Positions 1 through 64,000 of a stretch of 64,000 nucleotides of DNA are shown here, one piece after another. The translations under genes and the position numbers were made by a program. The first letter of the stretch is position 1; each line of letters opens with the position of its first letter. Source of the stretch: Branchiostoma lanceolatum (Eukaryota > Chordata > Leptocardii > Amphioxiformes > Branchiostomatidae); contig NC_089739.1 in assembly GCF_035083965.1 (NCBI RefSeq), positions 11,458,001-11,522,000 on the forward strand, in the 5' to 3' direction. Under the pieces are notes generated by a model. The model searched no databases. It was not told the DNA's origin and saw only the letters and a program-made list of their open reading frames with translations.

Positions 1-62
1 GTCAAAGAAGTCTTCAAAGGTCGAACGTATCGCACCGACTTGCACATCCGCAGGCAAGACCC
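1..62 (-). CDS. Gene 3 exon B12 (partial, cut by window edge)
   Basis: The acceptor lies just above 62 (CAG, then GGGTCTTGCC). Phase-1 entry gives GVLPADVQVGAIRSTFEDFF, the usual start of a B exon, with Phe-Phe-Asp where other copies have Tyr-Phe-Gly or Tyr-Tyr-Gly. Only the first 20 or so codons are in the window, so the array continues to the left. Confidence 0.85.
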
Positions 63-518
63 CTGAAATATAAAAACATGCAGTGTCAAATATTGTGGTT
101 CGTTATATGCAAACACATAAACAATGATAAAGCCAGTATTTACTAAAATATGTCTTCATTGAAATATACTAATCCCATAGCCTTGCTTATCCCCGTCAAA
201 ACGTAAAAATGCAAAATAATAACAAAAACGTTAAACTTTCAAATGTTTGAAAGACTGAAGATTCTCTCGCACTGGTCGAACCATGCTTTTATTGTTTCAG
301 CTTACAATTGTGATAAAGAGTCAACATCAGTCTATTGGTAAAAGTTAACGAACAGTCCTAGCCGACACATCACATTCTAAACAATAATCTCAAATAACTT
401 AATGGAATGGCAGAAGGCTCTGATCTGTTCTGATCCATAAAGACACATTTGATGCAATGGACTTAAAACAAAAAAATAGGTTATCGAAGTAATAAATTTC
501 AACTAAGACGGTACATAC

Positions 519-794
519 CTGTCAGGCCCTGGGTTATATCTAGGTTTTCCAACTCCGGTAACAAAAGCCCAGTATGTGTGACGCCAGGACCATTCTGGTA
601 CACCAACACCCAGCGCTCAGCATTCAGTTCCACATTGGCTGTTCCTGTTAGGTCGACTAGCGGCACGCCGTCTTGACTCTGCAGCTCTGTCAACGACACC
701 TGAAATTGTCCCAGCTGAAGTTCTTCTGACAGAGCAGCATCCAAGCTCGATTCCCATTCCGTCACGTCAGCACGCATGGCGGCATAATCGAAAA
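519..794 (-). CDS. Gene 3 exon A12 (first half of domain unit 12)
   Basis: This is a 276-bp phase 1-1 exon. Its acceptor TTTTCAG precedes TTTTCGATTATGCC (VFDYAAMRADV) and its donor is CTGACAG|GTATGT. It carries the A-type core motifs EWESSLDAALSEELQL, LTELQSQDGVPLV, AERWVLVYQNG and LLLPELENLDITQGL. The Ser-Ser in EWESS distinguishes it from most copies (ESN). Confidence 0.9.
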
Positions 795-990
795 CTGAAA
801 AAGAAATGGCATCAGTATATCATTTTGTCTGCAAGTTAGTGCCATGGTGTACTGTACAAGAGTGCACATTTTTGCGGAATATTCTACTTCTATCAAGTCA
901 TTTTAGAGGAAACCTAGAATGCTACCATCGATGGCATATATTTTAGAGAAGCTTGTTTAATATTCAAAAAAAAAATTATTATAGCATTAC

Positions 991-1302
991 CTTCGACAGT
1001 CGGTTGAGTAAAGCTGGCAAGAATGACTCTGTCAGTTGTACTTGCGGATACACTAATGCTGAACTCGACCTGGGGGTTGGTCTCCACAGACCATGACAAG
1101 CTTGCTGGAAGTCGTTGTAAGTAGAATCGTTCGTTCAACTCGATTCGACCTGGCACAGGAGCAGAGACATCCACCAGACTGCTGAAGTCCGTTGCAGACA
1201 TCATGCTGGCGTAGTCCGTTTGAAGACTGACAAGATGACTGCCATAGTAGTCTTCAAAGGTCGAACGTATAGAACCAACCTGCACATTTGCAGGCAAGGC
1301 CC
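991..1302 (-). CDS. Gene 3 exon B11 (second half of unit 11)
   Basis: This is a 312-bp phase 1-1 exon ending GTCGAAG|GTAATG. It reads GALPANVQVGSIRSTFEDYYGSHL, then ATDFSSLVDVSAPVP, GRIELNERFYLQRLPASLSW and FTQPTVEG (quoted in pieces). Private changes are PAN for PAD, GSI for GAI, ATDF for TTDF and Glu-Arg-Phe for Glu-Gln-Phe. The frame is intact. Confidence 0.9.
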
Positions 1303-1759
1303 CTGAATTATAAAAACATGCTATGTCAGCTATTGTTGTTCGCTATCTGCAAACACATACATGAACAATGACAAATGCAATATCTACCAAAATATAACTT
1401 CATTGAAATATAATAATCTCATAGCCTAGCCCACCTCCGTCGAAACGTGGAAATGCAAAATAACAACAAAAACTTTGCAAATGTTTGACGTACATGAACA
1501 TTCTCTCTCACTGGTCGAGGCATGCTTTCATTGTTTTTTAAATTACAATTGTAATGGAGAGTCATGATCGGTCTATTGATCAGACGTTGACATACAATTG
1601 TAGCCAATACATCACATTCTATATAACAATCTCATATAACTTCATATACTGGCAGAAGGCTCTCCATCAATTCTGATCCAGAAAGATACATTTGATGCAA
1701 TAAACTTAAAACAAAAAATATGAAATCGAAGTAATAGATTTCAACTAAGACGTACACAC

Positions 1760-2035
1760 CTGCCAGGCCCTGGGTTATATCTAGGTTTTCCAACTCTGGT
1801 AACAAAAGTCCTGTAAGTGTGACGCCAGAACTATTCTGGTACACCAACACCCAGCGCTCAGCAACCAGTTCCACATTGGCTGTTCCTGTTAGGTTGACTA
1901 GCGGCACTCCGTCTTGACTCTGCAGCTCTCTTAACGCCACCTGAAATTGTACCAGCTGAAGTTCGTCTGACAGAGCAGTATCCAAGTTCGATTCCCATTC
2001 CGTCACGTCAGCACGCATAGCAGCAAAATCGAAAA
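1760..2035 (-). CDS. Gene 3 exon A11
   Basis: This is a 276-bp phase 1-1 exon with donor GGCAG|GTGTGT. It starts VFDFAAMRADV. It is the most diverged of the late A copies: LSDELQLVQFQVALRELQS, VELVAERW, and YQNSSGVTLTG in place of YQNGPGVTHTG. It shares the last change and QGLAG with A10, so the two are probably sister duplicates. Confidence 0.9.
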
Positions 2036-2236
2036 CTGAAAACAAAATCGTAGCAGTACATCATTTTGTCTACTTTTTGCGCCCTTATATCGTGTACAAT
2101 TACAAGAATGGCACATTTTTGCTGAATATTGCACTATATTAAGTCATTTTAGAGGAAATCTAGAAGACTACCATCGATAGCATATATATGTAGATAAGGT
2201 TGCTTCATCTTCAAAATAATCTGTAATAAGCATTAC

Positions 2237-2548
2237 CTTCGACATTCGGTTGAGTAAAGCTTGCCAGAATGACTCTGTCAGTTGTACTTGGGGATACACT
2301 GATGCTAAACTCGACCTGAGGGTTGGTCTCCCAAGACCATGACAAGCTTGCTGGAAGTCGTTGTAAGTAGAATTGTTCGTTCAACTCGATTCGACTCGGC
2401 ACAGGAGCAGAGACATCCACCAGACTGCTGAAGTCCGTTGTAGACATCATGCTTGCGTAGTCCGTTTGAAGACTGACAAGATGACTGCCGAAGTAGTCTT
2501 CAAAGGTCGAACGTATGGCACCAACTTGCACATCCGCAGGCAAGACCC
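2237..2548 (-). CDS. Gene 3 exon B10
   Basis: This is a 312-bp phase 1-1 exon with donor GTCGAAG|GTAATG. It is a standard B sequence except that SWSV is replaced by SWSW and FTQPTVEG by FTQPNVEG. The second change alters the last residues before the exon junction. Confidence 0.9.
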
Positions 2549-3003
2549 CTGAAGTATAAAAACATGCTATGTCAGCTATTGTTGTTCGCTATCTGCAAAC
2601 ACATACATAAACAATGACAAATGCAATATCTACCAAAATATAACTTCATTGAAATATAATAATCTCATAGCCTAGCCCACCTCCGTCGAAACGTGGAAAT
2701 GCAAAATAACAACAAAAACTTTGCAAATGTTTGACGTACATGAACATTCTCTCTCATTGGTCGAGGCATGCTTCCATTGTTTCAAATTACAGTTGTAATG
2801 AAGAGTCATGATCGGTCTATTGATCAGACGTTGACATACAATTCTAGCCAATACATCACATTTTATGTAACAATCTCATATAACTTCATATAGTGCCAGA
2901 AGGCTCTCCATCAGTTCTGATCCAGAAAGATACATTTGATGCAATAAACTTAAAACAAAAAATATGAAATCGAAGTAATAGATTTCAACTTAGACGTACA
3001 CAC

Positions 3004-3279
3004 CTGCCAGGCCCTGGGTTATATCTAGGTTTTCCAACTCTGGTAACAAAAGTCCTGTAAGTGTGACGCCAGAACTATTCTGGTACGCCAACACCCAGCG
3101 CTCAGCAATCAGTTCCACATTGGCTGTTCCTGTTAGGTCGACTAGCAGCACTCCGTCTTGACTCTGCAGCTCTGTTAACGACACCTGAAATTGTTCCAGC
3201 TGAAGTTCTTCTGACAGAGCGGCATCCAAGTTTGATTCCCATTCCGTCACGTCAGCTCGCATGGCGGCATAATCGAAAA
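3004..3279 (-). CDS. Gene 3 exon A10
   Basis: This is a 276-bp phase 1-1 exon. It has ELQLEQFQVS, DGVLLVDLTG, VELIAERWVLAYQNSSGVTL and QGLAG. Directly above its acceptor the intron repeats the splice-site context (GAAAACTGAAAACTGAA on the plus strand), giving two adjacent possible CAG acceptors. The one adjacent to the usual TTTTCGATTATG start keeps the standard length. Confidence 0.9.
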
Positions 3280-3487
3280 CTGAAAACTGAACTGAAAAAT
3301 AAATGGCAGCAGTACATCATTTTGTCTGCTATTTAGTGCCATGGTGTACTGTACAAGAGTGGCACATTTTTGCTGAATATTCTACTTCTATCAAGTCATT
3401 TTAGTGGAAATCTAAAAGGCTACCAACGATAGCATATATGTTTAGAGAAGATTGCTTTATCTTCCAAATAATCTGCTTTAGCCTTAC

Positions 3488-3799
3488 CTTCGACAGTCGG
3501 TTGAGTAAAGCTGGCCAGAATGACTCTGTCGGTTGTACTTGGGGATACACTGATGCTAAACTCGACCTGGGGGTTGGTCTCCACAGACCATGACAAGCTT
3601 GCTGGAAGTCGTTGTAAGTAGAATTGTTCGTTCAGCTCAAGTCGAGTCGGCACAGGAGCAGAGACATCCACCAGGCTGCTGAAGTCCGTTGTAGACATCA
3701 TGTTTGCGTAGTCCGTTTGAAGATTGACAAGATGACTGCCGAAGTAGTCTTCAAAGGTCGAACGTATGGCACCGACTTGCACAACCGCAGGCAAGACCC
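3488..3799 (-). CDS. Gene 3 exon B9
   Basis: This is a 312-bp phase 1-1 exon with donor GAAG|GTAAGG. It has AVVQVGAIRSTFEDYF, LVNLQTDYANMM and PTRLELNEQFYLQ. Its predicted protein is the same as B7, because it lies within the recent 2,467-bp tandem duplication. Confidence 0.9.
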
Positions 3800-4247
3800 C
3801 TGAAATATATAAACTTGCTGTGTCAAATATTGTTGTTCGTTATCTGCAAACACATGAACAATGAGAAAGACAATATGTACTAAATTATACCTTCATTAAA
3901 ATATCCTAATCGACTAGCTCATCCCCGTCAAAACGCAGAAATGCAAAATAACAACAAAAACTTTGCAAATGTTTGACAGACATGAAGCTCGGCGATTTTC
4001 TCACACTGGTCGAACCAGTCTTCAATTTTTTTTTTCAAGTCACAATTCCAATGGAGAGTCATTATTGGTTTATTGGTCTGAAGTTAACGTACAATTCTAG
4101 CCAATTATAAATAATAATCTCATATAACTTCATTTACTGTCAGATGACTCTCTTTCAGTTCTGACCCACAAAGATACATTTTATGCAGTATGCTTAAAAC
4201 GATCAATTGGAAATCGAATATTAGATTTCAACTAATAATGTACATAC

Positions 4248-4523
4248 CTTTCAGGCCCTGGGTTATATCTAGGTTTTCCAACTCTGGTAACAAAAGTCCT
4301 GTATGTGTGACGCCAGGACCATTCTGGTACACCAACACCCAGCGCTCAGTATTCAGTTCCACATTAGCTGTCCCCGTTAGGTCGACTAGCGGCACTCCGT
4401 CTTGACTCTGCAGCTCTGTTAACGACACCTGAAATTGTCCCAGCTGAAGTTCCTCCGACAGAGCAGTATCCAAGCTCGATTCCCATACTGTCACGTCGGC
4501 TCGCAAAGCCGCATAATCGAAAA
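4248..4523 (-). CDS. Gene 3 exon A9
   Basis: This is a 276-bp phase 1-1 exon with LRADVTVWESSLDTALSEE, VELNTERW and QGLKG. It gives the same protein as A7 at an offset of 2,467 bp. The usual AMRADVTEW is changed to ALRADVTVW in both. Confidence 0.9.
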
Positions 4524-4719
4524 CTGAAAATGAATGGCAGCAGTATATCATTTTGTCGGCTATTTAGCGCCCTGGTGTACTGTACAAGAGTTACACATTT
4601 TTGCTGAATATTTTACTTCTATAAAGTCATTTTAGAGGCAACCTAGAGGCTACCAACGATAGCATGTATTTTTGGAGAAGCTTTTTTTTTATATTCAAAA
4701 TAATCTATTATAGCCTTAC

Positions 4720-5031
4720 CTTCGACAGTTGGTTGAGTAAAGCTGGCCAGAATGACTCTGTTGGTCGTACTTGGGGATACACTGATGCTAAACTCGACCT
4801 GGGGGTTGGTCTCCACAGACCATGACACGCTTGCTGGAAGTTGTTGTAAGTAGAATTGTTCGTTCAGCTCAACTCGACTCGGCACAGGAGCAGAGACATC
4901 CACCAGGCTGCTGAAGTCCGTTGTAGACATCATGCTGGCGTAGTCCGTTTGAAGACTGACAAGATGACTGCCAAAGTAGTCTTGAAACGTCGAACGTATG
5001 GCACCGACTTGCACATCCGCAAGTAAGACCC
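4720..5031 (-). CDS. Gene 3 exon B8
   Basis: This is a 312-bp phase 1-1 exon. It starts GVLLADVQVGAIRSTFQDYF (LLAD instead of LPAD) and has YLQQLPASVSW and STTNRVILASF. It gives the same protein as B6 at an offset of 2,467 bp. Confidence 0.9.
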
Positions 5032-5483
5032 CTGAAGTATAAAAACATGTTAAGTCAGCTATTGTTGTTCGTTATCTGCAAACACATGACCCATATGAAA
5101 GGCAATATTTACTATAATATACCTTCATTGAAATAGAATAATCCGATAGCCTAGCTCGCACCGGTCAAAACGTAGAGATGCAAAATAATAACAAACACTT
5201 AGCAAATGTTTGACGGTAATGAAAATTCTCTCTCACTGGTCGAGCCATACGTTCATTGTTTCAACTTACAGGTGTAATGGAAAGTCCTATTGGGTCCATA
5301 AATCTGAAGTTAACGTACAATTCAAGCCTATACCTCACATTACAGATGATAATCTCATATAACTTCATTTACTGGCTGAAGGCACTGCATCAGTTCTGAT
5401 CCATAAAGACACATTTGATGCAACAGGCTTAAACCAATCAATTGGAAATCGAAGTGATAGATTTCAACTAAGAAGGTACATAC

Positions 5484-5759
5484 CTGTCAGGCCCTGTGTT
5501 ATATCAAGGTTTTCCAACTCTGGTAACAAAAGTCCTGTATGTGTGACGCCAGGACCATTCTGGTACACCAACACCCAGCGCTCAGCATTCAGTTCCACAT
5601 TGGCTGTTCCTGTTAGGTTGACTATCGGCACTCCATCTTGACTCTGCAGCTCTGTTAACGACACCTGAAATTGTCCCAGCTGAAGTTCTTCTGACAGAGC
5701 AGCATCCAAGTTCGATTCCCATTCCGTCACGTCAGCACGCATGGCGGCATAATCGAAAA
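5484..5759 (-). CDS. Gene 3 exon A8
   Basis: This is a 276-bp phase 1-1 exon. It is a standard A sequence with DGVPIVNLTG and QGLTG. It is the near-identical partner of A6, differing at DGVPI versus DGLPL. Confidence 0.9.
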
Positions 5760-5954
5760 CTGAAAATAAATGGCAACAGCAAATCAATTTTTCTGCTATT
5801 TAGCGCAATAGTATAGTGTAAAAAAGTTGCACATTCTTTGTGAATATTCCATTCTATGAAGTCATTTCAGAGCAACACCTAGAAGGCTACCATCGATAGC
5901 ATACATTTTTAGTGTAGCTTTCTCAATTTTCAGAAAAAAATATTACAGCCTTAC

Positions 5955-6266
5955 CTTCGACAGTCGGTTGAGTGAAGCTGGCTAGAATGACTCTGTCGGT
6001 TGTACTTGGGGATACACTGATGCTAAACTCGACCTGGGGGTTGGTCTCCACAGACCATGACAAGCTTGCTGGAAGTCGTTGTAAGTAGAATTGTTCGTTC
6101 AGCTCAAGTCGAGTCGGCACAGGAGCAGAGACATCCACCAGGCTGCTGAAGTCCGTTGTAGACATCATGTTTGCGTAGTCCGTTTGAAGATTGACAAGAT
6201 GACTGCCGAAGTAGTCTTCAAAGGTCGAACGTATGGCACCGACTTGCACAACCGCAGGCAAGACCC
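5955..6266 (-). CDS. Gene 3 exon B7
   Basis: This is a 312-bp phase 1-1 exon. It encodes the same residues as B9, with silent changes near the 3' end that mark one border of the tandem duplication. Confidence 0.9.
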
Positions 6267-6714
6267 CTGAAATATATAAACTTGCTGTGTCAAATATTGT
6301 TGTTCGTTATCTGCAAACACATGAACAATGAGAAAGACAATATGTACTAAATTATACCTTCATTAAAATATCCTAATCGACTAGCTCATCCCCGTCAAAA
6401 CGCAGAAATGCAAAATAACAACAAAAACTTTGCAAATGTTTGACAGACATGAAGCTCGACGATTTTCTCACACTGGTCGAACCAGTCTTTAATTTTTTTT
6501 TTCAAGTCACAATTCCAATGGAGAGTCATTATTGGTTTATTGGTCTGAAGTTAACGTACAATTCTAGCCAATTATAAATAATAATCTCATATAACTTCAT
6601 TTACTGTCAGATGACTCTCTTTCAGTTCTGACCCACAAAGATACATTTTATGCAGTATGCTTAAAACGATCAATTGGAAATCGAATATTAGATTTCAACT
6701 AATAATGTACATAC

Positions 6715-6990
6715 CTTTCAGGCCCTGGGTTATATCTAGGTTTTCCAACTCTGGTAACAAAAGTCCTGTATGTGTGACGCCAGGACCATTCTGGTACACC
6801 AACACCCAGCGCTCAGTATTCAGTTCCACATTAGCTGTCCCCGTTAGGTCGACTAGCGGCACTCCGTCTTGACTCTGCAGCTCTGTTAACGACACCTGAA
6901 ATTGTCCCAGCTGAAGTTCCTCCGACAGAGCAGTATCCAAGCTCGATTCCCATACTGTCACGTCGGCTCGCAAAGCCGCATAATCGAAAA
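6715..6990 (-). CDS. Gene 3 exon A7
   Basis: This is a 276-bp phase 1-1 exon with the same protein as A9, including the ALRADVTVW and VELNTERW changes. The flanking introns are also nearly identical to those around A9. Confidence 0.9.
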
Positions 6991-7186
6991 CTGAAAATGA
7001 ATGGCAGCAGTATATCATTTTGTCGGCTATTTAGCGCCCTGGTGTACTGTACAAGAGTTACACATTTTTGCTGAATATTTTACTTCTATAAAGTCATTTT
7101 AGAGGCAACCTAGAGGCTACCAACGATAGCATGTATTTTTGGAGAAGCTTTTTTTTTATATTCAAAATAATCTATTATAGCCTTAC

Positions 7187-7498
7187 CTTCGACAGTTGGT
7201 TGAGTAAAGCTGGCCAGAATGACTCTGTTGGTCGTACTTGGGGATACACTGATGCTAAACTCGACCTGGGGGTTGGTCTCCACAGACCATGACACGCTTG
7301 CTGGAAGTTGTTGTAAGTAGAATTGTTCGTTCAGCTCAACTCGACTCGGCACAGGAGCAGAGACATCCACCAGGCTGCTGAAGTCCGTTGTAGACATCAT
7401 GCTGGCGTAGTCCGTTTGAAGACTGACAAGATGACTGCCAAAGTAGTCTTGAAACGTCGAACGTATGGCACCGACTTGCACATCCGCAAGTAAGACCC
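7187..7498 (-). CDS. Gene 3 exon B6
   Basis: This is a 312-bp phase 1-1 exon with the same protein as B8 (FQDYF, YLQQLPASVSW, TTNRVIL). The neighbouring introns differ from those of B8 by a few single bases, so this is a recent copy rather than the same sequence assembled twice without change. Confidence 0.9.
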
Positions 7499-7950
7499 CT
7501 GAAGTATAAAAACATGTTAAGTCAGCTATTGTTGTTCGTTATCTGCAAACTCATGACCCATATGAAAGGCAATATTTACTATAGTATACCTTCATTGAAA
7601 TAGAATAATCCGATAGCCTAGCTCGCACCGGTCAAAACGTAGAGATGCAAAATAATAACAAATACTTAGCAAATGTTTGACGGTAATGAAAATTCTCTCT
7701 CACTGGTCGAGCCATACGTTCATTGTTTCAACTTACAGGTGTAATGGAAAGTCCTATTGGGTCCATAAATCTGAAGTTAACGTACAATTCAAGCCTATAC
7801 CTCACATTACAGATGATAATCTCATATAACTTCATTTACTGGCTGAAGGCACTGCATCAGTTCTGATCCATAAAGACACATTTGATGCAACAGGCTTAAA
7901 CCAATCAATTGGAAATCGAAGTGATAGATTTCAACTAAGAAGGTACATAC

Positions 7951-8226
7951 CTGTCAGGCCCTGTGTTATATCAAGGTTTTCCAACTCTGGTAACAAAAGT
8001 CCTGTATGTGTGACGCCAGGACCATTCTGGTACACCAACACCCAGCGCTCAGCATTCAGTTCCACATTGGCTGTTCCTGTTAGGTTGACTAGCGGCAATC
8101 CATCTTGACTCTGCAGCTCTGTTAACGACACCTGAAATTGTCCCAGCTGAAGTTCTTCTGACAGAGCAGCATCCAAGTTCGATTCCCATTCCGTCACGTC
8201 AGCACGCATGGCGGCATAATCGAAAA
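7951..8226 (-). CDS. Gene 3 exon A6
   Basis: This is a 276-bp phase 1-1 exon. It matches A8 except DGLPLVNLTG. It is the upstream-most A exon inside the 2,467-bp duplicated segment. Confidence 0.9.
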
Positions 8227-8420
8227 CTGAAAATAAATGGCAATAGCAAATCAATTTTTCTGCTATTTAGCGCAATAGTATAGTGTACAAGAGTGGCACA
8301 TTCTTGGTGAATATTCCATTCTATGAAGTCATTTCAGAGCAACACCTAGAAGGCTACCATCGATAGCATACATTTTAGTGTAGCTTACTTTATTTCCAGA
8401 AAAAAATATTACAACCTTAC

Positions 8421-8732
8421 CTTCGACAGTCGGTTGAGTAAAGCTGGCCAGAATGACTCTGTCAGTTGTACTTGCGGATACACTGATGCTAAACTCGACC
8501 TGGGGGTTGGTCTCCACAGACCATGACAAGCTTGCTGGAAGTCGTTGTAAGTAGAATTGTTCGTTCAACTCGATTCGACTCGGCACAGGAGCAGAGACAT
8601 CCACCAGGCTGCTGAAGTCCGTTGTAGACATCATGATTGCGTAGTCCGTTTGAAGACTGACAAGATGACTGCCATAGTAGTCTTCAAAGGTCGAACGTAT
8701 GGCACCGACTTGCACATCCGCAGGTAAGACCC
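8421..8732 (-). CDS. Gene 3 exon B5
   Basis: This is a 312-bp phase 1-1 exon. It has FEDYYGSHL, DYAIMMSTTDF and SVSASTTDRVILASF. Its intron flanks resemble those of B7, which fits an older shared duplication. Confidence 0.9.
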
Positions 8733-9057
8733 CTGAAATATAAAAACATAATATGTCAGCTGTCATTGTTCGTTATCTGCAAACACATGACCAATGAGAA
8801 AGCCGATACTTACTTAAATATACCTTCATTGAAATATCCTAATCCCTTAGCCTAGCTCATTCCCGTCCAAACGTATAAATGCAAAATAATAACGAACGTT
8901 AAACTTTCAAATGTTTGAAAGACATGAAGATTCTCTCTCACTGGTACATGGTCGAGCCATGCTTTCATTGTTTCAACTTACAATTGTAATGAAGAGTAAG
9001 GACCAGTCTATTGATCAGAAGTTAACGAACAGTCCTAGCCGACACATCACATTCCAA

Positions 9058-9128
9058 ACAACCTCATATACGCCAAACAAAGTTACTCAAGCAACTGGAT
9101 AAAATTTTGAAGAGAACAACCTCATATA
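9058..9128. repeat. 58-bp intronic insertion flanked by a 13-bp direct repeat
   Basis: ACAACCTCATATA occurs at 9058-9070 and again at 9116-9128. The 45 bp between are absent from the equivalent introns of the other units and contain CAAGCAACTGGATAAAAT. A nearly identical stretch occurs in intron 1 of gene 2 at about 44412-44440. This may be the footprint of a small dispersed element with a target-site duplication. Confidence 0.55.
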
Positions 9129-9250
9129 ACTTTATTTACTGGCTGAAGGCACTGCATCAGTTCTGATCCATAAAGACACATTTGATGCAACAGGCTTAAA
9201 ACAATCAATTGGAAATCGACGTGCTAGATTTTAACTTAAAAGGTTCATAC

Positions 9251-9526
9251 CTGTCAGGCCCTGGGTTATATCTAGGTTTTCCAACTCTGGTAACAAAAGT
9301 CCTGTATGTGTGACGCCAGGACCATTCTGGTACACCAACACCCAGCGCTCAGCATTCAGTTCCACGTTGGCTGTTCCTGTTAGGTCGACTAGCGGCACTC
9401 CGTCTTGACTCTGCAGCTCTGTTAGCGACACCTGAAATTGTCCTAGCTGAAGTTCTTCTGACAGAGCAGCATTCAAGTTTGATTCCCATTCCGTCACGTC
9501 AGCACGCATGGCGGCATAATCGAAAA
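9251..9526 (-). CDS. Gene 3 exon A5
   Basis: This is a 276-bp phase 1-1 exon with EWESNLNAALSEE (Asn for the usual Asp) and an otherwise standard core. The intron on its donor side carries a 58-bp insertion (9071-9128). Confidence 0.9.
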
Positions 9527-9735
9527 CTGAAAATAAATGGCAGCAGTACATCATTTTGTCAGAGTCATTTTGTCTGCTATTCAGTGCCTTGGTGTACTGT
9601 ACAAGACTGGCAAATTTTTGCTGAATACTCTATTTCTATAGAGTAATTTTAGAAGAAACCTAGAATGCAGTCAACGATAGCCTATAGTTTAAGAGAAACT
9701 TGATTCATCTTTAAGATAACCTATTATGGCCATAC

Positions 9736-10047
9736 CTTCGACAGTCGGTTGAGTAAAGCTGACCAGAATGACTCTGTCCGTTGTACTTGCGGATACACTG
9801 ATGCTAAACTCGACCTGGGGGTTGGTCTCCACAGACCATGACAAGCTTGCTGGAAGTCGTTGTAAGTAGAATTGTTCGTTCAACTCGATTCGACTCGGCA
9901 CAGGAGCAGAGACATCCACCAGGCTGCTGAAGTCTGTTGTAGAGATTATGCTGGCGTAGTCCGTTTGAAGACTGACAAGATGACTGCCAAAGTAATCTGG
10001 AAAGGTCGAACGTATGGCACCGACTTGCACATCCGCAGGCAAGACCC
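9736..10047 (-). CDS. Gene 3 exon B4
   Basis: This is a 312-bp phase 1-1 exon with donor GAAG|GTATGG. It has FPDYFGSHL (Pro for Glu), DYASIISTTDF and VILVSFTQP. Confidence 0.9.
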
Positions 10048-10508
10048 CTGAAATATAAAAAAAACTTGCTATGTCAGCTATTGTTGTTCGTTATCTGCAA
10101 ACACGTGATCAATTAATAGGGCAAAAGTTACTCAAATATACCTTCATTGAAATATCCTAATCCCATGGCCCAGCTCACCCCCGTCAAAACGTAGAAATGC
10201 AAAATAACAACAAAAAAATTTGCAAATGTTTGACAGACCTGAAGATTCTCTCTCACTGGTTAAATCATTCTTTAATTTTTTTTCAACTTACAATTGTAAT
10301 GGAGAGTCATGATCGGTCAATTAATCAGAATTTAACGTACAATCCTAGTCAAAAGATTACATTCTGAATATCAATCTCATATCATTTCCTTTACTGGCAC
10401 AAGGCTCTGCATCAGTTCTGATCCAGAAAGACACATTTTATGCAACAGGCTTAAAACAATCAACTGGAAATCAAAGTATTAGATTTCAACGAAGAAGGTA
10501 GTACATAC

Positions 10509-10784
10509 CTGTCAGGCCCTGGGTTATATCTAGGTTTTCCAACTCTGGTAACAAAAGCCCTGTATGTGTGACGCCAGAACCATTCTGGTACACCAACACC
10601 CAGCGCTCAGCATTCAGTTCCACATTGGCTGTTCCTGTAAGGTCGACTAGCGGCACTCCGTCTTGACTTTGCAGCTCTGTTAACGACACCTGTAACTTTC
10701 CAAGTTGAAGTTCTTCCGACAGAGCAGCATCCAAGTTCGATTCCCATTCCGTCACGTCAGCACGCATGGCGGCATAATCGAAAA
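10509..10784 (-). CDS. Gene 3 exon A4
   Basis: This is a 276-bp phase 1-1 exon with ELQLGKLQVSLTELQ and YQNGSGVTHTG. The intron that follows B4 and leads to this exon keeps the family pattern. The intron before it (10785-10957) is shorter and different from the other B-to-A introns. Confidence 0.9.
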
Positions 10785-10957
10785 CTGAAAAAAGACAAAA
10801 AAAGAAAACAATATAATATTAATGGTGATCTGCAAAATAGTAGCAAACTGTTGCAAATATCCGATGGACCCATTTTAGACAAAAGGACGAAGGAAAACAA
10901 CGGTAGTTAATATTTCAACTGAGGCTTAATATTCATAATAACTCATCAAAGACACAC

Positions 10958-11269
10958 CTTCGACACTCGGTTGAGTAAAGCTGACCAGAATGACTCTGTC
11001 AGTTGTACTTGCGGAGACACTGATGCTAAACTCGACCTGGGGGTTGGTCTCCACAGACCATGACAAGCTTGCTGGAAGTCGTTGTAAGTAGAATTGTTCG
11101 TTCAGCTCAACTCGACTCGGCACAGGAGCAGAGACATCCACCAGGCTGCTGAAGTCCGTTGTAGACATCATGCTGGCGTAGTCCGTTTGAAGACTGACAA
11201 GATGACTGCCAAAGTAGTCTTCAAAGGTCGAACGTATGGCACCGACTTGCACATCCGGAGGCAAGACCC
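10958..11269 (-). CDS. Gene 3 exon B3
   Basis: This is a 312-bp phase 1-1 exon with donor GAAG|GTGTGT. It starts GVLPPDVQVGAIRSTFEDYF and ends FTQPSVEG. It is the first B exon of the younger clade (AIRSTFEDYF type rather than AIRNAVQLYF). Confidence 0.9.
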
Positions 11270-11728
11270 CTGAAGTATGAAAATATGCTATGTCAGCTAT
11301 TGTTGTTTGTTATCTGCAAACACATGACCAATGAGAAAGGCAATATTTACTAAAATATATCTTTATTGAAATATTCTAACCCCATAGCCTAGCCCATTTC
11401 TATCAAAATGTAGAAATGCAAATAACAACAAAAACTATGTAAATGTTCAACCTACATGAAGATTCCCTCTCACTGGTCGAGCCATGCTTTCATTGTTTAA
11501 ACTTATAAATACTATAGACAGTCATGATCGATCTTTTGATCAGAAGTTAACGTACATTATCCTAGACTGCACATCACATTCTATATAGTAATCTCATATA
11601 ACTTAATTTACTGGCAGAAGGCTCTTCATTAGTTCTGATCCAGAAAGATGCATTTGACGCAATAGGCGTAAAACGATCAATTGGAAATCGAAGTAACAGA
11701 TTTCAACTAAGAAGTTACATGTACATAC

Positions 11729-12004
11729 CTTTCAGGCCCTGGGTTATATCTAGGTTTTCCAACTCTGGTAACAAAAGTCCTGTATGTGTGACGCCAGGAC
11801 CATTCTGGTACACCAACACCCAGCGCTCAGCATTCAGTTCCACATTGGCTGTTCCTGTTAGGTCGACTAGCGGCACTCCGTCTTGACTCTGCAGCTCTGT
11901 TAGCGACACCTGAAATTGTCCCAGCTGAAGTTCCTCTGACAGAGTAACATCCAAGTTCGATTCCCATTCCGTCACGTCAGCACGCATAGCCACATAATCG
12001 AAAA
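11729..12004 (-). CDS. Gene 3 exon A3
   Basis: This is a 276-bp phase 1-1 exon with VFDYVAMRADV, ESNLDVTLSEELQ and QGLKG. It is the first A exon of the younger clade. Confidence 0.9.
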
Positions 12005-12200
12005 CTGAAAAAGAAATGGCAGCAGCATATAATTTTTTTCTGCATTTTAGTGCCCTCGTGTACTGTACAAGAGTGCACATTTTGCTGAATATTTTACTTC
12101 TGTAAAGTCATTTCGGAGCAACACCTAGAAGGCTACCAACGATAGCATATATGTTTAGAGAAGCTTGCTGTATCTTCCAAATAATCGGCAATAGCCTTAC

Positions 12201-12512
12201 CTTCGACAGTAGGTTGGGTAAAGCTGGCCAGAATGATTCTGTTGGTTGTACTTGCGGATACACTGATGCTAAACTCGACCTGGGGATTGGTCTCCACCGA
12301 CCATGACAAGCTTGCTGGAAGTCGTTGTAAACAGAATCGTTCGTTCAGCTCAACTAGACTCGGCACAGGAGCAGAGACATCCACCAGGCTACTGAAGTCC
12401 GTTGTAGACATCATGCTTGTGTAGTTCGTTTGAAGGCTTTCAAGATGGCGGCCGAAGTAGAGTTGTACGGCATTGCGTATGGCACTGACCTGAACTTCCG
12501 CAGGCAAAACCC
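12201..12512 (-). CDS. Gene 3 exon B2 (older clade, with Cys)
   Basis: This is a 312-bp phase 1-1 exon with acceptor CAACAG|GGGTTTTGCC. It has AEVQVSAIRNAVQLYFGRHL, LESLQTNYTSMM and NERFCLQRLPASLSW. The Cys replaces the Tyr found in units 3-11. It shares this and its flanking intron sequence with B1, setting units 1-2 apart. Confidence 0.9.
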
Positions 12513-12770
12513 CTGTTGTCGTGCAACGAAGAACATGTTCCACATATTTCATAACATATAATGAATTGAAAAACAAGATAAGGAGATAGCAACTGTTTGG
12601 GTTTAACAATAGAAAAACACTTTGAAAAATAGATAAAACAAGAACATATTCAATGGCAGATGCTAAGATAAGCTCTAGTTGTTTCAAATCGATTCACTTT
12701 ACGTGTATTCGAACTATCGGTGGAAATGGTAAGAATTCGATAATATTTTAAGATTTAGAACTAAACACAC

Positions 12771-13046
12771 CTGTCAGATCCTGGGTTATGTCTAGATTTT
12801 CTAACTCCGGCAAAATAAGTCCTGTATGAGTGACGCCCGGACCTTCCTTGTACACCAACACCCAGCGCTCAGCATTCAGTTTCACATTGGCTGTTCCAGT
12901 AAGATTGACCAGTGGCATTCCGTCTTGACTCTGCAGCTCTGTTAGCGACACCTGGAACTCTCTCAGCTGAAGTTCCTCCGACAGAGCAGTATCCAAGTTC
13001 GATTCCCACGCTGTTACGTCAACACGCATAGCCGCATAATCGAAAA
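12771..13046 (-). CDS. Gene 3 exon A2 (older clade)
   Basis: This is a 276-bp phase 1-1 exon with AMRVDVTAWESNL, ELQLREFQVS, NVKLNAERWVLVYKEGPGV and ITQDLTG. YKEGPG and ITQDL are shared only with A1. Confidence 0.9.
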
Positions 13047-13228
13047 CTGAAAAAGAAATGGCATCAGTATATCATTTTGTCTGCCATTTAGTGCCCTGGT
13101 ATATTGTACAAGAGTGGCACATTTGCTGAATATTTTACTTCAGAATCTGTTAAGTAATTTTAGAGGAAACCTAGAAGGCTACCAACAATGGCATATATGT
13201 TCAGAGAAGCTTGCTGTATCATCCAAAT

Positions 13229-13620
13229 AATCTGCTTTATCCTTTTTTTTACTTTTTTTTATCGCATTCTACAAGAAGAACAATAATACAAACAAGAGAA
13301 AATCAAAGTACAGGAAAAAGAACATAAGCCACAGATCCAAAGCAATAAGTAAAGGTGGAAACAGAAATGGACTACTTGTAAAATATAAGTAATATCCAAA
13401 ATAATAGTAATAACAGCCTCATTGGCAAATAGATATAACAAAATCAGTATCAACCAAAGATAGCTAAATATGGAAATTAAACAGAAGTAAAGTTGACAAA
13501 TCAATATGAAAAGTCCATATCAACAGAATCATGAGAACATAGATAACAAAAACAAATAACAGCGACTGATCAGTGGCGAATACAAATGGTAAAAAAAAAA
13601 ACAATATCAACCAATCTGCT
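13229..13620. mobile_element. Possible ~380-bp intronic insertion with 8-bp target-site-like repeat
   Basis: Compared with sister introns, in which AATCTGCT is followed at once by the exon-B donor context, this copy has about 380 extra AT-rich bases. AATCTGCT stands on both sides (13229-13236 and 13613-13620). A poly-T run opens the insert and a poly-A run lies near its other end. Eight-bp duplications are typical of hAT transposons, but I see no clear terminal inverted repeat and no coding capacity. Confidence 0.45.
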
Positions 13621-13630
13621 ATAGCCTCAC

Positions 13631-13942
13631 CTTCGACAGTCGGTTGAGTAAAGCTGACAAGAATGACTCTGTCCGTTGTACTTGGAGAGACACTGATGCT
13701 AAACTCGACCTGGGGGTTGGCCTGCACAGACCATGACAAGCTTGATGGAAGTCGTTGCAAACAGAATCGCTCGTTCAGCTCAACTAGACTCGGCACAGGA
13801 GCAGAGACATCCACCAGGCTGCTGAAGTCCGTTGTAGACATCATGCTTGTGTAGTTCGTTTGAAGGCTTTCAAGATGGCGGCCGAAGTAGAGCTGTACGG
13901 CATTGCGTATCGCACTGACCTGAACTTCCGCAGGCAAAACCC
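13631..13942 (-). CDS. Gene 3 exon B1 (older clade, with Cys)
   Basis: This is a 312-bp phase 1-1 exon with donor GAAG|GTGAGG. It has AIRNAVQLYFGRHL, NERFCLQRLPSSLSW, SVQANPQVEF and VILVSFTQPTVEG. Confidence 0.9.
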
Positions 13943-14210
13943 CTGTTGTCGTGCAACGAAGAACATGTTCCATATATTTCATTACATATAATGAATTGAC
14001 AAACAAGGCAAGGATACAGAAACTGTTTGGGTTTAACAATAGAAAAACACTTTGAAAAAATTGATAAAACAATAACAACATATTCTATCATAATGGCAGA
14101 TGCTAAGATAAGCTCTAGTCGTTTCAAATCGATTAACTTTATGTGTATTCGAACTATCGGTGGAAATGGTAAGAATTCGATAATATTTCAAGATTTAGAA
14201 CTAAACACAC

Positions 14211-14486
14211 CTGTAAGATCTTGGGTTATGTCTAGATTTTCTAACTCTGGCAGCAAAAGCCCTGTATGAGCGACTCCAGGACCTTCCTTGTACACCAACA
14301 CCCAGCGCTCTGCATTCAGTTCCACATTGGCTGTTCCTTCAAGACTGGTCAGCAGCACTCCGTCTTGACTTTGCAGCTCTGTTAGCGACACTTGGAATTG
14401 TTCCAGCTGAAGTTCTTCGGATAGCGCAGCATCCACATTTGATAGCCATGCCGTTACGTCCACTTGCATGACATCGTATTCAAACA
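14211..14486 (-). CDS. Gene 3 exon A1 (first domain unit, joined to the Thr-rich exon)
   Basis: This is a 276-bp phase 1-1 exon. Its acceptor GTCAACAG precedes TGTTTGAATACGATG. The preceding exon supplies T, so the junction codon is TTG and the protein reads LFEYDVMQVDVTAW instead of the usual VFDYAAMRADV. It also has LLTSLEGTANV. It is the most diverged A copy, as expected for the founding end of the array. Confidence 0.9.
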
Positions 14487-14926
14487 CTGTTGACAATGTA
14501 ATACAAATAGTTGTATCTCTCTGATAACAGCGCAGCTCTGCATATTAACGTTAGAAAAATAAACTGGAACCCTTGGCACTGTTGTGATCCCTTTTGTATA
14601 GTGTGAATGTTCTTTAACAAGGATATATGATTTTCTGTGCCAGGATTCTAACAACACTATTTAATTTCATTAAAGTAAGGGTGTGCTCCATTTAGTAATT
14701 TGAGTCACAAGTAATTAAGCTACTAACACAATTTATATCAAACCTAGCTTTGTCTTGTTTCCTTTATAATTTTACACGAAACATTGAAAATGTATAACAC
14801 ATATTACGCAACTTCTGTCGGTTTCACCAGTTTATGATGAGCTTATGATGTTGCATTATATTGCCTGACCCTTGTCAATGTTGAAGATAGGTTGGGAATT
14901 GATTAGTATTCGATAGAATGACTTAC

Positions 14927-17900
14927 AAGGTCCATTTGGTCCCCCTGTGGAGTAGGTTGTTGTGGAAATAGTTGTTGGTACAGTCGTCTCTGGTTTTGTT
15001 GTTTCGATTGAGAATGGGCTTGTTGTCGTTTGGCTAGTTGCTTGAAGTGGCGTTGTTGCAGTCGATGCTATTGTAGAAGACCTTGTTGTAGGGCCAACGG
15101 TTGAAACAGTCGTCTCTGGTTTCGTTGTTTCGGTTGAGAATTGGCTTGTTGTCTTTTGGCTAGTTGCTTGAAGTGGCGTTGTTGCAGTCGATGCTATTGT
15201 AGAAGACCTTGTTGTAGGGCCAACGGTTGAAACAGTCGTCTCTGGTTTCGTTGTTTCGGTTGAGAATTGGCTTGTTGTCTTTTGGCTAGTTGCTTGAAGT
15301 GGCGTTGTTGCAGTCGATGCTATTGTAGAAGACCTTGTTGTAGGGCCAACGGTTGAAACGGTCGTCTCTGCTTTTGTTGTTTCGGTTGAAAAATGACTTG
15401 TTGTCTTTTGGCTAGTTGTTTGAAGTGGCGTTGTTGCAGTAGATGCTATTGTAGAAGACCTTGTTGTAGGACCAGCGGTTGAAACGGTCGTCTCTGCTTT
15501 TGTTGTTTCGGTTGAAAAATGACTTGTTGTCTTTTGACTGGTTGCTTGAAGTGGCGTTGTTGCAGTAGATGCTATTGTAGAAGACCTTGTTGTAGGACCA
15601 GCGGTTGAAACGGTCGTCTCTGCTTTTGTTGTTTCGGTTGAAAAATGACTTGTTGTCTTTTGACTGGTTGCTTGAAGTGGCGTTGTTGCAGTAGATGCTA
15701 TTGTAGAAGACCTTGTTGTAGGACCAGCGGTTGAAACGGTCGTCTCTGCTTTTGTTGTTTCGGTTGAAAAATGACTTGTTGTCTTTTGACTGGTTGCTTG
15801 AAGTGGCGTTGTTGCAGTAGATGCCATTGTAGAAGACCTTGTTGTAGGACCAGCGGTTGAAACGGTCGTCTCTGGTTTTGTTGTTTCTGTTGAGAATTGA
15901 CTTGTTGTCTTTTGTCTAGTTGTTTGAAGTGGCGTTGTTGCGGTAGATGCTATTGTAGATACCTTTGGTTTTGTTGTGTGACCAGCAGTTTTGACTGTTG
16001 TTCTAGTTGTGAACTGACCAGACGTGTGTTCAATTGTTGTAACTGGCACTGTTACAGTAGAAGCTAGTGTAGAGGCTAGTGTTGAGGCCCTTGTTGTAGA
16101 TACCATAGTTGTGGCTGTCGTCTCTGGTTTAGTTGTTTCGGTTGAGAAATGGCTTGTTGTCTTCTGACTTGTTGTTGTTGCGGTAGATGCTATTGTAGAG
16201 GCTATATGTTCTGTTGTGTGACCAGCAGTTTTGACTGTTGTCTCAGTTGTAAACTGACCAGATGTTTCTTGACTCGTTGTAAATGGCATTGTTGTAGTGG
16301 ATGCTATTGAAGAAGCCCTTGTTGTAGAAGCAGCAGTGGTGACTGTGGTTTCTGGTTGTGTTGTTTCAGTTGTGCCCTGGCTAGATGTTCTTGCACTTGT
16401 TGTTGTAAATGGCATTGTAGCAGTAGATGATATGGTAGAGGCTCTTGTAGTAGGACCATCAGTTGTGCGTAATGTTTCTACTACCGTTTTATGAGTCGTC
16501 GGCTGATCAGTTGCTCTTTCTCTTGTTGTAAATGGCATTGTTGCTGTAGATACTATTGACGAGGCCCTTGTTGTAGGGCGAGCGGTTGGTACAGTCGTCT
16601 CTGCCTTTGTTGTTTTAGTTGAGAACTGGCCTGTTGTAATTCTACTTGTTGTTTGAGATTGTGCTCTCAAGGTGGATGCTACGGTTGAGGCCGGTGTTGT
16701 ACGACCAGCTGTTTTAACTGTTGTTTCAGTTGTAAACTGATCAGGTGTTTCTTGACTTGTTGTAATGGGCATCGTTGTAGTTGAAGCAATTGTAGAAGCC
16801 CTTGTTGTAGATCCAGCAGTCGTGATTGTCGATTCTGGTTGTGTTGTTTCAGTTGTGCCCTGGCTAGATGTTTCTTGACTCGTTGTAAATGGCATTGTTG
16901 TAGTAGTTGCTATTGAAGAAGCCAGTGTTGTAGATGCAGCCGTGGTGGCTGTTGTGTCTGGTTGTATTGTTTCAGTTGTGCCCTGGCTAGATGTTTTTGC
17001 ACTTGTTGTTGTAAATGGCATTGTAGCAGTAGATGATATGGTAGATACTCTTGTAGTAGGACCCTGGGTTGTACCCAATGTTTCTACTACCGTTTTATGA
17101 GTTGTCGGCGGACCAGTTGTTCTTTCTTCTGTTGTAAATGGCAATGTTTCAATAAATGTTGTACTAGAGGCCATTGTTGTTGGACTGGTGGTTGGTACAG
17201 TCATCTCTGGCTTTGTCGTTACTGTTGAGAACTGGCCTGTTGTAATTCTACTTGTTGTTTGAGATTGTGCTCTCGATGTGGATGCTACGGTTGAGGCCCC
17301 CGTTGTACGACCAGCTGTTTTGACCGTTGTTTCAGTTGTGAACTGGCCAGATGTTTCTTGACTTGTTGTAATTGGCATTGTTGTAGTAGATGCTATTGAA
17401 GAAGCCCTTGTTGTAGAAGCAGCAGTGGTGACTGTCGTTTCTGGTTGAGTTGTTTCAGTTGTGCCCAGGCTAGATGTTATTGCACTTGTTGTTGTAAATG
17501 GCATTGTAGCAGTGGATGCTATGGAAGAAGCCCTACTTGTAGAACCAGCAGTGGTGACTGTCGTTTCTGGTTGTGTTGTTTCAGTTGTTAAAAACTGGCT
17601 AGACGTTTTTGCACTTGCCGTTGTAAATGGCATTGTAGCAGTAGATGATATGGTAGATACTCTTCTGGTAGGACCCGCGGTTGTACCCAATGTTTCTACT
17701 ACCGTTTTATGAGTTGTCGGCGGACCAGTTGTTATTTCCTCTGTTGTAAATGGCAATGTTTCAATAAATGTTGTACTAGAGGCCGTTGTTGTTGGACTGG
17801 TGGTTGGTACAGTCGTCTCTGGCTCTGTTGTTGCAATTGAGAACTGGCCTGTTGTAATTTTAGTTGTTTGAGCTTGTGCCTTTGGAGTAGATGGTACGGT

Positions 17901-20900
17901 TGATGCTGTTGATGTACGACCAACAGTTGTGACGGTTGTTTCTATTGTAAGCTGACCAGATGTTTCTTGACTTGTTGTAACTGGCATTGTTTCAGTGGAT
18001 GCTATAGAGGAGGTCCTCACTGTAGAACCAGCGGTCGTAACTGTCGTTTCCGATTGTGTTGTTTCAGTTGTTAACGGACTAGATGTTACTTGACTTGTTG
18101 TGATTGGCATTGTTGCAGTGGATGCTATGGAAGAAGCCCTACTTGTAGAACCAGCAGTGGTCATTGTCGTTTCTGGTTGTGTTGTTTTAGTTGTTAAAAA
18201 CTGGCTAGATGTTTTTGCAATTGCCGTTGTAAATGGCATTGTAGCAGTAGATGATATGGTGGAGGCTCTTGTAGTAGGGCCATCGGTTGTGCTCAATGTT
18301 TCTACTACCGTTTTATAAGTTGTCGGCTGATCAGTTGCTCTTTCTCTTGTTGTAAATGGCATGGTTTCAGTAGATGTTGTAGTAGAGGCCCTCGTTGTAG
18401 GACCAGCCGTTGGTACAGTCGTCTCTTGCTTTGTCATTAGAGTTGACAACTGGTCTGTTGTAATTTTATCTGTTGTTTGAGACTGAGCTTTTGCAGTAGA
18501 TGCTATTGTTGATGCCCCTGTTGTACGACCGGCGGTTTTGACTGTTGTTTCGGTTGTAGACTGTCCAGACGTTTCTTGACTTGTTGTAACTGGCGTTGTT
18601 GCAGTGGATTCTATAGAGGAAGCCCTTGTTGTAGACCCAGCAGTCGTGACTGTCGTTTCTGATTGTGTTGGTTCAGTTGTAAACGGACCAGATGTTACTT
18701 GACTTGTTGTAACTGGCGTTGTTGCAGTGGATGCTATAGAGGAAGCCCTTGTTGTAGACCCAGCAGTCGTGACTGTCGTTTCTGATTGTGTTGTTTTAGT
18801 TGTTAACTGGTCAGACATTTTTGAACTTGTTGTAAGTGGCATTGTTGCAGTAGATGATATGGTAGAGGCTCTTGTAGAGGGACCCGCGGATGTACCCAAT
18901 GTTTCTACTACAGTTTTATGCGTTGTTGGCTGACGAGTTGTTCTTTCTCTTGTTGTAAATGGCATGGTTGCGGTAAACTCTATAGTAGAGCCACTTGTCG
19001 TCAAACTGATTGTTGGTACAGTCGTCTCTGAGTTCGTTAGAGTTACAGTTGAGAGCTGGTCTGTTGTATTCTTACTTGTTGTTTCAGATGGAACACTTTT
19101 AGTAGATACTACGGTTGAAGCCCCCGTTGTACGACTGGCAGTTTTGACGGTTGTTTCAGTTGGAAACTCATCAGATGCTACTTGACTTGTTGTGATTGGC
19201 ATTGTGGCAGTGGATGCTATGGAAGAATCCCTACTTGTAGAACCAACTGTGGTGACCGTCGTTTCTGGTTGTGTTGTTTCAGTCGTGGATTGGCCTGAGG
19301 TTTTTGCAATCGCTGTTGTAAATGGCATCGTAGCAGTAGATGAAATCGTGGTAGAGGCTCTTGTCGTAGGACCCGCGGTTGTGGCCAATGTTTCTACTAC
19401 CGTTTTATAAGTTGTCGGCTGATCAGTTGCTCTTTCTCTTGTTGTAAATGGCATGGTTTCAGTAGATGTTGTAGTAGAGGCACTCGTTGTAGGACTCGCC
19501 GTTGGTACAGTCGTCTCTTGCTTTGTCGTTAGAGTTGACAACTGGTCTGTTGTAATTTTACTTGTTGTTTGAGACTGAGCTTTTGCAGTAGATGCTATTG
19601 TTGATGCCCCTGTTGTACGACCAGCAGTTTTGACTGTTGTTTCAGTTGTAAACTGTCCAGATGTTATTTTGCTTGTTGTAACTGGCGTTGTTGCAGTGGG
19701 TGCCATAGAAGAAGCCTTTGTTGTAGATCCAGCAGTCGTCATTTCTGGTTGTGTTGTTGCAGTTGTAAACTCGTCAGATGTTCTTGAACTTGTTGTTGTA
19801 AATGGCACTGTTGCAGTAGATGATATGATAGAGGCTCTTGTAGTAGCACCGGCGGTTGTGCCCAATGTTTCTACTACAGTTTTATGAGTTGTCGGTTGAC
19901 CAGTTGTTCTTTCTTCCGTTGTAAATGGCATTGTTGCCGTCGATTCTTTTGATGAGGCCATTGTCGTAGATTCGATGGTTGGTACAGTCGTCTCTGGCTT
20001 TGTTGTCAGAGTTGTGAACTGGCCAGTTGTAATTTTACTTGTCTGAGATTGTGCCCTTGTAGTAGATGCTGTGGTTAAAGTCTTTGTTGTACGACCAGTA
20101 GTTTTGACTGTTGCCTCAGTTGTAAACTGATCAGACGTTGTTGTACTTGTTGTATATGGTATTGTTGCAGTGGATGCTGTGGAAGACGCCCCTGCTGTTG
20201 AACTAGTGGTTGTGAGTGTTGTTTCTGGTTGTGTCATTTCAGATGTGACCTGGCCAGACGTTTTTATATTTGTTGTTGTAAATGGCATGGTTTCAGAAGG
20301 CACTTTAGTAGATGTTCTTGTTGTAGGAACTAAGGTTGTTTCTAAGGTCTCGATTACTGTTTTAAATGTTGTCAACGGGCCAGTTGTTGTTTCCGCTGTT
20401 GTTGTAAACGGAATTGCTGCAGTAGATGACATAGTAGAAGACCTTGTCGTTTGAAAAGCAGTTTTTACAGTCGACTCCGGTTTTGTTCTTTCAGTTGTGT
20501 ACTGGCCTGTTGTTATTTTACCTGTTGTTGTAGATGGTGTTTGTATTGTAGATGCCTCTGAAGAGGCTGTTGTTTCATCACCAGCTGTCCTAGCTGTTGT
20601 TTCTGTAGTGAACTGATCAGTTGTTTTAACAGTTGTCGTAAGAGGCATAGTTGCGGTAGTTATTGTAGAGGCCCTTGCTGAGGGACCGGCGGTTGTGAAC
20701 GTTGTTGCTGGCTTTGTTGTTACAGTTGTTACCTCCTCAGTTGTTGTTTCACTTGTTGTCGAGGGAAGTGCTGTAGTATATGCTATTGTAGAAGCCCTTG
20801 TTGTAGGACCAGCGGTTGTGCCTAGCGTCTCTAGTATGGTTCTATGAGTTGTGATCTGAGGCGTTGTTATTTCGTTTGTTGTAAATGGCATTGTTGCTGT

Positions 20901-21475
20901 TGATCCTATTGTAGGGGACACTCGTGAAGGAGTAGCAGATGCGACTGTCGTGGTTGGTTCTGTTGTAATAGTCGTAAACTTGCCAGTTGTTGTATCACTT
21001 GCTGGTGTCGAGATCCTTGTTGTAGTACTAGCGGTTGGTACAGTCGTCTCCGTTTGTTTAGTTACACCGGAGAAGTGGCCTGTTGTCTTTTCACTTGTCG
21101 TAAATGACATGGTTGAAGTGGATGTTGTTGTAGAGGCCCTTGTTGTAGAACCAGCAGTGGTGACTGTCGTTTCTGGTTGTGTCGTTTCAGTTGTGAACTG
21201 GCTAGATGTTTTGGCGCTTGTTGTTGTAAATGGCATTGTTGCTGTAATCGTAGAAGTCCCTTTTTTAGGAACAGGTGTTGTGCCTAGCGTCTCTAGTACT
21301 GTTTTAAATGTTGTTAATGGACCAGTTGTTATTTTGTTTGTTGTTGTAAGTGGCAGCGTTGTTCTTGTTGTAGGGCTCGTAGTTGCGTCAATCGCCTCCG
21401 CATCTGTGTTTACAGCTGTGGACTGGTCACGTGTTGTTGCCTTCATTGTTGTCATCTTGGTAGTTGTAACAGTCT
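14927..21475 (-). CDS. Gene 3 exon 3: 6,549-bp Thr-rich mucin exon
   Basis: This single exon of 2,183 codons has no internal stop. Its acceptor TTGTATTATAG precedes AGACTGTTACAACTACC (ETVTTTKM after the split codon) and its donor is GGACCTT|GTAAGTC, both phase 1. Roughly 40 percent of residues are Thr, with much Ser and Pro and no Cys, as in heavily O-glycosylated mucin domains. The body is made of degenerate blocks such as ASTATMPFTTTSAKTSSQ and ETTVTTAGSTTRASSI. The carboxy-terminal third ends in about eight copies of a 42-residue repeat (TTPLQATSQKTTSHFSTETT and on). It links the amino-terminal mucin exon to the A/B domain array. Plus-strand open frames here are antisense artefacts. Confidence 0.85.
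15010..15970. repeat. 126-bp coding tandem repeat in the Thr-rich exon of gene 3
   Basis: About eight tandem copies of a 126-bp (42-codon) unit lie here, each including TSQKTTSHFSTETTKAETTV and STAGPTTRSSTIAS. The central copies are almost identical, which suggests recent slippage or unequal exchange. The unit length keeps the frame. Confidence 0.85.
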
Positions 21476-22165
21476 CTATAATACAAAACAGAATAAGAGA
21501 TATAAACGTTTTAAACATTTGTAAATTTCTCATTTTATCTTGTCATATTGATTATGCAAAAAACCGTAACTTGCATAATGTAAATAATAGTCCTCTATGC
21601 CAAAATTATATATCTATATTGCATGGCCTTTTCCGTTTGCAGAATTCCCTCTTTATATTTCATCATGACTTGATTATGCAAAAGAAATCCTCATTTACAT
21701 ATTGTTATCTTATTGTATGCGTCGTTCTTTTCTTATTTCATTCGAGAGATTATAACATAACCGTCTCTATTTGCAAAGTACGCTGCAGGGGGGGGGGCTG
21801 TATGCTATTAAAAAAAAAAGGCCATAACATGTTCAAAACAAAGATCCTGCACTGAAGTCCTGGTGTTCTGCTGCAGTACAAAGGGAATTCGAAGGTGTCA
21901 GAGACCAGAGCAAGAGAAGACACTGACCCTTGTCTTTCCAACATATACCCACATATCAAATATCATTACCATACATCCAGAGGTTCTTAATTACGTTATT
22001 GTTCCGTAAGACAAAGACGTACACGCACTTATTGACAAAAACCAAAATAATACCTCCATTTTTCATGGAGGTTATCATAATCAGTAAGTGCTAAACATAC
22101 AATATGAATAGAAATACAGACTACATCGAAAGCAAACTTTTACTACGTCGGTTAACCCGTGGTAC
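21476..22165 (-). other. Gene 3 intron 2 (690 bp)
   Basis: It lies between the two mucin exons. It contains a G9-10 tract near 21788, an A-rich run, and a perfect 7-bp hairpin CCTCCAT-TTTTC-ATGGAGG near 22060. The same layout (G tract, A run, CTGCTGCAG, CCTCCATTTTCC) occurs in the equivalent intron of gene 2. I see no minus-strand AATAAA here, which favours splicing through rather than a 3' end. Confidence 0.6.
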
Positions 22166-25100
22166 CATCTGTTTCTTTCGCAGTCGAGCTTGCTGTAGTT
22201 AGAGCCTCGGTGCTGCCAATTCCCGTTATTTGAGATGATGTCTGTTCTTCTGTTGTAGGAAGCCTAGTGCTCAACACGCCTGTAGACGCTTTAGGTGCTG
22301 CAGTTGTCGGTGTCTCTGTTGTCATGTAAACTGTGCTCAATACAGCCGTGGTGCCCGGAACGCTCGGCGACGTTGTTGTAACAAAAGTCGACGACTCTGT
22401 TGTTTCTGTACTCGGAGCCGATATGGTGGTATCGGTTCTTCCGGCAGTTGACGCTGGTGGTGTAGTTTGGACTTTGGTAGTCGTTGTAGCAGTTGAGGTT
22501 GCAGCCACGGTAGTGGCTTTGTCCGTTGTACTAGCTGGTTGTTCAGTCGAAACTTTTATTGTAGGTACACGTACACCCTCAGTGGTGATCGTGTCCGTTG
22601 TACTATCTTGTTGCTCAGTTGAAACTTTCATTGTAGCTACAGCCTCAGTGGTGATCGTGTCCGTTGTACTATCTGGTTGTTCAGTTGAAACTTGTATTGT
22701 AGCTACAGCCTCAGTTGTGGCAATGACCGTTGTAATCTCTGGTTCTTCGGTTGTATGCCTTGTTGTAGTTTCATCCTCAATGGTGGTTAACTCCGTTGTA
22801 GTTGTAGAGCTTGCTGTAGTTACATCCTCAGTGGTCATGTCAGTTGTAACATCTGGCTCCTCAGTTGGTAAGCTTGTAGTTACATCCTCAGTGGTGGTAA
22901 AGGTCGTTGTAATATCTGGCTCCTCTGTGGTAAAGCTTGCTGTAGTTACAGCCTCAGTAGAGATCATTCCCGTTGTAATTTCTGGTGCTTCAGTTGAACC
23001 TATTACTGTAGCTACAGCCTCAGTGGTGGCAATGTCCGTTGTAGTCTTTGGTTCTTCCGTTGTATGCCTTGTTGTAGTTTCATCATCAGTGGTGGCAAAG
23101 ACAGTTGTAACCTTTGGCTCTTCAGTTGTAACTCTTGTTGTAGCTACATCCTCAGTAGTGTTCATGTCAGTTGTACCGTCTGGTTGGTCAGTTGAAACTA
23201 TTATCGTAGCTACAGCCTCAGTGCTGATCATGTCCGTTGTAATATCTGGTTCTTCAGTTATAGATCCTGATGTGGTGTCAGTCTTTTTAGTCATTCCATC
23301 GGTTGTAACATTTGGTACTGGAGTGGAGGATAATGTTATCACCTCTTCTTCTGATGTTGGAAATATTGACACTACGTCACTTGTGGTCTCCTGCTCAACT
23401 GGGAAAGTAGACATAGTATGGTACTTTGTAGTTGTTGCAGCACTTGTCGCCATTGTTGTCGCTTTATCCTGTGTCGATACCGCAGCAGTTGAAGTTTGTT
23501 CACCTGTCGTTGTTGACACTCCTATCGTGGTGTCAACCTGCATAGTTGTTACAGCGGTGGACATCGCTTCGGTGGTTGGAAGTTCTGTTGAAGCTGCAAC
23601 TGATGACACGGCTAGTGTGGTGTCATCCCTTGTCTCTTTAGTGCTGTGTTCCTCTGTTGTAGGAAAAATTGACACTACCTCTTTTGTAGTCTCCTGTTGA
23701 ACTGATAGAGTAGACTTTGTCGTTACAACGATGGGGGCTGCTTCTGTAGAGGGAGGCTGTGTAGTTGCTGCGGCAGTTTGTACTGTGGTGTCATCTTGTG
23801 CTTTTGCAGCTGTCGACACTGATTCAGTAGCCAGAGGCTGTGTAGTTGCTACAGCGGTTGGTACTGTGGTCTCATCCGGTTTTGTTGTTGCAACGGTGGA
23901 CGATGCTTCCGTAGAGAAATACTCTGTAGTCGCTGCAACAGTTGACATGTGTATTGTTGATTCCTGTTCCTCTTCTGTTGGAATAATAGACACTGCTGCA
24001 CTGGTTGTTGCCCTTATTGTAGTCTGCTGATTTGTCGTTAATGCGGTAGACATTGCCATTGTGGTTTCATTCGTCATTGTTGTTGCAGCAGCAGTTGTTA
24101 AGCTTGTACTTACACCCTTAGTGGTGGTAAAGATCGTTGTAACATCTGGCTCCTCTGTGGTAAAGCTTGCTGTAGTTACACCCTCAGTAGATATCATGCC
24201 CGTTGTAATTTCTGGTGCTATAGTTGAATCGGTTGTGGTAGCTACAGCCTCAGTGGTGGCAATGTCCGTTGTAATCTCTGGTTCCTCGGTTGTATGTCTT
24301 GCTGTAGTTTTGTCATCAGTGGTGGCAACGACCGTTGTAACATCTCTCTCGTCAGTTGTAGAGCGTGTTGTAGCTACAGCCTCAGTGCTGACCATGTCCG
24401 TTGTAATATCCGGTTTTTCAGTTGAAACTATTACTGTAGCTATGTTCTCAGTGGTGACAATGTCCGTTGTAACCTCTGATTCTGCGGTTGTAGCTCCTGA
24501 CTCTGTTGTTGGAATCATTGACACTGTTGCATTCGTTGTTGCAGTCGCTGACTCCTCTGTTGTTGGCACAACAACCGACACATGAATGGAGGTTTCATCT
24601 TGTGTCGCAGCGGACGCTGGCATGGTGGTTTGAATCTTTGTCGTCGCTGCAACAGTTGATTTCTCGGTTGTAATTTCATCTTGCGTCGTTGTTGAAGTTG
24701 TCGTCTTCGCTGTTGTCTTATCCCGTGTCATGGTGGCCTCGGCAGTCGTGGTAGGTCTATGTACTGTTTTATCAGTGGTCAAAGGTGTTGTAGTTTGATA
24801 CCGTGCTGTAGTGGTCGATGTATCAGTAGAACTTGGGTGCTCTGTTGCTGTAGCAGTAGTTGATGCTCCTGCTGTAGCTTGCTCATTGGTCTTTGTGTCA
24901 GACGTTGACACCACTGTGGTGGTCAGAAGCTGTGTTGTTTCTGAAGTTGATTCTCTTGCTGTAGTCTGCTGCACTGTCGTTGGTGCCGTTGACATCTTAG
25001 CTGTGGTTTCATTCGGCACCGTTGTTGTAGCAGCTGTAATCTCCGTCGTCGTCTGAAATTCTGCTGTGGGAATTATGGTCCCTGACGCATCCGTTGTATC

Positions 25101-26467
25101 TTGCTCCACCGTTGGGATAACTGACACCGCTCCATTTGTAGTCTCTTGCTCTAGTGTTGGAACAATAGATACCACCAGTGCTGTAGTCTCTTGCTCTACC
25201 GATGCTGTAGTATCCTGCTCTGCCGGCGATGTAGTATATTGCTCTACCGGTGCTGTAGTCTCTTGCTCTACCGGTGCTGTAGTCTCTTGCTCTACCGGTG
25301 CTGTAGTCTCTTGCTCTACCGGTGCTGTAGTCTCTTGCTCTACCGGTGCTGTAGTATCTTGCTCTACCGGTGCTGTAGTCTCTTGCTCTACCGATGCTGT
25401 AGTATCCTGCTCTACCGGCGATGTAGTCTCTTGCTCTACCGGTGATGTAGTCTCTTGCTCTACCGGTGCTGTAGTATCTTGCTCTACCGGTGCTGTAGTC
25501 TCTTGCTCTACCGATGCTGTAGTATCCTGCTCTACCGGCGATGTAGTCTCTTGCTCTACCGGTGATGTAGTATATTGCTCTACCGGTGATGTAGTATCAT
25601 GCTCTATCGGCGGTGTAGTCTCTTGCTCTACCGGCGATGTAGTATCTTGCTCTACCGGCGATGTAGTATCCTGCTCTACCGGTGCTGTAGTATCTTGCTC
25701 TACCGATATTGTAGTCTCTTGCTCTACCGGTGCTGTCGTCTCTTGCTCTACCGGTGTTGTAGTTTCTTGCTCTGTTGTTGGGATAACTGATACTGTCCCA
25801 TTGGTTGTCTCTTGCTCAGTTGTTGGAACAATAGATACTACAAATGCTGTAGTCTCTTTCTCCACTGTTGGAACAACTGACACCACTGGTGCTGTAGTCT
25901 CTTGTTCTATTTTTGGAACAGTCGACACAATCGGTGTTGTAGTCTCTTGCTCCACTGTTGGAACAATAGACACGACCGGTGCTGTAGTCTCCTGCTCCAC
26001 CGTTGGGACAACCGATACTACCTCATTTGTAGTTTCTTGTTTAGCTGTTTGAAGAATCGATACTGACGAATTTTCAACTTGTCCTCTTCTCCGAAAAATC
26101 AAAACCTCCTCTTTGTCTTTTGTTTGAAGTTTTGAAGTGACGTTTGATACCGTTTCGATGGTAGTAACGTCGGTAGTGTTTCTCTTTGCTTTCCTAGTTT
26201 TTGCCAGGTTTAGATGAAGGCCTTGAGCCTTTGAAATTTCACTGTTTTTCGTCGAATTAAGTTTGTTTTGTATTAATCGTTCTTCGGGTCGGATTCCCTC
26301 AGGAGGGTATGTGCTGTTTGTTAACCATTCGTGTTGACCGATGATCAAGTAGTTTTCATTTTGCTCCGATGGAATTGGTGTTGTTGTAAAGTCTTGTATG
26401 AGTCGTTCTAATGTAACGGCAGGTGACCTCAATATTCTGGATGACTCCTTTGAAATCGTCAATCGAT
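22166..26467 (-). CDS. Gene 3 exon 2: amino-terminal basic segment plus 4.3-kb mucin exon
   Basis: This exon has 4,302 bp (1,434 codons). Its acceptor TTTTCCAG precedes ATCGATTGACG, giving DRLTISKES after the split codon. Residues about 1-130 are not mucin-like. They hold RSPAVTLERLIQDF, YLIIGQHEWL, a basic stretch with RKAKRN, and RRRGQ, all outside repeat sequence. Then come VVSVVPTVEQETT repeats, an array of about 24 copies of the octapeptide VEQETTAP, and long Thr-rich blocks with TTEEPEITTDIATTEAVAT. The proposed donor is AGATG|GTACCA in phase 1. It is weak but conserved in the gene 2 paralogue. If it is not used, the protein ends a few codons later at TAA (DGTTG-stop). Confidence 0.8.
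25172..25770. repeat. 24-bp coding minisatellite (octapeptide VEQETTAP)
   Basis: About 24 direct copies of a 24-bp unit encode VEQ(E/D/Y)TT(A/S)(P/S). Variants alternate in a patterned way (TAP, TSP, TAS), hinting at higher-order units of several octamers. It is a likely length-polymorphic site. Confidence 0.9.
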
Positions 26468-29400
26468 CTGGAAAAGAATGGAAGCGATGCGTCATTTTCT
26501 ATTGAAAATCACAATTAAAATCACAAAGTAGAACAAAAGCATGTTCGGGATTTTGCTTGAAAAGAACTTGAAATGGATAGACAAAATTGTTGAAAGCGAC
26601 AAGCCGTTCATGCGCTTACAACACTAGCAAAAACTAGTACATATAGTAAAATATCAGATTAACATTATTCGATTCACAAATCAAAGTAGAAATGAATTTA
26701 TAATCTTTCGCGTCTCTTAATTTTTTGCTGCAAATTCCATAGCCTTAATCTAAACTAAGAAGATAACACACACACACACATGTCTAGTGATATATATGAT
26801 TATCTCCGGTGTAGTAAGAGTCTCGAGATCTCAACCAAACAGTATATTGATCCAATGGACAGGGGTCTCATGTTCTAACCTATATTGTTCCAATGTACAA
26901 GACTGTCTCAAGTTCTCAACCTATATCCCTCCAATTGAACGGACTATCCCATGCTCTGGACCTATTTTTATTCAATGGACAGGACTGTCCCAGTTTCTCA
27001 ACATACATTAATAAATGGGTAGGACGGTCTCAAGTTCCCATCCTATATCAATCGAATGGACAGGTCTGTCAAAGTTCTCATCCTATATTCAGCGAATAAC
27101 ATGAGTTCTCATCCTATTGTCTACGAATGGGCAGGACTGTTTCAAGTTAGCAACCTTATTGATCCAATCAACAGGACTGTCTCAAGTTAACAACCTATAT
27201 TGCATATTGATCCAATGGACAGCTAGTACTGTTCCAATTTTTCATAATATACTTTACATTGATCCATTAGACAGGACTGACCCAATCATTTTTATCTTTA
27301 TTATTTGTGTTATCATTATTTCTGTTTTTGTCATTATTCAACATTATTCTCTGTTTATTTACTAATGATGTATCTAGTAGTGGTTACTTAGTTTTATCAA
27401 TTATCCCTGTTTGCGATTGTATTTGCAATTGTTTAATTGTATGCGTCGCATACGTATTTGTTCTTCTACGTTTACTATGTTTTTATTTTGGACAGGGGTC
27501 TAGAGAAAGGACTGATCTGGTTCTGTCACCCTGTCCAGTTACATTTTGTAACGAAGCTTAAATGAATAAATTAACAAATTAAGTTGTCAATATTTGCAAT
27601 CGTACAATGATAACTAAGATGGAGAGGACTGTGTCAGTTTTGCAACATATATTACACATTAAGCCATGGGCATGGCTGTCTCAAATTCGAAATCTATGTT
27701 GTTCAAATGCCCAGAAATATCTCAAGATTTCAGTGTACAGGGCTGTCTCAAGTTTTCAACCTATACAGATCCAATGGAATGTCTCAAGTTCTCACATTCA
27801 CTCAATTGATAAGACTGTATCATGTTTCCAATAGGTAGAGCTTACATTGATTCATTTGACGGGACTGTCAAGTTTTCAACATAATTTATATTGTACATTG
27901 CCCCAATTGGACAAGACTGTCTCCAGTTTTCGACATGTATTGTAGATTTATTGGATGGACATGAGTGTCTCAAATTCTCAACAGATATTCTTCCAATGTA
28001 CAAAATCGTCTAAAGTTCTCAGTTGATGCAATGGACAGGGCTATCTCAAGTTCTCAATTCATATTGAGACAATAAACAAGACTGTCTCATGTTAGAAAAC
28101 TATATGGATCTAATGGACATGACTGTCTCAAGTTTTCAATATAAATTGGCCCAATGCACATGGCAATCTGCTGTTTCCAGCCTATGTTAATCAAATGGAC
28201 ATGGCTGTCTCAGGTCCTCAATGTAATATATAGATCCGATGTACAGGGCTGTCTTAAGTTTCCAGCCTTCGTTAACCCAATGGACAAAATTGTCTCAAGT
28301 TTTCAACCTATATTGAGCCAACTGACCTGACTGTCTCAAGTCTGCAACCTATAGCTATGGTGCTCCAATGGACAGGGTTGTCTCAAGTTCTCAATCTGTA
28401 TTGAGCCAACTGACCGGACTGCCCGCAATCTATATTGATCCAATCAACATGGCTGTCTCAAGTTCCTAACCTAAGTTGATCCAATGGGCAGGACTGTCTC
28501 AACCTCTGATCTCAACCCCAGGGATGCTGTCATTTTTGGGGTGTCTTTGTTACTCACTTTAAAATTCGTAAAGCGATAACTCAGTTCAGAATCATCAGTC
28601 ATAAATTGAATAAAGAAAAGGGCGGATATTATAATGTAGCCCCTGATAAAAGGTTTTGCCCATTTTGTCCAAAGCAAATGGAAGATTGATATGATGCTTT
28701 ACGCAATAAGTTATTCACATTTCTCAAAACGATTTTGCATCCTTTGGTTGAATTCTTACAGTCTGAAAGACAGGTAAATCGTTTGCTACAACCTTTTAAA
28801 ACTTTAAAGGCTAATCTGACCTAGTTATCGTGTCATACGTTTTCTCCTAGTCGGACTGCTCTATGTGTAAAATATCTCATCGTTTCTCGCCTGGAGCGAG
28901 TTGGTGTGGTTTTCCTTCTTAAAGGGAATGAGGCCAACGCTTGGGTGTTTCCTTGGCATTTTTAGACTTTGCTGTTAAATATTCTGATTTTCGCACACCT
29001 TTGTGACTCATTGCAGCCTTATAAAGGCCTTTCCATGGCGTTTTCGAGAGAAAACATAACAGAAATCTAAAGGAACACCTAACGTATAGAATGTTTACAA
29101 AAACGCCAATTTGCTGCTCCATTCATCTAGATAATGGTTCATGTTTCCAAACAAAGGTTCATTAAAGCATAAATATCTCTTCATACCTAAAATAGTACAT
29201 TAATCCTTTTCATTCTTTAATTACGCATTGAAGTTGGATCTTGCTTGTTTACACATCTTAGTTTGTTTGGGTACATCTGCGCCTATGTGTGATTGAATCA
29301 GTCTTGCGTAACCGTCTGACGCACAGACCATAGCCAAATAGACGTATGGGGTACATACCATATGGTACTCATGCTGAAAGGCATATGCTGACAGAACGAT

Positions 29401-29897
29401 TACCGAATCTGTACATATATTTTCTAAAAATGAAAGGGTCCGGCTTTTGTCTAAATTCTCTCTAAAAAAGCAGTTTGTTCCTTCTTAAGTAAACGCAAGT
29501 GATACCGTACCCTCCGGCTTTCCCTGTCCACCTCTTCTTTCCCTTTTATACAACATGTATAACATTCGACACATTATAACTAAAATTATAACTACGATGT
29601 ATTGTGTACTAGGCTATACATATGCTGAGAAAACGGTTGTCAAATGCCTCCATTCCACTAAACGGCGATTTTTGTAACCCTTGATTTCATAATTTGAATA
29701 TCACACGAAATGTAAAAGTACGACTGAAAAGACAACAAAACATGTATAACGTTATCGTTTTTTTGTAATCTTTTGAAATCCGTTGGGTGTTATTTCAAAT
29801 CTTAGGTCGGAGAGTGGTCACAGAAAGGTTGCCACCCTAGTAGAATAGTTGTCTAACGCTGTAAATCTAAGCAGGAAATAAAACAGAGAGTACATAC
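26468..29897 (-). other. Gene 3 intron 1 (3.4 kb)
   Basis: It separates the signal exon from the first mucin exon. From about 26.83 to 28.5 kb it is filled by a degenerate minisatellite related to the one in gene 2 intron 1. The remaining 28.5-29.9 kb aligns patchily with 43.4-44.5 kb (shared CTCGCC..GAGCGAGTTGGTGTGG and AATGAGGCCAAC). No exon is visible in it. Confidence 0.7.
26830..28505. repeat. Degenerate ~41-bp minisatellite in intron 1 of gene 3
   Basis: Many diverged copies of a unit with CCAATGGACAGGACTGTCTC, AAGTTCTCAACCTATATTGA and close variants follow each other. Spacing and sequence vary far more than in the homologous array at 42.2-43.35 kb. Short plus-strand open frames here come only from the repeat. 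Confidence 0.85.
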
Positions 29898-29994
29898 CTG
29901 TATCTGTTCTCACTTCCTCCGTCGAACACCATTGTGTGAAGAAAATCACTTGCAGGACGAAAATCCAAAACGCGAGTTCAGTAAGTCTGCACAT
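29898..29994 (-). CDS. Gene 3 exon 1: signal peptide
   Basis: The 97-bp coding part reads MCRLTELAFWIFVLQVIFFT then QWCSTEEVRTDTG, and ends at donor ATACAG|GTATGT in phase 1. It has a short basic start, a hydrophobic core (FWIFVLQVIFF) and a likely cleavage point near QWCS. I chose the ATG before TGC because an upstream ATG runs into TGA. In gene 2 the same upstream ATG stays in frame, and the difference is a 7-base duplication. The gene 2 paralogue at 44536-44632 supports both start and donor. Confidence 0.8.
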
Positions 29995-30260
29995 TTTCCA
30001 ACTTTCAACTGGTTGGCGAACGCATCATACTACAGCTATGGATGTGCGCAACGAGGAAACTTAAAAGACCAACGCCCAAACTTCGTCATTCTGTGTCAAA
30101 CTATGTAGAATAGGGTCAATACAGTATGAACAATTACAGTACAAGGGAACCTAAAGATACCCCAAGGCACCTTGGAGACTACATAACTGCCTTGGTGCTG
30201 ACGCATTTTCTATTGTGTTAGCTGTCACAATTTGCGGACCTGTCGGAGTGATTTATGAAT
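29995..30260 (-). promoter_or_regulatory. Gene 3 promoter/5' UTR region conserved with gene 2
   Basis: The bases immediately upstream of the signal exon match those upstream of the gene 2 signal exon (44633-44860). Shared blocks include GACACAGAATGA, CTATTCTACATAGT, and a palindrome CCAAGGCACCTTGG at 30162-30175, about 170 bp from the ATG. A TTTTAAG stretch near 30060 is TATA-like but is not kept in gene 2. The transcription start is not identifiable. Confidence 0.45.
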
Positions 30261-32025
30261 AGATACTTTTTCACCATTTGAAAACTTCCGTGTCTTTTTC
30301 CTCCTTTTTTTATATATGAATTTTAATCCACAAGAAATTTGTATGGCAAATATGTATCATCAACGTTGGGGGTTTAGGTGAAAGGATTCGGTATCTTATT
30401 AATGAATGCTCAACAAAGCAAAAACAACTAACATTGATGGATGGCCGTTTATAAGATAGCTCAGACAATTTCCCTTTCACAATATTAAAATGATTTCAAT
30501 GTTAAAAGAACTGTTTAAATTTTCAAAAGGGGTGCGTATCTCGTTACCTTTTCTTAGTCACTGATTTAGGAATATTCTAGTAACTAAATGAATTTCACAT
30601 TTCAGGTTTTAAAATTATTTCGAAGAAATTCAAATCATCACGGTCTCATATGATGGACTGTTAAAAGTTAGACCGGTTTGTATTTCTGATTTTGGAAGGA
30701 ACTTTAACAGTTGGGCCATGGACTTAGAAAGGGCACCTGTTACATAGTGTTACTTAGTTACAGATAGCCTTAGGTAAGACGGACACTGACAGGTTTGATC
30801 TATCATGCATAGAGAAAAACCGGTTCGAAAATTTCGCCCAGGGTATTGAAGTGTGAAATTATCACTTCTCAAAAGTTGCTCCGGAAAGCAAGCTGTATTT
30901 ACGCCTTCGTGAGTGTCAGATCGTTAAAGATGTCTGGGCGTTTTAAAGACGCTATGTAGACGCCGATTTCAGATGGCATAGATATAGATAAGCGAGAGAA
31001 AAATTCTTCACCATTGTCAGTGGGGTCAAGAGTAAAAGTCCTTGTAACATTTACCAGTTTTGTAACAATTGTCGTTTTGTTACCGTTGTATTTTGAAATG
31101 CGCTGCGCATGTTGTTTACATCAGTATCGCAGACCCTTATGCGCATCTGTTCTGCGCATGCAGGGTCACAATTTGACCCCGGTGAATGGGTATAAAAAAA
31201 CTGCCTGTGGCGCAACAAAAATACCTCAGACCTACGCGTAATGTTTACATTTTTTTTCATATCTACACGGTTTGTTCAGTACTAGATATTTTGTGCGAAA
31301 AGAAAAATGACAGCGAACGCTGTGGCTTTCGAATTGCGAAACATTAAAAATTGTGGTCAGTTTATTTGGTCTTTTTTTTACAGTTCACCAAGATCCAATT
31401 AGCTAATTCCTCGGTGTGATGCTCATTCTTGTCTTCTTTTAATTGAAAACAAAATCCGTTGAGTAATTTGAGAAGCAACTGGAATCCCCCGAGAATAACT
31501 GCGACCACACGCAAATCACTAGTTGTATACGTAGCTACCGAGGCATTTTGATTACATTTTGATACATATCGCATAGTATCACAAAACTAATTTCCATGAG
31601 ACACTGTGTGGGCGCTGCTACCAAATACAAAATGATAAGTGACATGATAACAATAAAATACCTACAGACAATATGGGTTAAGTACAAAATAACGACTTTG
31701 TAAAAATCGTCAAAGTCAATCAAATCCGAAATCCTGGTCTCGAAATATGAATCAACATTACTGACAAAGCGCACACAATAATAATGATACTGATCTTTAT
31801 TTGATATCCATGCCCAGAAAGGCCAAGTACAGAGTGTCATCAGATAACATAGAAAAGTGATAACTATAACATCAGTCATGAACTAAATAACGTTGAATTC
31901 AAAATACCATCATGAAAAAGGGGGCATTTATAGAAGACATCATGTAGTCGACAATTGTTGGACACTTAGATATCATTTTTAAAAACTGTTTGCAGCTACA
32001 AGAAACAACGTGAAATTTAACTCAC
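30261..32025. other. Intergenic or intron DNA between genes 2 and 3 (1.8 kb)
   Basis: No coding exon is recognised. Parts align with 44.9-46 kb upstream of gene 2 (for example AGCCTTAGGT..GACACTGACAGGTTTGATC, and a block with GTTTTGAAATGCGC). Minus-strand AATAAA motifs occur near 31796 and 31356 and could serve a gene 2 3' end. I find no A/B domain copies here. Confidence 0.6.
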
Positions 32026-32118
32026 CGACTGACGCCTCAGTGGTGGGTTCTGTACTGACAATTGACGCCTCAGAGGTGGATTCTGTAGTGACCGTTGACG
32101 CCTCTGTGATGGAAGGAA
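32026..32118 (-). CDS. Gene 2 exon 4: 31-codon TSEAS-type mini exon
   Basis: This 93-bp phase 1-1 exon has acceptor TTTTGCAG before TTCCTTCC and donor AGTCG|GTGAGT. It reads VPSITEASTVTTESTSEASI then VSTEPTTEASV, less than three copies of the 11-residue repeat that fills the 417-codon exon of gene 1. The intron bases after both donors match (GTGAGTTA..ACGTTGTTT), so the exons are paralogous and one has expanded or the other collapsed. Confidence 0.75.
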
Positions 32119-32415
32119 CTGCAAAACAGGGTTCAATACTACTAACCATATGTTTTAATTATCTGGGACGTCTTTACATAACCACAGCGACTGTACTTGT
32201 AAATGTAAATTGTGATGTTACTATAAAATATTGCCAAGTATGGAAATGTATTGTGTGGACATATTTAAGTATCTAGACTTAGGATAATCTTACAGCTTGC
32301 TAAAAGCCTCTACAACTACAAATGAATATGTTTGTGGTGATTGTCTGCCCTAACTTGTCTAAAATCATGAGTATTATGCTGCCCGCAAATGTAGTGCTTT
32401 TTGTATATATTTTAC

Positions 32416-34434
32416 CTTCAGTCGAGCTTGAGGTCTTTTGCGTTGGTGGACTAAGTTTAGAAGTAGTGGGAAATGCTGTGTCCATCACCGTTGTAGGTAG
32501 TACAAATGTAAACCCCGTTGTGATTTCTGTTGTATGGGGAGCTGTAGTGCTTGGTTTAATCAATGTTTGGAAGACGTTTGGCTGTGTTGTACTAGAATCA
32601 GATTTAGTCTTAATAGTAGTTTCTTTGGATGTTTTCTCATCAGTTGACAATGATGTTTGTGTACTAGTCTGCTGTGTTGACTGCCCTTGTGTGATGATGT
32701 GTATATAAGTAGAAGACGCTGTTGTCATTGTTGCAGTTTGTATAGGAACTATAGTTCTTGATTTTGACGACGTTTGTGAGGTGGTTGGTGTTTTACTACG
32801 GACAGATGTAATATGAGAAGTAGTTTCTGTTGATGTTTTCCCACTAGTTGATGTAAATGTACTCTTCTGTGTTGATGGGATGAGTACGCTGGTGGGTGTA
32901 AGAGAGCTTTGCGTGTTTTCAACCGTTAGAGTCGATGCAGATGTTGTTGTAGGGCTAGCTGTTGTGCCCAATGTCTCTAGTACTGTTTTATGAGTTGTGA
33001 ACTGAGGTGTTGTTATTTCGTCTGTTGTTGTAAACGGCATTGTTGCAGTGGGTGCCGTAGAGTCCCTTCCTGGAGGAGTGTTAGATGTGATTGTCGTTTT
33101 TGGTTCTGTTGTAATAGTTGTAACCTCACCAGTTGTTATCATACGTGTTGGTGTAGAGGCCCTTGTTGTAGGACTTGTAGGTAGCACTGTCGTTTCTGTT
33201 TGTTTAGTGTCAGTTGAAAATTCACCTGTTGCTGTTTCACTTATTGTCGTAAATGGCATTGTTGCAGTGAGTGTTGTTGAAGAGGCCCTTGTTGAGGAAC
33301 CATCGGTTGTGACACTCGTCGTAAATGGCATTGTTGCAGTGAATGTTGTTGTAGAGGCACTTGTTGTAAAACCATCGGTTGTGACTGTCGTCTCTGGCTT
33401 TGTTGTTACAGTTGTTGCCTGGCCAGTTGTTATTTCACTTGTTGTCGAGGGGAGTGCTGTAGTTTGTGCTAGTGCAGAAGCCCTTGTTGTGTAACCAGCT
33501 GTTGTGACTGTGGTTGCTGGCTTTGTTTTTTCCGTTGTTATCTGGTCAGTCGTTGTTTCACTTGTGGTCGAGGGGAGTGCTGTGGTGTATGCTATTGTAG
33601 AAGCCTTTGTTGTAGGACCAGCGGTTGTGCCTAGCGTCTCTAGTACTGTTCTATAAGTTGTGATTTGAGGTGTTGTTATCTCGTCTGTTATTGTTGTTGT
33701 AAATGGCATTGTTGCAGTTGGTGCTATTGTAGAGGCGCTTCGTGAATACGCAGTTGATGCGTCTGTCGTGGTTGGGTCTGTTGTTATTGTTGTAAACTCG
33801 CCAGTTGTTATCTGACGTGCTTGTGTAGAGGGCCTTGTAGTACCAGCGGTCGGTATGGTCGTCTCTTCTTCTTTAGCTTCAGTAGAGGACTGGCCTGTTG
33901 TCATTTGGCTTATTGTCGTAATTGGTGTTGTTGCAGTGGAGGCTGTGGTAGACGCTCTTGTTGTAGAACTAGTGGTTCTGACTGCCGTTTCAGGTTGTGT
34001 CGTTTCAGTTGTGAACGGGCCAGATGTTCTTGCGGTTGTTGTTGTAAATGGCATTGTCGCTGTAGGTAATATGGTAGAAGTCTTTGTTGTTGGAGCAAGG
34101 GTTGTGTCTACCGTCTCTAGTGCTGTTTTATATGTTGTAAACTGACCAGTTGTTATTTCGTCTGTTGTTGTGAATGGCATTGTTGCAGTAGACGGCGTGG
34201 TAGAAGCACTTGCTATGGGCCCAGTGGTCGTGACTGTTGTTTCTGGTTGTTCTGTTGTAGTTGTGAACTGGTCAGCTGTTGTTTTACCTGTTGATGTAGA
34301 GACCATTGTTGTAGGTAATGCTATTGTTGAGGTCCTCGTTGTAGGACTAGCAATTGTTACCATCGTCTCTGCATCTGTGGTTACAGCTATGGTCTGCTCT
34401 GTTGTCGTTGCCATCATAGTTGTCCTTTTGGTAG
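32416..34434 (-). CDS. Gene 2 exon 3: 2.0-kb Thr-rich mucin exon
   Basis: This exon has 2,019 bp (673 codons). Its acceptor GTTGTTACAG precedes CTACCAAAAGG (ATKRTTMM) and its donor is ACTGAAG|GTAAAAT, both phase 1. It starts like the gene 3 Thr-rich exon (TTMMATTTEQTIAVTTDAE) with blocks such as STATMPFTTTDEITT and QFTTYKTVLETLGTT. It ends like the gene 1 giant exon (TTGFTFVLPTTV, SSSTEG). It is therefore intermediate between the two relatives. No Cys in the repeat body. Confidence 0.8.
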
Positions 34435-34901
34435 CTGTAACAACAGAGGTTTATCCCTTAATAAAATGTTTAAAGGTTGTCCTCATTGAAAGATATCAAC
34501 TAAACCCTGCAGTTAAAGAGTAAGCTGCTGGGGGGGGGGGCAAATCTACACCACTTCTTCCTTACACCAAAAGCTATCTGCCATACACAAAAAAAAAAAT
34601 CAAAACCATAGCATGTACTGGACAAATGAAACAAAATTTTGAAGTTCTGCTGCAGCACCAAGGACAGCCGCCAGGGGCCTCAAAATGGACATAGCCACAA
34701 ACCAAATATCAATTCAGAGCTTCTGATGTTAATGGTCCAGAAAAACACAAACACACATAGAGACACAGACACGCCCAAAACAATGCCTCCATTTTCCACG
34801 GAGATAATCAGAATGAGCAAGTAGTAGGCATACAATAGAAAGAGAGGCTACACAGGGAGAAAAGTTAGCAAACTACTACTACGCCGGTTAATCCGTTGTA
34901 C
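34435..34901 (-). other. Gene 2 intron 2 (467 bp)
   Basis: It is homologous to gene 3 intron 2, with a G10 tract near 34530, an A-rich run, GTTCTGCTGCAG and CCTCCATTTTCC. No coding potential is seen. Confidence 0.6.
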
Positions 34902-37900
34902 CATCTGTTTCTTTAGCTGTAGATCTTGCTGTCGTTTTAGCCTCAGTGGTGAACATTTCCGTTTTGGGGGATGACGTCTGTTGTTCTGTTGTGGAAAGCC
35001 GAGTGCTCAACGCGCCTGTAGAAGCCTCAGTTGCCGATGCCTCTGCTGTCATGTGAACTGTACTTAACACAGCTGTAGTGTCCGGAACGGAAGACGTCAT
35101 GGGAAAAGTCGAGTGCACTATTGTTTCTGTACTCGACGCCGGTATGATGGTTTGGCCCTGTGTGGTCCTTTCGCTAGTTGGCACTTGTGGTGTAGTTTGA
35201 CCCTGGACAGTTGATGTTGCAGCCACAGTGCTGACAATGTCCGTTGTGCCATCTGGTCCCTGAGTTGTAGCGCTTGTTGTAGTTACAGCTTCAGTGGTGA
35301 TCACGTCTGTTGTAACTTCCGGTGCTTCAGTTGATCCTATTATTGTAGCTACAGACTCAGTGGTGGCAATGTCCGTTGTAGTCTCCGGTTCTTCGGTTGT
35401 ATGTCGTGTTGTAGCTTTGTCCTCAGTAGTAGTAGAGTATGTTGTAACGTCTGTCTCTTCAGCTGTGAAGCCTGTAGTTACATCCGCAGTGGTGGTAAAG
35501 ACCGCTGTAACATCTGGCTTTTCTGTGGTAAAGCTTGTTGTAGTTACAGCCTTGTCAGTGGCCATGTCCGTTGTAATTAGCGGTTTTTCAGTTGAACCTA
35601 TCACTGTAGCTACAGCCTCAGTGGTGGCAATACCCGTTGTACTACCTGGTTCTTCGGTTGTATGTTTTGTTGAAGTTTCATCCTCAGTGGTGGTAAACTC
35701 CCTTGTAACATCTACCTTTTCAGTTGTAGAGCTTGTTGTAGCTACAGCCTCTGTGGTGGTCATGTCCGTTGTAATTTCGGATGCTTCAGTTGAAACTCCT
35801 TCTGTAGCTACAGCCTCAGTAGTGCTCCTGCCCGTTGTAATCAACGGTTCTTCAGTTGAACCTTTCACTGTAGCTACCGCTTCAGTGGTAGCAATGTCCG
35901 TTGTAGTCTCTGGTTCTTTGGTTGTATGTTTTGTTGTAGTTGCATCCTCAGTGGTGGTAACCTCCCTCGTAACATCTGCCTCTTCAGTTGTAGAGCTTGT
36001 TGTAGTTACAGCCTCGGTGGTGACCATGTCTGTTGTAATTTCTGGTGCTTCCGTTGAAACTCTTTCAGTAGCTACAGCCTTAGTGGTGGCAGTGTCCGTT
36101 GTAATGAACGGCTCTTCGGTGGAACCTATTACTGTAGCTACAGCTTCAGTTGTGGCAACGTTTGTTGTAATCTCTGGTTCTTCGGTTGTATGTTTTGTTG
36201 TACTTTCATCCTCAGGGGTGGTAACCTCGCTCGTAACATCTGCCTTTTCAGTTGTAGAGCTTGTTGTAGTTACAGCCTCGGTGGTGGTAGAGTCTGTTGT
36301 AATTTCTGGCGCTTCAGTTGAAACTATTTCAGTAGCTACAGCCTTAGTGGTTGCAATGTCCGTTGTAATTAACGGTTCTTCAGTTGAACCGATTACTGTA
36401 GCTACAGCCTCAGTTGTGGCAATGTTCGTTGTAATCTCAGGTTCTTCGGTTGTGTGTTTTGTTGTAGTTTCATCCTCAGTGGTGGCAAAGACCGTTGTAT
36501 CATCTGGCTCTTCAGTTGTAGAGCTTGCTGTAGTTACATCCTCAGTGGAGGTAAATACCGTTGCAACATCTTGCTCTTCAGTGGTAAAGCTTGTTGTAGT
36601 TACAGCCTCAGTAGTGATCATATCCGTTGTAATTTTTGGCGCTTCAGTTGAAACTCTTTCTGTAGCTACAGCCTTAGTGGTGGCAATGTCCGTTATAATT
36701 AACGGTTCTTCAGTGGAACCTATTACTGTAGCTACAGCTTCAGTAGTGGCAATGGCCGTTGTAATATCTGGTTCTTCGGTTGTATGTTTTGTTGTAGTTT
36801 CATCCTCAGTTGTGGTAAACTCTGTTGTCACATCTTTCTTTTCTGTTGTAGAGCTTGTAGTTACATCCTCAGTGGTGGCAATGACCGTTGTAATCTCTGG
36901 CACTTCAGTTGTAAAGCTTGTTGTAACTACAGCCTCAGTAGTGAGAATGCCCGTTGTAATTTCCGGTGCTTCAGTTGAAACTCTTTCTGTACCTACAGCC
37001 TCAGTTGTGGCAATGCCCGTTGTAATGAACGGTTCTTCCGTTGAACCTACTACTGTAGCTACAGCATCAGTGGTAGCAACGTTTGTTGTAACCACCGGGT
37101 CTTCGGTAGTTGCTATGTCCGTTGTAACTTCTGGTTTCGACGTTGTAGAACCCGGTATGGTTACAAACTTAGTAGCACTTTCACCCGTTGTAACCTTTGG
37201 TCCTGGAGTAGAGGATAGTGTTGTCGCCTGCCTTTCTGTTGTAGGAAAGATTGACACTACTTCCCCTGTAGTCTCCTGCTCAACTTGAAAAGTAGACAGA
37301 GTTGGACGCATTGTACTTTTTGCATCACTTGTCAACGAAGTTGTGGTTGTCTTCTGCGTCGAAACTGCAGGCGTTGTAGTTGTTACACCTGCCGTTGTTA
37401 CCGCAGTTGTTTCTTTAGCAGTAGAGCTTGCTGTAGTTGTAGCATCAGTGGTGCCCATGTCCGTTTTTGGAGACGATGTCTGTTGTTCTGTGGTTAGAAG
37501 CCGAGTGCTCAACCCACCTGTTGTAGAAGCTGTCTGCGATGTTGCTGTAATTCTCGATGCCTCCGTTGTCACGTGAACTGTACTTAATACAGCTGTGGTG
37601 CCCAGAACGCTAGACGTTGTCGTGTCAAAAGTCGACGCCTCTGTTGTTTCTGTGGCTAAGCCGTGTGTGGTTATTTCGGCAGTTGATACGTGTGGTGTAG
37701 TTTGACCCTGGTCTGTCGTTGTAGCAGTTGAGGTTGCAACAGTGGTGACTATTTCCGTCTTTTCATCTGGCTCTTCAGTTGTAAAGCTTGCTGTAGTTGC
37801 AGCCTCAGTTGTGATCATGTCTGTTGTAACATCAGGTATTATTGTAGCTAGAGCCTCAGTGGTGGCAATGCCCGTTGTAGTCTCTGGTTCTTCGGTTGTA

Positions 37901-40900
37901 TGCCTTGTCGTAGCTTCGTCCTCAATGGTGGTAGAATATGTTGTAATGTCTGGCTCTTCAGTTGTAAAACCTGTAGTTTCATCCTCAGTGGTGGTAAAGA
38001 ACGTTGTAACATCTGGATTTTCAGTTGTAAAGCGTGTTGTAGTCACGGCCTCAGTGGTGATGAGGTCAGTTGTAATTTCTGGTGCTTCCGTTAAAAATCT
38101 TTCTGTAGCAGCAGACTCAGTGGTTGCAATTAACGGTTTTTCAGTTGAACCTATTACTGTAGCTACAGCATCGGTGGTAGCAATGTCTGTTGTAACATTT
38201 GGTTCTTCAGTAGTTGCTATGCCCGTTGTACTCTCTGTTTTTACAGTTGTAGAACCTGGTGTGGTTACAGCCGTAGTAGCACTTCCACCCGTTGTAACCT
38301 TTGGTCCTGGAGTCGAGGATAACGTTGTCGCCTGCTCCTCTGTTGTAGGAAATATTGACACTACTCCCTCTGTAGTCTCTTGCTCTTCTGGGAATATAGA
38401 CATAGTTTGATGCTCTGTACTTGTAACCGATGTTGTGGTTGTATCCTGTGTCGATACTAGAGCAATTGTAGTTTGTCCACCTGTCGTTGTTCTACCAGTC
38501 GACACTTGCATTGTGGTGTCATCATGTGTCGTTGTTACAGCGGTAGACGCTGCTTCGGTGGTAGGTAGTTCTTTTGTTGCTCCAATGGTTGACATGTATA
38601 TTGTGGTGGCATCCTTTGCCATTGTTGCAACCGTTGTCTCTGTTGCGCTGTGCTCCTCTGTTGAAGGAAAGATGGACACTACCCCATCTGTAGTCTCCCT
38701 TTCAACCGATTGAGTAGACATAGGATGTTCTGGTGTTGCAGCAATAGACACCTGAACTGTAGTTTGATGCTGCGTAGTTTTCGTGCGCGTCGTCATTTCA
38801 GCTGTTGATACCATTGTGGTGAGCAGAAGCTCTGTTGTTGCTTCATTAGTTGACATTTGTAATGTTGTGTCATCCGGAGTTGTTGCAATGTTAGTTGTGG
38901 ATGGTGGGGGCCTTGTTGCAGTAGACGCCGTTGTAGAGACACTTGCCGTAGCATCAGTGGTTGTGAATTCAGTCTCTGGCTTTGTTGACAGCTCCGTTTG
39001 GGTTTTATCCTGTGTCGTTGTTGTCACAGTTGATAACTTCGTTGTAGTCTCAACCTGTCCAGCCGTTGTAGCAGTTGACGTGGGTACCGCTGCAGTGTGT
39101 GGAGATTGTGTCATTGTTGCTACAGTTGTATCTGCTATGCTATGCTCTGTTGATGGAAAAATCGAAGCTGCCGCATTCGTAGTCATCACCTTTTGGGTAG
39201 ACATGGATTGATATTGTACAGCATCAGTGGAAACCGGTATGGTGGATGGGTACTGTGTCATCAATTCAGCAGTTGATGTCTCTTTTGTGGTTTCTTCAAG
39301 CGTCGTTGTTGTAACAGTCGAGAGTAAAGTCGTAGTCCCCTCTACTGACGATGCTTTGAAAGTTGACGTCATCGTTGTTGTTTTCTCCTGTGTCGTCGCT
39401 AGAGCAGTTGGTACTGTGGTGCCATCTCGTGTTGTAGTTGCAGCGCTTGACGCAGCTTCAGTAGAGAGAGGCTGTGTAGTCACTACAGTGGTTGGCACTG
39501 TGGTGGCATCTCGTGTTATAGTTGCAGCGGTGGACGCCGCTTCGGTAGAGAGAGGTTGTGTTGTTGTCAAAGCGGTTGGTACTGTGGTATCATCTTCTGT
39601 TGTAGTTGCAGCGGTGGATGTAGCTTCTGTAGAGAGAGGTTGTGTAGTTGCTACAGTGGTTGGTTCTTTGGTGCCATCTTGTGTTGTAGTTGCGGCGCTT
39701 GACGCTGCTTCGGTAGAGAGAGATTGTGTAGTTGCTATAGCGGTTGGTACTGTGGTGCCACCCTGTGTTGTTGCAGCTGTTGAAGCTACCTCGGTAGAGA
39801 GAGGCTGTGTAGTTGATGCAACAGTCGACGTGTGTATTGATGATTCATGTTCTTCTGTTGGAATAATCGACACTGCTACATTAGGTGTTGCTCTCACTGT
39901 AGTCTTCTGCTGTGTAGCTGTTGTGGTTGGCATTTTCATTGTGGTTTCATTCGACATCGTTGTTGGCGCAGTCGCAGATTCATACACGTCTGTTGTTGGA
40001 ATGATTGACACTGCTAGATTCGTTGTTGCAGCCGCTGACACCTCTGTGGTTGGCATTACAGTTGAAACATGGGTTGAGATTTGATCTTGTGTCGTTGTAT
40101 CAACAGTGGATGCTGGCATGGTGGTCTGAATCTTTGTCGTCGCTGCAACAGTTGATATCTCAGTTGTTATTTCATCTTGTATCGTTGTTGATTTTGGCGT
40201 CTTGACTGTTGTCTTATCCCGTGTCGTTGTGGCCTCGGGGGTCGTGGTCGGACCCTGCACTGTTCTAGCGGTGGATTCAAAAGGTGTCGTAGCTTGATCC
40301 TTTGCTGTTGTGTGAGCAGTTGTTATCGCTGTGGTGATTCGATCCTGTGCTGTAGTGGTGGTTTCATCAGTTGTTGTTTGGTACTGCCTTGCTGTAACAG
40401 TAGTTGATACTCCCGCTGTAGTTTGCTCATTAGTCGTTGTCTCAGACGTTGACAAGGCTGTAGTTGTCTGAGGCTGTGTTGTTACTGAAGAACCTGGTTC
40501 TCTCGTAATAGTGCGCTGCTGTGTCGTTGGTGCCGTTGACATCGTTGCTGTGGTTTCATCCGGCGCCGTTGTTGTAGCAGTTGTAATTTCCGTTGTGGTC
40601 TGAAACTCTGCTGTTGGAATAATGGTCACTGACGCATCCGTAGTCATTTGCTCTGTTGGGATAACTGATACTGCCCCTTGCGTAGTGTCTTGCTCTACAA
40701 CGGTAGAAACCATCGGTGCTGTAGTCTTTTGGTTCACTATTGAATCAGTAGACACTGCCGCATCTGTAGTATCTTGCTCTACTGTTGGAATGATAGACAC
40801 TGTCGCGCCCGTAGTCTCTTGCTCTACTGTTGGAATGATAGACACTGTCGCGCCCGTAGTCTCTTGCTCTACTGTTGGAATGATAGACACTGTCGCGTCC

Positions 40901-41924
40901 GTAGTCTCTTGCTCTACTGTTGGAATGATAGACACTGTCGCGTTCGTAGTCTCTTGCTCTACTGTTGGAATGATAGACACTGTCGCGTTCGTAGTCTCTT
41001 GCTCTACTGTTGGAATGATAGACACTGTCGCGCCCGTAGTCTCTTGCTCTACTGTTGGAATGATAGACACTGTCGCGTTCGTAGTCTCTTGCTCTACTGT
41101 TGGAATGATAGACACTGTCGCGTTCGTAGTCTCTTGCTCTACTGTTGGAATGATAGACACTGTCGCGCCCGTAGTCTCTTGCTCTACTGTTGGAATGATA
41201 GACGCTGTCGCGTTCGTAGTCTCTTGCTCTACTGTTGGAATGATAGACACTGTCGCGCCCGTAGTCTCTTGCTCTACTGTTGGAATGATAGACACTGTCG
41301 CGCCCGTAGTCTCTTGCTCTACTGTTGGAATGATAGACACTGTCGCGTCCGTAGTCTCTTGCTCTACTGTTGGAATGATAGTCACTGTCGCGTCTGTAGT
41401 CTCTTGCTCTACTGTTGGAATGATAGACACTGTCGCGTCCGTAGTCTCTTGCTCTACTGTTGGAATGATAGACACTGTCGCGTCCGTAGTCTCTTGCTCT
41501 ACTGTTGGAATGATAGACACTGTCGCGTCCGTAGTCTCTTGCTCTACGGTTGGGATAAGCGATACTGCCCCATGTGTAGTCTCTTGCTCTACTGTTGGAA
41601 CGACAGACACCACCTCTGCTGTAGTCTGTTGAGAAGCTACGGTTGACGATGATATGTTGATTGAGGTGACGCCAGTTGTGGTCACTTCCATTGCACTATT
41701 TTTGGTTAAATTAAGTTTGCTTTTTACTGAGCGTTTTTTGAGTCGGATTGTCCCAGGGTTGTATGTATTGTTTCTCAAACGTTCATGTTGACCGATAATT
41801 ATGTATTTCTCATTGTGCTGCTATGAAACAGGTGTTGTTGATGAGAAGTCTTCTAGAAGGCGTTTTAATGTAACGGCAGGTGACTGCAATAAACTGGATG
41901 ACTCATTTAGTATCGTCAGATGGT
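34902..41924 (-). CDS. Gene 2 exon 2: 7.0-kb mucin exon with an early in-frame TAG
   Basis: This exon has 7,023 bp (2,341 codons). Its acceptor TTTTCCAG precedes ACCATCTGACG (DHLTILNESS). The first segment matches gene 3 exon 2: QSPAVTLKRLLEDF, YIIIGQHERLRNNTY and LKKRSVKSKLN. Codon 34 is TAG (41821-41823) where gene 3 has TCG, a one-base difference; the rest of the exon is open in the same frame. Next come about 18 copies of a 15-residue repeat (TVEQETTDATVSIIP), then Thr-rich blocks with PLSTEAASTAATT and repeated TTEEPEITTDIATTEAVATV-type units. The proposed donor is AGATG|GTACAA. Without it, TAA follows after DGTTD. Confidence 0.75.
40779..41570. repeat. 45-bp coding minisatellite (15-residue VEQETT repeat)
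   Basis: About 17-18 near-perfect 45-bp copies encode TVEQETT(D/N/G)ATVSIIP. Most differences fall at one codon (GAC, AAC or GGC on the minus strand), so the array is highly homogenised. It is related in sequence to the octapeptide array of gene 3. Confidence 0.9.
41821..41823 (-). other. In-frame TAG in the conserved amino-terminal segment of gene 2 exon 2
   Basis: It aligns without gaps to a Ser codon (TCG) in gene 3 exon 2 (flanks TTPV-S-stop-QHNEKY versus TTPI-P-S-EQNENY). The AG of this TAG or the next CAG could act as an acceptor, but entry in phase 1 would run into TGA, so a shifted acceptor does not rescue the frame. Confidence 0.85.
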
Positions 41925-44535
41925 CTGGAAAAGAGCAAAATGTATCCGGTTTTTTTTTCAAAATACAAATTATGTTCAAAATACAAATCAAAATCAAAAC
42001 CCCGTAGTAATGCAAAATATTTCAATATATAAATTTATATTACATGCAACAAGACCAGTGAAAACTAGAAAATATGATATACAAACCATAACTGTATATC
42101 AGATAATTACATACAAGTAGTACGAAATAAATATTTTTGCTGAGAATTAGACAGCTTGAATTTAGGAGTCAAAACATGCAGGTCTAGTATATAATCATCT
42201 CCTACATATTTTGAAGCAATGGCCAGGACTGTACAGTGTACAGTGCACAGTTCTTGACCTCTATTTATCCAATGAACAGGACTTTCTTAGAATATACTAA
42301 TCCGATGGACACGACTGTTTCAAGTTCTCAACTTTGTTTATCCAATGGGCAGAACTGTCTCAAGTTCTCAACCTATATTGATCTAATGGAAAGGACAGTT
42401 CTCAATGCATATTGGTCAATTGGGTCGGGCTAGGGCTGTCTGAAGTTCTCAATCTATATTGATCCAATGGTCAGGCCTGTCTCAGTTTCTCAACCTATAT
42501 TTATCGAATGGACAGGAATATCTCAAGTTCTCAACCTATATTGATCCAATGGGCAGGACTATCTCAAGTTTTCAACCTATATTAATTTTATCCAATGGGC
42601 AAGACTGTCTCAAGTTCTCAACCTATATTGATCCAATGGGCAGGACTATCTCAAGTTTTCAGCCTATATTCATCCAATGGACAGGACTATCTTGTTCTCA
42701 ATCTATATGTATCCAATAGAAAGGACAGACTAAAGTTTTCAACCTACATACATCCAATAAGCAAGGCTGTCTCAAGTTCTCAACCTACATTCATCCAATA
42801 TAAATAAGCCAGACTGTCTCAGGTTTTCAACCTATATTGATCCAATGGGCAGGACTGTCTCAGGTTTTCAACCTATATTGATCCAATGGGCAGGACTGTC
42901 TCAGGTTTTCAACCTATATTGATCCAACGGGCAGGACTGTCTCAGGTTTTCAACCTATATTGATCCAATGGACAGGACTGTCTCAGGTTTTCAACCTATA
43001 TTGATCCAATGGGCAGGACTGTCTCAGGTTTTCAACCTATATTGATCCAATGGGCAGGACTGTGTCAGGTTTTCAACCTATATTGATCCAATGGGCAGGA
43101 CTGTCTCAGGTTTTCAACCTATATTGATCCAATGGACAGGACTGTCTCAGGTTTTCAACCTATATTGATCCAATGGACAGGACTGTCTCAGGTTTTCAAC
43201 CTATATTGATCAAATGGACAGGACTGTCTCAGGTTTTCAACCTATATTGATCCAATGGGCAGGACTGTCTCAGGTTTTCAACCTATATTGATCCAATGGA
43301 CAGGACTGTCTCAGGTTTTCAACCTATATTGATCCAATTACCAGGGCTCTCAAGTGGCCAACCTATGTTTACTACTGTATAGTGATGAAATGGACAGTAC
43401 TCTAGATCTCAATTTAAACATCGATCCAATGTACTGAACTAAACTGTAAGCTATTCTGTACCAAAGACGTATATTAGACGGAATAGATATCTTTCAACTT
43501 ATTTTTTCCGAACTGTCAAAGTTTTTTTCAGGGAGATTTTGCATCTTTTGGTAAACTTGTGACCGTCCGGAATTTCTATCCTTTGTGTACAATCTTTTGA
43601 AAGATCAATGCGACCTAGTTTTGTGCAATACCTAGTACCTCAACCAGTCGGACTTATATCTCGCCTGAAGCGAGTTGGTGTGGTGTTCTTTCTATTAGGA
43701 AATGAGGCCAACTTTTGTATACTATAGGTTGTCTTAACATTTTCAAACTTTACTTTAAAGTTCTATGATTCCTTTATATCCCTTTGCAACTTGTTGTAGT
43801 CTTATAACGGCCATTTCTTTAGACAATGTGCGATTGGGAAAGAAGAAAAATGCTACGGAATTCCTAACGTCTGGAATGTTTACAATTTCGTCTCGTAAGA
43901 TGCCGCAATTAGCTGCTCCACTCATCTGGATAATCTAGGTTGGCGTTTCCAAACTAAGCTACATCAAAGCATAGATGTCGCCACATCCTCCTTAGCCTAT
44001 AATTATGCACGAAGTTTGAATCTTGTTTCTTTTCACATCTTTGTGTGATAGTTTTGGTTGATCTTTTCCTATTTGTGATGGATTAAGCCTTGCGTTACAG
44101 TCTGATGGCATCATGCACACTAGTTACTACGGCCATATGGAGGGATGGGATATATGCCATACGCTAAACACGAGGAAAGGCATATGGAAATATAAGTACC
44201 AGACAGTACGATATAACCGAACCTGTCTTTTCTATAAAGAAATAAAATGATCTAACCGTTTGGTTATATTCTCTATCAATAAAAACAGCAGGTTTCAAGT
44301 TTGTCACATAAAATAGGTGCTCCCCTCCGGCCCACATTTTCGACTATTGTTTTGTCCCATTCTACACAGTCACCAAAATAACAAATGACAATGTATCATA
44401 CGACAAAAATAGTCAAGCAACTGGATAAAATCTTGAAACAGTCGATATATCATGTACCAGGCTAGCAATGCAAAGAAAATGGTTGTCTAAGACACCATGG
44501 GAAACATACGTTTGGAATGAAACAAACAGACGTAC
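41925..44535 (-). other. Gene 2 intron 1 (2.6 kb)
   Basis: It holds the 41-bp minisatellite (42.2-43.35 kb) and non-coding sequence related to gene 3 intron 1. It also holds a short dispersed motif, CAAGCAACTGGATAAAAT, near 44414. No further exon is seen. Confidence 0.7.
42230..43350. repeat. 41-bp minisatellite in intron 1 of gene 2
   Basis: The unit is CCAATGGGCAGGACTGTCTC followed by AGGTTTTCAACCTATATTGAT, exactly 41 bp. From about 42838 to 43333 some twelve copies are nearly identical. Below 42.8 kb the copies are older and irregular. It occupies the same intron as the degenerate array of gene 3. Confidence 0.95.
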
Positions 44536-44632
44536 CTGTATTTCTTCTCACTCCCTTCGTCGAACACCATCGTGTGGTGAAAGCCAGTAGCAGGACGAAA
44601 ATCCAAAACGCGCGTTTAGTGTGCCTGCACAT
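44536..44632 (-). CDS. Gene 2 exon 1: signal peptide
   Basis: It reads MCRHTKRAFWIFVLLLAFTT then RWCSTKGVRRNTG, ending at donor ATACAG|GTACGT in phase 1. It has a basic start (CRHTKR), a hydrophobic core (FWIFVLLLAF) and a WCST motif as in gene 3. An in-frame upstream ATG at 44654-44656 would add MRLPTSWK. The ATG shared with gene 3 is preferred. Confidence 0.8.
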
Positions 44633-44860
44633 TTTCCAACTGGTCGGCAAACGCATCGTGCTACGAATCTGCGCAGCAAGTAATAGATCTACTCCCAAGC
44701 TTCTTCATTCTGTGTCAGACTATGTAGAATAGGGTTAATACAGTATGAACAATTATAGTACATGAGAACCCACAGATGGCCCAAGGCATCTTGGAGCCTA
44801 TTACTGCCTTGGTGCCTACGCATTTCCTATTGTGTTAGTTGACATACTTTACCGACCTGT
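44633..44860 (-). promoter_or_regulatory. Gene 2 promoter/5' UTR region conserved with gene 3
   Basis: It aligns with the region upstream of gene 3. The near-palindrome CCAAGGCATCTTGG (44781-44794) lies about 150 bp upstream of the ATG, followed by conserved TACTGCCTTGGTGC and TTTCCTATTGTGTTAG on the plus strand. Conservation suggests a shared regulatory element; no factor can be named. Confidence 0.45.
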
Positions 44861-46926
44861 TGGAGTAATTATCATCTGATTGATGCGCATAGCGACGGGG
44901 GGACTTTCTCACGATCTTTTAACTTGCGTTGCCCTTTTTGTCGATTGTTTCTTTTGAATATAAAATCTCATCGAAAAGATGTTTATAAGTGGAATACAGA
45001 TCGTCAACGTTGAAGATTTAGGTAAAATGATTCGTTTGCCTAAATGAGGATTTAAGAAAGCAAAATGACTATGATCATTCATTATGGCATTTCACACGAT
45101 TGCTACGACAATTAAGCCTAGTTAGTTATAGGGGCTCCCGTACTCTCCCTCACCTTAATTGGTCAGGGGAAAGTGTGGTAAATTTTAACTACTTGTAACT
45201 AGAATGACACTCGCGCTCAAGGCAACTTTCTTTTCACACTATTTCCATTTTTGGTGTGAAGTTCTTTGGTCAAAATTAAATCACCACGCTCTCATATTTT
45301 GTATAAGAGTAAGATTGGTTTGTATATGTGATTTCAACAGGAACTTTTACAGTTGGGACATGTATATACAATAGGCACCTGTTTGGCTGAATAAGCTATG
45401 GGAGAGAGTGACTATATCTGTTCCACAGTATTACCCAGTTACGAATAGCCTTAGGTTAAACAGATACTGACAGGTTTGATCAGAATGCATTTAGAGAAAC
45501 CGGTTTAACGATTTCTCTCAAGGTATTGGAGTGTGAAATATTGAGTGAATTCAGGCTAGGGAAACGCTTCTGGGTCAGTCCATTAAAAGATTTTTTGTGC
45601 TTTTTTAAAGACGCGATGTTGTTTAAAGCTTCATCTAAGAGGGGACAGATGTATAATGTATGTGTTCTGAATAAACCGTTTATTATTCTTATTCTTATTA
45701 TTATTTTTATAAATCTAAAGCAGTTCTTCACAGTTGTTGATGGAGTGATAGTAACTTATAGTCATTGTCACACGGTTTACCAAAAAAAGGAACAAAGATC
45801 TTTTGTAACCGTTGTGTTTTGAAATGCGCAAAAATCCTGACATATATCACATAGATACGTTGTTTGCTTTGACCTTCGACCCATACTGCTCTCATTTGGA
45901 GTTCACCTTATGTTGTAATGTTTTCAGTTAATGTAACCGTATTCATCGTTGTATATTTTGATTATTACATTTGTGTGCTTTTATTTTGCCTATATATTTG
46001 TATACCAGAAGTAGACTCCCCTGAAATCTTCGCTAGCGAAGCCAAGCCAATGAAATATTTGTATGCCTTTATTTTTCCTATATGTATGTGTGTGGGGGAG
46101 GGGGGGTATGTATGTGTGTGTGTGTATGTGCGCCCGCGCGCGCGCATCTTCTAGATATATCTTCTTCTATGTTTACTGTTGTTGCCATACTTTGTACCTG
46201 CTACAATAGTCGAGCAATGAAGTCTTTCTATGACTGTCAATGCGCTTGCAAGGCCATTGATCCCAATAACATCACAATATCTTCAATCCATATACATGCC
46301 AAGAAGGGCAAAATAATGGTAGATGATAAAAAGAGAAAAAGAAAGACATCATCTAAATCTATAGTTTCACACCTCTTTTATTTTCTTAAAATATGTGTGA
46401 GCGAACTCATATGGCTCTTCGATTACATTAGGATTTGAGGATGACATAGAAAATGAGAGCGCTTTGTCTTTTGTTTGTTGAAAAATAAGGTACGGACAAG
46501 GAAATGGCACAAAACGTTGAACAATGTACATTTCTTTCACACAACAAATTCGTTTTCTATACAATTGGTGTCGCACATATTGAGCATTATCTCACAATTG
46601 GAGTCCTGTTGCATCGACCTATCTGCCTCGATGTGTAATGGGCGGTCATTGTGATGGAGGAACCGAATTTAACTTGGTCGTGCCCATAAAGGAATAGGGA
46701 TATAAGAAGAACACAAACATGAAGAACAGACCAGAGGGGGCGAGGAAGACGTATACAGAGTGTAAAGATTAAGAACAAAATGAGTTCATTTTTGTTTTAA
46801 CTTCGACGTATCAGTGTGTGAATATTTGCTGACAGACACAATGCTTAAGTATCAAACGATAGCACTTGATAGACGACAATTTGACAGCTGTATGAACACC
46901 CTGAAACAACGTGATATCTAACTCAC
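44861..46926. other. Intergenic or intron DNA between genes 1 and 2 (2.1 kb)
   Basis: No exon, domain repeat or RNA gene is recognised. It contains a TG/GC microsatellite (about 46086-46146) and minus-strand AATAAA motifs near 46070 and 46377. The part near 45.4-45.85 kb resembles 30.77-31.1 kb. Confidence 0.6.
46086..46146. repeat. TG/GC microsatellite with G tract
   Basis: It is a run of TG, a G7 tract, TGTGTG and then CGCGCG alternating purine-pyrimidine sequence. It has Z-DNA-prone composition and no coding role. Confidence 0.85.
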
Positions 46927-48177
46927 CTTCTGGCGCCTCAGAAGTAGGTTGTGTAGTGACCGTTGACGCCTCAGATGTGGGTTCGGTAGTGGCCGTTGGC
47001 ACCTCAGATGTGGGTTCTGTAGTCACCGTTGACGCCTCAGATTTGAGTTCTGTAGTGGCCATTGACGCCTCAGATGTGGGTTCTGTAGTGGCCATTGACG
47101 CCTCAGAGGCGGGTTCTGTAGTGGCCGTTAACGATTCAGAGGTAGACTCCGTGGTGGCTAGGGCAGTCAAAACAGTTGTGGCTATAGTTGTTGACGCCTT
47201 AGTGGCGGGCTCTGTAGTGGCCGTTGACGCCTCAGAGGCAGTTTCTATAGTAACCGTTGATCCCTTAGAGGTGGATTCTCTCGTACTGGCCGTTGACGCC
47301 TCTGTGGTGGGTTCTGTATTGACCGTTGACGATTCAGTGGAAGGTTCTGTAGTGGCCGTTGATGCCTCAGAGGTGGGTTCTGTAGTGACTGTTGACTCCT
47401 CAGAGGTGGGTTCTGTAGTGACCGTTGACGCCTCTGGGGCGGGTTCTCTAGTGACCATTGACGCTTCAGTGGTGGGTTCTGTTGTGAACGTTGACGCCTC
47501 AGAGGTTGGTTCTGTAGTGACCGTTGACGCCTCAGAGGTGGATTCTGTAGTGACCATTGACGCCTCAGTTGTGGGTTCTGTAGGACTAGTGGTCTTTGAC
47601 GCCTCAAAGGTGGGTTCGGTAGTGACCCTTGAGGCCTCAGTGGTTGGTTCTACAGCGGCAGTTGACGCCTCAGAGGTGGGTCCTGTAGTGGCCGTTGACG
47701 CCTCAGAGGTGGGTTCTGCGGTGACCTTTGACGCCTCAGAGATGGGTTCGGAAATGACCGTTGACGCCACAGAGGTGGGTTCTGTAGAGGCCGTTGACGC
47801 CTCAGAGGTGGGTTCTGTAGTGACTTTTGATGCCTCAGAGGTGGGTTCTGTAGTGACCTTTGATACCTCAGAGGTGGGTTCTGTAGTGACCTTTGATGCC
47901 TCAAAGGTGGATTCTGAAGTAGTCACTGACGCCTCAGTTGTGGGTTCTGTAGTGACCTTTGATGCCTCAGAGGTGGGTTCTGTAGTGACCGTTGACGCCT
48001 CAGAGGTCGACTCCGTGGTGGCTAGGGCAGTCAAAACAGTTGTGGCTGCTGTTTGGTCAATTGTTGTGGAAGCCGATGATGTTTTAGAAGTGGTTGTCAC
48101 GGCTAACGAGTTCCTTATTGTTGCCTCTAATGTTGGTGCACTGTTGGTTGTCACTGTTACTGAACTCTGTGGTGAAA
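46927..48177 (-). CDS. Gene 1 exon: 417-codon TSEAS repeat exon
   Basis: This exon has 1,251 bp and is phase 1-1. Its acceptor TTTTTTTGCAG precedes TTTCACCACAG (VSPQSSVTVTTNSAP) and its donor is CCAGAAG|GTGAGT. After about 60 lead residues it consists of 30 or more copies of the 11-residue repeat TTEPTSEASTV (33 bp), broken twice by STTIATTVLTALATTES-type spacers. It has no Cys. The same repeat fills part of the preceding giant exon and the mini exon of gene 2. Alternative frames show Arg/Gln- or Val/Asp-rich shadows only. Confidence 0.8.
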
Positions 48178-48430
48178 CTGCAAAAAAATGGTCATCTTTT
48201 TTTGTTCAATCTGCCTTTTCTTGAACATTTATATATCAAGCACAGTTAACTGTAATCGTAAATATGTGAATCGGGACATTACTGTCAGGATAAAGTTAGA
48301 ATTGAAGAAAAGTCAAATTCACGAAACGGCTTGTGGTGGTCGACTGGTCTCATGACATGAGGTTAACTTTATCTAAAAGTTGTGAGTGTTATGCTGCAAG
48401 AAAATGTAGTGCTTTCTGTAAATATGTTAC

Positions 48431-51400
48431 CTTCAGTTGAGCTTGAAGACCTTGTACTCTTTTGTGTCGTTTCAATAAATGTAGGAGAAGTGGACAATGT
48501 TGTTTCTTTCACCGTTGTAGGCAGTACAGATGTAAACCCCGTTGTGATTTGTGTTGTATACGGTGCTGTAGTGCTTGATTTCATCGATGTTTGTAAGACG
48601 GTTGGCTGTGTTGTACTAGGATGAGACGTAGTCTGAATGATAGGTTCTGTGGATGTTTTTTCCTCAGTTGACAAGGATTTTTGTATACTACTCTGTTGTG
48701 TTGACTGCCTTGGCGTGGTGGTGTGTATAGGAGTCGATGACGCTGCTGTCATCCTAACTGTTTGGTGAGGACCTGTAACAGTTGATGTTAATTTTGTCGA
48801 CCCGTGTGCGGTGGTTGGGTTCACTGAACTTGCAAGTGTTGTACTTCGGTCAGATGTAACATGAGAAGTTATTTCCGTTGACACCTTCCCCTTAGTTGAT
48901 GTCTGTATACTCTTTTGTGTAGATGAGTTGAGAACGCTGGTTGGTGTAAAAGAGGTAGTTTGCGTATTTGCAGCTATTGTAGTCGATGTAGATGTTGACG
49001 CTGTTGTGGTTTCTGTTGTACAGGGAGATGTTCTGCTTGATTTCGTTGTTGAAGTGTGTTGGGTGCTTTGCCAACCTACAGACGTTGGCTTCCTTGTAGT
49101 TGTGGGTGTTGTACTAAGGTCAAATGTAGTATGGGTAGAAGTGTCAGTGGATACCCTAACTCCAGTTGACGTAGAGGTCTGTTTCCTTTTTTGTGTTGAT
49201 GGTAAGTCTGTCAATCTAGCTGTAACATTATGTTTTGTTGTTGATATACTACCTGTTAGCGTTGCCATGTCTGTTGTTGGTTTGGTAGTAACTATAGTTG
49301 ATAAAATACCTGTCGTCATCTCTGTCGTTGTTGGAATTGTAGCCTGACGGACTGGTGATGATGTCACTGTACTCTCAGGTGATGTAGAGGGGACTTTGGT
49401 TGCTTCCGTAGTTAGCAGTCCCTCCGTCGCCACTGACGACAGCTCAGTAGTTTGATACGATGTAAGGATCGGCTCTTCTGTTGTGTGTACCGTACTCTCT
49501 GGAACATCAGTTACAGTTTCAGTTGTTGAGGATTCGGTGTTTGTCGATGGACTTGTGTTTGTTGAAGATTCAAACGGTGTCAACGCCTCCGTTGTAACTG
49601 TGGTGGTTTGGGGAGTGGTTGCCGTTGAAACGCCGATGGTCGACGGCCTAGTTGTTGAAGCTCTAGTTGTTGCGTCTGTCATAAGGACTGTTTTTAAGGT
49701 TGTTGCTGCTTTAGTGCTGAGTTGAGTAGTAGTAGCTGATGTTGATGTGTCCCTTGTGGATAGTTGAGTTGGTTCGTCGGTGCTAGCCTCTGTTGTAGAT
49801 TTTGTTGCAAACGTTGTTGGCACGTCAGTTGTAACAAGGGTGTGAGTTTCCACCGCGAATGAAGTTGACGTTTTGGGCCGTACGGTAGTAGCTTCTTTAC
49901 TTGGCGTTGTAAATGTAGGTTTTGTTGCAAGCTCTTCCTCGGGAGTTGTCAACAACTCTGTTGTAGCTGAAGTAGCTTGTATTATGGTCCGGCTTGATGT
50001 CGGTTTCGGTGTTGTTAGACGTCCTGTCGACGTTATAGTCTCCTTAGTCACTTGAGCTGTAGTCGGTTGATCTGTCATAGCTGTCATTTCTGTTATGAAT
50101 GGCAACGCAGGTGTTGTCCTCCCTTCTGTTGTGGTCTTCGTTGTTCTATAATCTTGCGGTGTTGTAGCTGCCTGCGATTTAGGCTCTGCTTCTGACGTGC
50201 TGAATACTGCTGTAGTTTGTGATGTTGTAGCCAAAGGCGATGTATGAGTGGAACTCTTTATCGTTGAAGGTCTCGTGAATACCCCGCCTGTTGTTACTTC
50301 TGGCTGCAACGCTGTTGATACTCTCGTTGTAACTGTTGTAGTTTCACGAGTTGACGGGGTTGAAATATCAGCGGTGAATGGTTTAGTTGATATCAATGGT
50401 TTAACAGTTGAAGGTGACCCGGCTGTGGTGAGAAAGGTAGAGGCTGCGATGAGTGGTGTTGATGTTCCGTGTCCAGCTGTGCTCAACTCGGTACTTGTTA
50501 ATGTTGTTATTACGGTAATCGTTGTTTTGGGTTTTGGGGTTGCTCTCTCAGTTGGTGTAGCCTTCGTTGTTGCTTCTGTCATAAGTACTGTTTTAAACGT
50601 CGTTGGTGCTTTCGTTTGAACTGTTCTTTCTTGAGTAGTAGCTAAAGTTGAAATGTCCCTTGTGAGTGGTTGTGTTGGTTCGTCAGTGCTCGCCTCTGTT
50701 GTAAGCTTTGTTGTAAACGTTGTTGGTAATTCAGTTGTAACAAGGGTGGGAGTTCCTACTGCGGACGGAGATGGCGTTTTGGGCCCTGTAGTAGTAATGT
50801 CGATACTTGACGTTGATATTCTTGCATTTGTTGTTATCTCTGTCCTAAGGTCTTCCTCGGGGGTTGTAAACAGATCTGTTGTACCTGAAGTTGTTTTTAC
50901 CAGGGTGGGGAACGATGACGGTTCCGGTGTTGTCAGACGTCCTGTCGACGTCAAAGTCTGCCTAGTCATTTGCGATGTGCTATGTTGTTCCGTCATCGCA
51001 GATGCTTCTGTCGTGAATGGCAACGTAGGTGTTGTGTGTCCTTCTGCTGAGGTTGTACTGCGAGCTTCCTGCGTTGTAGCTATTGTTCGGGGTCTTGAGG
51101 TTGACCTCTCTGTTGGTGTAGCTTTCGTTGTTGCTTCTGTCATAAGTACTGTTTTAAAAGTCGTTGCTGCTCTCGTTTGAAGCGGGCTTGGTTGAGTAGT
51201 AAATGAAGTACCCCTTGTGGATGGTTGAGTTGGTTCTACAGTGCTGGCCTCGGATGTATACTTTGTTGCAAACATTGTTGGGCCTTTAGTTGCAACACGG
51301 GTTGAAGTCGTTGTAGCAGACGATGATGGCGTTTTGGGTCCTATAGTAGTGACGTCGGTACTTGACGTTGTCATTGTAGATTCTGTGGTCATCTCTGTTG

Positions 51401-54400
51401 TAAGGTCTTCTTTGGGAGTTGTAAACAGTTTTGTTGTAGCTGACGTAGTTTGTACGGTGGAGGATTCTGTCGGTTCCGGTGTTGTCGGACGTCCTGTCGA
51501 CGTTAAAGTCTGTTTAGTCATCTGTGAAGTGCTCTGTTTTTCGGTCATAGCTGATGTTTCTGTCGTGTATGGAAACGTAGGTATTGTTTGGCCTTCTGCT
51601 GAGGTTGTACTGCGAGCTTCCTGTGTGGTAGCTGTTGTTCGGGGTTGTGAGGTTGATCTCTCTGCAGCTGTTGCTGAAAATTTCGTTGTTGCTTCTGTCA
51701 TAAGTACTGTTTTAAACGTCGTAGCTGCTTTCGCTTCAACTGTGCTTGATCGAGTAGCAGCTAAAGTTGAAGTATCCCTAATGGATGGTTGAGTTCGTTC
51801 GTCAGTGTTGGCCTCTGTTATAGATTTTGTTGCAATCGATGTTGGCACTTCGGTTGTAACAAGCGTGGGAGTCGCTTCCGCGGGCGTAGACGACGTTTGG
51901 GGCCCTGTAGTAGTAACGCCGGTAGTTGACGTTGACAATGTAGGTTCTGTGGTCCGAAATGTTGTAACGTGTTCCTCTGTAGATGTAAACAGTTCTGTTG
52001 TAGCTGAGGTGGTTTGTACCAGGGTGGGGGATTCTGTTGCTTCCGGTGTTGTCAGACGTCCTGTCGACATCAAAGTCTGCCTAGTGATTTGCGAAGTGCT
52101 ATGTTGTTCCGTCATAGCTGATGTTTCTGTTGTGAATGGCAACGTAGATGTTGCTGAGGTCTTTGTTGTACTTCGACCATTCGGTGTGGTAGCTGTTGTT
52201 TGGGGTTTTGAGGTTGATCTCTCTGTTGGTGTATCTTCTGTTGTTGCTTCTGTCATAAGTACTGTTCTAAAAGTCGTTTCTTTTCTCGTTTCAACGGTGC
52301 TTTTCTGAGTAGTAGCTGATGTTGAAGAGTCTATTGTGGATGGTTGAGTTGGCTCTTCAGTGCTGGCCTCTGATGTATACTTTGTTGCAAACGTTGTTGG
52401 CACTTCAGATGTAACACGGCTGGGAGTTCCTACTGCGGTCGAAGATGACGTTTTCGGCAATGCAGTACTCACCCTTGTAACTTTGCGTGTAGGCGTTGCT
52501 GATGCATCTGTTGTTGTCACTGAAGTAGTTTGTGCAAGTGTTACGGTTGGTTGTGTTGTAGCCGTCGGTTTGAGTGTTGGCAACACCTGTGTTGTAGCGA
52601 CAGTAGTCTGAAGATGTGTCGATCTATCTGTCGACGATGTCAGTCTATGAACGGTTGTTGATGTTGTTCCAACCGTTGTTTTCAATGTCGTTTCACCTTT
52701 TGTTGACGTTGCCACCTCGCTAGTGAGCGATTCCGTCACTACAGACAATGCTTCTGAAGTATGCGTCGCTTTACCTGTCGAGGATAAGATCGTTGTTTCC
52801 GTTGATGCAGATTGGGTTGTCGTTATTATCGTTGAAGGGCCCGATGTCGTTTCACCTTCGGCTGTAGTTGCCTCACTAGTCATTGTTATAGTTGACAGCG
52901 GTTCCGTCGCTAGATTTGTTGTTGAAGGGACCGTTGCTTTCGGTGTTGTTTCATTTTTTATCGATGTTGCACCTTCGGCTGACGACGCCTCACTAGTCAT
53001 TGCCATAGTTGACAGCGGTTCCGTCGCAAGATTTGTTGTTGAAGGGACCGTTGTTTTCGATGTTGTTTCATCTTTTGTCAATGTTGCACCTTCGGCTGAC
53101 GTCGCCTCGCTTGTCATTGCCATAGTTGACAGCGGTTCCGTCGCAAGATTTGTTGTTGAAGGGACAGTTTCTTTCTGTGTTGTTTCATCTTTTATCGATG
53201 TTGCACCTTCGACTGACGTCACCTCGCTAGTCATTGCCATAGTTGACAGCGATTCCGTTGCAAGATTTGTTGTTGAAGACACCGTTGCTTTCGGTGTTGT
53301 TTCATCTTTTGTCAATGTTGCACCTTCGTCTGACGTCGCCTCGCTTGTCATTGCCATAGTTGACAGCGGTTCCGTCGCCAGGTTTGTTGTTGAAAGGACC
53401 GTTGCTTTCGGTGTTGTTCTATCTTTTGTAGATGTTGCACCTTCGGCTGTAGTTGCCTCGCTAGTCATTGCTACAGTTGACAGCGGTTCCGTCGCTAGGT
53501 TTGTTGTTGAATGGAGCGCTGTTTTCGGTGTTGTTTCATCTTTTATTGACGTTGCACCTTCGGCTGACGTCACCTCGCTAGACATTGCCATAGTTGACAG
53601 CGGTTCCGTCGCTAGATTTGTTGTTGAATGGACTGTTGTTTTCGGTGTTGTTTCATCTTTTATTGACGTTGCCGCCTCTGTAGTCATTATTATTGTTGAC
53701 AGTGGTTCCGTTACCGTAGACAGTTTTTCTGTACTTTGCGTTGCATACTCTGCCGAGGTTGACATTGTTGTTTCAGTTGATGCAGGTTGGGTTTGTATCA
53801 TTGTCATTGACGGCGTTGTTGATTCCGATGTTGTTTTAACCGTTGTTGAGGTTGCCGGTTCTGTAGTCATTTTTATTGTTGAGAACGGCTCCGTCACGTC
53901 AGACGATTTCCCTGTAGTTTGCGTTGTTTTGGGTGTCGTGGCCGCTTCAGAGGTGGGCTCTGTAGTGGCTGTTGACGCCCCAGAGGTGGGTTCTATAATG
54001 GTCATTGGCATCTCAGAGGTGGGCTCTATAGTGGTCAATGACACACCAAAAGTGGGTTCTACGGTGACCGTTGACGCTTCAGAGGTAGATTCTATAGTTG
54101 CCGTTGACGCCTCAGGTGTGGGTTCTATGGTGGTCATTGACGCTTCAGATGTGGATTCTGCTGTGGTCATTGACGCCTCAGAGGTGGGTTGTATAGTGAT
54201 CAATGACACACCTGAAGTGGGTTTCATAGTGGTCATTGGCGCTTCTGAGGTAGATTCTGTAGTTACAGTATTTGACGTTGACGCCTCAGAAGTGGGCTCT
54301 GCTGTGGTCGTTAACGCCTCAGAGGTGGACTCTATACTGGTCGCTGACACCTCAGAGGTAGATTTTGAGGTAACCGTTGACGCCTCAGAGGTAGGTTCTT

Positions 54401-57400
54401 CACTGGCCGTCAACGCCTCAGAGGTTGGTTCTATAGTAGTCAATGACACCTCAGAAGTAGATTCTGTAGTGGACGTTAGCACCTCAGATGTGGGTTTTAT
54501 AGTGGTCAATGACAAACCAGAGGTGGGTTCTATTGTGGTCATTGACGCTTTAGAGGTAGATTCTATAGTGGTCGCTGACGCCTCAGATGTGGATTCTGTA
54601 GTGCTTATTGATGCTTCAAAGGTGGGTTCTGCTGTGGTCATTGAAGCTATAGATGTGGATTCTGCTGTGGTCGTTGACGCTTCAGAGCTGGGTTGTATAG
54701 TAGTCATTGGCGCTTCTGAGATAGATTCTGTTGTGCTAGTTGACGCCTCAGAGGTGGGTTCTGTTACAGTAGTAGCCGCTGACGCCTCAGAGGTAGATTT
54801 TGAGCTAACCGTTGAAGCCTCAGAGGTAGGTATCATGGTGGTCATTGGCACTTCAGATGTAGATTCTGTTGTGGTCGTTGATGCCGCAGAGATGGATTCT
54901 GTAGTGGCCACTAAAGCCTCAGAGGTAGAATTTGAGATACCCGTTGACGCCTCAGAAGTAAGTTGTCCAGTGGCCGTTGACGCCTCTGAGGTGGGTTCTA
55001 TAGTGGTCAATGACGCACCAGAGGTGGGTTTAATAGTGGTCATTGGCGCTTCTGAGATAGAGTCGGTTGTGAGAGTTGACGCCTCAGATGTGGATTTCAT
55101 AGTGGTCATTGACGCCTCAGAGGTGGGTTCTATGGCAGTCCTTGGCGCCTCAGAAGTGAGTTCTGTAGCAGTCATTGGTGCCTCAGAGGTGGTCGTTGAA
55201 GCCTCAGAGGTGGGTTCTGTAGTGCTAGCGGCCATTGACGCCTCAGAAGTAGGTGCTATGGTAGTCACTGGTGCCTTAGAAGTGCGTTCTCTCGTGCTTT
55301 TTGACACCTCAGAGGTGGATTCTGTAGTGGTCGTTGTCGTCTCAGTGGTTGGTTCTACGGTAATTATTGGCGCCTCAGAGGTTGGTTCTATATTGACCGT
55401 TGACGCCTCAGGGTTAGGTTCTGTAGTGACCGTAGCTGCCTCAGAGGTGGATTCTATAGTTGTTTTTGGTGCCTCAGAGGTGGATTCTATAGTTGTATCT
55501 GGTGCCTCAGAGGTGGATTCTATAGTTGTTTTTGGTGCCTCAGAGGTGGATTCTATAGTTGTATCTGGTGCCTCAGAGGTGGGTTCTATAGTTGCTTTTG
55601 GTGCCTCAGAGGTGGGTTCTATGGTAGTCAGTGACATCTCAGACGTGGGTTCTATAGTAGTCATTGCCGCCGGAGTTGCTTTGGACGTTGTACCAATTGT
55701 TGATTTCGAATTCGAAGTCGTTTCCCTTCTCGTTGAGGTTACAGTCTCCGTAGTCAGGCCCACTGTTGACATTGGCTCTGTTACAAATGACAACGTTGTT
55801 ATATCTGATGCGTTTGTCTCTTCCGTCGTAACGGAGGACATTTGAGGAGTTCTGTCCGTTGAGATTATCAAAGTGGACGACCTGGATGTCCCCTCTTCAG
55901 CTGGCAGTACAGTGTTAATCCTTGTTGTGTATGACGAGTCTGTAGCTGTCGTTGTTGCCTTGGACGTTGTACCAACTTTTGTTTCCGTGACCATTCCACC
56001 CATTGTTAACGTTGCAATTTCAGTAGTCATCCCCACTGCTGACACTGGCTCCGTTACCAATGATAATGTACCGGTGGGCAGAGTAGGTTTCTCTCTTGTC
56101 GATGTAAGCAAAGCTTCAGAAGTTGCGTCTGTAGTTGTTAGTCTGGACGTTTGAGGAGTTGTTTCTGTTGGGATAATCACAGTGACTGACTTGGTTGTCC
56201 TCCCTTCAGTTGGCAGTGCAGTATTCAGCTTTGTTGTGTATGGGGGTTGTAGCTTTGTTGATGTGGTTGCCGTTGATTCCGATGTTGTTTGGAGTTTTGT
56301 GGATGATGAGACCTCGGTGGTCATCATCATGGTTGATAACGGCTTCGTAACTACAAACATTCTTTCTGTAGTTTGTGTTGTTGTCGAGGTTGATGTAGCT
56401 GTTTCGGTTGATGTAGGTTGGGTTGCAGTTACTGTCGTTAACGGGACCGTTGGCTCCAATGTTGTTTTGCCATTGAGATCTGTTGAGGTTTCTGTCTCAT
56501 AAATAGGTTCTGTAGTGGACGTTGGCGCTTCAGAGGTGGGTTTTATAGTAATCTTAGGCGCCTCAGAAGTTGGGTCTATTGTGGTCGTTGGCGCCTCAGA
56601 GGTGTATTCTGTAGTGCCCATTGACACCTCAGACGTGGGTTCTATGCTGATCGCTGATGCCTCAGAGGTGGATTCTGTAGTGGGCCTGGAAGCCTCAAAG
56701 GTGGGTTCCATAGTGGTCATTGACACCTCCGAGGTGGGTTCTATAGTTGTCGTTGGCACCTCAGTGGTGGATTCTGTAGTGGCCGTTGACGTCTCAGAGG
56801 TGGATTCTGCAGTGACCGTTGACGCCTCCGATGTGGATTCTGTAGCGGCCGTTGACGCCTCAGAGGTTGGTTTTATAGAGGTAAATGACGCCTCGGAGGT
56901 GGATTCTGTAGTGACCGTTGACGCCTCAGAGGTGGGTTCTGTAGTATCCGTTGACGCCTCTGAGGTAGGTTCTGTGGTGGTCGTAGACACCCTAGAGGTG
57001 AACACCGCCGTTGACCCCTCAGAGGTGAAGTCTGCCGTCGACGTAGTTGCTCCTTTTGAGACTTCCGTTGTTATTGTGGAAAGTTTTGACGTTTTGACCG
57101 TTGAGATTACCTTAGTAGACGGTTCGGTTGTCCCCACTTCAGTTAGCAGCAGAGTGTTCATATTTGTTGTGTTTAATGGTTTTAATGTTGTTGGTAGCTT
57201 TGTTGTAACAACAGAAGTCTGCGGAAATATTACTGTCGACGCCGACGTAGTTGTTTTGGACGTTGATTTCGATGTCGTTTCCCCTCTTGGTGACGTTTCA
57301 GCTTCGGTAGTCATTTTCACTGTTGACACTGGCACTGTTACCAATGATAATGTTCCCATTGACAGTGTTGTTGGTGGGTCATCCCTTGGTGTAAGCGATG

Positions 57401-60400
57401 CCTTAGAAGTTGAGTCTGTTGTTACTTTTGACGCTGTCGTTGCCACCGTTGAAGTTTGAGGAGTTGTTTCTGTTGAGATAATCAAAGTGGACGACATGGC
57501 TGTCCTCTCTTCAACTGGCAGTACAGTGTTCATCTTTGTTGTGTCTGAGGGTTGTAAAGTTGTTGGCACCTTTGTTGTAACAGCAGTGGTCCCCGGAATA
57601 GTTGCTGTCGACGCCGACGTAGTCGTCGTTGTTGTGCCAAATGTTGATGCCAGCGTCGCTTCCTCTCCTGTTTACGTCGTTGCCTCCGTAGTCATCTCCA
57701 CGGACTTTGGCTCTGTTACCAATGACATTATATCCGTGGACAGTGTTGTAGGTTGTTCATCTGTCGATGTAAGCGAAGCTGTATTAGTTAAGTCCGTTGT
57801 AACTTTTGACGTACTCGCTGTAACTGCTGAAGTTGAGACGACCAAAGTAGTTGGTTGTGCTGTCTTCTCCTTTGTCGGTAGTACAGAGCTCATTTTTGTT
57901 GTAACCACGGTTTCAAGCGTTGATGGCGCCTTTGTTGTTGCAACAGTAGTCTGTGAAAGTGTTGTAGCTGATGTTGTAGTTCCTTCGGTTACGGAGCGGG
58001 TTTGCGATGTTGACTGAAGCGGTATTTCAGACGTAGTGTGACCATCAGCTGACGTTGTAGCCTCGGTAATCATTGACAACGGTTCTGTCACTACTGACAA
58101 CTCTCTCGTGGTCAACACGGTAGTTTCTATAGCCTCGGTCGTCATATCTATTGTTGCCAACGACCCAGTAACGAGTGGTGTCCTTGTAGTTGCAACTCTG
58201 GTTGGTGTGTTGGCACCCATCGTAGTTGGCACTTCTGCTGTGCTGGTTGTAGCTCGGGGTCTCTTTGCCGTTGAGACGCCCATGGTTGATGGCTCTGTTG
58301 TTGTCCTTTCAGTTGGTTGTGCCGTGTTCATCGTTGTTGTATCGGCAGTTTCAAGCGTTGTTGGCACAATCGTAACACCAGGCGTAGTTGCTTCAGACGT
58401 TGTATATTGGGCTGTTGATGTCAACCCAATCGTTGATTCCGATGTTGTTCTATCAACACTTGCCGACGTTGCAGCCTCCGTTATCGTCTGCAAAGTTGAC
58501 ATCGGCTCTGTTACCAGTGATAATGTTTTCGTGGACAGCGTTGTAGGTACGTCTCTTGGCGATGTGAGCGATGCTTTAGAAGTTATGTCTGTTGTAATGT
58601 CCACCACTTCCGTTGTATAACGTCTTGTTTTATCTGTTGTCGTTCTCTCTGTATTCATTGTGGCAGGTGCTTCGGTCGTCGTCACTGCTTTCTCTGAAGA
58701 AACAATGATAGTCTGGGAGGCATCGGTTGTACCAGGCTCGGTAAGTATATCTACTGTTGTTTGAGATGTTTCAGAGTCAATTGTAGTTTCAAGCTCATGA
58801 TCAGTGTCTGTAGACAGCGTAGTTGTCGTTCTTAAAGGTTCTGTCTTCATTGTTGTTGCGGTAGGGGGGTCAGTCGTCATTGCTTTCTCTGAAGAAACAA
58901 TGATTGTCTGGGGCTCGTCGGTTGTACCAGGCTCTGTGGGTATATCTACTGTTGTTTGAGATGTTTTAGAGTCACCTGTAGTTTCAAGTTCATGATCAGT
59001 GTCTGTGGTCAGCGTAGATGGTTCGGTTTTCATTGATGTCGCGGTAGGTGCTTCTGTCGTCACTGCTTTCTCTGAAGAAACAAGGATAGTCCGGGGTGCA
59101 TCGGTTGTAGGAGTTTCTTCGGGTATCTTTACTGTTGTTTGGGAGGTTTCAGAGTCAACTGTAGTTTTAGGTTCATGATCAGTGCCTGTAGTCACGGTAG
59201 CTGTCGTTCCTAAAGGTTCTGCCTCCATTGTTGTTGTAGCAGGTGCTTCGGTCGTCTTTGCTTTCTCTGAAGAAACAATGATAGTCTGGAGTGCATCGGT
59301 TGTACCAGGCTCTGTAAGTATCTCTACTGTTGTTTGAGATGTTTCAGAGTCTACTGTCGTTTCAAGCTCATGATCAGTGTCTGTTGTCAGCGTAGCTGCC
59401 GTTTCTAAACGTTCAGTCTCCATTGTTGTTGTGAAAGGTGCTTCGGTCGTCTTTGCTTTCTCTGAAGAAACAATGATAGTCTGGAGTGCATCGGTTGTAC
59501 CAGGCTCTGTAGGTATCTCTACTGTTGTTTGAGATGTTTCAGAGTCTACTGTCGTTTCAAGCTCATGATCAGTGTCTGTTGTCAGCGTAGCTGCCGTTTC
59601 TAAACGTTCAGTCTCCATTGTTGTTGTGAAAGGTGCTTCGGTCGTCTTTGCTTTCTCTGAAGAAACAATGATAGTCCGGGACGCATCGGTTGTACTAGGC
59701 TCTTTAGGTATCTCTACTGTTGTTTGGGATATCTTAGAGACAACTGCAGTCTCAAGTTCATGATCAGTGTCTGTGGTCAGCGTAGAGGGTTCTGTTTTCG
59801 TTGATGTCGCGACAGGTGCTTCCGTCGACACTGCTTTCTCTGAAGAAACAATGATGGTCCGGGACGCATCGGTTGTACTAGGCTCTTTAGGTATCTCTAC
59901 TGTTGTTTGGGATATCTTAGAGACAACTGCAGTCTCAAGTTCATGATCAGTGTCTGTGGTCAGCGTAGAGGGTTCTGTTTTCGTTGATGTCGCGACAGGT
60001 GCTTCCGTCGACACTGCTTTCTCTGAAGAAACAATGATAGTCCGGGACGCATCGGTTGTACTAGGCTCTTTAGGTATCTCTACTGTTGTTTGGGATATCT
60101 TAGAGACAACTGCAGTCTCAAGTTCATGATCAGTGTCTGTGGTCAGCGTAGAGGGTTCTGTTTTCATTGATGTCACGGTAGGTGCTTCCGTCGACACTGC
60201 TTTCTCTGAAGAAACACGGATGGTCTGGGGCGCATCGGTTGTAGGAGTTTCGTCGGATATCTCTACTGTTGTTTGGGAGGTTTCATAGTCAACTGTAATG
60301 TCAACTTCATGATCAGTGTCTGTAGTCAGCGTAGCTGTCGTTCTAAAAGGTTCTGTCTTCATTGTTGTTGCGATATGTGCGTCAGTTGTCATTGCTTTCT

Positions 60401-60772
60401 CTGAAGAAACAATAATAGTCTGGGGCGGCTCATTGGTTGTACCATGCTCTGTAGGTATCTCTACTGTTGTTTGAGATGTTTCAGAGTCAACTGTAGTTTC
60501 AGGTTCATGATCAGTGTATGTAGTCACTATGACTGGCATTCCTAAAGCTTCAGTCTCCATTGTTGTTGTGGAAGGTGCTTCGGTCGTCATCATTGTTTTC
60601 TCTGAAGAAACGATGATAGTTTGGGCTGCAGCGGTTGTTGTAGGCTCTGAAGTCATCACTACTGTTCTTTGAGATGCTTCTGAGAAAACCATTGTCGCCG
60701 GTTCAGTAGTGGCCTCAGTTACAACATCCGGTTGAAACGTTGTTAAAGCCATCGGATTCTTACCCTGGGCAA
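48431..60772 (-). CDS. Gene 1 exon: 12.3-kb giant Thr-rich mucin exon, interrupted by one TAA
   Basis: This is a 12,342-bp phase 1-1 exon (4,114 codons). The proposed acceptor TTCCTTTACGAG precedes TTGCCCAG (VAQGKNPMALTTFQPD) and the donor is ACTGAAG|GTAACA. It contains, in order: 183- and 195-bp repeats with TIIVSSEKA and TLTTDTDHELET; SEAP/SEAS 11-residue repeats; a 120-bp repeat (STTNLATEPLSTMAMTSEAT); blocks with FKTVLMTEATTKATPTERST; and an end shared with gene 2 (STAPYTTQITTGFTSVLPTT). A TAA at 57672-57674, about codon 1033, is the only stop; the frame is open on both sides, 35 codons before the next downstream Met. The acceptor is the least certain edge. Confidence 0.7.
52905..53690. 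repeat. 120-bp coding tandem repeat in the gene 1 giant exon
   Basis: Six to seven copies of a 40-codon unit encode STTNLATEPLSTMAMTSEAT plus AEGATSIKDETTPK, with scattered substitutions and a preserved frame. Confidence 0.85.
53930..57010. repeat. 33-bp coding repeats (11-residue TTEPTSEASTV type)
   Basis: Two long runs (about 53.93-55.67 and 56.50-57.01 kb) of an imperfect 33-bp unit share the pattern T-E/K-P/S-T-S-E-A-S/P. The same unit makes up exon 46927-48177 and the gene 2 mini exon. Confidence 0.85.
57672..57674 (-). other. In-frame TAA inside the gene 1 giant exon
   Basis: Reading ACG GAG GCA ACG ACG TAA ACA GGA, the upstream 1,032 codons and the downstream 3,081 codons are in one frame. 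No phase-compatible intron around it is obvious. Confidence 0.85.
59240..60240. repeat. 183/195-bp coding tandem repeats in the gene 1 giant exon
   Basis: Three nearly identical 183-bp copies (61 codons, with SKISQTTVEIPKEPST and ATSTKTEPSTLTTDTDHEL) lie beside two nearly identical 195-bp copies (65 codons, with TMETERLETAATLTTDTDHE). Less similar relatives continue to about 60.55 kb. Two size classes that each stay multiples of three indicate separate recent expansions. Confidence 0.85.
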
Positions 60773-61492
60773 CTCGTAAAGGAAGTGTTCCTACTGTGAC
60801 ATGTCTAGCAGCTTGAATGGTGGATTGACCCCCATAAACACATAAATTCATAAAAGGATTAGACCGTCTCCCAGCCCAGAACAATGGCTGGGACAGATTA
60901 CCATAATACTGGTAAAGAAATTCAAAATTTTTCTGTACTGGTGTTCATAGGAACATTATCAAACCATGCAGAATGACTCAGATAACTGATCCAAGGAGGT
61001 TTCAATCAAATAAGATCCCTTGGATAATCCAGACAATACTATCTACAACTTTCAGGTTTTGGAAAATCAAGCTTGTTCAAATTTTAAAATCAACCCTGAC
61101 AGTTTAGTGTCAGAGTATCTAATTGTATCTACATTTCCAACTTGAAAATGTCTTTCCCACATTAGCGTTGGTAATTGTGTGTCTAGAAATATGACTTGTA
61201 ATTTTGGGTTATCTGTATCTGTGTCTACTTGTAGTCTAAGAAACCAGTATAGACTGTAGAACTGTACACATAACTGCCAGCCAATGTCTCAAACTAAACC
61301 ACAAGCCATTGTTGCCATTACTTTATTTCTGGGCTAAGTGTCCTTCTTGATGTGTAGCCATACTTTAATTTCTGATATCTGTTGTTATTTCAAACATAAG
61401 TTGAAGAGTAACTTGTACATGGTGAACTGTCTCTGGCAGGCCTCCACTGATGTGCACTGTACGGCTGCCAGCAGCACACTGAAGCCTATAGT
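60773..61492 (-). other. Presumed gene 1 intron
   Basis: About 0.7 kb of AT-rich sequence without recognisable exon or repeat. The donor for the exon above is unresolved, so the exact intron limits are open. Confidence 0.4.
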
Positions 61493-62697
61493 TTACATTA
61501 TCCAGCCTTTATATAGTTTTACTGGGGTCTTTAATATTCCTGTAACAGCCGTTGTAGGTTGCGGAGTTGTCGTGGTTAAGACATCCATGGCCATTGTGGA
61601 CATCTGAGTCGAACTTTCTGTAATCGTTCTTGCCTCTGGAAAGAGATTATCTGCTGTTTTTAAAGATCCCGTGCTCATTCTTGTTGTTGTAGAATCTTTT
61701 GTAGTTAGTGGTCTCTCTGTAGAAGCAAGGATAGTCTGGGTAGCAGCCGTTGTTGAAGGCTCGGTGGTAATGTTTACCGTTGCCAAAGGTTTTGTGGTCA
61801 GTGATGGAGCCGGTGGCGTAGAGTACGGTGTGGTCCCACCTTGTTCAGTTGTTGGAACAATTGACACTGCTGTTGTAGAGCCTTGTATCTGTTTTGCGCC
61901 TATCTGAGGCGAAACATCAAGGGTCGTTTGTGTACCTGCAACGTCTTCTATCCAAGTGGCATGAGTTTCTTTTGTAGAGTCCACACGTTCTTGACTTGCT
62001 TCAGCGCGCCCTATATCAGTTGAGGTGGGGGTTGTCACAAATAAAAGGGCCCTTTTGGGGCGTACGCGCATTGCTTTTTTGGTAGATATGTCGGACTTAT
62101 CTAGTGCAGTACTGTACACTGGTTTTGTTTCAATGTTTTTGTTTCCTTTCAGATTTGTCAGCTTCTCATAAGGCGTGCCTTGAGTCTTGTGCTCTTCTTT
62201 GATTCTAATCTTACCCTTGGTGGTACTATTTTTATCTTTGCTGATGTCTTCAGCGTTTCCTTCAAATAATACTTCCTTAATAGATGTTTCATTTTCTCTA
62301 TGTTGGCGTTGAGGGTTTGCAGGTTTGTGTCTTTTAAACATATTCCTATTATATAATGTGTTCTTGGTGTAATTCTTCGCTGGTGATTTTTCATACTCAA
62401 TTCTTTCCGTTTGAACGCCGGTACGTTGTACGAGCAAATTTGAACCGTGGTTCTTAACTTTTTCTCCAAGCGGTAATGTTCTCCTCCTCGAATTTCCGTA
62501 TGTATCGTTGGCGAAGTGTTTGTACCCATATCTTTTATTAGAATGTTCATTGTCAAGAGATGCAGAAGGCGGACTTTCAGACGTTGATGTTCTTGTAACA
62601 GACAGGTCTTCTATTATTGTTTCCAATCTAAGTGCAGGTGATGATACTGTGGGGTGTGTAGACGGCTGTGCTGTAGACGTCCCTCCTCCGAAAAGAT
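61493..62697 (-). CDS. Gene 1 amino-terminal exon: basic segment plus short mucin part
   Basis: The acceptor TATTGTCTAG precedes ATCTTTTCGG in phase 1, giving DLFGGGTSTAQPSTHPTVSS. SPALRLETIIEDL follows and matches SPAVTLERLIQDF of gene 3 exon 2. The next 200 residues are rich in Lys, Arg and Asn (KRHKPANPQRQHRE, KGKIRIKEEHK) and hold RVRPKRALL, a furin-type R-X-K-R site. Then comes the mucin signature VSIVPTTEQGGTT and a short Thr-rich tail. The frame is open to TAA at 61493. I could not find a convincing phase-1 GT donor near its end (only a GC or weak options), so the low boundary given is the stop codon. Confidence 0.65.
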
Positions 62698-62814
62698 CTA
62701 GACAATAATATAGAACAATCTCCTGTATTATACTTTGACCAACGTACCAGAAGATGTAAGAAAATTAGTACGCGCCCGTTCTAAGTTCATCTCATCTATA
62801 CCATCTATCTAGAA

Positions 62815-63520
62815 GGTATCTAACTGGACTGCGGCATTTTGGCGACACATTGTTGCGGCAACATTGCGAATGTTTCGCCAATTTTCCCTTGCAGTCACAC
62901 TGACCTGCGACGCGTTGGCGAATGAAGCCCAGTTGAGCAGATAATTGGAAATGGCAGTGTTGCACTGAATAAAAAACCAATGTAACATTATCGGAATACA
63001 TCAAAAAGAAAATTGCACTGATAAAAGGATGTTCGCTTATAAAACTTGGCACAATATTGGTAACATGTGAAACATACGAATACGAATTGAAAGACTCGAA
63101 CTTTGAATTACTTTTCACATAATAAATGGTGCCTTACCTATTGGCAACTAATGGCCTCCAATAGGGGACCAGCATTCGAGTCTAGTTCACGTCTTGTTCG
63201 CGTCTAGGTCACGCTAGCCTGGAGTCCAGCCTTGCTGTCTTTGGCCCGCTCTCCCAAGATCCACCAGTCTGCCAAAAAGCGGATCTTGGGGAGTGGGCGA
63301 AAGCTAACAAGGCTGGACTCCAGGCTAATAGTTCACGTCATTCGTAGCATTTCTGCCCATTGTGTTGTATTTCACTTGAAAAACAATTCCCCATTTTAAG
63401 CGGCACATTGGCGTCCATTGCCGTCTAGTTTGCGTCAAATTGGCGATTTGGGGTGTCACGTTGGAGAAGTCATTTGCAAGCAGTCGCCAACGTGCCGCAG
63501 TCCAGTGGGATATCCGCTTA
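62815..63520. mobile_element. Possible non-autonomous element with imperfect terminal inverted repeats
   Basis: CTGGACTGCGGCATTTTGGCGAC near 62826 (quoted as ACTGGACTGCGGCA then TTGGCGAC) is inverted near 63486-63510. The right arm reads ACTGGACTGCGGCACGTTGGCGAC on the opposite strand, in two parts. The arms enclose about 0.65 kb that includes the 113-bp palindrome. Coding capacity is absent. Boundaries and target duplication are not resolved. Confidence 0.4.
63215..63327. mobile_element. MITE-like palindrome
   Basis: There are perfect 20-bp inverted arms (TAGCCTGGAGTCCAGCCTTG at 63215-63234 and its reverse complement at 63308-63327) and further inner pairing (CCAAGATCC with GGATCTTGG). The total length is 113 bp with no coding capacity, which fits a miniature inverted-repeat element or a strong hairpin. 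Confidence 0.75.
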
Positions 63521-63848
63521 ACCATTTCCCTCATATATTTTCACAGGTGCGCATCTGAAAACGAGTACAGACAACCAGAGAGCCCGAATGATTTATCAGT
63601 AATCTAACAAAAAAACAGATCTCACCGACGATAAAAGTGTTTTGTCTGTCTGCAACTTGGTTAAGCCTTCCAGTGACTCGTCCACCCGTAATTATAGTAC
63701 TTAAGTGGAAGACAATGGACCACTTGTGGAAGTCTGACCCCACCCTTCCTGCAAATGTTAGATAGTCTTCACACCTTATTGTCACCTTTTGACATTTCTT
63801 GACAACAGTCAACATTTTATTATGTTTTTGATATACATGGAGGACGAG

Positions 63849-64000
63849 AGAGAGAGAGAGAGAGATACGGAGAGAAAGAAAGAGAGGGGTAGACAGAAAG
63901 CACGAGAGAAAAAAAGGAGACAAAGAAAGAGAGACAGGAATGGAAAATGACAGAGGTAGGGGGGAAGAGAGCGAGATACAGAGAGCGACAGAGATAGGGA
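63849..64000. repeat. GA-rich microsatellite region
   Basis: It contains a GA dinucleotide run followed by irregular GAGAGA/GAAAGA purine-rich sequence up to the window edge. Confidence 0.9.

Follow-up and report, generated by a model that had tools for sequence, protein, structure and literature searches.

We analysed a 64,000-nucleotide stretch of the Branchiostoma lanceolatum genome (contig NC_089739.1, positions 11,458,001 to 11,522,000), referred to here as the window. On the minus strand, from position 14486 down to the window edge, two kinds of exon, A and B, alternate strictly and without exception, and an open frame rich in threonine and serine (PTS) lies before them. The PTS frame was identified by inspection of the frame and its donor, the A and B exons by tblastn and exon fitting, and the fragment at the window edge by tblastn.

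14927–21542, minus strand: open frame that contains the PTS exon preceding the array; donor CCTT/GTAAGT, phase 1
14211–14486, minus strand: A exon, unit 1 (276 bp, phase 1-1), the first module after the PTS exon
13631–13942, minus strand: B exon, unit 1 (312 bp)
12771–13046, minus strand: A exon, unit 2
12201–12512, minus strand: B exon, unit 2
11729–12004, minus strand: A exon, unit 3
10958–11269, minus strand: B exon, unit 3
10509–10784, minus strand: A exon, unit 4
9736–10047, minus strand: B exon, unit 4
9251–9526, minus strand: A exon, unit 5
8421–8732, minus strand: B exon, unit 5
7951–8226, minus strand: A exon, unit 6
7187–7498, minus strand: B exon, unit 6
6715–6990, minus strand: A exon, unit 7
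5955–6266, minus strand: B exon, unit 7
5484–5759, minus strand: A exon, unit 8
4720–5031, minus strand: B exon, unit 8
4248–4523, minus strand: A exon, unit 9
3488–3799, minus strand: B exon, unit 9
3004–3279, minus strand: A exon, unit 10
2237–2548, minus strand: B exon, unit 10
1760–2035, minus strand: A exon, unit 11
991–1302, minus strand: B exon, unit 11
519–794, minus strand: A exon, unit 12
1–62, minus strand: B exon, unit 12, truncated at the window edge (20-residue match)

All 12 A loci fit an open 276-bp exon (92 codons) and all 11 complete B loci an open 312-bp exon (104 codons), in every case with AG/GT borders and phase 1-1. These lengths were given to the exon finder as targets; the independent evidence against insertions and deletions is therefore the absence of gaps from all 23 full-length tblastn matches. 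The A consensus gave 12 full matches, each of 276 bases (92 codons), and the B consensus gave 11, each of 315 bases (105 codons), with one further, partial match at the window edge (20 residues); short matches of E 1.9 or worse were disregarded in the locus count. The B fragment at 1–62 means that the array extends past the window edge; the gene likewise runs on past window position 1, and its end and any anchor lie outside the window. Introns within the array measure 173–584 bp, and joining the A and B exons by script gave 2,248 codons with no stop. The first-pass annotation had described at least 12 two-exon units with 276-bp A exons, 11 complete 312-bp B exons, phase 1-1, no stops and introns of 170 to 580 bp, a description with which all 23 loci and the measured introns agree.

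The other two forward frames contain 92 and 28 stops in the A exons and 25 and 31 in the B exons. Over all pairs, the changes at codon positions 1, 2 and 3 number 442, 350 and 996 for A and 412, 321 and 705 for B, with mean dN/dS values of 0.22 (A) and 0.31 (B). The A and B exons are clearly under purifying selection and, as predicted from the frames together with this selection, the array looks like real coding sequence.

Units 3–11 are 91.0–99.7% identical to one another in DNA, and units 1 and 2 share 80.3–86.9% with them and 88.1% with each other. The copies had been called diverged, a description that holds only in part. One long block is repeated almost exactly.

3480–5820, minus strand: near-identical block, units 8–9, matching the units 6–7 block, 2,467 bp further on, at 99.6% identity along 2,341 bp

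On either side of the duplicated block identity drops inside B-to-A introns, so that two whole A+B units were copied. This supports the A+B pair of 196 residues, the unit originally proposed, as the unit copied in one clear duplication, although the repeated block could be an assembly duplication instead of a true copy.

From unit 3 onwards, the per-site difference is 0.061 (A) and 0.055 (B) in exons and 0.171 (A-to-B) and 0.234 (B-to-A) in aligned introns, the B-to-A set still containing the intron after unit 2. The intron alignments covered 9 of the 11 A-to-B and 10 of the 11 B-to-A introns, with three length outliers excluded, and contained 18 and 19 distinct gap intervals respectively (37 in total) and a minimum of 246 and 169 substitutions. 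By simple arithmetic, the intron ratio of gaps to substitutions would give about 10 to 18 exon indels; the exons have no gaps, against a minimum of 58 (A) and 55 (B) substitutions when units 1 and 2 are left out, or 111 and 92 when every unit is counted. The constancy of exon length had been attributed to selection. Purifying selection and the lack of exon indels bear this out, but the constancy is also partly a product of recent duplication, given the youth of the copies that the identity of units 3–11 indicates.

Synonymous change is low in A residues 51–70 (pS 0.064) and B residues 37–50 (pS 0.087), compared with 0.112–0.297 in the other eight stretches; the borders of all ten were chosen after the alignment had been inspected. 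This suggests local gene conversion or constraint at the DNA level in these two stretches. Because there are few synonymous changes in A 51–70, the ratio of 0.96 there is uninformative.

A structure prediction had been proposed for the unit, and beta structure expected. A and B were modelled apart with AlphaFold2 on shallow alignments, giving a strand, a helix and four strands for A (pLDDT 51.9) and two helices followed by two strands for B (pLDDT 38.8), values too low for a structural claim. Strands are thus present in both models, but the predicted structure is mixed alpha/beta at low confidence. Chou-Fasman and hydrophobic-moment labels disagree over the A helix, and the B helix is absent from these crude labels. 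With such poor models on shallow alignments, the folding of A and B, and a single fold made by all 196 residues, are unproven.

The two exons may descend from one domain of ∼100 residues, in which case the array would comprise about 24 single-exon domains. A and B share phase 1 at both borders and are alike in length, and both low-confidence models have a helix in the first third and then strands. However, profile–profile comparison of A with B aligned 5 columns at E 0.3, between 46 and 602 of 1000 shuffles reached the alignment score in each of six settings, and A and B alternate strictly and are copied as pairs. We regard a common origin of A and B as unlikely, if still worth keeping in mind. 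An internal homology proposed from a short stretch that is alike by eye was rejected, as neither the profile comparison nor the shuffle tests support it.

Neither the A, B and AB consensus sequences, which matched nothing in Pfam at E up to 10, nor the individual A and B members gave a significant match to a known family. BAB and spliced unit 1 gave no SEA match at E up to 10 and only unrelated families, at E 0.056 or worse. When each of the 12 A and each of the 11 B members was searched by itself, no SEA match appeared at E up to 1, and four unrelated families were matched, each by one or two members, the best at E 0.038. The weak matches were to Bunya_NS-S (E 0.038 in one B member, 0.2 in spliced unit 1), RBDV_coat (0.039, two B members), DUF6006 (0.056, BAB), YukD (0.14), Head-tail_con (0.2) and DUF5348 (0.25). 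As a positive control, the MUC1 SEA domain was found by the same Pfam library at E 7.2e-14. NCBIfam, searched with the AB consensus only, gave no match, and the best E among PDB sequences was 0.71 with the AB consensus and 0.72 with one of the A and B profiles, the other giving none. Pattern matches in viral contigs (45 and 103) and in bacterial and archaeal genome contigs (49 and 87) yielded none upheld by tblastn at E 1e-3, and Rfam gave nothing at the gathering threshold. One loose GSVVV-like pattern had no match in the 2,248 residues. These results uphold the first-pass annotation in finding no common domain and no GSVVV cleavage motif in the unit. In the literature, the titles and abstract openings of the papers listed held no account of such an array, which is not proof of absence.

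The SEA domain (PF01390, profile length 106 positions) is an extracellular alpha/beta module of about 100–120 residues that occurs beside PTS regions; an autoproteolytic site of the GSVVV type is typical of it, though missing from some SEA domains. The modules could be SEA domains, or known alpha/beta domains of another kind, that have diverged too far for Pfam to detect, in a MUC16-like gene. The layout is like that of a MUC16-type membrane mucin, in which, according to PMC1552070 (2006), a PTS region is followed by a tandem run of several folded modules, there SEA domains. The low-confidence A model (strand-helix-strand-strand-strand-strand) shares the mixed alpha/beta character of SEA, and local alignment of A with one MUC1 SEA domain gave a z of 2.6, equalled by 26 of 1000 shuffles. 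Set against these likenesses are the failure of the SEA profile to detect A, B, AB, BAB, unit 1 or any single member where the control succeeded, z values of −0.5 (B), 1.0 (AB) and 1.1 (BA), and the lack of a GSVVV-like match, and we find a hidden SEA identity improbable. A helix-then-strand stretch of A that by eye resembles MUC1 SEA was likewise rejected, the z values of B, AB and BA being low and Pfam matches lacking. Unlike those of MUC16, the array modules have no SEA match and almost no cysteine; they adjoin directly, with no PTS linker between them, and are arranged in A+B pairs in which a single exon encodes each module. The array is MUC16-like in layout but matched no named family in the libraries searched.

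Taken whole, the frame before the array (14856–21542) is 36% T, 13% S and 6% P. Its PTS exon reads ...GGPNGP up to the GTAAGT donor, whose phase of 1 puts it in register with the first A exon, and a candidate pyrimidine-rich acceptor near 21475 is its putative 5′ border. The 5′ edge of the frame resembles a signal peptide (MFKTFISLILFCII); the acceptor at 21475 would account for the same letters. Seven large minus-strand frames contain 28–36% T, 8–16% S and 5–7% P, and an eighth (61493–62764) contains 16% T and 9% S. By composition, the PTS domain required of a mucin is present. In one published screen (PMC1552070), a mucin was recognized by a PTS region plus a VWD or SEA domain. Pfam matched neither domain within the array, and the smaller frames outside it were judged by eye only.

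With one donor pattern, donors were found inside three of ten upstream frames (14926, 32025 and 46926, all phase 1), candidate donors lay outside their frames in two (42114 and 22100, phase 0), and five had none. For the seven gaps between PTS frames, minus-strand frames of at least 38 codons were listed and judged by eye; of two non-PTS stretches in larger frames scanned against Pfam, one matched DUF4830 at E 0.085 and the other nothing. Single in-frame stops separate neighbouring PTS frames at 57672–57674 (TAA) and 41821–41823 (TAG), and because of them we make no claim of one intact 60-kb gene; the upstream PTS part may be broken, mis-assembled or of another gene. These stops and the 2,341-bp repeat could be taken as signs of an assembly artefact or a dead array, with repeated haplotypes or a pseudogene inflating the count, but this is highly improbable, since all 23 complete exons are open and in frame, dN/dS is well below 1 and, outside two near-identical pairs among units 6–9, the 11 complete units differ by 3.7–19.7% in exon DNA, so that at least 10 of the 12 units stay even if the repeated block is an assembly error.

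The joined product is strongly acidic, with 295 D+E residues against 77 K+R in 2,248. Thr and Ser together make up 19%, there are 2 Cys residues (in keeping with the near-absence noticed earlier), and 9 N-glycosylation sequons are unevenly distributed along the chain. No transmembrane-like stretch occurs in these residues, the largest 19-residue Kyte-Doolittle mean being 1.1. Such a composition would fit a soluble, extracellular, extended chain of modules that is not densely O-glycosylated or disulphide-linked.

Extracellular proteins of animals contain symmetric phase 1-1 modules that have spread via exon shuffling and tandem duplication. The array modules are similar in being single exons, phase 1 at both ends and tandemly duplicated, but differ in that two dissimilar exons alternate strictly and are copied as a pair. 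We think it probable that the locus is a tandem array under constraint, with 12 or more two-exon units, on the 3′ side, within the window, of a large mucin-like extracellular gene, acting as a spacer or rod. The direct basis for this reading is the exon-like frames with their phase and splice signals, the selection on them, the extent of one duplication, the register of the PTS exon and the acidity of the product. Each unit would consist of two symmetric phase 1-1 exons, A of 92 and B of 104 codons, and the array would have grown as whole A+B units were duplicated or unequally exchanged, the borders falling in the B-to-A introns. From this we infer a gene that is transcribed and spliced in the manner described, and a secreted product in which an O-glycosylated Thr/Ser-rich stretch would lead directly into an unbroken, acidic, nearly cysteine-free chain of separately folded modules. 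Lying between the mucin brush and the next part, which may be more domains or a membrane anchor, in either case outside the window, the chain would serve as an adhesive rod or a stiff spacer.

It is also possible, and we put it forward tentatively, that A+B represents a new extracellular domain family, a strongly acidic, nearly cysteine-free two-module unit that was multiplied as a whole to form a rod of at least 24 modules in a mucin-type gene, and that would join VWD and SEA as a third kind of folded partner for PTS regions. A mucin-like gene with a module invisible to Pfam would escape a screen based on VWD and SEA, such as that of PMC1552070. Growth by whole A+B pairs would illustrate how a rod can be lengthened through intron-to-intron exchange with the reading frame left intact.

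Among the Thr/Ser-rich, mucin-like (PTS) open frames upstream of the array, two blocks look similar in frame order when compared by eye, at 32300–48205 (−) and 14856–32158 (−). The order common to both, again by eye, is a TSEAS frame, a SPAV...LERLIQDF frame and a TKRTTMMATT/TKMTTMKATT frame, and this likeness suggests that a large internal duplication may lie behind the two blocks. Two minisatellites with similar repeat units were also seen, one in each block:

26843–27201, minisatellite of ∼41 bp units, upstream (in the minus-strand sense) of the SPAV frame
42427–43338, minisatellite of ∼41 bp units, upstream (in the minus-strand sense) of the SPAV frame of the other block

Single in-frame stops separate PTS frames at two places. 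A TAA at 57672–57674 (−) lies between adjacent open frames of 1,090 and 3,100 codons in the same frame, and a TAG at 41821–41823 (−) divides an exon-like start (SPAVTLKRLLEDF) from the 2,310 codons that continue it. At the place matching this TAG, the sister frame beginning at 26498 stays open. The two stops could reflect a broken gene, an assembly error or unseen introns. The start of the last PTS frame (21475–21542, −) resembles a signal peptide and overlaps a candidate splice acceptor.

In the exons of the array, A residues 51–70 and B residues 37–50 carry unusually few synonymous changes, for which either a gene conversion tract or DNA-level constraint could account. The two units nearest the PTS frames (12201–14486, −) have introns of 268 and 258 bp between their A and B exons, as against 448–518 bp in the remaining nine, and their B acceptor, CAACAG, differs from that of the others. 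Judged by these sequence features, units 1 and 2 resemble an older subfamily.
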